The notes below the pieces were generated by a model. The model did not search any database. It had not been told where the DNA came from and saw only the letters and a list, made by a program, of their open reading frames with translations. Source: Isoetes taiwanensis (Eukaryota > Streptophyta > Lycopodiopsida > Isoetales > Isoetaceae). From it: DNA of 64,000 nucleotides. The position numbers and the translations under genes were made by a program. The stretch is taken from positions 3,317,821-3,381,820 of the forward strand of contig JAJEKV010000057.1 of NCBI GenBank assembly GCA_021234155.1, read 5' to 3'. The number at the start of each line of letters is the position of its first letter. Within the stretch, counting starts at the first letter, position 1. Of the stretch, positions 1 through 64,000 are shown piece after piece.

Positions 1-850
1 TTGAACATGTCTGTGGTAACATGGAACACCATGATATTTGGGTATGCAGAGAACGAAAAGGGTGAGTTAGCTAAGGACGAAAATTTACCTGCTGTCAGCC
101 AAACAAACCAATTCGATTTGTGTTCATCCACAACAGAAGTTCCGCTGAAATAGAACAGGTATGGACCTGCAAGTTTGAACAAATGTAAACATGTTAAACA
201 AACACTAATACAATAGTTGCATCAATAATGCAGGCATGTAATTGGAGCCTTGTGAAGAACTGGAAATAATGATAGCTAGAACCTTTTTTGGCTTTATGCC
301 TCCTTCCCTCATCTGTCCAAACATTATAAGGCTACTTTAAGGTGACCTCTAAGAAGTGCCACCAAATTACTTCTACTGTTGGTGATGATCTTTCCAAATA
401 TATGCATTGCATCATCCAACCTACCGACCTTGCATAAGCCACTATATTATCATCAAAATCACTAGAACTATTAATCTCATTTATTGCTTTCCCAGACAAA
501 AATGGGGCTTAAAATGGGGCTTAAATGGGCCAGAACGTTCTGCATAAGTGCAAGAGCAGAGTTTCCAGCGAATTTTAAAGCCCTATGATGTTCAGCGGTT
601 CTCACAAGCTTTTTCTGCATAAGTGCAAGAGCAGAGTTTCCAGCGAATTTTAAAGCCCTATGATGTTCAGCGGTTCTCACAAGCTTTAGAGAACTTGAAA
701 CCTGAAAAGGAGCTGACACTAGATTAGAGAAATAAGCTTTTAAGTACAATTGGACATCGTCAATTGAAGTCTGTTGTTCAAGAAATGAAGGGAACGAATG
801 ATCAGGATCAGATATTTATAAACAACTTGATGATCTCTCCTCTGAAGTTC
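1..850 (+). pseudogene. PPR protein remnant (PLS class), cut by window edge
   Basis: I see three PPR-like pieces on the plus strand in different frames. The first bases encode VVTWNTMIFGYAENEKG, a typical motif of a PLS-class pentatricopeptide repeat protein (usual form VVSWNxMIxGYAxNGxG). At about 655-715 the frame reads RFSQALENLKPEKELTL, resembling the E domain (helix followed by LEPE). At about 750-850 it reads SSIEV and then DIYKQLDDLSSEV, resembling the E+ segment. Plant PPR-E/DYW proteins act in organelle RNA editing. Stops and frame changes separate the pieces, and a 75-bp tandem duplication lies inside, so this is a dead fragment. The first piece is the clearest; the E-domain assignments are weaker. 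The gene would continue left of the window. Confidence 0.5.
540..688. repeat. 75-bp tandem duplication
   Basis: Two nearly perfect head-to-tail copies starting at 540 and 615 (each begins ctgcataagtgcaagagcag). It lies in the PPR remnant. Confidence 0.9.
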
Positions 851-3060
851 TCCATCAGATCTTTTCCATTCATGAAGCATGGATCATGAGGTGATTTTGT
901 CAGAATTGTTACATGATAGCGAAGGAATGAACACATATAGAGAGGCTCCAAATATGTTTCTTGTCAAAAACTATGAGCAAAGCATCTGTTTCTCATTCCA
1001 TCATCTTAGCAGAATTTTTAGCTGCAATGCATCAACTTGCTCTTATGTACACAAAGAGAATCAGCTCAGGAGCTTGAAGAAAGAGCCAAATAGACTTCCA
1101 CGCCTTGCGTTTAAGTCTGTAAAATGGTTTGGTGAGAAAGGCCTTAAATTTTGCAAAGGCATCTCAGTAGCCTGCCTCCTTGGAATTCGCTAATGTGTTG
1201 CATTAATTTGATACGAACATACTCATGCCACCCAAAAGGCATGCTTAATATGGTCCACTGACTGCATATTTGCAGACTTTTCACTTGCAGTATAGATAGT
1301 TCTTAGCCAACTTCGTTATCACAATCAATCAAAGACAAGACAAGACAATATACGTTCCATAAATGAGGTAGGTAGATGACGTTCAGCAAATATGAGTTCC
1401 CCTTCAGTGCGAAAACTGCAATTTTATTACATAAGATCTAGAGGCAATAATAGAAGAACTTATATATTCCATACTCTAAAAGTTAGTGAATTCTTTTGCA
1501 AGTCTAGACAGTGATGCCTTTAGTTTTGTTGAGAGTCTCTTCTTTTTTCTCAATAACAAAAAACTTGCTTCAAAATGCTGGGTGGTTTCATTTCAGAAAC
1601 TATTGATGCGCAAATAAAGCACCCGGATAATTTTCAGTGGTGGCTTCTCATGTCATGGTGCAAGACTGTACAATGCCACTTATACTGCTGAGACAAACAA
1701 AAAACAGGCCATTGAAGGACTTGCACTCGTGGTGACCAATATGCTTTGCAAATCACATCTATCAGGTTTCAGATAGCAAAAGACAACGAAGTAATTTGAC
1801 CTATATTAAAATTAATATATTCTAATGGCTGTGATGTAGCGTTAGAAGAAAGAAACTGTTAACGCTATTGTTTGTTAATTCCCTCTTGCATATTGACCAT
1901 AAAAATGAGTAGTGAAAGCAATCATCTGAAACAAAGATGCATATAACTTGCTCAATGCTTTTCTCTTCCTGTGTTCTGAATGTCAAATTCTCCGTAGTTA
2001 GGCCTAATGGCAAGCAAACGGCAAGAAAAGATGGGCAATACTATGCAATGAAGTCGATCTTACCTCCCTAGCACCACATAAGGAGGTAAGGTCAACAATA
2101 CGTCTTCAACAGATTCAAGTTTAAGTAGACAATAAGTGGTCTGGTTGAAGAAATGCAAGAACTTTTGCATCACCATTAAGAACTTGGCTGCATTTTCTAA
2201 TGCATATTGTCATGCTTGGTCTCAAATTTACTCCAGCATAGAAGAATCCAATTTGGAAAAGTGTAAACGGGGCTCCTCCTTAGCAAAATCCCCGTAGCCA
2301 GAAACTAATGCACATTCCGAATGTAACAAAGGAACAATTCTAACTAACAAACCCCAATAAATTTAAAATTGAACTCTGCCTCCAATAGAATGTAGATATA
2401 GAACATGGCATTCCGAATGTAACAAAGGAACAATTCTAACTAACAAACCTCAATAAATTTAAAATTGAACTCTGCCTCCAATAGAATGTAGATATAGAAC
2501 ATGGCAGTAAGAAAGAAAGAAAGAAAAAGTAAGAAAGTACATGCCGAAGAGGAAGAGCTTTAGCGGAGCTTTAACGGAATGTACGAATGAATAACCCACC
2601 TAAGAAAACTGCGCCCAATTCGTAGGAATCAAGTTGCAGCAGCCTGGTTCTGCCTCGCCATACCTTCCCCAACGCCGCATAACTTCCCAAGACACAAGAC
2701 ACATTTCCATTAATTTTTTGTGAGCGTCGATCATATCCAACGGTTTCAAGAACGTCCACACAAAACTCTTATCTGGCAGCAACGTGGACACTCTAGCAAC
2801 GCGGACACTCTAGAATTGCTTCAAAGTCTCAACTTGTGTTTGTGCAAACGTGTTAGAAACGGCAGTGGTATTATATTACATGCAATAATACATAGTAATA
2901 CAAAAAACAGAGAAAATCTCTGAGATAAAGGCCATGACACAGTCAAAATTTGCCTAGCACTCCAAAATGAGGAAATATTAACGAAAAACAAACACTGTTA
3001 AATACTTAAAGAAGGAAAAACCGTAATTAGAGTTATAGAAGCCTCATAGAGCTATAAGTT
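851..3060. other. No recognisable gene
   Basis: Short open frames only; none resembles a family I know. Apart from the 96-bp tandem duplication at 2313-2504 I see nothing. A 104-codon frame at 879-1193 follows the PPR remnant and could be decayed PPR tail, but I cannot support that. Confidence 0.5.
2313..2504. repeat. 96-bp tandem duplication
   Basis: Two head-to-tail copies (2313-2408, 2409-2504), each beginning cattccgaatgtaacaaagg, with a single visible mismatch. Confidence 0.9.
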
Positions 3061-3069
3061 CTGTCTGAA

Positions 3070-6040
3070 AACTCTATTGATGTCTCACTGATCTAGGACC
3101 CCATCCAAAGTGATAATAGCATAAGCTCGACTTGTATGTGAAAATAGTAACTGATCCAGTTCTGCCGGCCTATATGAAGAAGAATCCAAGATATAAAGTA
3201 TCCAAGAATCTCGCGCCGCTTCACATATGCCAAGCTTTTCTTCAAAATAATTCTTAAGTTCAGAATTGAACTGCCAGAGGTCCTCATCGTCCAAAATTCT
3301 TCTCAATGTTTTGACCCCGATGATCTCTATTTTGACCCAAAGGAGGGCTTCAAGAACCTCCTGATGAGCAAGGACCATCGTACCTGCCGGGACTTCTCTC
3401 ACATGCCCGCCCTCAAGATGCTTCTTGACCAGGTAATCTGTCAACAACATCAGACAGATTGTTAAGATAAGATGAAAAGAAAGAAAGAAACCCTGAAAGG
3501 AGCCCAATAAGTCCCAATTTTTGTCATAATTGGACCCCTTCATCAATCTGTGTGCCATGGCCGTATCAGCCAACTCTAATTGAAGAGTTGTTTTAAGGAA
3601 TTCAGGTCAGGAGGAGACTGATTGATGGCCACACTGTTTCTATATTTCCAAATTGTCCATAGGCAAAGTGTCCTCGCTGTGCCCATAAAAGGAGAATCAT
3701 GTTTGAGAAAGTAAAAAAGATCAGCCTCACAGGTAGGAGTAAAGCCTATGTGGGCACTTATCTAGTTCCAAAAGGGAGTTAGCCAGGGGCAAATGAAGAT
3801 ATGAGTCGAGGTCTCAGCCTTAACACAGCCTAATGGGCATCTATCAGAGATCTGATCATTGAACTTAGCTCGATAGGCATTTGTTTTAAGGCTTTTGTTG
3901 AGAAGAAGCCACCTAAAAAGAATAATTTTCCTTGCACACTGCAGCTTCCACCCTTTTCTAATGGTACCAATGGCTTCAGATTCTGGACATCCCCACTTAT
4001 TGGAGACCTTTGTCATCTGAGTGTGAGGAGAGAATAGAACTTGGCAACACTATATCCTCTGTCATTAAGAGTCCAGTTCTTTCCTTTTAACTCATCTCTT
4101 ATGCCCCTGTCATGTCGAGTCAGAGCCCTATAAATGTTCCTATTACAGAGGGAGTTTTGTACCAAGTTGGAAATTTCCTGCCATGTTTTCCAACCATCAG
4201 CATTCCTCATACTGCCAACTGTATTTAACCCTTTAAATTTCCACTCTTTGTATTTTCTCGGATGCTTTAGTGCCAGGCACCCATCATCCTCATCTGCTAA
4301 GCCTTGGTGCCAAAAAAAAAATCAAAATCATCCATAACATTCTCTATTGGATAGGCTTTGAAGCATACAGACACTCGATTCCACGCTTGTATGATCCTCC
4401 TCATGATAGTAGATGTACCTGAACCTGGGTTGAGCTGGTAGAATACTGAATCTGACATGTGGTGAGGAGTTGATAGTGCCCACTAGGGAGGTTTTCTCAA
4501 TCCAGTACTTTATTAAAAGAAGGGTAGGAGACTTTGTTGGGGAGAATAATGACCTCCAAACCAATTTTGCTGCCAAAACCTGTGCCTGAAGGAACAGATC
4601 TTTACATCCCAGGCCTCCTCTTTCCTGGGTAATGTTAAGTGTTGCCAACCTACCATGTGGGAGCCCTGCCATATGAATTCTTTCATAATTACTTCCAATT
4701 CCTGATAGGACTTCTTGTCTACTATTATTGCTGAGGAGAAGAAAACATGGGAACCAGCAATAATACTATTAATTATCTCCTCCCTACCAGCTAAAGAAAG
4801 TGTCTTAGGGTACATCTGAAGTTTCTTCTTTATTTTAGTGACTATAGGCTCCCATAATCCATGTAGACTCATATTCAAGGCCAAGGGTAAACCTAATAGT
4901 TTAGTGGCGGATTGGTTACCACAAACTTTGATTCCTTCAATATGGTCCTCTTGACTATCAGAAATGATTGCACACTTTTTTTTATTCAACATTACCCCTG
5001 AAGCTTTGCCAAACTTATCCATTGCTGAAAGGAAGTTTTGAATGCAATCACCTTGCTCTTTTAAAAACACAAATGTATCGTTTGCATATTGCATTACTGA
5101 TAAGGACTCACTCATTCCTGGAAGGATCAGACAACTGATCTTACCATTTTGTTGTAGTCTCATGATGATCCTGGTTACCATCTCAGCTACTATAAGGAAA
5201 AGATAGGGGGCTAATGGGCAGCCTTGCCTAACTCCACGTTTGCATTCAAAAAAGAGAGATGGAGAACCATTTATTAACATAGCCGAACACCCTGCTACAT
5301 TGAATCCTGCTACCTTATTCAGAACTGCTCTTGAAAAATCCAGCTGAGTCATGGCTCTATAAAGAAAATTCCAATCTATGGTGTCATAGGCCATTTTAAA
5401 ATCTAATTTCAGAAGCACACATTTTTTATTGGAGACCCTGTTCCAGTGCAACCCCTCATATGCCCCAATGAAGTTATCAAAGATGCTTCTCCCTGGAAGA
5501 AACCCTGACTGAACTGTGCTAATCTTCTCTTGAAGAATTTTCTTGAGTCTATTAGCAAACATTTTGGCCAATATTTTGTATGTCACATTGGTCAATGAGA
5601 TTGGTCTCCAATCCGAGAATATGGTAGGCTTGTCTGTATTTGGTACCAAAGCAATCAAGCCAGCATTGATTGCTGGGTGCAACTTATCTACCCTCCAAGC
5701 ACCCTGGATAAATGTGGTGACATCTTTGCCCATTAGGTCCCAAAAATGATCATAGAATTCAGGTGGCAATCCATCAGGCCCCGAACTTTTCCCATGAGCC
5801 ATACTCTTTATGACTCCTAAAATCTCAGCCTCAAGTGGAGTTGCCAGAAATTGTCCATCTTCAATGGCTCATCCTTGGGACCAAGATAATCAAAGAATTC
5901 CATCATATGACAATTATCTATATGTTTTGCAGCAAAAAGCTCTTTGTACTTACAGTAGAACAAATTCTGAATATCTTCTTGTTTGGATAGATCTTGTTGA
6001 TTGTCATCCTGTACTGTTCTTAACCTAACTGGCACGATTA
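3070..6040 (-). mobile_element. LINE A, 5'-truncated L1-type retrotransposon
   Basis: Reads from right to left. 5817-6035 encodes the linker between endonuclease and reverse transcriptase (VRLRTVQDDN...). 4513-5802 is a 429-codon open frame with reverse transcriptase blocks: WRPISLTNVTYK, QSGFLPGRS, motif A LKLDFKMAYD, motif B RGVRQGCPLAPYLF, and motif C as YAND instead of Y/FADD. 3762-4016 carries the zf-RVT zinc motif (CPLGC then HIFIC). After one in-frame TAG the frame continues LCLWTIWKYRN and on to 3085, the usual LINE C-terminal tail. The endonuclease and ORF1 are missing, as expected for 5' truncation. The changed catalytic Asp and the stops make it inactive. Confidence 0.9.
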
Positions 6041-6180
6041 AAAGTTAACCCCCCATTTTCAATTGAAATCCTAACAGATTCATGTGTGCTAAAATTTTTA
6101 ACTTAACTAAAGTAACTCTATGGTGTCAACCCGTCCTTAGTAGTGAAACTTATCTCTTAAAAAAGGGGGGGAGGGGGGAA

Positions 6181-7372
6181 GATCACTTCCAATATTGAAG
6201 TACATGTGCAAAAATTATTTGCAGAACAAGCGAGAATTATAGAACATGAAGAAGGGGCTACAAGAGCGAGGAATCTGATTGTAGTTAGTATGGAAGAAGA
6301 TGAGGGAGAAAACATCTCAAATATTTTCTTCATGAACACCATGCATCTACACAATTTCATAGTTGCAGATGCTCAAAATAGAGTTATCTAGCATAGGAGC
6401 CACTTAAAAGGGCAGAAAATATGGTTAAACGATGATCTAACAATTGTGCAACAAAAGGAAAGAAAGCAAATGCGTGGATGAGAGAAAAAATTAAGGGATG
6501 AAAGCAAGAATGTGTATATTATTAACAACAAGCTAGTAGTTTATAACAAGGCATAGGGGCTTTAGGCTCTTAGGCTTCTTGTATGGAACATACATGTATT
6601 GAATGAAGATAATATTTTAAGCAGTTTAAAACTCTTCCATGAAAATGAGATAGTTTCTCTCATGGAAACATGGGAGCATGAATTTAATAGGTTGCTTAAA
6701 ATTCCCAACTTTAATCTTTTTGATACTGTCTAGAGTATGTGCAGACAGAGCTGTATTCCGGAGGTATACCATACTTTTTACAGAAAGTTTTGAAGAACCC
6801 TGTTACAATTGCAAAGAAAAATAATTTTTTTTACATTTGGTTGCATATGAATTCAGGTCATAAAGACATTTATGTAGCTGTTGTGTAATTTGCTCCATTA
6901 GATCCTCTTGCAACTATCTATGATCATCTAAATTCTAACGATCCACTGGTCAATCTTGCTAATGATATCTCTCTTTATAGGCATAAAGGACTTGTCTATA
7001 TGATAAGAGATTGTAATGCATGGCTTTCCAACAAACAAGCAACATTGCTATTACAGAAAAGAAATGCTTTTTGGCTCTTGCAATGGGAAGAGCATGCAGC
7101 GTGGCCAAGGCAAACAATGGACTTTTCCGTGTAACAAAATAGGTGAGCATGTTATCATATTATACGAGTCTTTTATTAGGATAATCTGCAATGATATAGC
7201 CAGGCTTTCACATTCCAAAGGCCTTACTTATTTTCAACTCAATGGTAAAAATTCAGTGGATTTGCTTCTAGGAGATCCAGACCATATGGCATGCAGCTTA
7301 AACGATTTTAGAATCTTGGATAAAAGTCCCGATTCCCATCATACTCCGTTTATGATACCTTTAGAATGAGTC
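6181..7372 (+). mobile_element. Old LINE, first half: ORF1 end plus endonuclease
   Basis: About 6200-6560 translates with stops as SHLKGQKIWLNDDLTIVQQ and further matching blocks. These align with the ORF1 C-terminus of LINE C1 (RQLKGTTLYVNQDLTSMQQ at about 29410-29465), an L1 ORF1p RNA-binding-like domain. About 6840-7370 carries an endonuclease relic: IYVAVV*FAPLDP, MIRDCNAW in the place of GDFNAR, then after a frameshift SVDLLLGDPD and DSHHTPF in the place of SDHxPL. The element stops abruptly at the CACTA boundary and resumes at 39779. It is far more decayed than LINE C1, so it is the oldest layer seen here. Confidence 0.7.
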
Positions 7373-7375
7373 TAG

Positions 7376-7395
7376 CACTACTACAAAAATAGGCA
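7376..7395 (+). repeat. Left terminal inverted repeat of the CACTA element
   Basis: Begins CACTACTACAAAAATAGGC, preceded by tag. It is the inverted counterpart of 39760-39778. Confidence 0.75.
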
Positions 7396-7810
7396 CAAAC
7401 GGCAAAAACAAATGGCACATTTACATGAATTCACCATTTGCGTCATTGTAGTGGGCAAATAAAAAAATGTGACATGTGCCATTTAAGTCACAATTATTTT
7501 GCCCTTTATTGGCATACAAATGGCACATATGTCCTTCAAATTTTGCCCTTCGAACTGGTATAAAAGGCAAATTAATAAGTGCCATATAAGTGCTCTACAA
7601 GTGTTGTATGCTTGTGCCATTTGTGTACTAATAAGTGTCACTGATGTATCTTCTATTTGCCATCAAAGTGTGTTCATAATTTTGACATTTGCCCAAAACA
7701 ATTGGCACATTTAAAAGTGCCATCTAACAGTCACCCACGTGCCCTTTATTTGTGCCATTTGCGTATGTGTAAATGACACTTAAGCAACTAGTTGTTTTGT
7801 CATTCACATG
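7396..7810. repeat. Left subterminal repeat array of the CACTA element
   Basis: At least eight copies of a TGGCACAT/GTGCCATTT-type motif in both orientations within about 400 bp. In known CACTA elements such arrays bind TNPA/TNP1. Confidence 0.75.
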
Positions 7811-8184
7811 CACCCAAAAATTTGTTCAAAACTTAATCCTTTGCCTACATCATCATGTTTTTGTATCATTAACTAAGAATAAATAACAAGTATAAGAACG
7901 CATTGTATAATACCTTTGAGAGGCGAGAGGAGGATATAAACTAAGTTAAATGAATTTGAATGAACAAATTTGCTTTTGACAATTCTAAGACAAGGATACT
8001 TGAAATGCATATATAAACCATCATTATCACTAAAAGCAAAACAAACTTCCCCTACTTTTCTTCTTTAAAATTAAGAATCAAGTTACAATACATAAAAGCG
8101 TGAAATGGGATTGGGCGGAAGCCTTTTCACTAGAGATTAAGAATGGATAATGATAGGATGTGTGGAAATCGATACGGTTACAAG

Positions 8185-8292
8185 TCAATTATCTATACCA
8201 CTTTCATGTTCATCATCAAAAGTAGGCCATCTACGAGATGGGTTTCGAAACAATAGACCAACCTGGAGTATGGGATCATCAAAATAGAACAC
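8185..8292 (-). pseudogene. TNP2 last exon (end of DUF4216, C-terminus)
   Basis: The exon follows a splice acceptor (ttgcag) and reads VFYFDDPILQVGLLF, then an acidic tail DDEHESGIDN and a TGA at 8185-8187. It fits the QVFYVxDP...VV ending of TNP2-type CACTA transposases. Joined to the exon at 8354-8540 it gives HVQK-VFYFDDP in frame. Confidence 0.7.
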
Positions 8293-8353
8293 CTGCAATG
8301 TATAGATGCATTTAGTACACAATTATCAGGAAAGTATTGCTATGTGGCTTTAC

Positions 8354-8540
8354 CTTTTGGACATGTTCTAGAAAGGCAAAAGATTGAGAACTTGAATTAG
8401 CTTTATATGCAGCCTTTGTAGTGTCCATTAGTTGAAAGCCATACTTGTCAAATTTTGTTGATGCTCATTGTCCAACAGTATCAGGCCTATTATACCAATG
8501 ACATTGCAAAAGCACTACATGCGATGAACCAAGACAAACT
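8354..8540 (-). pseudogene. TNP2 exon, middle of DUF4216
   Basis: Translates as VCLGSSHVVLLQCHWYNRPD, one TGA, then KFDKYGFQLMDTTKAAYKAN and FAFLEHVQK, ending at a GT donor. This is the DUF4216 core (VVLFKCxWFD...DxYGFxxVD...PFxLAxxVxQV). Its N-terminal partner, ending TEYFGKI, lies about 10.1 kb away at 18.7 kb, so the domain is split by the segment holding the SPAG6 pseudogene. Confidence 0.75.
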
Positions 8541-8895
8541 TGCAGAACATAACAAGGTGCTGCGCACAGAGGGTTGCCCTCCAGTGCCCTGAAGGTAAAG
8601 TGGCTTAAATTAAATCTTAAAGTCATGTTTTTTATTTAAACCAAAATTTCTACTTCAAATAATATCTATATCCATCCCCAAGCGAGATCAGCCTGAAGAA
8701 ATATCTGGTCCTCATCATGGAACAAGGATTGCAAAAGCATAAAGACAACTCTAATAGAGCAGAAAATAGAAATACATATTATATTAGGATAGAAACAAGA
8801 GTATTCCTTGAAGACCTTTGATCGAATCTTTATCACAAGAAAGCTTCAAAGATCTAAGGTGCAGGTTTTGTAGAGTACAAAACATTGTTACATAC

Positions 8896-9018
8896 CATAC
8901 TAGAAGAATCCTTGCCATTATCGTCCACTCCATCTAGATCAGCCCTCATAACGATGTTTTGAATGGACTCTTTTCGCAAAACGTAGAATAAGTTCTGAGT
9001 TGCCAGCATGTCTGTCTC
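8896..9018 (-). pseudogene. Second TNP2 C-terminal exon copy
   Basis: Between an acceptor-like catgcag and a GTATGT donor the frame reads ETDMLATQNLFYVLRKESIQ and then an acidic run (DLDGVDDNGKD). It resembles the same DUF4216 ending (LAxQxxQVFYV) as 8185-8540, so it may be a second, older TNP2 copy. The match is short. Confidence 0.4.
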
Positions 9019-10160
9019 TGCATGAAAATGATGATATCATTGTATATGTTGTTGGAGAAACAACCGTAGCGATTGCAAGGATCGCCACAATTTCACCTTT
9101 GACCTTTAAATCATTACTCTAGCCCTAGAAGGGACCAAACTCCTATCCCGTTGTTCCATATGTTAACATTGCTTTTAGGACATCCAACGCTTTTTTCAAC
9201 CATTCAAGCTGACCAAAGGAGTTGAAATATCATCAAATTGTCTGTTTGAGATGTTGCTCCATTATTGCTTCCAATTCCAAACACTGATTTTGTATTAGAT
9301 AAAGAGGTGAATATAGTAGTGTGCCATCATCATTCCGAACGATTTGGCTTTAAGTTTGAACAATATATTTTGATCAAATTGTGCTAGAATTTCGGGTGTA
9401 CCACATCAAGGACAATGCAAACATAATATGCGGCAACATTGTTTCTTCAAGTAATGATCATCCAGTAATCTGCATGTTGTAGCTTATACAAGTGCACCAC
9501 CACCAAACACTAGGATAAATTCCCCCGTATTTAAAAAAAAAAACTCGATTGCACTTAAAGGGAACCAAGGGAACCATTCAACTTATTCAAATCTAAATGA
9601 GACGTCTTAGTCTCTTTTGCTTAAGTGGCATACTTCTATGATTGTCATAAGATTAAGATAACAATATAAAAAGGCCCTTAGGTTTTTTTTTTTTTTTTTA
9701 ACCAAGGAAAAATATCATTGAGTAGTACTTTGGTACTAGGTGATTAGCCAACAAAAGAGTCATAATTTGGTGTTTTATCGCTTCTTAAATGGAAAAGGAG
9801 CCATTTTTAGTTGCTTTGAAATGGCAAATGAGTCGTTGAATCCTGTTAACACATAACTGATCGTTCTCTTCTTCAAGAAATACATTAATCATGTTGTGAG
9901 AATGAGAATTGAATTGACCCAAATACAAAGGGGAATGAAATAAATTATGACACGTGAGATACGCCAGAATGATAGGCTGTTTGGGGGAATGATAATGCTC
10001 AGGATGACAGGATGACAGGCCGTCTGGGGGAATGATAATGCTCAGGTGATGTTCGACAGCAGTTGCCTGTTGCAGATCCATGATCAGACATGCCAATCTA
10101 TTGCTAAAAATGCTACTACTGCATATTCACAGGTATGTTCACCAATCAAAAGGTAGATAG
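9019..10160. other. AT-rich CACTA interior, no gene seen
   Basis: No coding match found. A poly-T tract at about 9682-9698 followed by taaccaaggaaaaatatcatt looks like the 3' end of a short minus-strand retroposon, but no coding part is attached. Confidence 0.4.
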
Positions 10161-10162
10161 GT

Positions 10163-10290
10163 AGACAGGTTCTTTTATCGTCCGCGGAGGCCAATCGGCC
10201 TATGGGACCCAACAAAACAAAGAGCCGAAGCCCAACAACAACCAACAAAACAAAGGGCCGAAGCCCAACAACAACAACAATAGTGGGCCG
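10163..10290 (-). mobile_element. 3' end of a LINE C-family copy
   Basis: The minus strand reads gggtcccataggccgattgg and ends cggacgataaaa. LINE C2 has the same terminus at 34648-34690 (gggtcccataggccaattgg ... cgataaaa). Just upstream in the element is a unit of roughly 40 bp, twice repeated, containing GGGCTTCGGCCC, an RNA hairpin with a UUCG loop. Confidence 0.7.
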
Positions 10291-11359
10291 AAACCCTGGT
10301 ACAGACAATGAAGATAATAAGGATCGGGGCTATGCGCTCACTGCCCACGGCGATGCTTTTATTTATTTTTTCAATGCAATTTACATAGAAGGGTTGGCGA
10401 ATGTAAAGAAGAATAAAATTAGTTTTAATGGCGAATATCTTAATCAATTCATTTCTTTTCATCATTATTTAGCGAAATTTTATTGTTGAAGCTTTATAAA
10501 TCAAAATTGTAAGCAAATACATTTATAACTTTGCTCAAAGAAGAAATTGGTTCGAATTCAAGGCACAAAAATAGAAGTCTTTATGGAGGAAGTCTAGCAT
10601 TTCTAGGTCACTACTCCATTCTAAAACCAAATTGATCCCATGAAATACATTACCTACAAATGCAACAAGGGAAACTCTATCAAATCATATAAATCTCAAG
10701 GAATAACTTGCAGACAATCTTGTGATGCTCAAAAGCCAGTATTGGTACAGATCAGAACAAATACTAGATTTTTAGTCGCACCACAGTCGTCGGATTCATC
10801 GATCCTACGATCTAGATTATATGGTGGGGCTTGTGGGCACCTCTCGTTTCGCTTATAGTCATTTATGATTGGAGGCACCTATGATTTTGAAATATGAAAT
10901 ACGATTTCACCTATGGTTTTGAGGGAATATCAAACCTCTATACGGCTTTGCCTAAGATTTTAGAATATGAAATATGGGGACTCGAACCTCTACCAAAATT
11001 ATTCAATATCCTAATAAGACTACTTTAACCAATATATCTAGTGAGCTAATGTGATTATTTTTTTATCTTGAATCTATGTTTTTTTTTTTTTTTAATAACA
11101 ACCCATTCAATTGTTTTAGGGATATATGGTCTATGGTTTCAGGAATTCTTATTCTTACATCGATATCAAATCCCCCTGGACCCCCCTGTTATTTTGCTAC
11201 ATATTTGGGGGCGAATGCGCTGTTGTCCTAGGTTTGATTGCATGGCGAATGTCTTCTTGGAAGAACGACAACATATCAATTCAGGGCGAATATTCTAATA
11301 AAAAATGTGATACGTAACCTACTAAACATTCATAGAAAATTTATGAAATTCCTAAAAAT
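10291..11359. other. AT-rich spacer, no gene seen
   Basis: Includes poly-T at about 11080-11094. No coding similarity recognised. It separates the LINE C-family 3' end from the ORF1 fragment in the same orientation, so it may be an insertion into, or replacement of, the LINE middle. Confidence 0.35.
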
Positions 11360-12840
11360 TCATCTTTTGCGAATATTCGCCACTAAAAGCATCACTGGGT
11401 CGGAGGGCCACTGATCTCGAATAATAGCCTGCCCCCCTCTATACACTGGCCACTGCTGCCTCAAGCGAGCATCCCGAACCCGGCACAATTCCCCCTTCCG
11501 TAGGCACAGCTGCACTGGAGTAAGATCCTCCTGGACGGAGAATGTGGTCCCCTTCAGATGATTGCCGTGCCGCAGGACATGCAGTCGAGAGATGGCATCC
11601 CGAAACAGGACTAAGAGGTGTCGCGGGCGATCAGGCCGTACTGCTCCAATTCGAGAAGCTGAGATGACGCCTTCAACCTGGATATGCATCTCCCTGGTGA
11701 AAAATTGTCGCGGTTTCATCCGCATCGGAACAACCACCGCTTCTCTGAATGCCGACTAGATGCAAGGCCGGGCATGTGGCCTACCCGCCGCTTCGACCGG
11801 TTCGAGGCGAGGTGGGCACCGGATCTGGTGTCGAGGCCCCGACCAACCCATCTGGTGCCGTCGAGGTTTGTGTGGACATGTCCACCCTAACCACACACGC
11901 AGGCTTGGTAGGTGCAGGTGCGGTAGAGCAATGCAAGTGTTCGGATGTCGGACCTGTGCTTAATCCCGTAGGACGGTATCGACCGGGCTGATCCGCGGCC
12001 CTACCGACCGAGCAAAGAACTCAAGAAGCCGCACCCGTGCCACCACTAGTGGCAACCGAAAGCGCAGGCCCGAAAGTGAAAGTAATCGTAGATCGGACCA
12101 TGTGGATGCCGGCCAAAGATTCCCCGGGGCGCATTAATCGGGCCGAGCATCGATCCTAGCCGAGCCGCAGCAGAAGATGCATCGTGAAACGTATAGAATG
12201 TGCATCTAGGTGTGCCAGAGGGGATGCCGGGGCCCAAAGAAAGGAGCCGCTGAAGGTAGGGCTAATGGTGGAATCATAGGGTTCTCGCCGGCGCGCACTT
12301 GGGAGCCGGGATGAGGTTGTTTGATTTGCGGGTCTCCCTAGCCAGGCGCTTTATCCGGTGGGTCATGCTGAGGCTATAAGGGAGGGCACAAGCTGGTGAG
12401 AGCCCAAGCGTAGGCAGCCAAGGCAAGCAACCGAAACATCTAAATCACCGACTCTATGAATAAAAAATCAGGGCAAGCAAGTCGAAGCAAAGGGAAAACC
12501 GAAGCCAAGGGAGGTGGAAAACTGTTCAAAAACACCAGAGGAGCTAAGCATGTAAAAAACAAAATCAAAGCGCATCAGAACACTGGTCGGGTTAGCGGTT
12601 CATGGGCGCAAATCCGAATCCAAAACCCCCAGCCCAATCCGGTCCAAAACCCCCGCCAAGCCAAAGTCCCGCCAATCCAAGTCAAAACCCCCGCCAAACC
12701 GAATCCAAAACCCCGCCAATCCGATCCAAAACCCCTGGTGCCGAGGCTTTGCCGATGCCGGCGAGATGTTTGGGCGAGGTGTCGATGTCGCTGGTAGTCC
12801 GGGCGCAGGCCTAGGCACCATGGCGCCTTCAGGCACCAAA
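11360..12840 (-). mobile_element. LINE C-family ORF1 fragment and GC-rich leader
   Basis: 11360-11737 (minus) encodes ISASRIGAVRPDRPRHLLV, then HLKGTTFSVQEDLTPVQLC. It parallels the ORF1 C-terminal domain of LINE C1 (RASRLGAQRTDRPRIVTF, QLKGTTLYVNQDLTSMQQ) and of the old LINE at 6.2 kb. The domain resembles the L1 ORF1p RRM/CTD, which binds LINE RNA. The GC-rich stretch to 12840 should be the ORF1 N-terminal half and leader on the same strand, but frames are broken and I see no motif there. Endonuclease and reverse transcriptase are absent next to it. Confidence 0.6.
12612..12742. repeat. GC-rich minisatellite
   Basis: Irregular tandem units around CCAATCC(R)A(A/G)TCCAAAACCCCCG, about 18-25 bp each, at least five copies. 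Confidence 0.7.
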
Positions 12841-13285
12841 GATAAGGGTTATTTGAGTAAGGAATAACGACAACTCTTGAGATATTTGAACTGAAAGGCT
12901 AGCAAATGGCCTAGGAAGATGTGCATGAAAATCATAATGTGGAAGGGGGCGTGCGCGCGGGCGTTTTTGTTGGCGTTGGTGAACGCGCAAGTGTTGGAGT
13001 TGGAGTTGGTTGGATTTGGCTTTGTCTTCGCTGCTACCAACTTCTGAAGCAACACCTCTAAATATCCTGGAGAATAATATCAGTGCATTTATTGGCTCAT
13101 GATTATGGTTTGAATTCCAACGGGGTATTAGACTCGTAGATTGGCTTCTACTTTGCAAGTCGAACACCAAAAATGGAGTATTCGACTCGTAGATTCGCAT
13201 GTAAATTATGTAAGGAAGTTGAAAACCGAACAAACTGAACATCTGCGCCACGCAACGTTATCGCAATAAAATTGATTTTCATGTT
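12841..13285. other. Spacer between LINE fragment and SPAG6 pseudogene
   Basis: No gene recognised. A segment containing attagactcgtagattggct is partly repeated about 55 bp further on (attcgactcgtagattcgc). Confidence 0.4.
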
Positions 13286-16200
13286 TTAATAAACTATAAT
13301 TATTATGCACGGCCCCCTTTTTTGGAATCCAACCCCCTTTCGGGAGCCAATATTTCGCTCGAAATAATATTGGACAATTACTGCTGGGTACCCTTTGTTT
13401 AAAACATCAACATATTGTCTTATGTCTCTATCAGGAACAACATTCCATTGCTGCAACCTTTCAAAACCTCCTGAGGTCACAAACTTCGTTCTTAAACCTG
13501 AATCAAGAGGAAGTATCTTTGAAAGTTTGCAGAGCCATATTCTTCAAAATGTCTTATGGTAATTGGACCCTGCATAGTATTCAATAATATGCAATATGAA
13601 TATAAATAGCTATTTGAAGGCTCATTTAGTCATTTACTCGTTCTGACTTACTTGTAGAAGGGAATCAAGTGCAGGTAGGTGGGTCAGGCTGTTTATAATG
13701 GCCTTGACTGCTTTTTTGCACTTTGATTTCAAATTTTCGCTACTTGTACTATCTATTAGATACTTAACAAGCTGCGAAAGAACGCCTGCTACAGCTACTG
13801 CCAAAGAATGACTTGGGCTATGCCTTCCAATTTGCCCAAGAGACCAGGCACTAGCACTCTTTACATGGTCCTCTTGTTCAGTTGCAAGAGACTCAAGCAA
13901 TGGTCATACTCATTGGAGTGAATAATAACCTGGGATAATGATCCACTAAAAGCAGCAATGTAACACAGGGCCATGACAGCTACAAAAAAATTCACCAGAA
14001 TTTCAACAGGCCACTATACAATACATTACTATTCAAGCAGTTAGACTGTTCAAGCAGTTAGACGTGGGGGATAAAAACAAGGTCAGATTACACATTTATT
14101 AACCTTTTGGAAGGTGGAACAAATTGCAAAATCTGTAGCATGGCAAAAATTCGGAGACACTACCTAAGGCCTAAATCACACTACTGGCCAAACTCGAAAA
14201 ATAAAAATAAAGAGCCAACAAAAATCCGCCATGTGGACTTTCGGCAGCCAACCTATATCACACCTAAGGTGCCAAAACTCCAGTCAGCATTTAGGCACCC
14301 TATAATTTTCGGACGGGGGATCTCGCCTGCCAAAACTTCTGGCGGGCAGCCAGATCATCCATGTTTTCCACGTCCTCCTACCTTCCATGATGCAAGCAAA
14401 GAACTGTATTTTCTGATCACCGGAGTATGGAAGATTTGGCTACGAATCATGTTGATACCTTCTGCAATCTGGTAAAGAATCGCGCTCCTTTGTTTCTTAT
14501 CGCTAGAATATGCAAGATTTGGGTATGAAGAGTCACGAGAGATCATTCATGTTTCGTTTTGTGGCTTTCAATGCTTAAGGATATCTGCAAATTACAACAG
14601 GGAGTTTAGAAAAGCAGAGAATCAGTTCGGCTCATCAATCCAGCATCGAGATGTAGCTAATTGCGATGTGTGCAGATCTCAAGTCAAAATTCTCATCAGA
14701 AGAAAATCATACATGATGCCTGCTCCAAACTTCTTCGAAATCCAACTTTTCTGAGCCGTTAATTATACAAGAAATTCCATGGAGCTCATCGAAAACCTGC
14801 ATCGCAGTTGTGATCTGACAGAGATTTGAGCAATTCGTCCATATTCCGGTGATCAGAAAACACAGTTCTGAATCATAGAATCGGCCGATTTGGATTCAAG
14901 ATAGAATGACGTGTCATATATTTTTATTTTGGGCTCTGCCAAAGTGCGATATAGAGTGGCAGGCAGAACTGTCGGTCTGCCCGATGCCCGCCTATTCTTG
15001 CCACGTATTTCTTTAATTTGGCCTGTAGTGTGATTTCACCCTAATTTAACTAATATGCCATAATCTACATGGATATGAAGAAGCGTTTCTCAAAACTTAT
15101 TTCTAACAAAAATCCACATTCTAGGTCTTTATATCCCTCTCCGATGATAACTATACGAAGATAAGGCTTCAAGGTTCCAAATTTTGGGTAGGCATTTTGT
15201 TTTAAAAGTTGCAAATTGGCAAAAAGTAGGAAATTCTGAGTTGGTCTATAATACATGTCAGTTTTTTTTCCTTGGAGTCTATATCCAGACTTTGTAATAA
15301 CAGTCTTCGCAATGAAATAATAATGAAAAGCTTGTAGAGGAGCACCATGTAAACGAGCATCTCATGTGCTTTCTGCAACATTATCAACGAGTATTGTCAC
15401 ACCGCCAGCACTAACAATGAATTGTGCCAATGGGTGTATGCTTTGCAACTTCCCTGATAACAATTGCAGCTTGCTTGCACACCTGACAATCAGCATCCTT
15501 GAGGCATATAAAGATTTTTGGGAACACTCCAGCTGCAACAAGGACCTGCCAATAAACTGGCGTTACATCCAGGTAGCTAATGAAATCATAAGGTCCCGTC
15601 CTGCTTGATTTATCATGCTCTTTGCATAATGTAAGTCCATGGTAAAGCTAAGCTTCTCTAGAGGGATTGCCATTTAACACTACTTGATTAACCATCATCA
15701 TGTCTCAGCTGTTAAATAAGAGTTTGGTTTCTCTCAAAGGTGCAATGGATTAATGTAACTATTAAACATCACATCCAACTGCAAATGAAATAGACGCTCC
15801 CGCTACTGAAATCTTCTTTTAATGATCATGAGAATTTTCACATTTAATGGGCTTAATGCCTTAATAATTTTTTCTCCTACGTGTTTGAAAAATGTAAGGG
15901 TTAATATAGTGACCTCAGCAAGCTCCAACGAGTGCCTTGCTACTTGCCCCAAGCAAAAACAAACCTACAAAATGCAGAACACTGGCTTTTATTCACTATA
16001 ACTATGTAGTAATATTACCATTCTATTTTCCTTATGTTCATTACCTAAGCCTCGTAGAATTAGGAAGAATCTTCAATGATGAAACCCAGGATGTTCCAAA
16101 TGCGAATTGACGACGAAAAAAATGTTTAACAATGTTGGCAGAGGTCAGTAACTTTTGATTAATGAAATGTCGCATGCAGAATATGAAAGAAAATGCAACA

Positions 16201-18093
16201 GTTTGCTATGAAAGAATAAGAATGTTCAGGTACTGTAGTGGCCGAACATTGATAGAATAGAACATAAATGGAGAAACTGGCTATTCATACCTGCCTCTTT
16301 AATTTCACATCCAGGTGGTTGACAAATGATCTAATATAGTAACAGTTCCTGCATCCACAAGCTCCGATGCATGTTTAGATATGTCTGCAAGTGCTCCGAT
16401 TGCTGCATGTTTGACTGAGACTTCTGGTTCCTGTGTGTCAATGTTATGTGATCCAATGCTTTCATATGGTTGGAATGACATTAACAACTCAAAAATAAAA
16501 AATAATATTGGAAAGAGCTTATCTCTTAAGAAGAGCTATTTCAACTTCACAATAAATGGAAAATCATAGAGTTTTATTAACTTATCAAGATTCCCTGCAT
16601 GAGACCTGCACAAAGAAAACAAGCATCCTAGCAGTTGCATGGTGCATAGCATGAAAGATAGGCCAACTAAAATTGTAGAAAAATGCTAATCTATTGGGTA
16701 CTGGTTCCCTGAAGAGTAACATGTATCCTACTAACTGGAATCAGAAGATTTTTGCTTCTTCCTTCTGTTGGCTACCTTATCCACCTCTCAGCATGGAAGC
16801 TGTCTGGATAAAGGCAATTTCCACTTAGAAGGTGTGTGTCATCATAGCATGTAGAGCATATATATGGCTGCACTTAGTCTTCTATTAGCCCATACACATT
16901 AATGCAAGAAATTGTCAAAATAAAGTCATATACAACATACCTGTGCACATAACACAAGCAATGCCACTGCCCCCTGCATCAATAACGTTTTGTGCAAGTT
17001 CTCCATTATGTCTAGCAATATTGCTTATTGCAGTAGCACCAACTTCTTTAAGAGATGGATCAAATTCTTCAAGGCAGAGGACTAAATGCTCTAATGCACC
17101 TGAATCAATGACAAACTGTGCTAATTGAGACGTATGCTTAGAGACTGCGCGAAAGACAGTAGCTCCTGCTCTTCTACAATAATAATTCTGCTCCCTATTT
17201 AAGTAGAAATACTAAAGGAGTCAGAATCACGGAAGGGACAGTATATTACCAGTTAATTTATTTTACTACACTATTTGATATACCTGACCTCAAAGAAATT
17301 AAAAGCTGTTCAAGAAGGTTATGTGAAATTACAGCTTTAGCCAACACTTCACTATAACTTGCAATTCGTCCAAGACCAAGGGCTGAAGTCTGCTGTATTT
17401 CAGGTACACTATCAATCAAAAGAGGCCGCAAAAGTGGTATCATTCCAGCTGTATGAAGAATCTCGACATTCTGTATCAAAACAGTAAACTTAGTGAATCG
17501 TATTCATGAAGCAAAAGATGTTAAATGGCTTTGAGGGGAGCTATGAACAGATGGGATGTAGTAAACTTCACTGGAAAACAAAGGATATGCATTTTCTCTT
17601 GATCAAGCTACCATGTCTATATCAACAAATGTTGTATGTTATCAAATTAATAGGAAGCTGTATTCCCAGGATGTTTGATGGTTTGCCATTAGTGAACAAA
17701 TGAATGGACAAATTGTCCTCGTTCTTTCCACATCCCAGAGCTGGTCTGCCTTGTAATGGAGCAGCCAAAGTGCGAGCCTAAAATATCAATCTGTCTAATC
17801 ACAGAATGATCAGAACTTGATTAGCCTGTTCAAAGTGCTACCCACTTGTGATGGCAAAATCATGAACATGAACTGTGTGAAACATTGTATGTCTCGTTAT
17901 GCATATTATTTACACATAACACCATAATTGTGTCTATGAATATGTTATTCATCCCATCATAGGAGCTAATCTACATTAAATTCTAGGATCTAACCCGGGG
18001 ATTGCTCGACAGCTCTGCAACAACATGGGAAAATGAAGTTCAGGCTTTCTGATATGACTCAAGTATTTGAAGTACTTGGCGAGTTGCTGCCAT
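13286..18093 (-). pseudogene. PF16/SPAG6-like armadillo-repeat axoneme protein, full-length pseudogene
   Basis: SPAG6/PF16 is an armadillo-repeat protein of the axonemal central apparatus, needed for flagellar motility. Eight exons with mostly GT-AG borders cover the whole protein: 18093-17995 (MAATRQVLQILESYQKA), 17470-17289 (LLRPLLIDSVPEIQQTSALG), 17194-16941 (RAVSKHTSQLAQFVIDSGAL), 16430-16291 (EPEVSVKHAAIGALADISKH), 15964-15914 (LGQVARHSLELAE), 15545-15346 (FPKIFICLKDAD, IREVAKHTP), 13979-13652 (ALCYIAAFSGSLSQ, SAWSLGQIGRHSP) and about 13570-13286 (FVTSGGFERLQQW). Lesions: TGA after YQKA in exon 1, one extra G near 16968, and frameshifts in exons 4, 6 and 8 with stops in 7 and 8. The last codons have no resemblance to the family. 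It keeps introns, so it is not a processed copy, and it lies inside the CACTA element. Confidence 0.9.
14173..15036. mobile_element. Foldback (long inverted-arm) DNA element in SPAG6 intron 6
   Basis: The ends are AAATCACACTACTGGCCAAA (14173-14192) and, inverted, AAATCACACTACAGGCCAAA (15017-15036): 19 of 20 match. Further inside, the arms stay complementary: GAACTGTATTTTCTGATCAC at about 14402 pairs with the inverted GAACTGTGTTTTCTGATCAC ending at about 14870. It carries no coding frame. No clear target duplication was found. Confidence 0.75.
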
Positions 18094-18686
18094 CTATCTC
18101 CAGAGTACCCTGTTCTCTCTGCATTAGATTTCTAATCCTTAGCTTAACAGCATAGTTCTTATATGCATGAGGCATAAATCAAAATGCGCAAAACAATCAA
18201 ACCTGCAACCCTCTTGATGGCTATTGACTGCTCGTGAATCTTTCTTTACAGCCAGCAGAACATAGAAATGTGCTTTTCAAGCTGGCCGATGCACGGACAT
18301 AATGGCGAGAACCGAACATAATCATGCCTTGAAAAAGAAAAGGTTTCTACAAATCTGGCTTCGCAATGCACAAGGAGCCGAAATGCGCCAGAAGCTGGAC
18401 GATTCAAAAGCTCTGCCACTTTCGATCTGCCTTGCCAGTTAACCGGTTGGAACATCGGGCGATGCAGAACGCTGGTGACCGCCAGTTTACATAGAACAGT
18501 GGGTTTGAAGCAGTGACTAGCATATCCTGGGTATATTCTAGCATATACCCAGAATATACCACAAACCACGTAAACAAGGGTTTGCTCCCTAGGGGCAACC
18601 CAAAAAGAAATAAAACAATATTAAAAAAACAGTGGGTAGCTTAATTAAGTACACTATAATAACATTGTTATCTACATGTAAATCAA
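18094..18686. other. Spacer upstream of SPAG6 pseudogene
   Basis: No gene recognised. 18532-18562 holds an imperfect hairpin (GGTATATTCT ... AGAATATACC). taggggcaacccaaaaag at about 18589 also occurs, inverted, near 54940. Confidence 0.4.
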
Positions 18687-20124
18687 CAAACCTGTAAAAT
18701 CTACTAAATTTTGCCAAAATATTCTGTGCCAGCTTCAATAGGTCGCTTATCTTTAGCACTACTATGACTCATAGAACGAAATATTGTTGAAACACCGAAA
18801 CCTTGTGTCACTTGCTTTGCGTCTAAATCTTGCACTCTTAAGTGCCAACTGTATGCCCAAATGCTTTTATAACTTATAGCATATCCTTTGACTCCAAAAG
18901 CAAGATCAAGCAACAATGGATTCACTTGCTCCTTTTTCTCAACCATACATTGGAGTTCCATTTTGAGACACTCTGAGAAATTCAAAATATTCTCCGTTGG
19001 GCATGATACCATGTTGTGATTGTTCATATTTTTGTCAATCAAAGTCTACAAAGTTAATTCTTTTATAAATTGAAAAGCATTTCAACATCTGAATAGCAAA
19101 TAGAGTACTTACAATCTCCATGTCTCAATGATAGTCGAATTTGCTAGAATGCAATCGTGTGCTTGTGGTTGCAATGATACATCCAACTTTATCAAAGTTC
19201 TTTTACCCTCCAAAACCTCAGATGTGTTACGTTCCAAGATGCCATCATATTCACCAAAATATTCAAGATTCTTGTCCTCTTTCATTGTAATAAAAATCAT
19301 AGCTTCAGTGATTATGTACCCTTCAGTAATGGATCCCTCTGGACGTGCCATGTTACGAACATATTTCTTAAGGTGTTTTAGGAATCTCTCAATAGGGTAC
19401 ATCCAGGTACAGAGTGAAGGGCCTACAAATAGCTATTTCTTCAACTATTTATATGATGAGATGAGTCATGATCGTGAAAAATGATGGCAGAAAATGCTTC
19501 TCAAGCAAGCGTAACACATTCACTGCTTCCAACTTTAGGGTACTCATCTCACATAAGTGAATTTCTTTTGCAGTAATTTGCCTAAACAAAGCACTTAGTC
19601 TTACTATTGATATTCTTTCTCCTCTTCTCCTTCCTCTAGACATCCACATATAGCCAAAGGAAGGAACTGTTGAAGAAGAATATGATAATTATGCGATTTC
19701 ATGGATTTCAACTTTCCATTTGCGACACATTTTTTGAAGTTAGAGGAGGGCAAAAGTATGCTGGTGGGGTACAAAAAAATGCGATCCCATCACTTAGATC
19801 AGCACCCTGCACCTACTATTCTATCATAGTATTCCATTTGTCATTCATTGGACCTGTTATATATTTCTATTGATTATCTATTCTATCATAGTATATCACT
19901 TGGCGTCACAAGATTTGGAGGTGTTCCAGATTCAATGTTTCCGTCAAATGTTTTCATTTTCTGAAAACTATGATTAACAGGAAGATATCGGCGATGGTCT
20001 GCATAAATAAATTTTCTAAGACTGCTAGATTTACAAACATGAATATCAGGTCCACACAAGAGACATGCTCGATATCCATGGGTTACTCATCCGGCCAGTA
20101 AACCATAAGCAGGAATGCAATTTT
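18687..20124 (-). pseudogene. TNP2 CACTA transposase remnant (TNP2 core, DUF4218, start of DUF4216)
   Basis: TNP2 is the transposase of En/Spm elements. Reading leftward: 20124-19900 gives AFLLMVYWPDE, then YRACLLCGPD and LRKFIYADHRRYLP, FDGNIE, the C-terminal end of the TNP2 (Transposase_21) core. About 19780-19440 gives SMKSHNYHILLQQFLPLAM and LRLLEKHFLPSFFTIMTHLI. 19402-19109 gives MYPIERFLKHLKKYVRNMAR and PEGSITEGYI: DUF4218. 19048-18687 gives LAFGVKGYAI and SSAKDKRPIEAGTEYFGKI: start of DUF4216, continued at 8.5 kb. Several frame changes and stops are present. The catalytic N-terminal part is not found; LINE B abuts it at 20124. Confidence 0.88.
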
Positions 20125-20141
20125 AAGGAGAATGCAATTTT
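20113..20141. repeat. 12-bp direct repeat at LINE B / TNP2 junction
   Basis: gaatgcaatttt occurs at 20113-20124 and 20130-20141, five bases apart, exactly where LINE coding sequence changes to TNP2. Confidence 0.8.
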
Positions 20142-20409
20142 GATTTGAAATTTTATTCCAGTGCAGACCCTCCATAGCAGCCACATAGTTATCCAAAATG
20201 AATCTATTTGGAAGAAAAGCAGATTGAGTTGGGCTAATATTTCTTTGAAGAAAGTTTTTGATCCTGAGAGCAATGATCTTGGCACAAAGTTTATATGTAG
20301 TGTTTGTGAGAGAGATTGGTCTCCAGTCTTGAAACTTTGAAGGGTGATCAACCTTAGGAACCAAAGTGATCAGGCCACTGGAAATAGAAGGATGAAGATG
20401 ATTAGAATT

Positions 20410-21087
20410 TCAGAAGGCAGTAACTAGAGAGATCAAGTCATTTCTGAGAATGTCCCAAAATTTGATATAAAATTCAGCTGGGAAACCATCAGGACCAGGA
20501 GATTTACCAATGCTAAAGGACTTGAGAGTGTCATATTTCTCATTATGAGAAGGAATGGCAGCCAGAGACTCGTCCATGGATTCCAGAGGATCAGGTAAAA
20601 TATTATTGACTAAAGAATAAAAGTCATTTGCATCCGAGATCTCATTGAGAGGAATTGGTTTGTCTTTAAAAAGGTCCATGTATCTGCTCTTGAAGAAATT
20701 TGCAATGTCAGAATGAGAATTATATTTAATATCCTGATCATCAATAGTCTCAGTAATAGAGTTTCTAAGAATTCTACTTTTGGCTACCCTGAAGAAAAAA
20801 CCTGAGGAGCCAGAGTCCATATCATTAGTATATTTGATCTTGCATCTAATTGCAGAGCCTTTAGCCTCAATCTCCTCAATATTTTTAATTTTTCTCTCAA
20901 GAATTTCTTCCCCTGCTTGAAGATTAGAGCTGGAGGGATCATTTTGAAGTAAGGATCTAATTTCCCTCATATACATAAGAAGCTGGTTTTTTTCTTTGCT
21001 GCACTGATCCTTGATAAGCTTAGACCAGTTCTTAATCCATCTTTTGACTTCCTTGATTTTAGAGTAGAAAAGCTTCATAGGAGGCAT
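20410..21087 (-). pseudogene. LINE B ORF2 linker and reverse transcriptase start
   Basis: A 225-codon open stretch in the same frame as the endonuclease. It starts in the linker (KIKEVKRWIKNWSKLI), passes FFRVAKSRILRN and reaches the first reverse transcriptase block FSIGKSPGPDGFPAEFY. A TGA follows, then SNHLHPSISSGLITLVPKV continues the domain to CILLKI. Motifs A, B and C are absent. Confidence 0.8.
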
Positions 21088-21372
21088 AGAGTTGCCAGCA
21101 AACCTATTAGTCAGCTCATCATAAAAAGTTTTGAATTGAGAGCAGAAATTTTCATTCTCAAGAAGAGAAGAATTAAATTTATAAGGAGTGCTCCCTTCTC
21201 TTTGAATCCTGATAGCATGGGAGGTATGAAGGAATTGAGGCTGATGGTCAGAAATAGAGGTTCCTTCATCACTTGTTACATAACTATTGTCCCAAAAGGC
21301 TGTAGATGGATTGGAAACATAAAATCTGTCAAGAGTGCAGTAAACCCTTGCTCTATCTTTTTGCTTATTAGA

Positions 21373-21930
21373 CTAAGTGTAGGTGGCTGTGGAAGAGGGT
21401 ATATGAATCAAATTGTTATCAGAGATAAGCAAATCCCAATTCTGTTTTTCAGTTGAGGACATATTTATTTTATTTCCCAACTTAAAATCCCAAGAAGGGG
21501 TATTATTGAAGTCTCCAGCAACAATCCAGTTGTCTATAGTTTGAGATCCCAACCAACTATTAATTTCACTCCATATAGGTTCCCTATCTTTTGGAGAGGT
21601 AGGAGCATATATATTGATGATTCCAAAGTTAGAGTTCGAAACTGAGCAAATCATAGCCTGCCAAGCTTTAGAGGGGATGTTGTAGAAGGAGGAATGCTTG
21701 ATGTCTTTTTTCCAAACAATGGCTAAACCACCACTAGCTCCAGAAGAGTTAATCCAGATAGAAGATGAAGAAGGGTATATCCACTCTCCCAAATTGCTAC
21801 ATTCAAAAGAGGGAAGTTTAAGTTCTTGAAGAAGGATTATATCAGCATTATACATCCTGATTTGAGCAATGGCCCTTCTTCTTTTCAAAGGACCTTTTAT
21901 GCCTCTAAGGTTCCAGGAAAGAATCTTCAT
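21373..21930 (-). CDS. LINE B ORF2 N-terminus: apurinic-type endonuclease
   Basis: The start MKILSWNLRGIKG is the normal start of plant L1 ORF2. Endonuclease signature residues are visible: Asn in SWNLRG, Glu in LLQELK, Asp and Asn in VAGDFNN. The frame stops at a TAG (21373) after 185 residues; past it the same frame runs on through SDHQPQF, the conserved His motif, into 20410-21087. This enzyme nicks target DNA to prime reverse transcription. The TAG is probably a mutation rather than the real end. Confidence 0.8.
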   Translation of the reverse strand: MKILSWNLRGIKGPLKRRRAIAQIRMYNADIILLQELKLPSFECSNLGEWIYPSSSSIWINSSGASGGLAIVWKKDIKHSSFYNIPSKAWQAMICSVSNSNFGIINIYAPTSPKDREPIWSEINSWLGSQTIDNWIVAGDFNNTPSWDFKLGNKINMSSTEKQNWDLLISDNNLIHIPSSTATYT

Positions 21931-21957
21931 TATAAGAAGAGGAAAGAAAAGGGCAAA

Positions 21958-24363
21958 TTATAATCTAGTCTTTCTTGATTTTCTCTTACTTCTGGTATTT
22001 TGAGCAGGAGTTTTATTTAGACCAGACAAGATCAATCCCAATTTATCTCCATCCTTTTTAGATGATTTTTTCACTGAGTGACTCTTTTCAGACTTAGGAT
22101 CAATACTAAGATTTTCATTTAAATATTCTTCTTTATCCCAGTTCTCTTTATCACTCCCAAAACCATCATTATCACTATAATCAGAACATCCTCCAGGAAA
22201 GAATTGAAACATAGGATTAATATTAATAGGGCTTACATTAATATTTGAAGGAGCAGAAGTAAGAACTTGCCTGGTACTTTCTTTTTCTTGAAGCTCCACA
22301 ATTTGAGTGTCTTCAGGGGTATCAGGAACAAAATCAGGAACAATCAGAGGAGCAGGTGCAGAATCATTCCCCATCTCATTTATTGCAAATCCCTTCAGAA
22401 GTGAAGTTTGTGGGGCCAGATTTTGCAGAGAGGCCATCTGCTCAGCAAACTTATCTGATATCTTGATAGGGCTTATAGGGTAATCCATCACAGGAGAGTC
22501 AAGGTCAATTAGGGAAGGCAACTCTTCAATGTTTGTACCAGCAGCCTGAGTATATATATGAGAAGTGGCTAAGGGATGGGTAGTTGTGGGACAAGTCTGG
22601 GAAACACATTTTTTGCTTTTATTTAATTCAGAGTCTAGATTACCATTAAGGTCAGATAATACCTGGAAAGGATTAGAGCAGTTGACCTTGAAGTTGACTT
22701 GCTGCTGTGCTGACTCTTGAGTCAAATCTGCAGTACTTTGATCATGGATATTGGACAAATGAGTGTCCATTTTAGTCTCATCTGACTTTTTGTCTTGCTG
22801 ATTCAAATTAGCTGACACTGGTATTTTAACATGAGAATTCACCTGAGAGGAATTCAGCTGAAACTTAGATTTGTCCCAAGATTTTGTAGTTAATGACCCA
22901 CTCTTACTTTTATTCTTGATAGGATAATCCATAAGACTGTTGGAACATTGACCTTTTTCTTGATTTTTGGCCTCTTTGGCCTCTTTGATTATTTCACTCA
23001 GAGTGAAATTTAACTTATCAGTTGCCTGAGAAGTTTTTCCAGTCATAATACCTTTGACTAGAAGTTTTGGCTCACCAATTGTTAGGATTCGAGCTTTTGA
23101 AGGGATTGAGAACTCTTCTTCACATATTTTGTCTTTGCCTCTCATTTCATCACGTGCAGCCTTATTTTTCTGGATTCTCTTGTAGCTTCCATTTACTTTT
23201 GTCCATTTGAATCTATCATTTTCTGGCAGCCTTTGAAACTGGGGATCACTGTTTTCATTTATTGCAGTGCTTTTACCAGACTGATCCATTTGATTATCAT
23301 TTAAAGCATGCTGATTGGAATCCTTATCTGGAACCTGAGCCGCTTGATGAAGTCTGTTGACTTGAGAATTCTCTATTAACAGCTTGCATTCCGAGTACCA
23401 GAAATGCCTATGAGTGCATTTCTGACATTGTGAGGGCAGTCCAGACCATCTAAGACTTAATAAAGATTCATGACCAAAAGCATCTGTAAAAGGAATGGAC
23501 AGGGGTATATCCTTGGAGAGATCAAGCTGAACAAAGCTTCTGGGAGGTTTGGCAGGGGAGTATTCAGTGGAAATATAAGTTCCAATAGAGTTGAAAAGGA
23601 GTTTAAAGCAATCTTCATCCCAATAGATTGGATTCAGGCCAAATAAAGATGTGGAAGCAATGCATAAATTATTCATTTGATCAATATCAAGCTTTGGATG
23701 CCATTTAAGGAAGGTCAATTGAGAGGTCTCATAGGTTAAGGGACCAAAGTTCAGAAAGAAATTGGCTGATTTAGAATTCCCACATTCAAGCATAATGTAG
23801 GGAAAATTGAGCCAATATATAGCCTGAATAAGGATACCTTTATGAAGGCTGAGAAGAAAGGCCCACAATTTATCTAATTTCATGCCACATTTTTGAACCT
23901 TAATAATCACAGCAGAGTTTGATAAAGCATGAATTTTTGAATGGACAATCGGAAGATTTAAAGAAATACCATGATAGATGTTCATCTTCCGGTCGTTGAG
24001 ATGAGGAATTGTGGTGCGCTTGAGTCTTTCATCCAAATCTTCATTTGAACGGATCTCCAGGTGGCCTCTAGCAACTCCATAAGGAACAGGGGCTTGAGTG
24101 ATAGGATTTATGGGATGAAGGACACCCATATGATCAGGATCAGCAGAAAGATTGTCCCAATGCAGAACACGATGAGAAATTGGATCCATTGAAGAAGAGT
24201 AAGGAAGCAGATTGTCAAAGTTCCCAAAAAGGATTGTGTCTGAAGGTTGATCCTGAAAGGAGATCAGATTTTGGAGCAGTGAGGATCGATCGGAGGCGGA
24301 AAGGTTCGCGAATGCGTGCAAAATAGCCAAATGTTTAGGGTTTTTAGGTAAATTGGAGACCAT
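21958..24363 (-). CDS. LINE B ORF1 protein, nucleic-acid binding
   Basis: An uninterrupted frame of 801 aa. I prefer the ATG at 24363 (MVSNLPKNPKHLA) over the first ATG of the open frame at 24540, because the upstream 59 residues are hydrophobic and unlike LINE ORF1. The middle (about residues 120-260) resembles the DUF4283 region of plant LINE ORF1 proteins. It is followed by a zinc knuckle CQKCTHRHFWYSEC (Cx2Cx3Hx5C). The rest is rich in Ser, Asn and Lys with a basic end (NTRSKRKSRKTRL). ORF1 proteins coat LINE RNA. ORF2 starts 27 bases downstream. No lesions seen, so the insertion is fairly young. Confidence 0.8.
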   Translation of the reverse strand: MVSNLPKNPKHLAILHAFANLSASDRSSLLQNLISFQDQPSDTILFGNFDNLLPYSSSMDPISHRVLHWDNLSADPDHMGVLHPINPITQAPVPYGVARGHLEIRSNEDLDERLKRTTIPHLNDRKMNIYHGISLNLPIVHSKIHALSNSAVIIKVQKCGMKLDKLWAFLLSLHKGILIQAIYWLNFPYIMLECGNSKSANFFLNFGPLTYETSQLTFLKWHPKLDIDQMNNLCIASTSLFGLNPIYWDEDCFKLLFNSIGTYISTEYSPAKPPRSFVQLDLSKDIPLSIPFTDAFGHESLLSLRWSGLPSQCQKCTHRHFWYSECKLLIENSQVNRLHQAAQVPDKDSNQHALNDNQMDQSGKSTAINENSDPQFQRLPENDRFKWTKVNGSYKRIQKNKAARDEMRGKDKICEEEFSIPSKARILTIGEPKLLVKGIMTGKTSQATDKLNFTLSEIIKEAKEAKNQEKGQCSNSLMDYPIKNKSKSGSLTTKSWDKSKFQLNSSQVNSHVKIPVSANLNQQDKKSDETKMDTHLSNIHDQSTADLTQESAQQQVNFKVNCSNPFQVLSDLNGNLDSELNKSKKCVSQTCPTTTHPLATSHIYTQAAGTNIEELPSLIDLDSPVMDYPISPIKISDKFAEQMASLQNLAPQTSLLKGFAINEMGNDSAPAPLIVPDFVPDTPEDTQIVELQEKESTRQVLTSAPSNINVSPININPMFQFFPGGCSDYSDNDGFGSDKENWDKEEYLNENLSIDPKSEKSHSVKKSSKKDGDKLGLILSGLNKTPAQNTRSKRKSRKTRL

Positions 24364-24545
24364 TGCGAAAAATTCAGGAGGAAACAACAAAAGATCATGC
24401 AAAACTTTTAACAATTGGAAAGGGGGAAAAAAGATAACAGGAAACAGAGTACAGAAACTAAAAGCATGAAGCAAAATTAACCCAAAGAGGTCTGGATGCC
24501 ATACAATGCAATAATCGAATGTCGAAGAGACATGATACAATTCAG

Positions 24546-25189
24546 AGAAATTTCAGGGGGAAATTCCGTCAAATTGAGTAGGATCTTGAGGTGAATAAAC
24601 TTCAACAGAGATCATGTAGTCCAACCATTCACAATGAACTCGAAATTTTCCTGCTGGGCCGAATGCACTTGAACCCAGAAATTCCTCCAGCCACGAATTT
24701 GTGATTTGAACTTCAAATTCAACCGTGCTTGGCACAAACGAGTACTCAGAACTGAACAGATTATCCGGGAAGAACTGATGAATGATTAAGGAATTCCAAA
24801 GATCAGAGGTCGAGCCCTTCAAAAAACCACACGAGATTCTAGATTTCTCCCTTATAATTGTGAAAACTGAGGTTTCCATGAATCAGACGAAAGAAAAGGT
24901 GATACTGCTGCATAGGTATGGGAAAAAGGTAGTCAATTTGAAGAATAGAATGTGAAGAATCCAACCGTAGCTACCCTTCTACAAGGGCAGCAGATTGATC
25001 CACAAAAATTCTTCCTCAAATCTCAGAAATTTCAAATTTTTTCATATTTTGAATCAAGAAAGAGTTTGAAACAGAAAGTATGGGAAAAAGACAAAAAAGG
25101 CAAAAAAATAGGCGCACGTCCATTTTTTCGTTTTCTCCCTCTCCGTCTTAATGGCCAAATTCCAACAACTTTAAATCCGACACTTTCCT
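24546..25189. other. Likely LINE B leader, then unassigned spacer
   Basis: A 108-codon minus frame at 24553-24879 (METSVFTIIREKSRIS...) precedes LINE B ORF1 and is probably leader sequence; I recognise no domain. 24880-25189 shows nothing. Confidence 0.35.
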
Positions 25190-26374
25190 TTTTCTTATGG
25201 CCAATGATGAAAACCTCCATAATGCTAAGCTGCTCCTAGATACTTTCTCCCTGGCCTCTGGAGTTCTTGTAGGTTGGAGAAAGTGCACTGCTTTATGGAC
25301 ACTGGATAGTGTTGTTCCCTCTTGTACTACCTCTGGACGGTGCTTCCTCATGGTCAACCCACAAAGCTTTTGGGCATTCCTGTGGGGGTGCATGTTTCTG
25401 CCTCATGTGCTTGGGATGAGATCATTAAAGGTCTTGAGAAACATCTGTTCTGGTGGAAGGTGGCTAGGTTATCTTTGCCCGGTAGGATCACAGTTGCAAG
25501 ATCCGTCCTCAGCAACACCCATGTCTATATGGCATCTGTCTTACTGGCTCCTCAATGTAAGATGAATGAGATCGTCTGTATTGTCAGGAATTTCATCTGG
25601 GGTGGTACCTCAGAAGGTGCTGTTGTTAAGGTATCCTGGGCTAAGTGCATCAAGCCTAAGGTAGCTGGTGGCCTTGGAATGTTGGACTTCCGTCTGCAAA
25701 GCCAAGTCATGATTTCAAAGTTCATTTGAAGGCTCCTCCTTGGTAAAGATGACTCTTCTTGCTTAAGGTTGGTGCGGCAATCACTTCTGCAGTGTCTCCC
25801 CTTTCACAAGACAACTATCAAGCCTAGTCTCCCATGGGCCTTGTTGTATCCTCTGCATCCATATCCAAATGCTTTCCCATTCCTTAAAGGTCTGCTTGCT
25901 TCCTGGGATGCGGTTAGATCTTTTTTTCCATGTTAATCCCCAAGCTTGTGCTTCATTGTCAATGTCATGCTGGTGGCTTCCCCTGCAAGGTATATATGAT
26001 CAGCAGCCTTTGTGTGCACTTGTACATCCAAAGATCCAACGGCATTGGCGGCTAGCTGGGGTTTTAATGATTGCAGCTTGGTATGATTCTGGTCATCTTT
26101 TGTCATGGGAGGCTTTTCAGACGAGATTTCTGTTATACAGATGGGATCGGCAAATTTGGGCTGGGGTGGCTGATTTTTTGCCATCCACTGTGCAGCAACC
26201 ACAGGTTGATGTGCCAGCCAGAAAAGTTTGTTTCTTCCACATACAGGCTACTTTTAGATTGTGAGCCTCTTCCCCAGCCCAGCACTGGCATCTTCAGGTT
26301 CCTCAACCATAGTGGAAAAGTGTTTGGATGTGGACATGGGATAAATTGCTCCACCCTAAAGTGTCAACGCTGCG
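25190..26374 (+). mobile_element. LINE D fragment: end of reverse transcriptase to zf-RVT region
   Basis: Frames at 25197-25330 (LLLDTFSLASGVLVGWRKC) and 25322-25729 (LPGRITVARSVLSN, NFIWGG, PKVAGGLGMLDFR) are the end of a plant LINE reverse transcriptase. They are followed by HPKIQRHWRLAG and YRWDRQIWAGVADFLP, which match LINE E (HPGTQRRWIAAG, LRRWDIQTWAIIANAIP). Similarity ends near 26374 (WMWTWDKLLHPKVSTL). Both ends are missing and frameshifts are present. Confidence 0.75.
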
Positions 26375-28442
26375 GGGATCCCATAGCTGCTGCTGCATAC
26401 ATGGCAACACTCGGGCATCTTGGATAACAGGAACATGAACCATTCAAAACACAAGATACTATGGTGCAGTGCTAGACAATGACAACGAAAGAAACATCAT
26501 AAGCATCAGGAGCAAAAACACAAAGTCAAAGTACCAAAACAACATAACAAAGCTCCAGGACAATGGGAAGCTCAGCCAGCCTACAAGCAGGCCCTGTTAG
26601 CAGAGAAATGCCCAGCCAACTCACATTCCGAGCCCCGTTGGCGGTGTTGGTGGTGTGAACCTTGTATGCGCATACCCTTCCCAGCCCACGTCTGGCGCTG
26701 GAGGACCTCTTACCCTGGAGTCACAAAGGTGACGTGAAACCTCACCAGGAAGCTACGCCCGTGAGGAAGCCACGCCCGGTGTCACAGAGCATAGATACAA
26801 AGAACACAGATGACATTAGAATGTCAGAACTACCCAGGCCACCGAACCTGGAAGCCCGACCCCAGAGGTTCCAAGTACATAACAAAATATCAGGAACAAC
26901 AGTGGGACAATGCAAAGACCGTAACATGTGTGTTCATTAGAATATTTACAAAAAAAAATGTGCCTAGACTCTGAGCCCTTGTCGAGGTTGCCCATACAAC
27001 CAACCCTGTCGAAGTAGCGAGATCAATGATGAAAACCATAATGACAATTCAGGTGTTGATGTAGCATGCTCAAACCACCCCTATAAGGTCGATGCAGGAC
27101 TCACTTCACCACATTATTTACTTAAGCTCCCTTAAATATGGTTTCATGGTTTTAATATTAAAGTTCCACCTCCTTAGCTAATTAATTAATTGTGCACCCA
27201 AACTAGAGTCTCCAATTTACGTTGTTCCTGCTTAAAAATCCATAGGGTCTCCTGACCGCAACTGCCTGGAACTCCTATCAAGCAGCCCCCAGGCTAGCCC
27301 CAGCTCTAGGAGCCAAAAATCACCCACTTTTAGGAGTTCTCAAATTATTACTCTTTAATTACATTTATTCTTTATTACATGTTTTTCCAAAGCAATACAA
27401 TTTCTTATATATATTTCCGGCCCTTGTATTCTCCCAATCACCTGCAACTTGCCAGGACTTACTTGGTGGGTAGATTCCATCATCTTATACTTCTCATATT
27501 TCCTTTCTTATATCTATGTATCCTAAAAATAACACAATTAGCAAATTCAAATATAGACAATTAACAAACAAAGAAGACCACAAAAGTTACAGCAGAGAAA
27601 CAAAGAGAGGGCTCGGCCTCTTTTGGCTATGATTTTGGGCATCGATTCTCTCTATACCAATGACCCGCAGGGAAATCGCCCTGTTCCAGCCCCAAATCGG
27701 CCTGATCCAAGTGGTTTCCAATCAAAAAACATCCAGCAGCAACAAATAGGTTGGGCTTCTGAAACAGATCTGGCAGCCCCCAATCTTGATCAAATCCTCC
27801 ATAATCAGGTTCATTATTGCTGTTAAAACCTATCTTGACAGACCCATATGAGATTCACATCATTTTATGGCAATTCTAAGTCATTCTGGGCTGTTTTTTG
27901 GCACTAATGTCACCATCCAATAACTATTTCCAGCTCTAATTTCAGCCAAACAACTATTGCTTCTCCAATTTCGGCCCTTGAGCAAGCCAAATTGATGTGT
28001 TCCAGGTCATTTCCAAGAGTCTCAAGAAGATCCAGTTCCACCTTTGACGATTTTGTTGCAGAGTAAAACCTTTGCTGCAGCCCATAGTTTTCCAGTTAGG
28101 ATTAATTCAGGCCTCCTTTAAGCCATATCCTAATACTTCTCATATCCAAAGACACCTCCTGCTTGCTTACTCTGATGGAAAATCTCTCAATCACAACTAA
28201 ATCATATGCAATTTGATTCTTAGCAGCCTATGTAAGCGTCAATTGAATTCTAAAACCCCACCTGATAAGAGAAATTGATGCAGTACTAAGCTCTGGCGTC
28301 TCTAACTGATCTCTCCGGTGCAATCCAGCCTCCTCTGGCTCCTCAGCAACTCAAGATTCCTTCTGGTGCTCCTCTCTTGCCAAATTTCTCACGTACCACA
28401 AAAGCCCTCTTCTAAAATTTTCCTTTTTATAGTTTTGCTTAT
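26375..28442. other. Unassigned CACTA interior / possible LINE C1 leader
   Basis: No coding similarity found on either strand. The part from about 27600 may be the 5' leader of LINE C1. TNP2 catalytic exons were sought here and not found. Confidence 0.3.
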
Positions 28443-29206
28443 GTGGATATATGCCATGCATGTATCTTCATATATTTGTGTACAAATACTTGTACAATAC
28501 TGGTCCCTAACTTCCCAAGACCGTTACAGGCAGTGGAGAGGCAACAGATTGCAGAGATGGGGACCCGCATGCAGCAGTTAGAAGACGGGCTTCGCTTGGC
28601 ACACTTTGAGAGGCAACAGGATAAGCAGGGCCTTGCTCACCTGCGAGCTTGCGTGGATTCCCTCCTCACCACCATAGAGACTATGGCACGGGACAAGCAG
28701 GGTGTGAGCAGGATACAGTGGCAACTATCTCCCGCCTCAAGTCAGAGGCTGAGGGGTCGGCTACCATAATACGAAACGTCTGAGCCGCCTTCGAAGCCAG
28801 CCAGGTAGAGCTAAGAACCCTATAGAGTAGGGCTGAGACACAAGATTAGGAGATACAGGAGCTCCGAGCAACCATTACCCAGCAAGGCAGGGGCCTCCAT
28901 GCTGAGGTCCATGAACAATTACGGCAGTGCACGAATGAGTTGGCCAAGCAGCAGAGATTTCAACAGGAGCTAGGCTCCCGACTCCAAGCAGCAGAGGCTG
29001 CAACACAGGGCCAAACAAGCCCACATGACCCACAACCCACAAGTCGCCAAACAGGCAGACAGACACCACCTGCTCCATCTCGCACACCACATTGCCCTTG
29101 CTGTGAATAGCCCACACACTCCAGACAACAGGCATCACGTGCTGGGACAGCTAATGTTGCCCCGCGACTCAGTGAGCAGTAAGAGCAGGGTCGTCGACGT
29201 CATAAT

Positions 29207-29752
29207 GTGGTGGTACGTGGACTCTCAGAGGAGGCAGGAGAGGATCTCACCAAGCGCATCCAGGACCAGATCCTATCTCGTATGGCATTTCAGACTGCAG
29301 TCCACATTGTTCGAGCAAGCCGCCTTGGGGCTCAACGCACAGATCGCCCGCGCATTGTCACCTTCATGGTCGCAGACATGCGAGTGCGTGAGGCAATTTT
29401 GCATCAGAGTAGGCAATTGAAGGGGACTACCCTGTATGTCAACCAGGATCTTACTTCAATGCAACAGGAGTCCCGCCGGCAGCAGCTGGCTCAAGTCAGG
29501 GACGTCCGCCGTCGAGGGGGCACTACAGGCCTGGTCCGAGGCAAACTTCGCATTTTTAGGCCGACGCCTGCTGAGATCACTGATGCAATGCGTCAAGCTG
29601 TTGCCACTCCTGCTACTGCCACTAATACCCCTACTGCGCCTCCTGCTCCCGCTTCTCCAACTGCTCTTGCAACTGCTGCTCAGGCGCCGCACACTGCTCC
29701 CCTTGCAACCGGAACAGATCATCAAGCGTCTACATCAAATGCCAACAAATAG
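29207..29752 (+). CDS. LINE C1 ORF1 C-terminal domain
   Basis: An open frame of 181 codons beginning VVRGLSEEAGEDLTKRIQ, then RASRLGAQRTDRPRIVTF, QLKGTTLYVNQDLTSMQQ and VRGKLRIF, ending in an Ala/Pro/Thr-rich tail. The pattern fits the L1 ORF1p RRM-plus-CTD RNA-binding region. A coiled-coil part with heptad-like spacing (MQQLEDGLRLAHFERQQDKQ, 28560-28630) lies upstream in the same ORF1, with stops between. ORF2 follows after 15 bases. The ATG at 29207 is internal to the ancestral protein. Confidence 0.7.
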   Translation: MVVRGLSEEAGEDLTKRIQDQILSRMAFQTAVHIVRASRLGAQRTDRPRIVTFMVADMRVREAILHQSRQLKGTTLYVNQDLTSMQQESRRQQLAQVRDVRRRGGTTGLVRGKLRIFRPTPAEITDAMRQAVATPATATNTPTAPPAPASPTALATAAQAPHTAPLATGTDHQASTSNANK

Positions 29753-30685
29753 GAACTGTGCCTCCGGATGGTATCTTGGAACTGTCGGAGCTTCCCTTGG
29801 CAAAAAAGGGACAGTCTCAACTCTATTGCACCAGATATGGATCTCATTTTCCTCATGAAACATGGGAACATGCAAGGCACAGACTGCAGAACCTCCCAGG
29901 CTATCTGCATTTTTCAGTGTTCAATGAGTGCACAGGCAAGCGAGGGGATGGCGGGGTTGCCTGCTATTATCGTGCAACCTTGGGGCACTCAGTCTCGCTG
30001 CACAAAACAGACAGGTACAATCGCTACTTGTGGGTGCACATGCAGCATGACAGTGGCAGCATCCTCTTCATAGCAGCATGCTACTTTCCACATACCGAGA
30101 GCAACTTTTATAACACTCATTTGATGACATACAGCAGCACAAACAGTTGGGCAAGGTTATGTTGCTTGGCGACTTTAATGCACGCACAGGAGTCGAGCAG
30201 GTCCCAAAATTTGAGCCCCTGGCAGAGGACGTCTTGCAGTTGAACCCCGCAGAGGTGGCTTGGTCAAGGATATCAGACGACAACCATATTTCGCGCTATG
30301 GCAGGCAGTTGTTGTTGCTAGTTTGACCTGGTTATTTGTAATGGGTTGGCACAATGGCCATCTTCCAGCCGCTGCACTTGTAGACAGGAGAACCAAGGGG
30401 GCGGCTCCAGTGTGGTGGTTTATCTGCTGGTTGAGGAACAGGATCTGCACCTGGTTACCCATTTTTCCATTGGAATAGACACTCGGGACGAGGAAGTGGA
30501 CTCAGACCACCAGCCCCTGTTCGTACGTCTTCATTGGCAAGCTCCCCGTGCATCTACTGCCTCAACACCCCAGGTGCCACAGCTGCGCCTGGACTATGAC
30601 CGTACAGGGACCTATGCCCAGCTGCTTGAGCATGACCTGGCGAGACTGCTGCAACATAAGGGCCATTTCCCACTCGCCATTAAGT

Positions 30686-30905
30686 TAGGTTAAATGGGGC
30701 ATATAACTGATTGTTGATTTCCTACTGACCCTAAATATATTCTAGTTACGGTTAAGTTTTAGTTATAATTAGCTTAAAAAAGGGACTTTCATACTAGCAA
30801 TAGTTGAGTTAATGTTTTAACTAATTTTTTTTTCTTAACCAAAACAATGTAAAATTAAAGTAACCTTAGGGAGGTCCATTTTTTTGGGGTTAAACTCCCC
30901 ACACT
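30686..30905. mobile_element. Small insertion inside LINE C1 ORF2
   Basis: AT-rich 220 bp without similarity to the LINE separates HKGHFPLAIKL from LQRQSVHLTHLLLTAAERC. Its ends (ggttaaatgggg ... ggggttaaactcccc) are weakly inverted. A MITE is possible, but no clean ends were found. Confidence 0.4.
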
Positions 30906-33057
30906 TCAACGGCAATCTGTTCATCTGACTCACCTGCTTCTGACAGCTGCTGAGAGATGCTTTGGGAGAGGCCGCTCACGGCGAACCTCGGGTGCTGCCA
31001 CCTTCCCCCGCAATAGATGGTTCGATGATGAGTGTCGGGAGCTCAAACGCTAACTCCGGCAAGTCACTGATCCCATCTCCCGCCCACAGGCCATCAGTCA
31101 ATACCGCTCCTTCCTCAAGAACAAGAAAGCCAGATACCTCGCAGAGCATCAACAACAGATGTTTGGTCTCCTGGATCGGCACCCCAAGACATTCTGGAGA
31201 AGGGTCTTGAGCAAGACTGCACAGCCCACAGGAAACATCTTCTCGGAGCAATGGGTACAGTACTTGCAACAGCTTTACGACCCGCTCGGGGGCCGGACAC
31301 CAGTCCCTCCACAGATAGGCATGGTTCTAGTCATCACAGAGGGGAATGTCATCATGGGCCTACAACGTCTAGTTAATGGGAAGGCAGCAGATTTACATGG
31401 CATGCAGGTGGAACTTCTGAAATGGGTTGGGCCTCCACTGGTGCCTGTTCTCATGGCATTATTCAATAAAGCATTGCAAGAAGGCTTCCCTCCGTAGTGG
31501 ACCACTGGTAGAGTTGTGCCCATATACAAGGCAGGGGACCCTCAATGCCCGGCCAACTATCGTACTATTATGGTCAGCTCTCTCTTTGCAAAACTGTTGG
31601 CTGACATCCTTTAGCAACGGCTGACAATACGGGCAGAGGAGGCAGATGTGCGCGCTCTCACACAGGCAGGCTTTCGGCCCAGGCATTCCACCATTGATCA
31701 TATCTTCACTCTTCGCACATTGATTGAGGATAGCAGGAATCACTGACAAAACATGTACTGTTGTTTCGTGGATTTCGCAAAAGCTTTTGACACAGTGCCC
31801 CGGGACAGGTTATGGGACATACTGCAGCAGCTGGGGACCCCTCTTGACTTGCAGAATGCAGTGTACAAGCTATATGAGGCATGCTCAGGCCGTATCACAT
31901 CGTCAGGACAGCCGGTTTCAGTAATATTGGAGTGCGTCAGGGTTGCCCCCTCTGCCCCACGCTCTTTGGCCTATACATTGACCAACTGGAAGATTTTGGA
32001 GGTGCGGGCGTCCACCTCATGCATCACACAATTCGGCAACTCATATATGCTGGCGATGTCAACCTCCTGGCCTATACTCCAGAGGACATACAATGTCACC
32101 TGGATGCTCTTGACATTTTTTGCCGATTCACTGGCATGCGAGTTAACTTGGCCAAAACTAGGGTATTGCTAGTTTCATCATCCCGTCAGCCAAGGCTTCC
32201 CTCATTCACTTACCAGGGACAAGATGTAGAGGTGGCTCCGACCTACAAGTACTTGGGGATCGATTTCTCTAATACCATCCACTCGGATGCTCCCATTAGG
32301 TTGCGGGTCACGGCGGGTTGAAAAGCACTATATGCCATGCAGAACAACAGCCACAAGGCAGAGTTGTATGCCTGGGGCCACCTGTCACACTTGTTTCGGG
32401 CCGTGGTCGAGCCGGTCCTCTTGTGTGGTGCAGAAGTGTGGGGTCCGGTGATATCTCTCAACACCTGGAATGACCTCTAGCAGGTGCAGAAAGCCTTCTT
32501 GACACGAGCCCTTGGGGTAAAGTCCATAGTTCCATACCAGATCCTACTCCAGGAGACAGGTTTTCTACCCCTTCAATGGGCTGCATTGGCACGCCATATC
32601 ATTTATTTCCAGAAGGTGGTCGCTATGGGTGATACACGTTTGCCCAACCTTGCTTTGGCCATGGCAATGGGTCCCCAATGCCTCAAAGCCTGCTGGAAGG
32701 ATAAGCAAGCTCAGTGGTTCTCACGCTGGGGTGTACAGGCAAACAGATGCGTATATGTAAGGACAAAGAAAGATCACAAGGCACTTAAGATGTACCTAGA
32801 TGCTACGTTCCTTCGCTGCTCTGACGCGCGTTAAGCTTGCACACTATCAGCAGCAAGTCAATCCTAGGCTCATGAGAGGCCCACACCAGTACTTGTACAC
32901 CCACTTGCCCACGAAGAAGCGCAGACTTATAGCTTTCATTCGCATAGGTGCACATCGTCTCCGCATTGAGACAGGACGTTGGGCTCGGGAAGCATGGGAG
33001 GAAAGGCTTTGCCAGTGTTGCCACCAGGGCGCCTACCAAGCCAGAGTGGACGAAAAA

Positions 33058-33437
33058 TGATATGTGGTTCAAATTTCTTGCATATATGGAGACAAGTCAA
33101 TACAAGATATATTATTAACTATTTTACTTAGATCGTATAGATAGTTTGAATGCAAATACTAAATTCGTTTACTTTAGAACTCAAGCACTTGCAACAAAAA
33201 GGCTCGTGCTGATCAAAAGCAAATTGTCAAAATAGGAAGAAGGGGCTATGCTGGAACATATATATATTTGGTAAAAATCTTGATTTATAACTTTTGAGGA
33301 TTTTCTTATGTAATTAAAGTTACACTTGGTTATAATTTTATAGAAAGACTCATACCTCTAAAGGGCATGGAATTGTACCAAAGGGAGTCAAAACGCTAGA
33401 TCTAGAAGTGAAATCAAATAATGTAAGTTCCATTTGT
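33058..33437 (+). pseudogene. Possible upstream exons of the TNP1-like gene
   Basis: Lies between LINE C1 and C2. About 33190-33262 reads NKKARADQKQIVKIGRRGYA, reminiscent of the NKxNRxxQKxxHxxGxRSFA block of En/Spm TNP1-like proteins. About 33343-33434 reads KTHTSKGHGIVPKGVKTLDL and ends at a clean GTAAGT donor. The next exon with a matching acceptor is at 34731, after LINE C2. Similarity is weak, but position and splice sites agree. Confidence 0.4.
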
Positions 33438-33469
33438 GTGTTTTCAAAATAATATATTGAACTTTCATA

Positions 33470-34690
33470 TGTATTTATTTTATCGTGGCCAAAATATTGA
33501 AGTCCTGCCCGCTTACAAATATTTGGTGGTGGAATTCCCGTCGGCCATAAACTGGGACAATTCCATCCGGCTGCGAGCCACAGCAGGGTGGAAGGCACTC
33601 TATGCAATGGAGAGCAATAGTCACAAGGCAGAGCTGTATGATTGGACCCACCAGTCGCACCTATTCACGGTGGTAGTAGAACCTGTGCATTTGTACGTGG
33701 TCGAGGTCTGGGGCCCGGTGATTTCCCTCGCCACTTGGAATGACTTGGAGCAGGTGTAGAAAGCTTTCTTGGCACGGGCCCTAGGGGTGAAGTCCACAGT
33801 CCCATACCAGATACTGCTGCATGAAACAGGTTACTTGCCTCTTCAAAGGGGGGCCCTTGACAGATACATCGTCTACTTTCAGAAGGTGGTCAGCATGGAC
33901 GATGCTCGTCTCCCTAACCTTGTTTACACTGTGGCAATGGGGCCTCAACACCCAAAAGCCTGCTGGCGGGAAAAGAGAGCTCAGTGGCTGGCAAGATGGA
34001 ATGTGCAGGAGCACAGGTGCATCCAAGTGCAAAGAGAGGCAGATCGCCGCAGCCTCAGACAATACCTTGACGTATGCTTCCTCAGTAAGCTATGGGATGC
34101 CAGCACCTTGAATAGGTCAAGACGGCACATTATCAACGCCACATAAATTCCATGTTGGAGCGGGCCCGCAATGCTACCTGCGCACTCATCTACCCATGAA
34201 AAAGCGCAGACCTATTGCCTTTATCCGCACAGGTGCACATCGTCTCCGGATTGAGATAGGGAGATCGGTTGGGAAGCTGCATCAAGAGAGGCTTTGCCAA
34301 TGCTACCAGGTTGGAGCTGTGGAAGACGAATGCCACACCCTTCAGAGTTGTCTGGCATATGATGACATTCGGATACACTATGCTGAGCTGGTCCGTCCCG
34401 GCCAGCGTGAGATGCTAAGCACGAGCTCGGTTCGGAGGTTGGGCTCATACATTCAAGAGATCATGGACCGCCGAGATCAGCTCCGTCCGCGGGCACTTAC
34501 TTGATACATGTACATATTTCTGTCTATATTTGTATTTGTACAGTTTGACAACAAACCTATTCCTGTCATGGTTTTTCCCCTAAACAACCCTTTAGGGCAG
34601 GAGGGGGTTTTTTTTAACCCGAACAGTAATACGCTTGCTGTGCCTCCTGTTTGGGTCCCATAGGCCAATTGGTCTCCGTGGACGATAAAA
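33470..34690 (+). mobile_element. LINE C2, 5'-truncated LINE C-family copy
   Basis: Begins at YRGQNIEVLPAYKYL, equal to LINE C1 YQGQDVEVAPTYKYL, and runs through SHKAELYDWTHQSHLF, LARALGVKSTVPYQILL, KKRRPIAFIRTGAHRLRIE and LCQCYQVGAVEDECHTLQSC to a TGA at 34502. The 3' UTR ends gggtcccataggccaattgg ... cgataaaa. It shows the complete 3' end that LINE C1 lacks. Several stops (for instance WNDLEQV*KAF) make it inactive. Confidence 0.88.
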
Positions 34691-34730
34691 ATCCTATTCT
34701 GTTCTAATTATTTGCCCTATGCATTTTTAG

Positions 34731-35439
34731 GGAACATGTGCACCTTCTTCACCATCTTTCAATATGAAGACTACATGCAAACGTGTTGTGAAACCGATCG
34801 CTCTTTATGAAAGCTTTGAAAAGCCTGTAGAAGGTCAAGTTGATGTTACACAATCAATGAACGATGCTAAATCTGTGCTTCAGGAGTTGCACAAACAAAT
34901 TGAAAGCTTGTATGCAAAAAAGAAACAACTCGAAGAAGAGATGAATAAAAAGGTAATTTGAAAACATCTTTATTAATTATTTGTGCTCATTTTATGTTAC
35001 ATTATAAATCCTTTACAAACGTCCATAGGCGGCGAGAAAAGTCATGAATAAAGAAGCTTCGATTGGTAGCCAAGTAAGTAAATCTTTTTGCTTAATGAAT
35101 TATATAATGAGTTCCATTAATCTTCTTCAATGCTTGGACATTAGGGAAGTGCAATTCCCAAGTTCAAAAGACAATGCCCGACGACAAAACATGTCCAGAA
35201 AATTTTTGAGGTAACATCTATATTTGTGATTCAAGTGCTTGAGTTTTTTGAGAAATAACACTTATGCTTCTTCTTGTTTGATTTCCATTAGGAGAATGGT
35301 GAAGTCCAAATTCTTGATCTAAGAAATAAATCTATCATTGGTCATGGAAGAATTTTCTCATTGGATCCAAAGAAGACTTGCTACTTTCAACCCATTGGGA
35401 ATGGTAATGCTTCAATTGCGATTCAAAACGTGAACCACG
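34731..35439 (+). pseudogene. TNP1-like CACTA protein, exons before the Copia insertion
   Basis: Four exons with clean GT-AG borders: 34731-34952 (coiled coil, SVLQELHKQIESLYAKKKQL), 35029-35073 (AARKVMNKEASIGSQ), 35145-35210 (GSAIPKFKRQCPTTKHVQK) and 35292-35439 (VQILDLRNKSIIGHGRIFSL, DPKKTCYFQPIGNG). The last block matches the G(R/H)IxSxDPxxxVHxxPLGxxxxxV region at the end of En/Spm TNP1-like proteins, accessory factors thought to bind subterminal repeats. No stop interrupts the exons. The last exon is split at 35439 by an LTR element and resumes at 38815. Confidence 0.7.
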
Positions 35440-35687
35440 TGTTGGAATATGTGACGTGTCCATGATCTGCAACAACTATGCTATATATAGCCAGGACCGT
35501 TGGAACTTCAACCACTTTATGAAGAGGCACAAGCGACGTTCTTGATTATCCACTTAAGCGCTTCTTCCTTTGGTTATTCTGTGCTATGCTCTAAGGGTGC
35601 GGTCCCGAGCCCCATTCGGGACATGACGGATCATGTATTCTTCATTGTTCAGCCATGCTTCGTCTTGTGGATTTCATATCTGCAACA
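35440..35687 (+). repeat. 5' LTR of the Copia-type element
   Basis: TG...CA ends. Contains ctatatatagccagg, a plausible TATA box. It differs from the 3' LTR by roughly ten substitutions. Confidence 0.88.
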
Positions 35688-35700
35688 GGTTATGGGCCCA
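35688..35700 (+). promoter_or_regulatory. Primer binding site, half initiator tRNA-Met type
   Basis: GGTTATGGGCCCA begins directly after the LTR. It pairs with TGGGCCCATAACC of the initiator tRNA-Met anticodon arm rather than with the tRNA 3' end. Confidence 0.8.
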
Positions 35701-37115
35701 TAATCGTGTTTACTGTAATCGCCTAAGCCGCACTCTAGAAGCTTTGATTCACCTTCAATTTATCTCCTTAGAATTGAATGGATTCTTCTAGTTTATTTCT
35801 TTATATCTCTGCCCATGCTTGCTTGAAATCACCTAAGTGGCATCTCATTGCTTCAATTCCCTTAGTCTTTGACCTCTCAATCACATTCTGTCAAACAAGC
35901 TCCCGCATTCCATCCTTGGTTATGCTTAAATCAGCAAGATCGCAGGCCAACTTCCTCTTGATTGAACCTGCAGCGTTACCTTCGTCTGGACTTAGATGCC
36001 ATTATGTTCCATTCGCGCTGAATAAGCATGGCAGATGCGATTTTACGGAGTTTCTTGTTGTCTCATGCCAATTCCTGTCATCCTTAACTCGTCTTATCTT
36101 CTTGAACCACTCCAGTTCTTTCATTCCCCAATATTGTTTACACCCTGTATCTTGCTCCTACTTTCGTTTTGCTACTCACTCCTTATTAGCATTACTTGTG
36201 TGCAAATGCTATGCTAACTTTAGAGCCTACCACCTTGTTTACTTGTTTGCTGCTTCAGATTTCCTTTGGAAAGCTTTGTTTTCTGCCTCAGCTGGTGTGG
36301 ACGTTGTGTCAAGAATGCTATTGAGGGCATGGTGATGGCTTCTCATTTATGCTAATATTGGACTCCATGCTGTTGAATATTCCTGCCAGTATGTGACTGG
36401 ACTGAAGGACCTCTTGTTCAAATACATTTGTGTGGGGCTTGAGGTATTCCTTGATTTGTACGTCACTGGTCTACAAGTAAGCAAGGGAAGGAGAATCATC
36501 TGTATAGTCTTGGGGACATAATCTTGATATTATGGAGTAGGGTGCCCGCGAGAAAGCAAAATGGGGTCAGGCCTGGCCGTCGGTTTTGGTGTTCAATGTC
36601 GCATGGTAGGTGCCAGTAGTGATGACCTCTTGCCTTTGAGAATTAAGAAGGATCATTGTGCAATCTTTGAGGTCGTATGTACTTTCAGATCATGTAACTG
36701 AAGTAAAAAATGATTGATATTTGCTTTGCATGCCAATGAGGATGAATCACATGACCTGAGAAGGGGAGAATATTATCAGATGTGGAATCAACACTGGAAT
36801 TCCTGTTTGATGATAATGCTTGGATCAAAAGGATGTATTGCTAGACTTGGACAAGATTCTAGTAAGAATTGCTGAAATCAGGACGCAAAGGTGGTTGATA
36901 TGACTAGTGCTGAAGACTTGTTTGCAAGTGTTTTCCTTTATGAATTGCTACATCGAATTTTCCTTGAAATTTGTTGTCACATAGCTTGGTGGGCATGTAC
37001 AGCAGTTAGCCTATTCAGAATCTGCTGAGGTTAATATTGAAGGATGGCACCTTGTATTTTGTTTGAGTGTTCTTGCCAGGGGACAAGTCTGGAAGACCTC
37101 TCTGATTTATGTTGG

Positions 37116-37270
37116 GATGTTAGCGCCAGTAAGCAAGCTGAGCATGTGGTACTCTCTTGTCATGTCTGGGGAACATACATGTGGTGGTAGCAATTTGTGT
37201 TGTGATGTTAGCGCAGTAAGCAAGCCGAGCATGTGGTACTGTCTTACCGAGTCTGGGGAACACACCTGTG
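37116..37270. repeat. 88-bp tandem duplication in the Copia-type interior
   Basis: Two diverged copies starting at 37116 and 37204 (gatgttagcgc(c)agtaagcaag). Confidence 0.75.
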
Positions 37271-38566
37271 CTATAGATTTGTTGGTAGAGGCAATGGCAC
37301 TGTTTAAATTTGTGAACTTTGACATCTTTCCAGTGGGACGAGAGTATTCCTGATTTATATAGTGATGTCCTAAGCAAGCAAGGGATCAGATCCTGGGGCA
37401 TACACTTGGATGTGCGACAGAGTAGATGTCGGCATGCCAGACAGCAGGGTGGAGGTTAGGTCCATTTGCTACATCTGGAAAACACACCATCTCATGGACC
37501 AAGGTGATCTTATTCACCTCCTGAATTTTGTCTTATGTATTGCTGGAGAATGATTCTCGTTGTGAAGATCAGTTTTTTCTTTTAAGTGGGGGCTTCACAC
37601 TTTATGAAGCACGGGGCCTCATTACATTTCAATATCCCTTTGAGTGGGGGTACTGGAACATGAGATTCCATCTGTGCTAGTTGTCAAAGGGAACCTCCAT
37701 TTCATTACGGCATCCCTTTGAATGGGGGTGTTGGAATATGGAATCTCTCATGATCATCACTAACGTTTGTTTTGTCTCAAACTATATTTGGAGAAGACCG
37801 TTGCAACTCCACCGACTCGAGATACTATACAAGGAGGCAGTGCCAAGAATGGTAGATTGATGGAAGCCAAGCATTGTACTCCTTATTTGTGTCAAGTCGG
37901 TACTCCTTGTATTGGGCGTGTCACTTCCAAAATCTAAGTTTGGATGACACCCATGGTTATGAATCTTCTTGCCAGGACAAAAGCCTGGAAGACGTCGTGT
38001 TTTTTTATGTTCACGCCAGTATGAGTCTGGAGATACTTTATTTTCGTTGAGTGTTTTGCCAAGATAAGTATAAGCTTGGAAGACCTCTCTAGTTTGCAAG
38101 TTACTGCCAGTAGGTAACTAGAGCAGTGTGGATGCTTTATTGCTGAGTCTGAGGAACATGCACTTGTGGTATAATGCCATTAATGGCACAGTCAATTTGG
38201 CAGAGGTGATCTTGATGCAGAAAATCCCTTCATGCCTTTCCAGTTTGGGTGACATCTTGATTGTGATGGCAGTGCCAAGAACGACAATGGGCGCATGGTG
38301 ATGGCCTCACTTGTGCCAAGCTTGGACTCCTCCCTTGTTAAGTTGTTCCTGCCAATATGTGACTGGAGGACTCTCTTGTTCTGATGTATTTATGAGGTGT
38401 CTCGCTAGTGTTTTAAAGCCTAGGCACACTCCTTGTTTCATCTGTTTTCTGATATGTGTTATTGCAAGTAGGCAAGTGCATTGAATCACTTGAGTGGGGG
38501 TGCTTCAAGTTGCTGTTCTGTTCAAAGAGAGCCTTCATTGTAGTTTCGCATCTCTTTGAGTGGGGG

Positions 38567-38814
38567 TGTTGGAATATGTGATGTGTCCATGATCTGCAAC
38601 AACTATGCTATATATAGCCAGGACCGTTGGAACTTCAACCACTATATGAAGAGGCACAAGCGACGTTCTTGATTATCCACTTGAGCGCTTCTTCCTTTGG
38701 TTCCTCTGTGCTATGCTCTAAGGGTGTTGTCCCGAGCCCTATTCGGGACATGACGGATCATGTATTCTTCATTGTTCAGCCATGCTTCGTCTTGTGGATT
38801 TCATATCTGCAACA
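38567..38814 (+). repeat. 3' LTR of the Copia-type element
   Basis: Same 248-bp sequence as 35440-35687, preceded by GAGTGGGGG. Confidence 0.88.
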
Positions 38815-39046
38815 CCATGGACACTTGAATGATCAGTTATTGTATCGAACAAGTGAGCTTACGACATTCAAAGATGGGATAAACTCAGTAATTATATGGC
38901 CACTATCTTTATTGAATAATATATTTCTCAATAAACTTATTGAGTTATTGTCTAGTACACTATTGCAATTGCAAGTTTTATTGCAAACGTGTTTCTTTAA
39001 ACTTATTTCTTGTTCATATTGTCTATACATTTGGGACATAATATGA
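38815..39046 (+). pseudogene. TNP1-like CACTA protein, end of gene after the Copia insertion
   Basis: Reads GHLNDQLLYRTSELTTFKDG then INSVIIWPLSLLNN, matching the YLWRPTxExxTIxDAxGSxIxWP ending of TNP1-like proteins. Removing the LTR element and one target copy joins it in frame to the exon ending at 35439. The final AT-rich residues to the stop at 39046 have no clear counterpart. Confidence 0.7.
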
Positions 39047-39109
39047 TTATTGAATATCCTTGTGATAATGTATGATACTTAAATAATGTAAAATTGGCAA
39101 TTCCTTCCC

Positions 39110-39759
39110 ATAAATGTGTCATAAGTGCTTGTTATATCAATGCCACTTGAATGTCGCAACCACTACATATACATGGCACTTGAATGACACAATCACCACA
39201 TATATATATGTCACCTACATGTCACATTAATGGCATTTGAGTGGCACAAGCAGCACATATACATGTTAGAATTCATGTCATTTCCATGGCAGTTGAATAG
39301 CATAATGCATGTCGCTTAGAGCACACATGAATGGCACAACCAAGTCACATATATATCAAAATGCATGTCACTTAAATGGCAGTTGAATGTCATAAATATG
39401 TCACAAACTGCATGTCACTTAGAACACACATGAAAACTAAGTCACATATATGTCAGAATACAAGTCACTTAAATGGCAGTTGAATGACATAAACATGTCA
39501 CAAACTGCACGTCACTTAGAACACACATGAATGGAACAACTAAGGCACATATATGTCAGAATACAAGTCACTTAAATTGCAGTTGAATGGCATAAACATG
39601 GCACTTAAACGGCACTTAAATGATAAATATTTTTGGCCACACAAAAATGGCACAAAAAGGGCGGAGGATAACGTGCATAAATTTGCATAAATGGCACACA
39701 TCAAAAGTGCCATTTGTATACGTAAAAAATGACAAATGACACTTATTTGTGCCATTTAT
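39110..39759. repeat. Right subterminal repeat array of the CACTA element
   Basis: Many ATGGCACTTGAATG / GTGCCATTT-type motifs. From about 39305 to 39605 they form three units of about 105 bp (cacttagaacacacatgaat ... ggcagttgaatg). These mirror the motifs at 7396-7810. Confidence 0.75.
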
Positions 39760-39778
39760 ACGCATTTTCTTAGTATTG
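39760..39778 (-). repeat. Right terminal inverted repeat of the CACTA element
   Basis: The minus strand begins CAATACTAAGAAAATGCG. The third base differs from CACTA. Followed on plus by cag, the likely second copy of tag at 7373-7375. Confidence 0.65.
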
Positions 39779-40140
39779 CAGTGAACTGTAGAACCCCCTT
39801 TGAGGTTGGAAATTTGCTACAAGCTTGCTTTGCAATATGAAAAAATGCTAGCAAATATAGAATGGCCAATCTCTTGAAAGAGAAAAGCTCAATGTTGCAA
39901 AATATCATTCTAAGAGCATCAAAGGACACTTTTGGACACTTCGGTTCAAAAAGTTTTAATATGAAGACAGAAAATGGATTGATACTGACTGCCTAGATAT
40001 TGCGTATTCTAGAAATACTAAATAGTGCGCTATACAAAATGCACTCCTGAAATCATACAGATCCCTTATTAATAGGTTGTACAATTATACCATTCGCACC
40101 ACTCAATTTGAGGTTTTGAGGGGAGTCTTAACCCCATGAG
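39779..40140 (+). mobile_element. Old LINE, second half
   Basis: In shifting frames it reads PPLRLEICYKLALQYEKML, like LINE C1 VPQLRLDYDRTGTYAQLL, then RKWIDTDCLDIAYSRN and ALLKSYRSLINRLYNYTIR. The latter correspond to LINE C1 NRWFDDECRELKRQLR and AISQYRSFLKNKKARYLAE. This is the part that follows the endonuclease, so it continues the LINE broken at 7372. Similarity fades after about 40140. Confidence 0.6.
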
Positions 40141-43100
40141 CTAACATTGGCATATTACCATGGATTGTGCCATTGCACTGAAATGTACTATTTAGGGTTG
40201 GTCGCTCCATATAAGGAGAGCTTCTCATTATACTCAACTTTCCTCTCATGCTTTGAGAGCCTTCCTTTAAAGATCTTTAAATTTTTTTTGGTGTGCATAT
40301 TTTGATCTTGATGTTATTCCAACTTTCAGTGATCCATGAATATTTTTGGGCGGCTTGCGTTAGCCAGTCATGGACTGCTACTCCCAAACCCACATCCTAT
40401 ATAATGTACTAGTATTACTCTCCTAGTTTTCCTCCAAATATAATTCACGCATTAAAGATGCCTTGCTGATTCTCGATACATAATCTTCCTCCAGATCTAA
40501 CGGCTCATCAAATTTTTACCAACAACTGCAACTGCACTTGGGGTTCATTCTCACACTCCATCTTGCGTAGTCCGAGGATTTGCATTTCTATGTTAGTGGA
40601 CTCGCCCTACCAGATTGTATAGTTGTGAAAAGTGGACCTTGGTGTAAGATGTTGGATCTTAAGCTTATGAATTGTCCAAAATTGACTGTTTGTTTTCTGA
40701 TAAGGAGGCCTTTGCTAGCTTTCACTGAAGCCCTCGTGTGTCTCAGGCATCTGTTTGACTTTCCCCTTCTTATCAGGCTCAAGCTCCAATTGTTATTTCT
40801 TCATCTATTCATGATCAACCTTTGCCCATTGTCTTGAATTTCTCAGCTATGGAAGATGCACTACCTCTAGTTTCGATAATGTCATCCTTAGCACCACTAT
40901 TTGTACCTATTGTTCTTTCTACCATGTTGATGCCCGCGAAGTGCACTTATACATTGGGGGGAGGAAAGGGTGGGAGCATATGGCATTTGCATTCGGAGTG
41001 TAGCAAGAAACCCCATCTGCATTCAAAAGGTAGCGAAAACGCCCTTGAAAGGCATTTGCACTAGATCAATGCTTAAAAATCCTCCTAACCCCTAAGTATA
41101 CGTATGAAAATGGTTCAAAAAGCCCCCCTCTATTGGGCTCTCATGGTTTATATGAGGTTTTTATGACTGATGGTCCTAAACTTTAGTGCTGCTTAGAGTC
41201 ATGCCAATGGGTCAATTGGGAGAAGGCAGCTAGGAAGAAGTCTTTTATGTCATCTCATGAGGCTTTCCCACCTCATACTATTCAATGGTATGATAATTTG
41301 ATGTCTATTGGTGAATCATCTCCATGTGGCAGAACATGTTGATTGTGAGGAAGCCATTAAACGCCTCAAGGTGACAAAATGTGTTCGATTATACATTGTG
41401 CATGGGTGGCTTTGCTTAGTGGACTATTTCATCCTCTAAATTTTGCATCCCATGTCACAGTTTTCTGTATATATCTTAATTTTGCATTGATAATAGATTG
41501 TCGTCCTTCAAGAAAAAACAAAACCTAGTCCAACCTACTTTTTAGAAAGGATGTAAATCTACTTCGATCAATCCCTCCATAGCCTTATCTACCCATACAA
41601 GGACCCAAGTGTCTAAGATGGTAGTCATATTCCCTGTTGGAGTTATGTCTTTAAGCCTTTACATTTTAACCATTTAACTATTTCCAACTACTTATCATTC
41701 TAGGGTCCGTCATATGTCCTTATGAATGTTGCGAATGTGGCATGACGTAAAAATACTATCCATCCATCCATCCATCCATCCATCCATCCATCCATCCATC
41801 CATCCTATTTAGTCCTAGAAAAAAGGACTAACTAATTTAATTTCTAAATCTTACTTTATGGCATTCTAGGTCGTTGGCCCAGAGCATATCATGGAATCTA
41901 TAGGGTTTCAAGCAATTTAGATCATTGGCTTGGAAACCCAAATTTCAAAATACCAAATGTCTAAATATACTAGGAAACCCTAACCCAAATGCCAAAATAC
42001 TGTATATATGGTTCTCTAGATTTGTACCAGAGAACAAAGGGAGGAGAGAACATACCTGGGCATACTTATAATAATGCACCTGCATTTAACAAACCAACTA
42101 AGCCTATAGAATCATAGGCAGAGAAATATGAGATCATAGAATTAAAATGCAAGAAAAGGTCTCTACAGTTGAAGAACACGTCTATCATGTGGACACACCA
42201 CATGGTAGCACTAGCATCACAAGTCTACTACGAGAATATGCCACAGGTGCTTGCCAAACTTTCACATGATAACATCCGCAAAAGAGCATAGTCCCATCAT
42301 TCAAGTTCCAAGAGCTTTCTAACCAACACAACAATCCCTTTGAATAACATGCCATGCCATGCCATTTTATGATTTCAACCCCAACAATTCGCCAACCGGG
42401 TCCAAAAGCCCTCATACCCATCTTGAAAATCTCCATTGAAGCTACATCTAAATAATAAACCTAAATTCATGAACATGCAAGAATCGTTACCCTAGATCCA
42501 TAAAGAATCATTGGCATGCAAACCAGAATTGATCAATACAAATGAATAGAACTGCGAAAACTAATCATTATTGGCAATGCTGATTCCTAGTTTGCCGACT
42601 AAAGAGTCACAGACGAAAGCAAAACAACAGCTTAAAATAGATATGGGCATATCTACTCAAATCATAAGCAGTAAGCCTTAAAATCAATAAAAAACCTAAG
42701 ATAAATTGCAGCCATAGCTTGAATCGATGATGCAAGAAGCTCTAGCAAGAGGGATCTCCTACAATAAGCTCCAACAAAAAAAGTGCTACCAGGTCTGCAA
42801 TAAAAAAAAGATGAAATTAGAAGGGCGTATGATGCCTTTCAAGAAAATTGATGGGATCGACACCTCAACATCCCACCATTTAAAAAATGCAAACTCCACA
42901 AAAATAGGTAGAAATCATCATTTTAGAATACATAAGGTTGGTAGTATACGACCTCGAATACATGCATCCATATTCCATAAGATTCCGAGCAAAATGCTGC
43001 CCAGAGTATAAACTATAACAAATTAAGTTGCTAAAACCATTGAAAAACTGGGCCCAATCTTTAACTTTTCCACATTATAAGCTTCACGTCCTTGAAAAAG

Positions 43101-44068
43101 ACTCTAATGCAAATTTCGGATGACTAAAAATGGAGCCCCAGGAATCAAGCACCTATTCACTAGAAGGAGCTTAAGATTTGGTGCCAGAAGGAAGTCGAAG
43201 CTCGGGAGAACTCCATTGCATCAAAGATTCTTTATAGTCATATCTTCGTGAGATTATGCAAATTCGTGGAATATTTACTAGAAAAGCATATTCACTGATT
43301 ATGCAAGATAATTCTTCAATGATCCAACGGTGGACAACGTCTAGATTAGATTAACATATAAGGATATGGGTTTAAGAAGAGGTTTACTCTTCCCTCGAGA
43401 TAATTATGACATATAACCCTCGGCCGAGAGGGTTATTTGCCGTGAAGGGTTATATGCCGTGATCGTCGAGAGGGGAGGGTCGACGTCCCTTAAATAGTTG
43501 GTGGAAGCTATTATCACCATCAATATGATCTATGTTTGTTTGACTCCATACTTATGATGCTCAAGCTTCTATGTTAAATGGAAAGTCATGAAAAATAACA
43601 ATGGAAATACGTACAACTTTAAAGTTGTGATTGACTTTAAAATGTCATATGATATGTTTCTCCATCCACATGATCACATTAGAAAGCTTAGAAGATGAAT
43701 AGAAAAGAACATTTAGACTTAAAACCCATTATTGCATCAAAATGTTTGTTCCATATCTGCAAGTATAGTTGGAGGCAACATATTGATTTAAAATCACTGG
43801 AATGATGAGTCCATGATGTAGAGACCAAATCGTCCAAATCAAAAACTTCTTAAACCCTTCCCAGATCGTCTACTAAAGAATCCCCTGATAGGCCATCTAG
43901 TTGACAAAACGAAGCCTATACAGCACGCTCTAGATGTCGATGGAAATAAGCAACGACTACGACAATAGATGCTCTGGAAAAGATCAATTTGCAACAGAAA
44001 GTAGAGATTGGGGTTAGAAATTGATCACAAACTCTCGGACAGATTAATTGGAAAATCTTCAAGCCTTC
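40141..44068. other. Intergenic, no gene recognised
   Basis: No frame over 95 codons and no family match on either strand. Features are the CATC microsatellite and, at 43408-43480, a short inverted and repeated GC-rich patch (ataaccctcggccgagagggttat). Confidence 0.5.
41759..41806. repeat. (CATC)n microsatellite
   Basis: About 12 perfect tetranucleotide units. Confidence 0.95.
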
Positions 44069-45691
44069 TGAAACGGACCTAGCCCCTTGGCCTAGGCCGT
44101 TGCACCAACATGTTAACATCTAAGTTAACAGTCATGAGATTTATATACTTGCCAATAAAATATACTCTTGCTAAATCATAAATTTACATGCGAGACAAAG
44201 CTCGTCAAATTCTTGGTGCTCCAGTAACTTCCACTAGCCAAATAGGTCGCTCCTAGGTCTTCTATTCCAACTTCCACTAGGGCCTCAGAAAACGTCCCTC
44301 CATAGCAACCTCATCCCCGGACTCCTATTCGACTATGGCATTCTCAGCTCAAGACGTACCGTCTTAAACATACACCAACAACATAAGGGGGTTAGTCCAC
44401 AAGGACTAAGTGGGGAGGAAAGATTTCGGGAGCATTCACAACATCAACCACAAAGCAATCTAGCATATAACATCCAAGATAAGAAGACAATAGATTTACC
44501 TGCTCCATTATGCCCCTGCATTAGTTAGAACTCATACTACAAGCATGTTTACATTCACATCAATCTTCTGTATGTATGCACATATGCCAAGCGTAATCCT
44601 CGGGTTGCGACCCCAAGGAGACCACTCTCTCCATCTGTACGTACAGGGTTCAACTCATCCAACAGGCCATCCGCCGGATCTTGAGTTACACGGCCACCCC
44701 ACCCCTCCGAAGGTGGGCCGTAAATGCAACATGCCATCCGTCTAGCCACCTAGAACGGATGCGGAGTCTCACGGCCACCCCACCCCTCCGAAGGTGGGCC
44801 GTTTGCAAGATGCAACATCATCCATCATGACTTCACAAGATAGAATATCACCAATAACCTTACAGGTTGATCCAATACGAGATATCATAGAATCCTCATG
44901 CATCTTACTTCCACGAACAACCATAGAGCAATGCAACACAATAAGGTTCATACCAAGATATTTCATAACCCAGTGACAACATCTCATCGCCACATCTCAA
45001 GAACATGACTTCCTTAACATATAAACAACCATAACTTCCAGGTAATACCATAATTACCCTAACGTCCTAGAGATAATTCACATATTCTACTGGAAGCATA
45101 ACCAAGCAATACAATAGACCAAGCACTCATCAAATCCCCAAGAACGCGTCAAATCCCCACCTCAGTTTCTCGGATTGATTCGGCTTCCTATTGACTAGAT
45201 CTGCCTTTCTTGCTTCCATTTCCTCATCGCCTTCCCATCTGCAAGCTCCTTCCGGTTTCTGCTACTGTCCCACAATTCGGCCAGCCTCTCCTTCTCTAGA
45301 GAATAGGCAGAGGAGAACAATCAACAAGATCCTTCACCAAACCAAGGCACCCTCTCCTTTGTTCACATCCAATATATATACACAATGAGTACATCTCAAT
45401 GCATATGCATGCTAGACAAGTGTTGTGCATGCAATCACATGCATGCATGCGCATGTGCATGTACATGCATGCTAGACAAGTGTTGTGCATGCAATCTAAT
45501 GCATGGTTTAGCATATTTTATAAGTCCACTACACATTAATCTAACACCTTCTGCTTATATAACCTTTGCCAATATATTTCTATAGTTTTAAATACCACTA
45601 CTAGCATAACCCATGGACGCATATCAACAAGATCGTTAGATGATCTACACCCTCTTATATTGAGGCAAAGTAAGCCACTAGGTTCGTTACA
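44069..45691 (-). repeat. 3' LTR (left copy)
   Basis: 1623 bp. Contains an internal doubled module (cggccaccccacccctccga twice, 44693 and 44773) and a palindrome-rich GCATGC cluster at 45404-45510. Confidence 0.9.
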
Positions 45692-46936
45692 TTCTCCCCT
45701 TGTAAAATTCAACTCATGTCCTCATGAGTTACTTGAGGTACACATGCTTCTCCAACCTTAATATGTGGCATAACTCTACTCCGTAAGGCACTGCTTCAAT
45801 GCGGCTAATACTGCTTCTACTACTTTTAAATGCAAAAGTCTAAGCTTTAGCCAACTAGGGCATCTCTTATCGCGACTCGGAGCCACTGCTATGTTCTGAT
45901 GCAGTCTCCTCAATTGCACATTTTCGTCACAATAGTAGTATTATACAACAACTTCCTCATTAACCCATATAGGGTTTAAGCTCTACTATTTCCATCTAAA
46001 TTGATGGAGTCCTAACTTAATCTTCCACATACTCTAAATACATCTAAGTGCATCAACCTTGCCACTAGCATGTATAAAGTTGGAACTAAACTTATAATGA
46101 AATTCGTATAATTATTTACTACACATGTTCAAGCTGATGTAGCAAACATCTGCATTATAGGGTTAATCCACTTTTTCCTACTAAGAATAAAATAGCACAT
46201 TATGAAATACTAACTCCACCATGGCAAGAGAGATACTCAGCTCAGACTAGATATGTATTCATATGACACGTTTTGGGTGGCCAATCCAAAAGAGACAAAT
46301 AAAAACATAATCACATCCCCCATCTGTGTATCTTATGGCTATACAACCCACACAAGTAAATTCAAGGGAACCTAAAAGATTATGAACATAGTTTACTATG
46401 ACTTCTCACAAAAAGAACCTACTCAACATAGCTAACGACTTCCTAAACCCTCGAGTTTACCTCTTTAAGCACTGTTCATGGGCCCTCACAACCCTAGCAT
46501 TGATTTTGCTAAAGCACTACAACTCTCTACACATGGTCTACTTTAAAATAATGCGGCAACGTGGTCCACCATTAGACAATCTACCAATTATAGAAATTTG
46601 TAGGAACATACCTTCACAATTATCATGGCCCGCTGTCCATGCCTTGCATGAAAACATCCGACTTAACATTTCATCCTATTTTCCGTAACTTTAGACCAAG
46701 TTTAGCTCCTTGATGAACTGCATTCCATTAGCTTTTCTACCTTACATAGCATAGAATAATAATCAAAACTTAAGATACTATCAATCCCTTAGTCCTATGC
46801 CCGTTTCTTGTTGCTCTTAACTTATCTTGGCCAGTGCATTTACCAAACAACAAACCGTTCTACTTTATAGTAGAATCTCTTGAACTCTTAGCCTCTTAGC
46901 TCCTAATTCCCACGGCCCGAAGGTGTCGGAACTTTC

Positions 46937-46948
46937 CGCTCTGATACC
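46937..46948 (-). promoter_or_regulatory. tRNA-Met primer binding site
   Basis: Minus strand TGGTATCAGAGC, about two bases inside the right LTR. Complements the 3' end of plant initiator tRNA-Met. Confidence 0.85.
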
Positions 46949-46950
46949 AC

Positions 46951-48577
46951 TGAAACGGACCTAGCCCCTTGGCCTAGGCCGTTGCACCAACATGTTAACA
47001 TCTAAGTTAACAGTCATGAGATTTATATACTTGCCAATAAAATATACTCTTGCTAAATCATAAATTTACATGCGAGACAAAGCTCGTCAAATTCTTGGTG
47101 CTCCGGTAACTTCCACTAGCCAAATAGGTCGCTCCTAGGTCTTCTATTCCAACTTCCACTAGGGCCTCAGAAAACGTCCCTCCATAGCAACCTCATCCCC
47201 GGACTCCTATTCGACTATGGCATTCTCAGCTCAAGACGTACCGTCTTAAACATACACCAACAACATAAGGGGGTTAGTCCACAAGGACTAAGTGGGGAGG
47301 AAAGATTTCGGGAGCATTCACAACATCAACCACAAAGCAATCTAGCATATAACATCCAAGATAAGAAGACAATAGATTTACCTGCTCCATTATGCCCCTG
47401 CATTAGTTAGAACTCATACTACAAGCATGTTTACATTCACATCAATCTTCTGTATGTATGCACATATGCCAAGCGTAATCCTCGGGTTGCGACCCCAAGG
47501 AGACCACTCTCTCCATCTGTACGTACAGGGTTCAACTCATCCAACAGGCCATCTGGCCGGATGCGGAGTTACACGACCACCCCACCCCTCCGAAGATGGG
47601 CCGTAAATGCAACATGCCATCCGTCTAGCCATCTAGAACGGATGCGGAGTCTCACGGCCACCCCACCCCTCCGAAGGTGGGCCGTTTGCAAGATGCAACA
47701 TCATCCATCATGACTTCACAAGATAGAATATCACCAATAACCTTACAGGTTGATCCAATACGAGATATCATAGAATCCTCATGCATCTTACTTCCACGAA
47801 CAACCATAGAGCAATGCAACACAATAAGGTTCATACCAAGATATTTCATAACCCAGTGACAACATCTCATCGCCACATCTCAAGAACATGACTTCCTTAA
47901 CATATAAACAACCATAACTTCCAGGTAATACCATAATTACCCTAACGTCCTAGAGATAATTCACATATTCTACTGGAAGCATAACCAAGCAATACAATAG
48001 ACCAAGCACTCATCAAATCCCCAAGAACGCGTTAAATCCCCACCTCAGTTTCTCGGATTGATTCGGCTTCCTATTGACTAGATCCGCCTTTTTCTTGCTT
48101 CCATTTCCTCATCGCCTTCCCATCCAAGCAAGCTCCTTCCTGGTTTTACGCTCGTCCCCACAATTCGCCACCTCTCCTTCTCTAGAGAATAGGCGTAGGA
48201 GAACAATCAACAAGATCCTTCACCAAACCAAGGCACCCTCTCCTTTGTTCACATCCAATATATATACACAATGAGTACATCTCAATGCATATGCATGCTA
48301 GACAAGTGTTGTGCATGCAATCACATGCATGCATGCGCATGTGCATGTACATGCATGCTAGACAAGTGTTGTGCATGCAATCTAATGCATGGTTTAGCAT
48401 ATTTTATAAGTCCACTACACATTAATCTAACACCTTCTGCTTATATAACCTTTGCCAATATATTTCTATAGTTTTAAATACCACTACTAGCATAACCCAT
48501 GGACGCATATCAACAAGATCGTTAGATGATCTACACCCTCTTATATTGAGGCAAAGTAAGCCACTAGGTTCGTTACA
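46951..48577 (-). repeat. 5' LTR (right copy)
   Basis: 1627 bp, direct repeat of 44069-45691. Differences cluster near 47553-47640 and 48085-48195. Confidence 0.9.
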
Positions 48578-49104
48578 TTTTACTACACATCATTGCATTC
48601 TATGTACCTGAATCATGGCACCTTGAATCCGGCATGCATGCCGACATGGTTTCCTCAAGCCACAAATCCCTTAAGCCCGTATAGGAATTTCTATCCCCAA
48701 AAACCATCAAACCCCAAATCTTCCACACAAAATTTTTCTTCAAATTTTTGCATAGTTGCGAATTTTTCCCGGCTGCTAATACCCCCAAAACCTTGGGGAA
48801 ATTAGCTAAGAAAAAATCCAAAAAGGTTTTCATTCAAACCGAAAAATCCAAATTTAAACAATAGACAATCTCCCAAATCTCAATAGTGAAACTGAAAATC
48901 AATCAGGAGCAATGGGTTATCCAAAATAATCACCGCTGTCAAGATGCACGACAGCGTATGTCTGGCGATGATACACATGTGGGATATTTTTGGGATATTT
49001 TGGAACGTATATCCATACCGTAATAGTATGCGAATAACGTACGGTATACCAATACACCCCCCCACTTAACCTACCGCTTAAACCCATTCCATGATCGCCT
49101 AGCC
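48578..49104. other. Upstream region of NBP35
   Basis: No gene seen. It is the only space for the NBP35 promoter and 5' UTR, since an LTR ends at 48577. No convincing TATA box was found. Confidence 0.4.
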
Positions 49105-50489
49105 ATGGAGAACGGAGCGATCGGCGATGTCCCAGAGAATGCCAATAAGCGTAAGCTCCCGGCTTTCCCTTTTTAAGTAGACGCAGCCAGAATAGATTGC
49201 TAATTATTTTTGTTTAAGTCCAGATTGCCCAGGCACTGAAGCAGAAGCTGCTGGCAAGGCAGCAGCTTGTGAAGGTTGCCCAAATCAACAAATTTGTGCT
49301 ACAGCTCCGAAAGGACCCGATCCTGGTACGGATTTTTAGTGCAACACTTTTGTTTAGGTTTAAACATTTTCGCTTGGTAGTTTTAGAATGACGTGCAGGT
49401 CGTTTGTGATGGTTTAAACAGTTTAAGGGATGCACAAATTTGCATTACGCTCAAAGGATTTAATTTCTGGGAGAATAATTTTGGGTAGAAAGCTGTTTTG
49501 TTAGGGTTTTTGATCTTTGGAGAGCATGAGCGTCTTCTTGGTAAATTGCAATATAAGATTTATAATAATTATGTTTCAATGTGGCAGATCTCGTTGCAAT
49601 TGGAGAGCGCATGAGCACAATTAAACATAAGGTGCTTGTATTGTCTGGGAAAGGTGGTGTAGGCAAAAGCACCTTTGCTTCACAACTTGCTTTTGCACTA
49701 GCTGGGATGGACAAGCAAGTAGGGTTACTAGACATTGATATCTGTGGACCAAGCATACCAAAAATGCTTGGCCTTGAAGGGCATGAAATTCATCAAAGCA
49801 ACCTGGGATGGTCTCCTGTTTATGTTGAGGATAATCTTGGCGTGATGTCTATTGGGTTCATGCTTCCAGACCCCAATGAAGCAGTGATTTGGAGAGGTCC
49901 ACGAAAGAACAGCCTGATCAAGCAGTTTTTGAAGGATGTTTATTGGAGCGACCTTGATTATCTCATAGTGGATGCTCCCCCAGGAACATCCGATGAGCAC
50001 ATCTCTATTGCTCAGTATTTAAAAGCAACAAATGTTGATGGTGCAATTGTTGTTACAACACCTCAAGAAGTGTCTCTTATTGATGTTAGGAAGGAGATTA
50101 ATTTCTGTAAGAAGGTAGGGATTCCTATTCTTGGAGTTGTAGAGAACATGAGTGGTCTCCAGCAACAGCTGCAAAAGTTTCAGTTTAAAAAATTCAAAGA
50201 GGATGGGGAAGTGGAGGATGTCACTGATAAATTGTTTTCTGTGCTAGAAAAGAATGCACCTGACATACTTTCAGCCTTTGCATGCACTGATGTTTTTTAT
50301 GTTGGAGAAGGCGGAGCAGAAAAAATGGCCAAGGAAATGGGTGTGCCTTTTCTTGGTCGTGTGCCTCTTGATCCACAATTGAGCAAGGCTGCTGAGGAAG
50401 GACGCCCATGCTTCACAGATTCTAAATGCAGATCAAGTGCATTGGCTTTGCAGACGATCATAAAGAAAGTCATTAAACTAGTTGAATGA
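49105..50489 (+). CDS. NBP35: NBP35, cytosolic Fe-S cluster scaffold P-loop ATPase
   Basis: Three exons with GT-AG borders: 49105-49150, 49224-49325 and 49588-50489; 1050 nt, 349 aa, close to the usual plant length. NBP35 is the scaffold on which [4Fe-4S] clusters are built for cytosolic and nuclear proteins. The N-terminus [20 protein letters not shown] and following residues give the Cx13Cx2Cx5C motif for a stable cluster. The ATPase shows GKGGVGKST (Walker A), DIDICGPS and [10 protein letters not shown]. The region after ENMSGL has no CPxC pair, as I recall for plant NBP35 but unlike fungal and animal NUBP1. The start is fixed by [12 protein letters not shown] in exon 1; without exons 1 and 2 the long frame misses the cluster motif. 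No lesions seen. Confidence 0.95.
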
Positions 50490-51348
50490 CATAATTTGCT
50501 GTGTAAATACTGATGGATGAGAATGAGAGTGTGAATTAGTTTTTGGAATGACATTGGCGATTCTCTTATTTTTGTTAATGCCATGTAAATAAGCATGTTA
50601 GGGATTATTTAGTAGCTGACTGAATAACATTCATGAATTGTAATTGTGAAGGTATCAAAATAGTTTTGCGTATAAATGAAATTGCTTCGTGTTGCTTGGA
50701 ATGGCGAACCTGCTATTCTAAAATGTCAGAACTAAGAAGGTTTTTAATGACATGCTGGGCGATTTGTTTCAGTGCTATGTAAAGAGGCGTGTCAAAATGC
50801 TGACTGACTTAACAATTACGTAGGCTGTTGTTTGCAACATGGGATAGTTGATTTATGTTGTTTCATTTTTGATAGAATGGGATTGGCCTAAAGGAGGTCA
50901 TGAAGGATAGCAAAATTGCCGATTTTCTGATTCCGAATGTATAATTCCAATGATCTTTGTTGCAAAGATGCAGGCTGATTCATAATAGTTCCAATGATGT
51001 TTGGTAAGATCAGAAGATAATCCAATCTCATCTATTAAACTCAACTGTAAATAAGCACCAACACATGTATGATGGTATGAGTAAGCCGCGTGTTTAAAAT
51101 GTATGATAAGCCACGTCATCTGAGAGGTTTTTATTTTAGATGATCGTCCCACACATAGTATGGAAAAAAAAGTGAAAGATACAAAGGGCGTCGATTTTCT
51201 TGATGCGTTACCCGCTTACTCTGGCGCCATACCCAGAATTTAGAGCCATTTTGTTGGGGCTTTGCCATGGATAACCAGGTAAAACGACCCTCTAGATCCA
51301 GTTTGTCTTTGCTGGGTTTTAAGACGTTTTTGTTTCAACTGTAACAGG
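50490..51348. other. NBP35 3' region and spacer
   Basis: AT-rich. It should hold the NBP35 3' UTR; AATAAG-like and AATAAC-like motifs occur near 50588 and 50624, but none is decisive. No other gene seen. Confidence 0.4.
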
Positions 51349-51856
51349 GCTTTGAAAGCGGTGCCTTTTTTGGCTCCCGAAATTGGACTATCGGGCATGG
51401 CAAATTCGCTTAAGCGAATTTCACAAGGGAATATTCTTTCAAGCTCCCAGTTTTATGAATCCGGCTTCAAATCCGGCGGGCCAATCCGATTTAGGGGGTG
51501 AAGAAAAAATAGTGCAGAAAGGTTAATCAGCGAGGAAAAATCAAATGGCCGATTCAATCTGTCTTGCTTTATCATACTAGTTGGGCTGCAAATCATTAAA
51601 AAGGAGCCCGAATCTTCCATTTCACCAGGTCAGGAGCAAAAAAGTTTACCCTAAAATAAATTTAACAGGGCAAATCGGTCTAACTGAAGAACCAAACCTG
51701 CCAGAGATCCTCGATTCCTCATCCGCCATAGCTGACGAATACGCGCAGTGCGAATTTCACCTGCCGACAACTTTTTTCCGGCAGCGAAATCGCTTAAGCG
51801 AATTTGCTTGCGCAATGCCCCCAATTCAGGAGCCAAAAAAGGCCGCGCTTTGAAAG
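51349..51856. mobile_element. Mutator-like MITE with palindromic core motif
   Basis: A 488-bp element (51359-51846) is flanked by perfect 10-bp direct repeats GCTTTGAAAG (51349-51358, 51847-51856). The inverted ends share GCCTTTTTTGGCTCC, then (with gaps) AAATTCGCTTAAGCGA. Target repeats of 9-10 bp and long inverted ends fit a Mutator-like MITE. The left arm contains AAATTCGCTTAAGCGAATTT, a perfect 20-bp palindrome, and the right arm nearly the same. No coding capacity. Confidence 0.8.
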
Positions 51857-53299
51857 ACTCTTTATAGCTCTACAATTGGAGCAAAAAGAATCGGCTGTAT
51901 ACACAAGTGCGGATCAACAGATCAGATTTGCAGATACACATTAGGTATGTTATTTGTTTCGGTTGCATCCAGATGGCTAATCCTTAAATTAAAACCTCTG
52001 ATTGAATGTCCAATTAGATATGAGGCCGACTATAAATTGGAAGTCAAGAGGCAGAATTTGGAATAGCAGGTAGCAATTTTGATTAAGATGAAAATTGGTT
52101 GAGTTTGGTTTAAAAGGTCTCCTCGATTCTTATCAAGAAGAGGATCATCACTACGGCAGATTCATCAGGTTTGATTTCCCATTCCATTGATTTATGATGC
52201 CTTTGTGTGGACGGTTCTTATGCAAGTGATTGGGCTTTTGTGCATGATGTCTGCCTTTCTGGTTAGCGTTTCAGTTATTAAAGATGTCTTCTATTTCTTC
52301 GATTCCATGCTGATCTACTGTGTGGGACTTCTATTTTGCTAAAAGTAAGTAAGTTGTTGATTTATGGTATGACCTTTTCATTAGGAAGTAGATAGTTTTG
52401 ATTGTGTTATTCTACTGAGGCCATATTTATTTCCAAGCAGAATGTATTGGCCGAGTCATTTTCTTTCTGAATATATGCTACAACAGCTTTATTTCCAAAC
52501 AAAATGCATTGGCTGAGTCATTTTCTTTTTGAATATATGCTACAACTATGGCATTTTAAATGCTACGTCCTCTCGAGCTTGACACTACATATTTCCATCT
52601 GCCGTAGACTTAGGAGTTTGACATTCGTTTGAGATCCCCTAAGTATTCTTATGCTATTTCCTTTGTCTGCTATTTTAGCCATAGTCTGAAATGCAAAGAT
52701 GATGCTGCATTTACATTTGGTCATATCTATATATTTTTATTGGGACCGTTGCCTGAGCCAATCTGAGTATGTGTATGTTCCATGAGTCATTTATCCCTTA
52801 TAGGGCCAAGCATATTGACTTTAAATTGCTCCAAGCGAGGTATCCTAGATTAGGATTAGACACATCATTAAGGGACCGCAAAAGATAATCTTATGGCTCT
52901 CATTGTAACATGTATATTTCTGGTTCTAAGTTCTTTCGGAGCTCTGTTTCAGTAGTTTTTTGTATTTTTTTAATTCATAGACTGCTTATCTTTTAGGGCA
53001 TCCTCTGCAATCCTGACAAGAAGATTGAAAAGTATTGAGGATAAGGTATCCTTTGGCCATCATGATAAGAACATTGAACAATACGGAAGCTTGCTGGATT
53101 GACCTATATGGCCATCAATTCCTTTTATCAGGATGGAATGCATTACTTGATTATGATAATGATAGGAGTAAGGCAAGAAATGCATTTTCTTATTTAGAGA
53201 ACTCAAATGATGTTTATAGAGTTGAGGCTGCTTGACTAATGGCTTGCATGTTGTGGCATTTAATTTGGGGTGTGTTATCATTTGGGATGTGTTTAAAGT
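51857..53299. other. Intergenic, no gene recognised
   Basis: AT-rich. Only a 62-bp tandem duplication at 52429-52547. Confidence 0.5.
52429..52547. repeat. 62-bp tandem duplication
   Basis: Copies at 52429 and 52491 (atttccaa(g/a)ca(g/a)aatg(t/c)attgg). Confidence 0.85.
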
Positions 53300-53620
53300 T
53301 TTTGTGACCATTAGATGTTCGCATATCTTGCGGCATATTCCCTCTCATGGCCTGACATCCCTCCAATGCAGGTCGAGATTGCGTCAAATCCCTGGTTTTT
53401 GACTTACCCCTCACAAATAAACTATTCCATGGTTTGGGGTGCACTACAGCAGCATACCAACGCTGTATATACCGCCAGGAGGTTTCGATGAGCCTGGGGA
53501 CTTGAACCCCAGCATGATTCCCATGCTCATCGAGGCACGACAACCACCCCCAGCTGCTATGCCTGGGGCCGAAGCCCACTAAGAAAGCCACCAAATTAGT
53601 AATCGTGCCTGCCAAGAAAA
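53300..53620 (-). mobile_element. Candidate tRNA-derived SINE
   Basis: More GC-rich than its surroundings. On minus it contains GGGGTTCAAGTCCCC, which fits an RNA polymerase III B box inside a T-arm stem, and some 45 bp upstream TAGCAGCTGGGGG, a weak A box. No complete tRNA cloverleaf can be drawn. No target duplication or tail was found, so this stays tentative. Confidence 0.3.
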
Positions 53621-55440
53621 CAGATCTTGCCTTCTAATGAAAACAATTACAAAACCAGATTTTGCCTTGTGATGTAAAGTCAACCAAGCCAACCAGCAAC
53701 CAAGTTGAGCTTTCGAATGCCAAGGTGCTCCTGCAAGCACCACAAGTTCAGCAACTCTGATGGCACCTATACATTACCCAAAACCAGATTCCAGCCTGAT
53801 GGAACCGAAACCTTATGCTTGAATCCTTTATTCTCAGAAGAACATGCGCTCATGCAAAGATACCAATTTCGCTCAAAAAAATGTAGGTTGGAGTGCTTGT
53901 TTTAGCTCGACAGGATCTTGATGGCAACTAGAGACAAGGTAAAAAAAAATAGATGATGGCCGAACACAGCCTAACACAGCATGCTCCATGGCTCAGCGGC
54001 AAATCTGTCGGAATTAACAAGGCCGTGCCTTAACAGGGCTTTTTTGAAAATCCCAACATGCAACTGCGGCAAACACCTAGCCGCCTCCACGAGACCCATC
54101 GCCGCCTTCGCACAAGAATACCATGCAATAGAAAACAGGGCTCTCTTTTGGAATCCAACGTGCCACCGTCAGGTTATACGGTATTTTGATACGAATACAA
54201 GAAAAAACCTTCAAAAATCTTAGGTAATAAAGATACGGTTTCTGATTTCGGCAAGATTATGAACACATAAGACAAATTACATCAGTCCCCTGGGTGCAAG
54301 AACATTGAATGAGTCATGTTGTAATTCAGTAATGCAATTGTGTATATATTTAAAAATCCACTTCCATCTTATTTGTGTTTCAGAACCTTCAACTCCCTTA
54401 TTGATGCTCGTGCTCTGCATTAAACAATGATTTTGAGATTTAGAATGGTTTGTCTATATGTATTACGATGTTCAATAAGAGTAATCTCAGAGGTGATTTG
54501 ATAATGCGATTTGTAATTTATTAATTTATATTCTATTTAGCACTCTTAATTGAATTTGGAACCAAGGTTCAATGGCACATTAACTTATAAGCAACAGCTG
54601 GAATAATAGTTCTACACTTCCAATTTGTCAAACCAACTTTAAATCTTTGTAGTTTGTGCTCTAAAGTGTGAAAGAAAAATGCTTAAAATATATTACCTAT
54701 CTTTGCATGTTTCAACATAACAAATTATACTCCTCACATTAAGACCCTACTCTTTTTTGAACAATCACATTGGAACATCATCAAAAGCAAGCAATATTCT
54801 AGTATCTTGATATATCAATTGGTATTTAGCGAGGTAGGATCATTCTTTGAGAAGGATGACAAATTACTTTGTACTATCAATGATTAATTCGGACGAGTCG
54901 CACACCCGTATTCCAAAGATCTCCTAATTGGAACGCTACTCTTTTTGGGTTGCCCGTAGGGGGCAACCCTCTTGTTGGAGGATGGAGTGACATATAGAAG
55001 GCCTTGATTTGATTTGAATATAATATCCCATAAAATATTCTAAATACGCGGTTGCGATTGTCTAGGCTTAGTTAGGGTTTTTGTGACACTTTGTGATATT
55101 TAGATGGCAGAGATTGTTTGGGATGTTTTTAACGGTAGAGATTGTTTGGGTTTTCTTTGGCAGATAAGTGGAAGGTGGATCCAGCACTGTATACCTATGC
55201 AATCCCCTGTGATGATGGCAGTGGCATGGGCGAGGGCAGTGGCAGGGATAGCGGCAAGGGCTTTTAATTATAGTAGGTTTATGAAGATATTGATCCATTT
55301 GGTAAGAATTAATGCCATGCCGCTCGGAGGATATTGAGGACTAAATTTGTAGTCGGACTTTTCGAGCATCCAAAATCATTGCGATCGCTTTCTAGTACAA
55401 TTGGTTCAAAGGTAACCTTCTTCAATCTAACTAACTGCTG
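53621..55440. other. Intergenic, no gene recognised
   Basis: A perfect 9-bp hairpin (gggttgcccgtaggggcaac-type) lies at 54948-54971. The N-terminal half expected for the GH3 remnant downstream was not found. Confidence 0.45.
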
Positions 55441-55446
55441 TCTCAA

Positions 55447-56175
55447 ATGACATATCAAGGAACAGATTCACAAAGAATTGGCAGGGGAGGCTATCAGGAA
55501 GTCCTTGGTCCCTTTAAAGAATGGAAAAGAGCCAGGCTCATCCCTATTGCCTCTCTCCAAGAATTTAAAGAGGATGCTTGTTGCTAGTAGTCATGCAAAT
55601 AATTTGGGGTACCAATGTGGTGGTTGGACCATGGTCTAGCAGCAATGTTACTGAATGCAAGGACTAAGCTCTTCTGCATTCATGATTAAAATTATGGAAA
55701 AAGGTGCATACTGAACAAAATTCAAAGGAGCAAGTAAAAGGTTTATCTCAGACCATTATATGTCCTGATGCAGGAACCACAATTTTGGAGGCGATTATTG
55801 GCACTGTAGACATGACAACAGATGTTGTTTATACGAGCATCTCGATGAAAATAGCTTGAAAGAAAATAATTTTTCCTATGGGATTATAGTGGTTGGTGAA
55901 CCAAATTATGCCGACTCAGCAGGAGATAATCAGAATCTAACAATCCCTTCTGATGGGCTGACCACCATTCACAATGTTTGCCATGCGATGAAATGCTTAG
56001 TGATTTTAATATCTGAGAGGCCTTTGGTTCTGGAACCTTACCTTCCCATCGTGGATGCCTTATTGCTGCATAGATGCCTCTCACATAGTTTCAGAGAGTA
56101 GATCAGCTTCCAATGAATGTAGGAGATACGTCTTATAACCCTTTGTTTCCTTTTGCATTTGGCTTAAGTTTGAAT
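55447..56175 (+). pseudogene. GH3 beta-glucosidase/glucan exohydrolase, C-terminal remnant
   Basis: Plant GH3 enzymes hydrolyse cell-wall beta-glucans. Blocks in order: [19 protein letters not shown] and [19 protein letters not shown] (55465-55630); GTTILEAIIGTVD (55770); then after a frameshift NNFSYGIIVVGEPNYADSAG (55861), NVCHAMKCLVILISERPLVL (55972); and [19 protein letters not shown] (56110). They match the second domain of the family ([30 protein letters not shown], PMNVGDxxYDPLFPFGFGL). Stops and a frameshift break it. The N-terminal barrel with the nucleophile Asp is missing. Confidence 0.85.
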
Positions 56176-57450
56176 GCCACAATGAATGATAGCATAACGT
56201 ATTGGAAATTGTTATTCATTCTAATTGAATTATTTATACTTATCAAATCAGGGAATGTTTTTTTCGTGTCAATGTTTTGGCTGTGTGAAAACCCATTTAC
56301 ATGGCGTTTGGATGCATGTTTATGACGACAATGCTTATGCATGCACTGTATTTGCTTATTTGCTATATACAACATAACCCTATGAAATGATTTTGCTCGG
56401 TCCAACATCAAAAGACCTCCATGGCAAACTTGGGGCTCAAGAAGCTGGACTTCCTCCTTATAAGCATTTTCCTGCTCATATGCTCCTCATAGTGCATAAG
56501 CATTTTTTCCTGAGATGTATGTTTGCACATCTGCAGGAGCCATGAAAGATTCATTGCTGCATGATTTTTTATTAGCTCCTCTGCTCATTCATATTTGTGG
56601 CTTGCTTGTAAAACTTTTATGGTTTTGCTTTCTATTTTGGATGGAGCCCAAACTCAGGCTCTTAGTTACGAAATTTGTTCTCTTTTCTAGCAATGGAACA
56701 AGGGTTTTGTTGAAGGCCAACGATTACAGGACCGCAGGCAGTCTATTGTATACGAGAGGTATTTAGCTGATTTCATTCTTAGAGTAAAAGATCTGTTCCA
56801 AGGTATTTGCAATGCATCTTAGTTTGTATATTTATATCATCTTCAGCTCTAGTATTCTCATGGAATATGTTATTAGGGCCTTCCACTTCAGCTGTTATCC
56901 TTCCATGCTTGACACTTTGTTCTATTTACAAATTCGCGTGGGTTGATTCTCTTATCATATGATCTCCATTATCATGTGGTTTATCTTAATTTACCTGATA
57001 TAAGCACTAAGGAGATGTGTTGGTACATGCCTTCATACTTTATTAGAAAATAGTTGTACATAATTTCATGCTTTAATATATTTCGTATATCAGACTGGGC
57101 CGTCTTTTTACAAAGGAACAAAGGAGCTCGAAAAACATCAAACTTTATATCATTGTGTTGTTCGCTTTTGTTTTCCACTTCTCTCTGGCATGGACTTCGC
57201 ATCTCCTTCTTTGGTAAAGTGCACAGCATTTTGAAGAATACATCGCCCTTTTCTACATTTTTGTTTTCAGCTGGGCTTAGGCCTACTTTTGCATTTTGGC
57301 TTAGTCATTGTTCATTTTGGCTTATGAATTAAGCAGGTCAATTATGAAAGAGGTGTGTTCTACTGCACCAAGATTATCTAGGCATTCTATTATCTGAATC
57401 TGGAGCTATAGATGAGTTCATTGTATACATTCAAATTGCACAGGAGTAGT
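56176..57450. other. No recognisable gene
   Basis: An open piece near 56693-56800 (EQGFVEGQRLQDRRQSIVYE) looks protein-like in composition but I do not recognise it. Nothing else seen. Confidence 0.4.
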
Positions 57451-57638
57451 ATGTCTAATTAAATTGTTTTACACACGTGGGATTTCAGATGGCAGCTCAA
57501 ATACCAAGTGTATTGGATTGTCTCTATAATATAAAGCCGGACGAATGTCTAATTGAATTGTTTTGCACACGTGGGATTTCAAATGGCAGCTCAAATACCA
57601 AGTGTATTGGATTGTCTCCACAACATAAAGTCGGATGC
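57451..57638. repeat. 94-bp tandem duplication
   Basis: Copies begin at 57451 and 57545 (atgtctaatt(a/g)aattgtttt). They lead into the kinase remnant, whose PSVLDCLHNI segment is thereby doubled. Confidence 0.9.
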
Positions 57639-57865
57639 TATCGTTCATTGCGAAATTAAGCCGAGCAACATATTCTTGGACGATAAAAATATGAGCAAAG
57701 TTGGTGATGGTGGGATTGTCAGACTTCTTGCAGAACACGCTAGCCAGATAAGGAGATGCTACCAGTGGGGGCATTTTCCTACATTGATCTAGAGTCTCAA
57801 ACAAGTGGACAAAGCAAGGAAATTATGGCAACTGTAGTAAATTTTGTGACAGTAAAATTTGACAG
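57598..57865 (+). pseudogene. Protein kinase fragment, U-box-kinase-like
   Basis: Reads PSVLDCLHNIKSDAIVHCEI, KPSNIFLDDKNMSKVGDGGI and VRLLAEH, then after a frameshift PVGAFSYIDLESQTSGQSKE. This is the catalytic-to-activation-loop region of plant receptor-like/U-box kinases (IVHRDLKPxNILLDxNxxSKxxDxGLxRL; AxGTFCYIDPEYQxTG). The HRD motif is HCE and DFG is DGG, so it could not act as a kinase. Only about 90 codons survive. Confidence 0.75.
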
Positions 57866-58029
57866 CAAGTCCCAATATGAGAAGGTAATTAATCTAGCTA
57901 TTGTCTGTTTTGCTTCAAACTTTGTGTCCATAATGGAGTTTGGATCGTATTCAAAGTTTTATGTTGCATGTATGCATTTCATGTATGTTCTGTGCATTTG
58001 ATATGGCCTTTGTTGTGGTTGCCAAAATA

Positions 58030-59024
58030 TCCGATGTGAGCAGGTGTATGGTAGCCTCATCGCCCTTTCTCTGGGTACCCTTGGACTCTGCATCTCCCTT
58101 GGCCTCTTCCCTACACCCAGGTACTCAGCGCCGATGGATTGCTGCAGGGGTAACATCCATCCGTGACTGGTATTGGGAAGGTCATCTGGCGCCGTGGGAG
58201 TTTTTTAGGGAAAGATTTGGCCTTCGGCGGTGGGACATACAGACTTGGGCCATAATTGCCAATGCTATTCCATTGCAGTTGTCTTCTCAAGTCAATTGCG
58301 TTTGGAAGTCGCATAGTGGACTTGATGCATCTCAGTTTGTAGCATCGGCTTATGGGCTCCTAGCGCTTCAGGACACGTTGCCGCCTTCGGATAAGTGGTC
58401 GCTTAAGCTTCCAGGGAGTAAGTGGCCCGCCATGTGGAAGTGGGCGTGGAATACATTGCCTCCTCCTAAAATCCGTATCCTTTTGTGGCAGATCTTGCAC
58501 CGTAGCCTCAGGGTGAATGTCCGAGTCCACATGTTCAAGCCTCAGGTAGCGGAAACATGCCCTTTATGTGGGAGGCGACGTGAGACACTGCTTTGTCCTA
58601 TGCACAGAGGTAGGGGCAGCTTGGTCCTGGGTGAGAGCCCTCTTTGGGACTTCACTATGCAGTCAGAAGATTCTTTTGGGAGTCCTTCCTAGCAGGTGGG
58701 CAGTGGCCAAGCGACAGGCGTTCCATTTATGCAGAGCTTGGCTTTTGTGGATGATTTGGAAAAGACGGAGAGCGAAGGTCTTTCAGAATGCAGTGCTTAG
58801 CCCTTTTCGGTTGGTTCCGATCTTGAGGCATAAGTTGTGGCAGGCTTACTAAGTCTCAAGTTTGTCTGGCACAGTTAAGCGGGAAATTTGGTCGACATTC
58901 CTACAGATTGTGGATCATGATGGGCTCTTCATTTCTTAGCACCACACTTATCATTGTACTTGATCGCATTCTAGTGGTTTAATATATTCTTATATTCTTA
59001 AAAAAAAAAAAAAAAAAAAAAAAA
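58030..59024 (+). mobile_element. LINE E, 5'-truncated, with poly-A tail
   Basis: Encodes HPGTQRRWIAAGVTS, LRRWDIQTWAIIANAIP, WPAMWKWAWNTLPPPKIRIL, the zinc segment ETCPLCGRRRE, and after a frameshift AWSWVRALFGTSL and WAVAKRQAFHLCRAWLLWMI. A run of about 25 A follows at 59000-59024. It is the C-terminal (zf-RVT) end of the LINE group that includes LINE D. The 5' limit is approximate. No target duplication found. Confidence 0.85.
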
Positions 59025-59304
59025 GATTATGTTGATGCAGATTTAAAATGGCATACACTTGAATCATTGTAAAGGGAGCAGAGAACAATATGTGACCTGT
59101 GCAAACTTAGGTATGAGACTGTAAACTCCAGGTTTGTCAGACAGCTTAAATGCCAGCTTTGAATACTATATAGCAGGGCGGTAGCATAGATACATGCCCA
59201 TCATTTATAGCCAATGGGCTTAAAGGCAACGACACTCAGTATGTTGAAGGCCCTACTTTACGTGCTAGTTGCTTTGTAAATGGAAAAATACCAGACACAT
59301 TACT

Positions 59305-60085
59305 AAAACTAAGGAATTTTTTTTTTTTTTTTTTTACGGACAAAAGCCAAAAAGTATATTAATCAGATGAAAAGTACAAAGTTTACATGTCTCATCTAAC
59401 TGTGTAAGCACAAAGAAGATGCCACAGAAGCACGAGCCTGGAGCACAATGTGCTTACTCCAGAAAGGGAGACTAACGATAAGAATCAATTCGAAGATACT
59501 GGATCCAGATGCATTCCATCATTTCTGAATCAAGAGAGAAGCATTCATAGGCTGTCAGTATCTTTTTCTGGGCCACAGTAATAACACCATGTGCTGATGA
59601 ATAAATGCCTTGGAAGATGTGGTGTCTACGACGCTCCCATATCGACCATAGGAGCCACCAGAACGAAGATGGAATGCCCTCTGTTTAGCTGAGGGGCATG
59701 CATTAGGATAGGACACCAAGAGGATGCATCAGTAGTCCAAAGTACTGTTAAACAAGCCTTGTAGCCAAGACCACGCTGGTTGAACCTCTGGACAATCAAA
59801 GAGACAGTGCTCAAGAGTCTCAACGGCTGAAAGGCAGAGCGGGCATACTGCAGATATGCGAGGATCATAGCGATGTCAGAAGGCATTAACGCGCAGGCAC
59901 CTGTGGATAACCTGCCACCATAGTACAGAGACTTTAGGGAAGAGCAACCTATCCCAAAGCCATCGCCATGTACGACACAAAGTGCGATGTGGAACCTGGA
60001 GATGCCACCCATGTGGCAACTGGAGGGGGTGTGGCGCTAACAGAAGGCGATATACAGATCTGAAAGTGCTTGCAAAACTAAGGAA
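59305..60085 (-). mobile_element. LINE F, 5'-truncated, with target duplication
   Basis: Flanked by AAAACTAAGGAA at 59305-59316 and 60074-60085. On minus it ends in poly-A (poly-T on plus, 59317-59334). Coding remnants on minus include CPLC then HCLF(D)CPEVQPAW, and PSAKQRAFHL, the zf-RVT end of the same group as LINE E (ETCPLC, AVAKRQAFHL). About 740 bp long with several frameshifts. Confidence 0.88.
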
Positions 60086-60566
60086 ATTTATTTGGCTAGA
60101 TCCAAACTATCTCTAAGAATAGAAGGTAGAAGCAATCTACAAGTACATTTCATAAAAGATTTATGCATGTTATGCATTTGTGCAGACATTGAACAAACAT
60201 GTTGTTATTTGTGTTTAAGTTTGATTACGTGGTTTCAAACTACACAATCCAGAGCCAATGTCTGATGTTTCTTGTGTTTTACCAAACGAATCACATTGAC
60301 AATGAACTTCACTGTTGCATCATTGCAGTTCTCAAATTTAAAGTTGTCTTGCTGGCTATGTAAACAAAAATCTATATCAACGTGCTTTGACCTGGCGTGC
60401 TTTGACCTGACCAATATTGAGAATTAATCTTAAAAATAATGCTTTACAATGTTTTATTGGATTTCAACTTATTTTTTGAGCTCGTCATGTCTGGGATGCT
60501 TTAGAAAATCATGCCCCTTCCAAGATTTTTGAAACTCCCATTTTTTATAGCAAAAGTTAAAAAGTG
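60086..60566. other. Spacer, no gene recognised
   Basis: AT-rich sequence between LINE F and the gypsy LTR. Confidence 0.4.
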
Positions 60567-62156
60567 TGACGCTCCCTGAATATATACGACCCCCGGTCGT
60601 ATACATACGGGGACTTTCCCCTCCCATGGCGACCATCTCGCCACGAGCAGGGCCCTCCATCTAACCCGGGTCGTCTACGTAGAGACGCTCAGGTGAAGGA
60701 CACGGAGGGGTCATTCGGCCCACGCCTTCGATGGGCGCCTACGTCGCGGAAGCATGAATACAAGGGTTAGCACACAACATAAATCATATACATTTAGCCA
60801 CCACGAAGGGTGGCGCATCCATCCAAACATTAACAACAAAGAATATGCATCTAAACTAAGAAAACGCCCAAAACCCAGGTTCTACCCCCTACTGGACTCT
60901 AGTGGGGAGCGATCGACGGCCGGGTCTCGTGGAGAACAAACCAGACCGAATCTTGGCATGGCGCTATCGGGCATAGAACATCTGGCTAGGGTTGTCCACT
61001 CCATCCGCCCCCGCATTACACACTTTGCGGATGGGTCGATTGACGCTTATGGCTTCGCTTATAGCCTTCCCGGAGACGCACTCAAGGTATCACCCTTTGA
61101 GCCTACTCCGTGTTCATGACACCGGTCCGATGAGGCAGGTCGGGAAGCGCCCCTTCCGTGATCACAAAGGGTTCCATGGGTGAGCTAGAGAATACGTGCG
61201 CATCAGCGACCCCCGCATCCGCATCTCAATTTACTCACCCTAATTCTACTCAAAGTGCATGGTGCCCCATACGGGTCACACCACTACACCCGTGGAGTGT
61301 CGGACCCATATCCGCCCTCTACGTGGACCCGCTATCGCCTAGCCCAATCAGGAGTCCCAGGAGCCTTTTATGCTCGTGCAAGACCCCACCCCTACTTCAC
61401 CATCAGGTCCCTTGTCCCAAGGCTAAGCCGCACCATAGCGCCTATGACCCTGGGGCTCTTGTGCACAGCCGAAACTAGTAGGGTGTTAAAGGAGTACTAG
61501 GAGCATTCTATACTCAAGCTCGAGGCCTCTACCTCCCCCCCTTTTAATCCCTCAAGCATCGAACTACTAAACTAACTCATAGAGACATTCGACCATCCCA
61601 TAACAGAGCATCATTCATAATTGAAAAGTATTCCTAATTACCAAAGAAGGGTTAATCTCAACCAAAACTAGCCAAAAAAGAATACTAGAGTATTATTCTA
61701 CAATTTGCAAGTTAAACTACCACTAACCGTAGTTTCTACCGGACCCGTTGTCAAGGGTGCTTCCATAGTGTTTATCTTGGGGTAGCAAAATGGCATGTAG
61801 AGGGTGTCTTGGCGATTGGGGAATGTTCAAAGAATCGTGCTTTGAGCGCTTAGTCGCCCCTTTGGTGTCTTTGGCGGGTCGAAATTGGGGGCGAGGATGG
61901 GGGTGGCGCTGCCTTGGGTGGCTCAGTTTAGAAACCCCCATGCTGGCCGCTCAGGTCATGCCAAATGTCGCCTTCCCACCATTAGGTGACTTAATAGCAA
62001 GTATTTAGATAATTATCCTTTATAATTAATTTAACATAGCTAATTAAATCCCTTGTGGCCAACCCCCTAGGTTATCATACCCCGTGTATGATCTATACCG
62101 AAAGGACGGTCAATATATTTATAATGCATAATCGTGATAATTACTTGGAACGTACA
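60567..62156 (-). repeat. Ty3/gypsy 3' LTR
   Basis: On plus starts TGACGCTCCCTGAATATA (the first base could also be 60565) and ends GGAACGTACA. It is followed by ttctcccctccttag, on minus the polypurine tract AAGGAGGGGAGAA. It lies directly downstream of the minus-strand chromodomain frame. The partner LTR is outside the window, so the outer end is inferred from TG/CA and composition. Confidence 0.6.
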
Positions 62157-63585
62157 TTCTCCCCTCCTTAGAATTAATGCTGTCCTCAGCATTGGGGTTA
62201 GTTACGAATGTAGAAAGAAATACATTATGAAGGAAGGTAATTCCTTATGTTTGCAAAAGTAATAGATATATTCAAAACTTTGAAGTTTGCAAAACAATTC
62301 AAGCACCGTGGTGCATTTGACATGATTATCATAATCAAAAAGTTCAAGAACAGAAGTCCAATACAACATCAGTGGACACACAAACAAAACATGTAGACAA
62401 AATAAAACTGAAGAGTTCGGGTCATCAGTAACCCTCTAGCATGGGCAGGTCACGCACTGCTTACTGGCCTGCACATGTCAGTATATCAGTATGTATGATG
62501 AAATTGTGGTTGAAGGGACCACCCCCTTTATAGCAATTAAAAGGAAATCCTATTTATCAGGGAACCTGTTATGTCTATGGTTTGCAGTTCATTGCAGCAT
62601 ATGGAATGGGCAAGTTCCCATTGTAGCCGAAAAGAACGCGGCCTACCAACTGTATGCTCTACAATAAGTAGTGGTCAGGTCAACATTGACAGTACACCAC
62701 GTCCTAGAGAACACAAGGTGATCTCATCATCGGTGATTTATTATTATTTACGATGCATCTACCCCTCTAGGGTGCTACTCCGTGCAATCGAGCTTCTAAG
62801 CTTACCGCCGGCTGCGGGGTTGATAGCATCGTTGATGGTGCGGCCTTGAGATTCGCGCATGAAATCCGGATAATGCCTGTCAAGGTCTATCTTCATCACC
62901 CACGTAGCATCCTCAACTGGTAAGTGTTTCCACTTAACCAAGTATTGCAACATTTGAGTCCTTCTGGTTTGTTTGTAAGCTCGATCAAGAAGAGCTTCAG
63001 GCACTATTTCGAGTTGCTCTTCTGTCATTTCTAGGAGGGTTGGGGTATCCAAAACCTCCTCTCGATCGGGGTGTGTTGCTTCGTAAGACTCACGGAAAGA
63101 CCCTCGTGGATCTTCAAGCGGGCGGCAATTCTAAGCGATATGCCCGCTTCCAACGCCAAGAATCTTGAACGGTCCAGCCCATCCGGGGGCCAACTTTTTG
63201 TTGCCAATCTTAAGCTTGGCTTGCTTCACTTTAATCTTAAGCCAAACCGATTCGCCCACCGAAAGACGCGTGGGGTTCAGGTTTATCGGCTACACTCTTT
63301 CCTCGATGACGTGCGATAACAAGTAACCACGAACTTCTTCGACTAGAGCTTGCATCTCCAGCAGGAGTTGTTGAGAAACCTCCACTTTGGAGACGGGGTT
63401 ATGCCATGTATCTGGAGTAAGACATTGGTAACCATAGTTTATCATGAAGGGAGACATTCTGGAAGATTCCTGCTTCATGCTGTTGTAGGCAAACTCGACC
63501 AGATAAATATAGCCTGCCCATTGCGATTGCTTACTCCACAGGGTTAAAGCACAATGTAGTGTCTCATTTAGGTTGTCCCCCCTGT
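62157..63585 (-). mobile_element. Ty3/gypsy chromovirus, 3' part of pol
   Basis: Minus-strand frames carry the end of the integrase (LVEFAYNSMKQESSRMSPFM, 63470-63530), the GPY/F region (VWLKIK..., KLAPGWAGPFKILGVG, 63160-63260) and a chromodomain at about 62863-62998 (LLDRAYKQTRRTQMLQYLVK, WKHLPVEDATW). This order is diagnostic of plant chromoviruses, whose chromodomain directs integration. A TAG and small gaps occur between blocks. At about 63585 the similarity stops (before NLNETLHCALTLW). The stretch 62169-62750 holds no recognisable domain. Confidence 0.85.
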
Positions 63586-64000
63586 CCCCCCAAAAATAGT
63601 TTGAAAAGTAGGTCGTCCCTATTACTAAATTCGTTTGGCTCTTATCGCAACCACCGCCACGTAGGGAATTTTCAAAAAATACTTCCAAGAAACTCGATTG
63701 CCTCCAAGAACCCGATGCCAGGAGAGGAGACGATCTCATGTTTGTATCAGGGAAGGGAAGGATCACATAAAGCAAGGCATGCAAAATCGATACCATCATC
63801 GCAACCCGGCAAGGCAAAAAACTACTTTATTTCAGATTTTATTTTACAAAAACTCAATTACGAAAGTACATCCAATCTTGTCTTTGGTTTCAGACCAAGA
63901 ACATGAGAAAGTATGAAGAGGAATTAGGAAAATTCGAGCTTTTTGTTACCGTGATTTAGACCACAGAGAAATACCTTCTTGTGATCAGATTTCTTTTGAT
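63586..64000. other. Unassigned sequence interrupting the gypsy pol gene
   Basis: Begins with ttgtccccccTgtcccccca-like sequence. It does not continue the integrase. No gene recognised. Confidence 0.35.

Follow-up and report, generated by a model that had tools for sequence, protein, structure and literature searches.

How did a flagellar gene with all of its introns come to lie inside a DNA transposon? In the 64,000-nucleotide stretch of the Isoetes taiwanensis genome analyzed here (contig JAJEKV010000057.1; referred to as the window), the minus strand carries a PF16/SPAG6 pseudogene of eight exons and seven introns, which lies within a CACTA element and between the domains of that element's TNP2 gene. 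A read-through of the exons, joined by hand, matched residues 3-481 of the 486 of Chlamydomonas PF16 (E-value of 2.2e-143); the E-value for SPAG6 was 4.7e-138, and that for the paralog FAP194 was much weaker: 2.3e-27. This full-length armadillo protein was nearest to PF16/SPAG6, and not to another axonemal armadillo protein. Since GT donors (7 of 7) and AG acceptors (all six checked) were kept at the exon borders, the pseudogene is a genomic copy, in agreement with the preliminary description, which had also recognized its eight exons; the seven introns rule out a processed retropseudogene. No match was found in Rfam at gathering thresholds.

The window copy is a pseudogene: compared with an intact PF16 gene on contig C1028 (see below), it contains four stops and numerous indels. 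On the minus strand, exon 1 (17995..18093) has a stop at codon 18, exon 3 (16941..17194) a +1 frameshift at 16974, exon 4 (16291..16430) deletions of 12 bases and 1 base, exon 6 (15346..15545) a 2-base deletion and a stop at codon 308, and exon 7 (13652..13979) a 1-base deletion and a stop at codon 339, while exons 2 (17289..17470) and 5 (15914..15964) have none of these. Exon 8, which includes the C-terminal end, is split into 13569-13363 and 13080-~12932 (the latter limit read by eye from the alignment), with a stop at codon 429, indels of -2, +1, and -2, and an insertion of 282 bp (13081..13362) flanked by an 8-bp duplication, ATATTATT. The extent previously given for the gene, 13286..18093, holds for its start at 18093, but 13286 falls within the 282-bp insertion and the gene is longer.

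Two other segments, like the 282-bp insertion, had no counterpart in the C1028 gene. An 874-bp MITE in intron 6 (14168..15041), with TAA on both sides, is presumably a PIF/Harbinger element; the CACTACTGGCC motif in this intron was rejected as a CACTA end, because it sits within the TAA-flanked MITE. The other (10152..12853, minus strand), 3' of PF16, is probably a truncated LINE: its tail matched window positions 34651-34690 in inverse orientation, and its ORF at 11360-11755 was similar, by eye, to the ORF at 29183-29752.

The host CACTA (En/Spm) element, with its nested insertions, occupies 7376..39778, TNP2 being read on the minus strand. Its left end is marked by the terminal inverted repeat CACTACTACAAAAA at 7376; the right end is decayed, and alignment with a relative on contig C952 (8652131-8662353) runs to ~39778. 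This relative matched the window element in pieces (matches of 64-66% were set aside as LINE-like and outside the CACTA element) and has clean ends with TCG on both sides. A CACTA-type terminal repeat, a 3-bp target duplication, and TNP2 domains thus define the element, the duplication and the right terminal repeat being clean only in the relative. On the minus strand, the Transposase_21 (19891..20115; E-value of 2.2e-07) and DUF4218 (18603..19747; 6.6e-14) parts of TNP2 lie upstream of the pseudogene, and a DUF4216-like part (8345..8551; extent approximate, by eye) lies downstream, with a weak match of 0.0035, below Pfam's cut-off. The DUF4216-like and DUF4218 sides adjoin without a break in C952. 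The reported position of the pseudogene, within the CACTA borders and between TNP2 parts, was therefore correct.

On the other hand, the inference that the CACTA element had captured the gene did not stand. In all 11 CACTA relatives examined, the joined flanks align through the insertion site, indicating that the cargo arrived as one unit of 10,051 bp (8552..18602, minus strand). The empty-site junction was CATA|AAA in eight relatives (exactly CATA|AAAAG in six of those), without duplication, and was blurred in the three most distant (75-77% identical). The target is TTTT^T, again without duplication, as resolved against empty sites for this one insertion. The CACTA element is the landing site, not the capturing element, and the search for PF16 cargo in other CACTA copies, which had been proposed as a check, yielded empty sites in the 11 examined.

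The ends of the unit, each taken singly, belong to abundant repeat families other than CACTA (more than 2,000 first-look candidates each; 40 scored). The unit begins TGGG... and finishes ...CTTGT at TTTT^T, with ATIR-bearing ends GGGTTGCCC...GGGCAACCCTC. In the 5' terminal region of ~321 bp (18282..18602, minus strand), T is followed by GGGTTGCCC, the 5'-ATIR, which lies within a 5' hairpin (predicted fold of -5.0) and within the 0-2 bp of the 5' end that define Helitron2/Helentron elements. Among the 40 copies scored of 2786 candidates, 22 of the 39 non-self copies begin at the identical base of the T-run preceding GGGTTGCC; T-runs also precede the 5' ends of other copies. A SINE or LINE identity for the repeat at 18421-18606 was dropped because target duplication was absent. 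In the 3' terminal region of ~923 bp (8552..9474, minus strand), the 3'-ATIR, GGGCAACCC, lies 19 bases before the end ...CACCTTGT, compared with 20-30 in the Helitron2 definition. Here, 22 of 39 non-self matches (40 scored of 2364 candidates) stop at query 1130, corresponding to window 8551, one base (a shareable T) beyond the end set by the empty site, and four more stop at 1131. A relative on contig C1067 aligned over 9475-8552, and at a locus on C1027 similarity to the 3' end ceases shortly past the ATIR. The 3' hairpin is doubtful: a GTGC-GCA-GCAC stem named by eye was absent from the predicted fold of the last 45 bases, in which the stem would take in the 3'-ATIR and pair that GTGC with an upstream GCAC. 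Judged by its ends and target, the unit resembles Helitron2/Helentron elements and would be non-autonomous.

Between these ends lies the captured segment (9471..18283, minus strand), consisting of the whole PF16 gene and its flanks with the later insertions; it corresponds to a 4.36-kb stretch of contig C1028 (10209557-10213912). At the 5' junction, homology to C1028 starts at 18283, exactly where the longer copies of the 5' end stop: seven of the eight that extend beyond query 300 (self and C1050 excluded; two were retrieved for inspection) terminate at query 344-345, or window 18282-18281. At the 3' junction, two relatives start at window 9475-9474, and donor homology ends at 9471. The C1028 gene has 539 stop-free codons, which supplies the intact PF16/SPAG6 gene whose search had been recommended, and its protein is 55.9% identical to PF16 (65.6% between PF16 and SPAG6). 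Its dN/dS values were 0.15 and 0.13 against two paralogs, with saturated dS (1.5 and 2.4). Identity between the window and C1028 was 89-94% in the gene, but 75-82% beside the 3' junction; the C1028 gene or its ancestor would be the donor. Together with a radial-spoke family gene, also present, this intact gene agrees with the earlier suggestion of a lineage with motile sperm, or one that lost it recently: the genome keeps flagellar genes.

A partial second copy on contig C1050 runs on across the 5' junction between element and gene, and no CACTA was found in the 90 kb compared. The same junction without a CACTA element indicates that the unit moved after capture. By K2P distance, the window and C1050 copies are nearer to each other (0.035) than to the C1028 gene (0.062 and 0.056). 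Pieces of the PF16 gene occur at at least 17 further places, forming three sets by common boundaries besides the whole-gene unit, and further PF16 paralogs are also present.

These results are best accounted for by a non-autonomous rolling-circle-type element with Helitron2/Helentron-like ends that captured the whole intron-containing PF16 gene and then entered the CACTA element, to which we assign a probability of roughly 0.77. The element would have taken up the 4.36-kb genomic stretch, presumably by a rolling-circle mechanism, so that the gene came to be flanked by the element's 5' end (~321 bp) and 3' end (~923 bp). Two or more post-capture copies exist, that of the window and the partial one on C1050, and the former inserted into the CACTA element at TTTT^T in the 3' part of TNP2. 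Released from selection, its PF16 would have gained the stops, frameshifts, MITE, 282-bp insert, and probably the LINE.

A vehicle of another class with the same two ends (a TIR element or an unclassified one with hairpin ends, or else an antisense transcript that was retroposed) is rather unlikely, although it deserves the most weight among the alternatives: the predicted fold gives no support to a 3' hairpin, and the plus-strand end resembles a hairpin with a short A-run. However, the palindromic 5'-ATIR, the 3'-ATIR, and the boundary T-runs agree with Helitron2/HINE, and the TTTT^T target lacks the duplication that retroposition would be expected to leave. Capture by the CACTA element itself has known precedents in Pack-CACTA (according to the portions consulted of PMC13317346) and would fit the position of PF16 within the borders, with TNP2 parts on both sides. 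It is nevertheless very improbable in view of the unit's own repeat ends, the empty sites, and the C1050 copy outside any CACTA; furthermore, by eye, none of the other listed PF16 places lay less than 1 Mb from a listed CACTA copy, a comparison that covers the 40 candidates scored in each list, out of 955 and 693.

Ordinary segmental duplication of PF16, with transposons gathering at the edges afterwards, was given the least credence. Other paralogs do indicate that this gene duplicates anyway, but each breakpoint falls at a repeat terminus, and the unit is inserted precisely into the CACTA element. Beyond the segment, the 90-kb surroundings of C1050 and C1028 gave only dispersed matches to the window, with identities of 65-90%, which were taken to be repeats. 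An ancestral locus decaying in place was rejected, the unit being an insertion in a transposon.

With a donor-like gene, an empty site, and both junctions, one genome shows how an entire intron-containing gene is captured and moved. The element concerned has rolling-circle-like ends of a non-canonical type, and the genome is one in which flagellar genes are retained. A gene inside CACTA borders is not necessarily cargo of the CACTA element. Because pieces of a single flagellar gene are dispersed in such numbers, a bias of capture can be tested. It is a speculative and improbable idea that repeated capture makes PF16 a hot spot in this genome, that transposons active in the cells making swimming sperm may prefer sperm-tail genes, and that the scattered copies may send small RNAs back on intact genes. 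Gene capture by rolling-circle elements is already known (Helitrons with captured genes were reportedly described in primary studies of maize), and a whole intron-containing flagellar gene so nested is a good new example. A limited literature search of titles and abstract openings found no report of PF16 as transposon cargo.

In the parts consulted of the description of Helitron2 (Bao and Jurka 2013, PMC3627910), Helitron-5_SMo is named as a member, and the unit shares with this group a 5'-ATIR in the 5' hairpin, a subterminal 3'-ATIR, a 5' T, and a TTTT|T/C target that is not duplicated on insertion. It differs in carrying a whole host gene and in its doubtful 3' hairpin, and its class is read from ends and target alone. 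As far as the sections seen of PMC4067079 describe them, non-autonomous HINE/DINE-1 Helentrons, chiefly of mites, flies, and mosquitoes, likewise have palindromic subterminal repeats, boundary T-runs, a T-rich target, and high copy number, whereas the unit described here also carries a captured whole gene. Gene-capturing Helitrons likewise take up genomic DNA of the host and spread it; however, the canonical Helitron ends in CTRR-3' and uses AT as its insertion site (excerpts of PMC13317346 and PMC4289320), neither of which applies to the unit, and the Helitron1 pattern of 5'-TC and 3'-CTRR was rejected on its termini. As in Pack-CACTA (PMC13317346, in part), a host gene lies within CACTA borders, but instead of cargo bounded by CACTA alone, the unit has its own ends at a site empty in every relative examined, and CACTA is here merely where it landed.

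The PF16/SPAG6 copy, read from the window's minus strand, contained eight exons in order and all seven introns. It is a complete, intron-containing pseudogene, as the preliminary description had claimed. Chance was excluded by the E-values of the exon read-through: 2.2e-143 against Chlamydomonas PF16 and 4.7e-138 against SPAG6, versus 2.3e-27 against FAP194. Splice sites were conserved (GT donors, 7/7; AG acceptors, 6/6 checked). The copy is dead: relative to the intact gene's reading frame, it contained four stops, frameshifts in exons 3, 4, 6, 7, and 8, and a 12-base deletion. Exon 8 was split by a 282-bp insertion with ATATTATT on its flanks. The gene end formerly placed at 13286 falls within this insertion, after which coding homology resumed at 13080 and reached about 12932. 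At 51339-51867, a pair of 59-nt inverted repeats (73%) separated by 411 nt may represent a MITE, and by eye resembled part of this 282-bp insert.

The CACTA borders proposed around PF16 proved to be real: a relative on contig C952 had both ends, CACTACTACAAAAA (8652131) to TTTTTATAGTAGTG (ending at 8662353), with TCG on either side, and window 7375-39778 aligned piecewise to it, most pieces being 88-96% and others 72-78% identical (64-66% matches outside the CACTA element were left aside). The right end in the window was decayed, with an illegible target duplication. In the 1.658-Gb genome, in which the window is C1064:3317821-3381820, a TNP2-region search gave at least 69 matches (40 scored of 693 candidates). 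Beside the TNP2 region, long open frames at 20160-24552 (minus strand) resembled an L1-type LINE, and a second LINE-like run was found at about 29183-34690 (plus strand), both labeled by eye. Further along the window, direct repeats at 44068-45693 and 46950-48579, which lie about 1.26 kb apart and share 98.2% identity across 1632 aligned bases, probably delimit a young short LTR-type retroelement (44068-48579), and an open frame at 49569-50489 encodes a 306-aa P-loop ATPase of the NBP35/NUBPL type (Pfam ParA, 1.8e-93).

The segment bearing PF16 was inserted into this CACTA element. Window 7375-8556 and 18602-19747 were contiguous in the C952 relative, and when the flanks were joined at 8551/18603 and aligned to 11 CACTA loci (L023-L033), they aligned through the junction in all 11. 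The junction was CATA|AAA in eight loci, six of which had exactly CATA|AAAAG, and was blurred in the three most distant (75-77% identical). The insertion site had no duplicated bases; the target in gene orientation was CTTTT^TATG.

Judged from its repeat copies, the inserted unit (8552-18602, minus strand) has ends of its own. In a search with window 18270-18625 (40 scored of 2786 first-look candidates), 22 of the 39 non-self scored copies began at query 20, in the T-run preceding GGGTTGCC. Thirty stopped at about query 191-214, and eight more (excluding C1050) extended further, seven reaching query 344-345 (window 18282-18281); homology to the intact PF16 gene started at 18283. Two fetched relatives contained the 5' region followed by different sequence, confirming the break. 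With window 8540-9680 (40 scored of 2364 candidates), best matches stopped at query 1130 (window 8551) in 22/39 non-self copies and at 1131 in 4/39, one or two bases beyond the empty-site-defined end, where T can be shared; two relatives started at query 206-207 (window 9475-9474), and donor homology stopped at 9471. The two unit ends and the two capture junctions could thus be located with a precision of a few bases, the junctions having 2-3 shared bases as read by eye. At 54942-54976, a 35-bp match to the 5' end palindrome was directly followed by a 3'-like end (TTTTTGGGTTGCCCGTAGGGGGCAACCCTC), and a similar match was present at C1028:10177376.

An intact PF16 gene, the presence of which elsewhere in the genome was to be checked, was found at C1028:10209747-10213607 (539 aa, the same eight exons), without the 5' element end, MITE, or 282-bp insert. 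By sequence, its product is a somewhat diverged PF16 (55.9% identity to Chlamydomonas PF16; PF16 versus SPAG6, 65.6%). Its dN/dS values against two paralogs, 0.148 and 0.134, are rough because dS (1.5 and 2.4) was saturated. A partial copy on C1050 kept exons 1-3, across which the frame is open, and shared its 5' junction with the window copy; similarity ended in intron 3. K2P distances over the stretch common to all three were 0.035 (window-C1050), 0.062 (window-C1028), and 0.056 (C1050-C1028). The simplest history would be a single capture that gave rise to two or more copies, with one of them inserted in a CACTA element; the donor would be the C1028 gene or a forerunner of it.

PF16 is multi-copy and widely dispersed in this genome. 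The C1028 gene region as a query gave at least 72 matches (40 scored of 955 candidates), including gene-body pieces at at least 17 places besides the window copy, C1050, the C1028 gene, and the C1028:3903 paralog; in two of these places (C1056 and C1026), the main match was only 71-74% identical. The remaining matches listed covered repeats alone (query 1-262 and 4801-4986). Three sets of pieces had boundaries in common: query 2571-3752 (at least five places, one starting at 2575), 1701 to 3561-3675 (at least four), and pieces ending at 4340, then 4802 to 4971 or 4986 (at least four). Since the flanks of the first set were also homologous (91-92%) in three fetched places, these pieces are carried within larger repeats. 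A PF16 protein search (80 scored of 150) revealed further paralogs, two of which were read (C1062 and C1028:3903, the latter with exon 1 unmatched). Best-exon identities to the C1028:10209747 gene were 61% for L038 (C1062:813201-816100) and C1078:8782164-8784624, and 66-68% for L039 (C1028:3903301-3906500). A stop-free radial-spoke family gene on C1101 (four matches) supported the earlier guess of a lineage keeping flagellar genes; among seed plants, swimming sperm is limited to cycads and Ginkgo, according to a passage in PMC9023351.

From its ends and target, the unit is likely (about three in four) a Helitron2/Helentron-like element, and would have moved by rolling-circle transposition. As outlined in sections of PMC3627910, the terminal inverted repeats of Helitron2 are asymmetric (8-15 bp). 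Its 5' end has a T and a hairpin that involves the 5' repeat, while the 3' repeat is set back by about 20-30 bp from the end and is followed by a hairpin; a Chlamydomonas family shows insertion between TTTT and T/C without duplication. The unit similarly has T|GGGTTGCCC within a 5' hairpin and the target TTTT^T, whereas its 3' repeat, GGGCAACCC, lies 19 bases from the 3' end. A distal GTGC-GCA-GCAC stem may be drawn by eye at this end; the predicted fold instead pairs across the 3' repeat. HINEs share a similar plan, with T-runs at their borders (PMC4067079, in part). Gene capture by Helitrons and by Pack-CACTA is itself established (from portions of PMC4289320 and PMC13317346); the PF16 case adds a striking cargo and an anatomy that is unusually complete.
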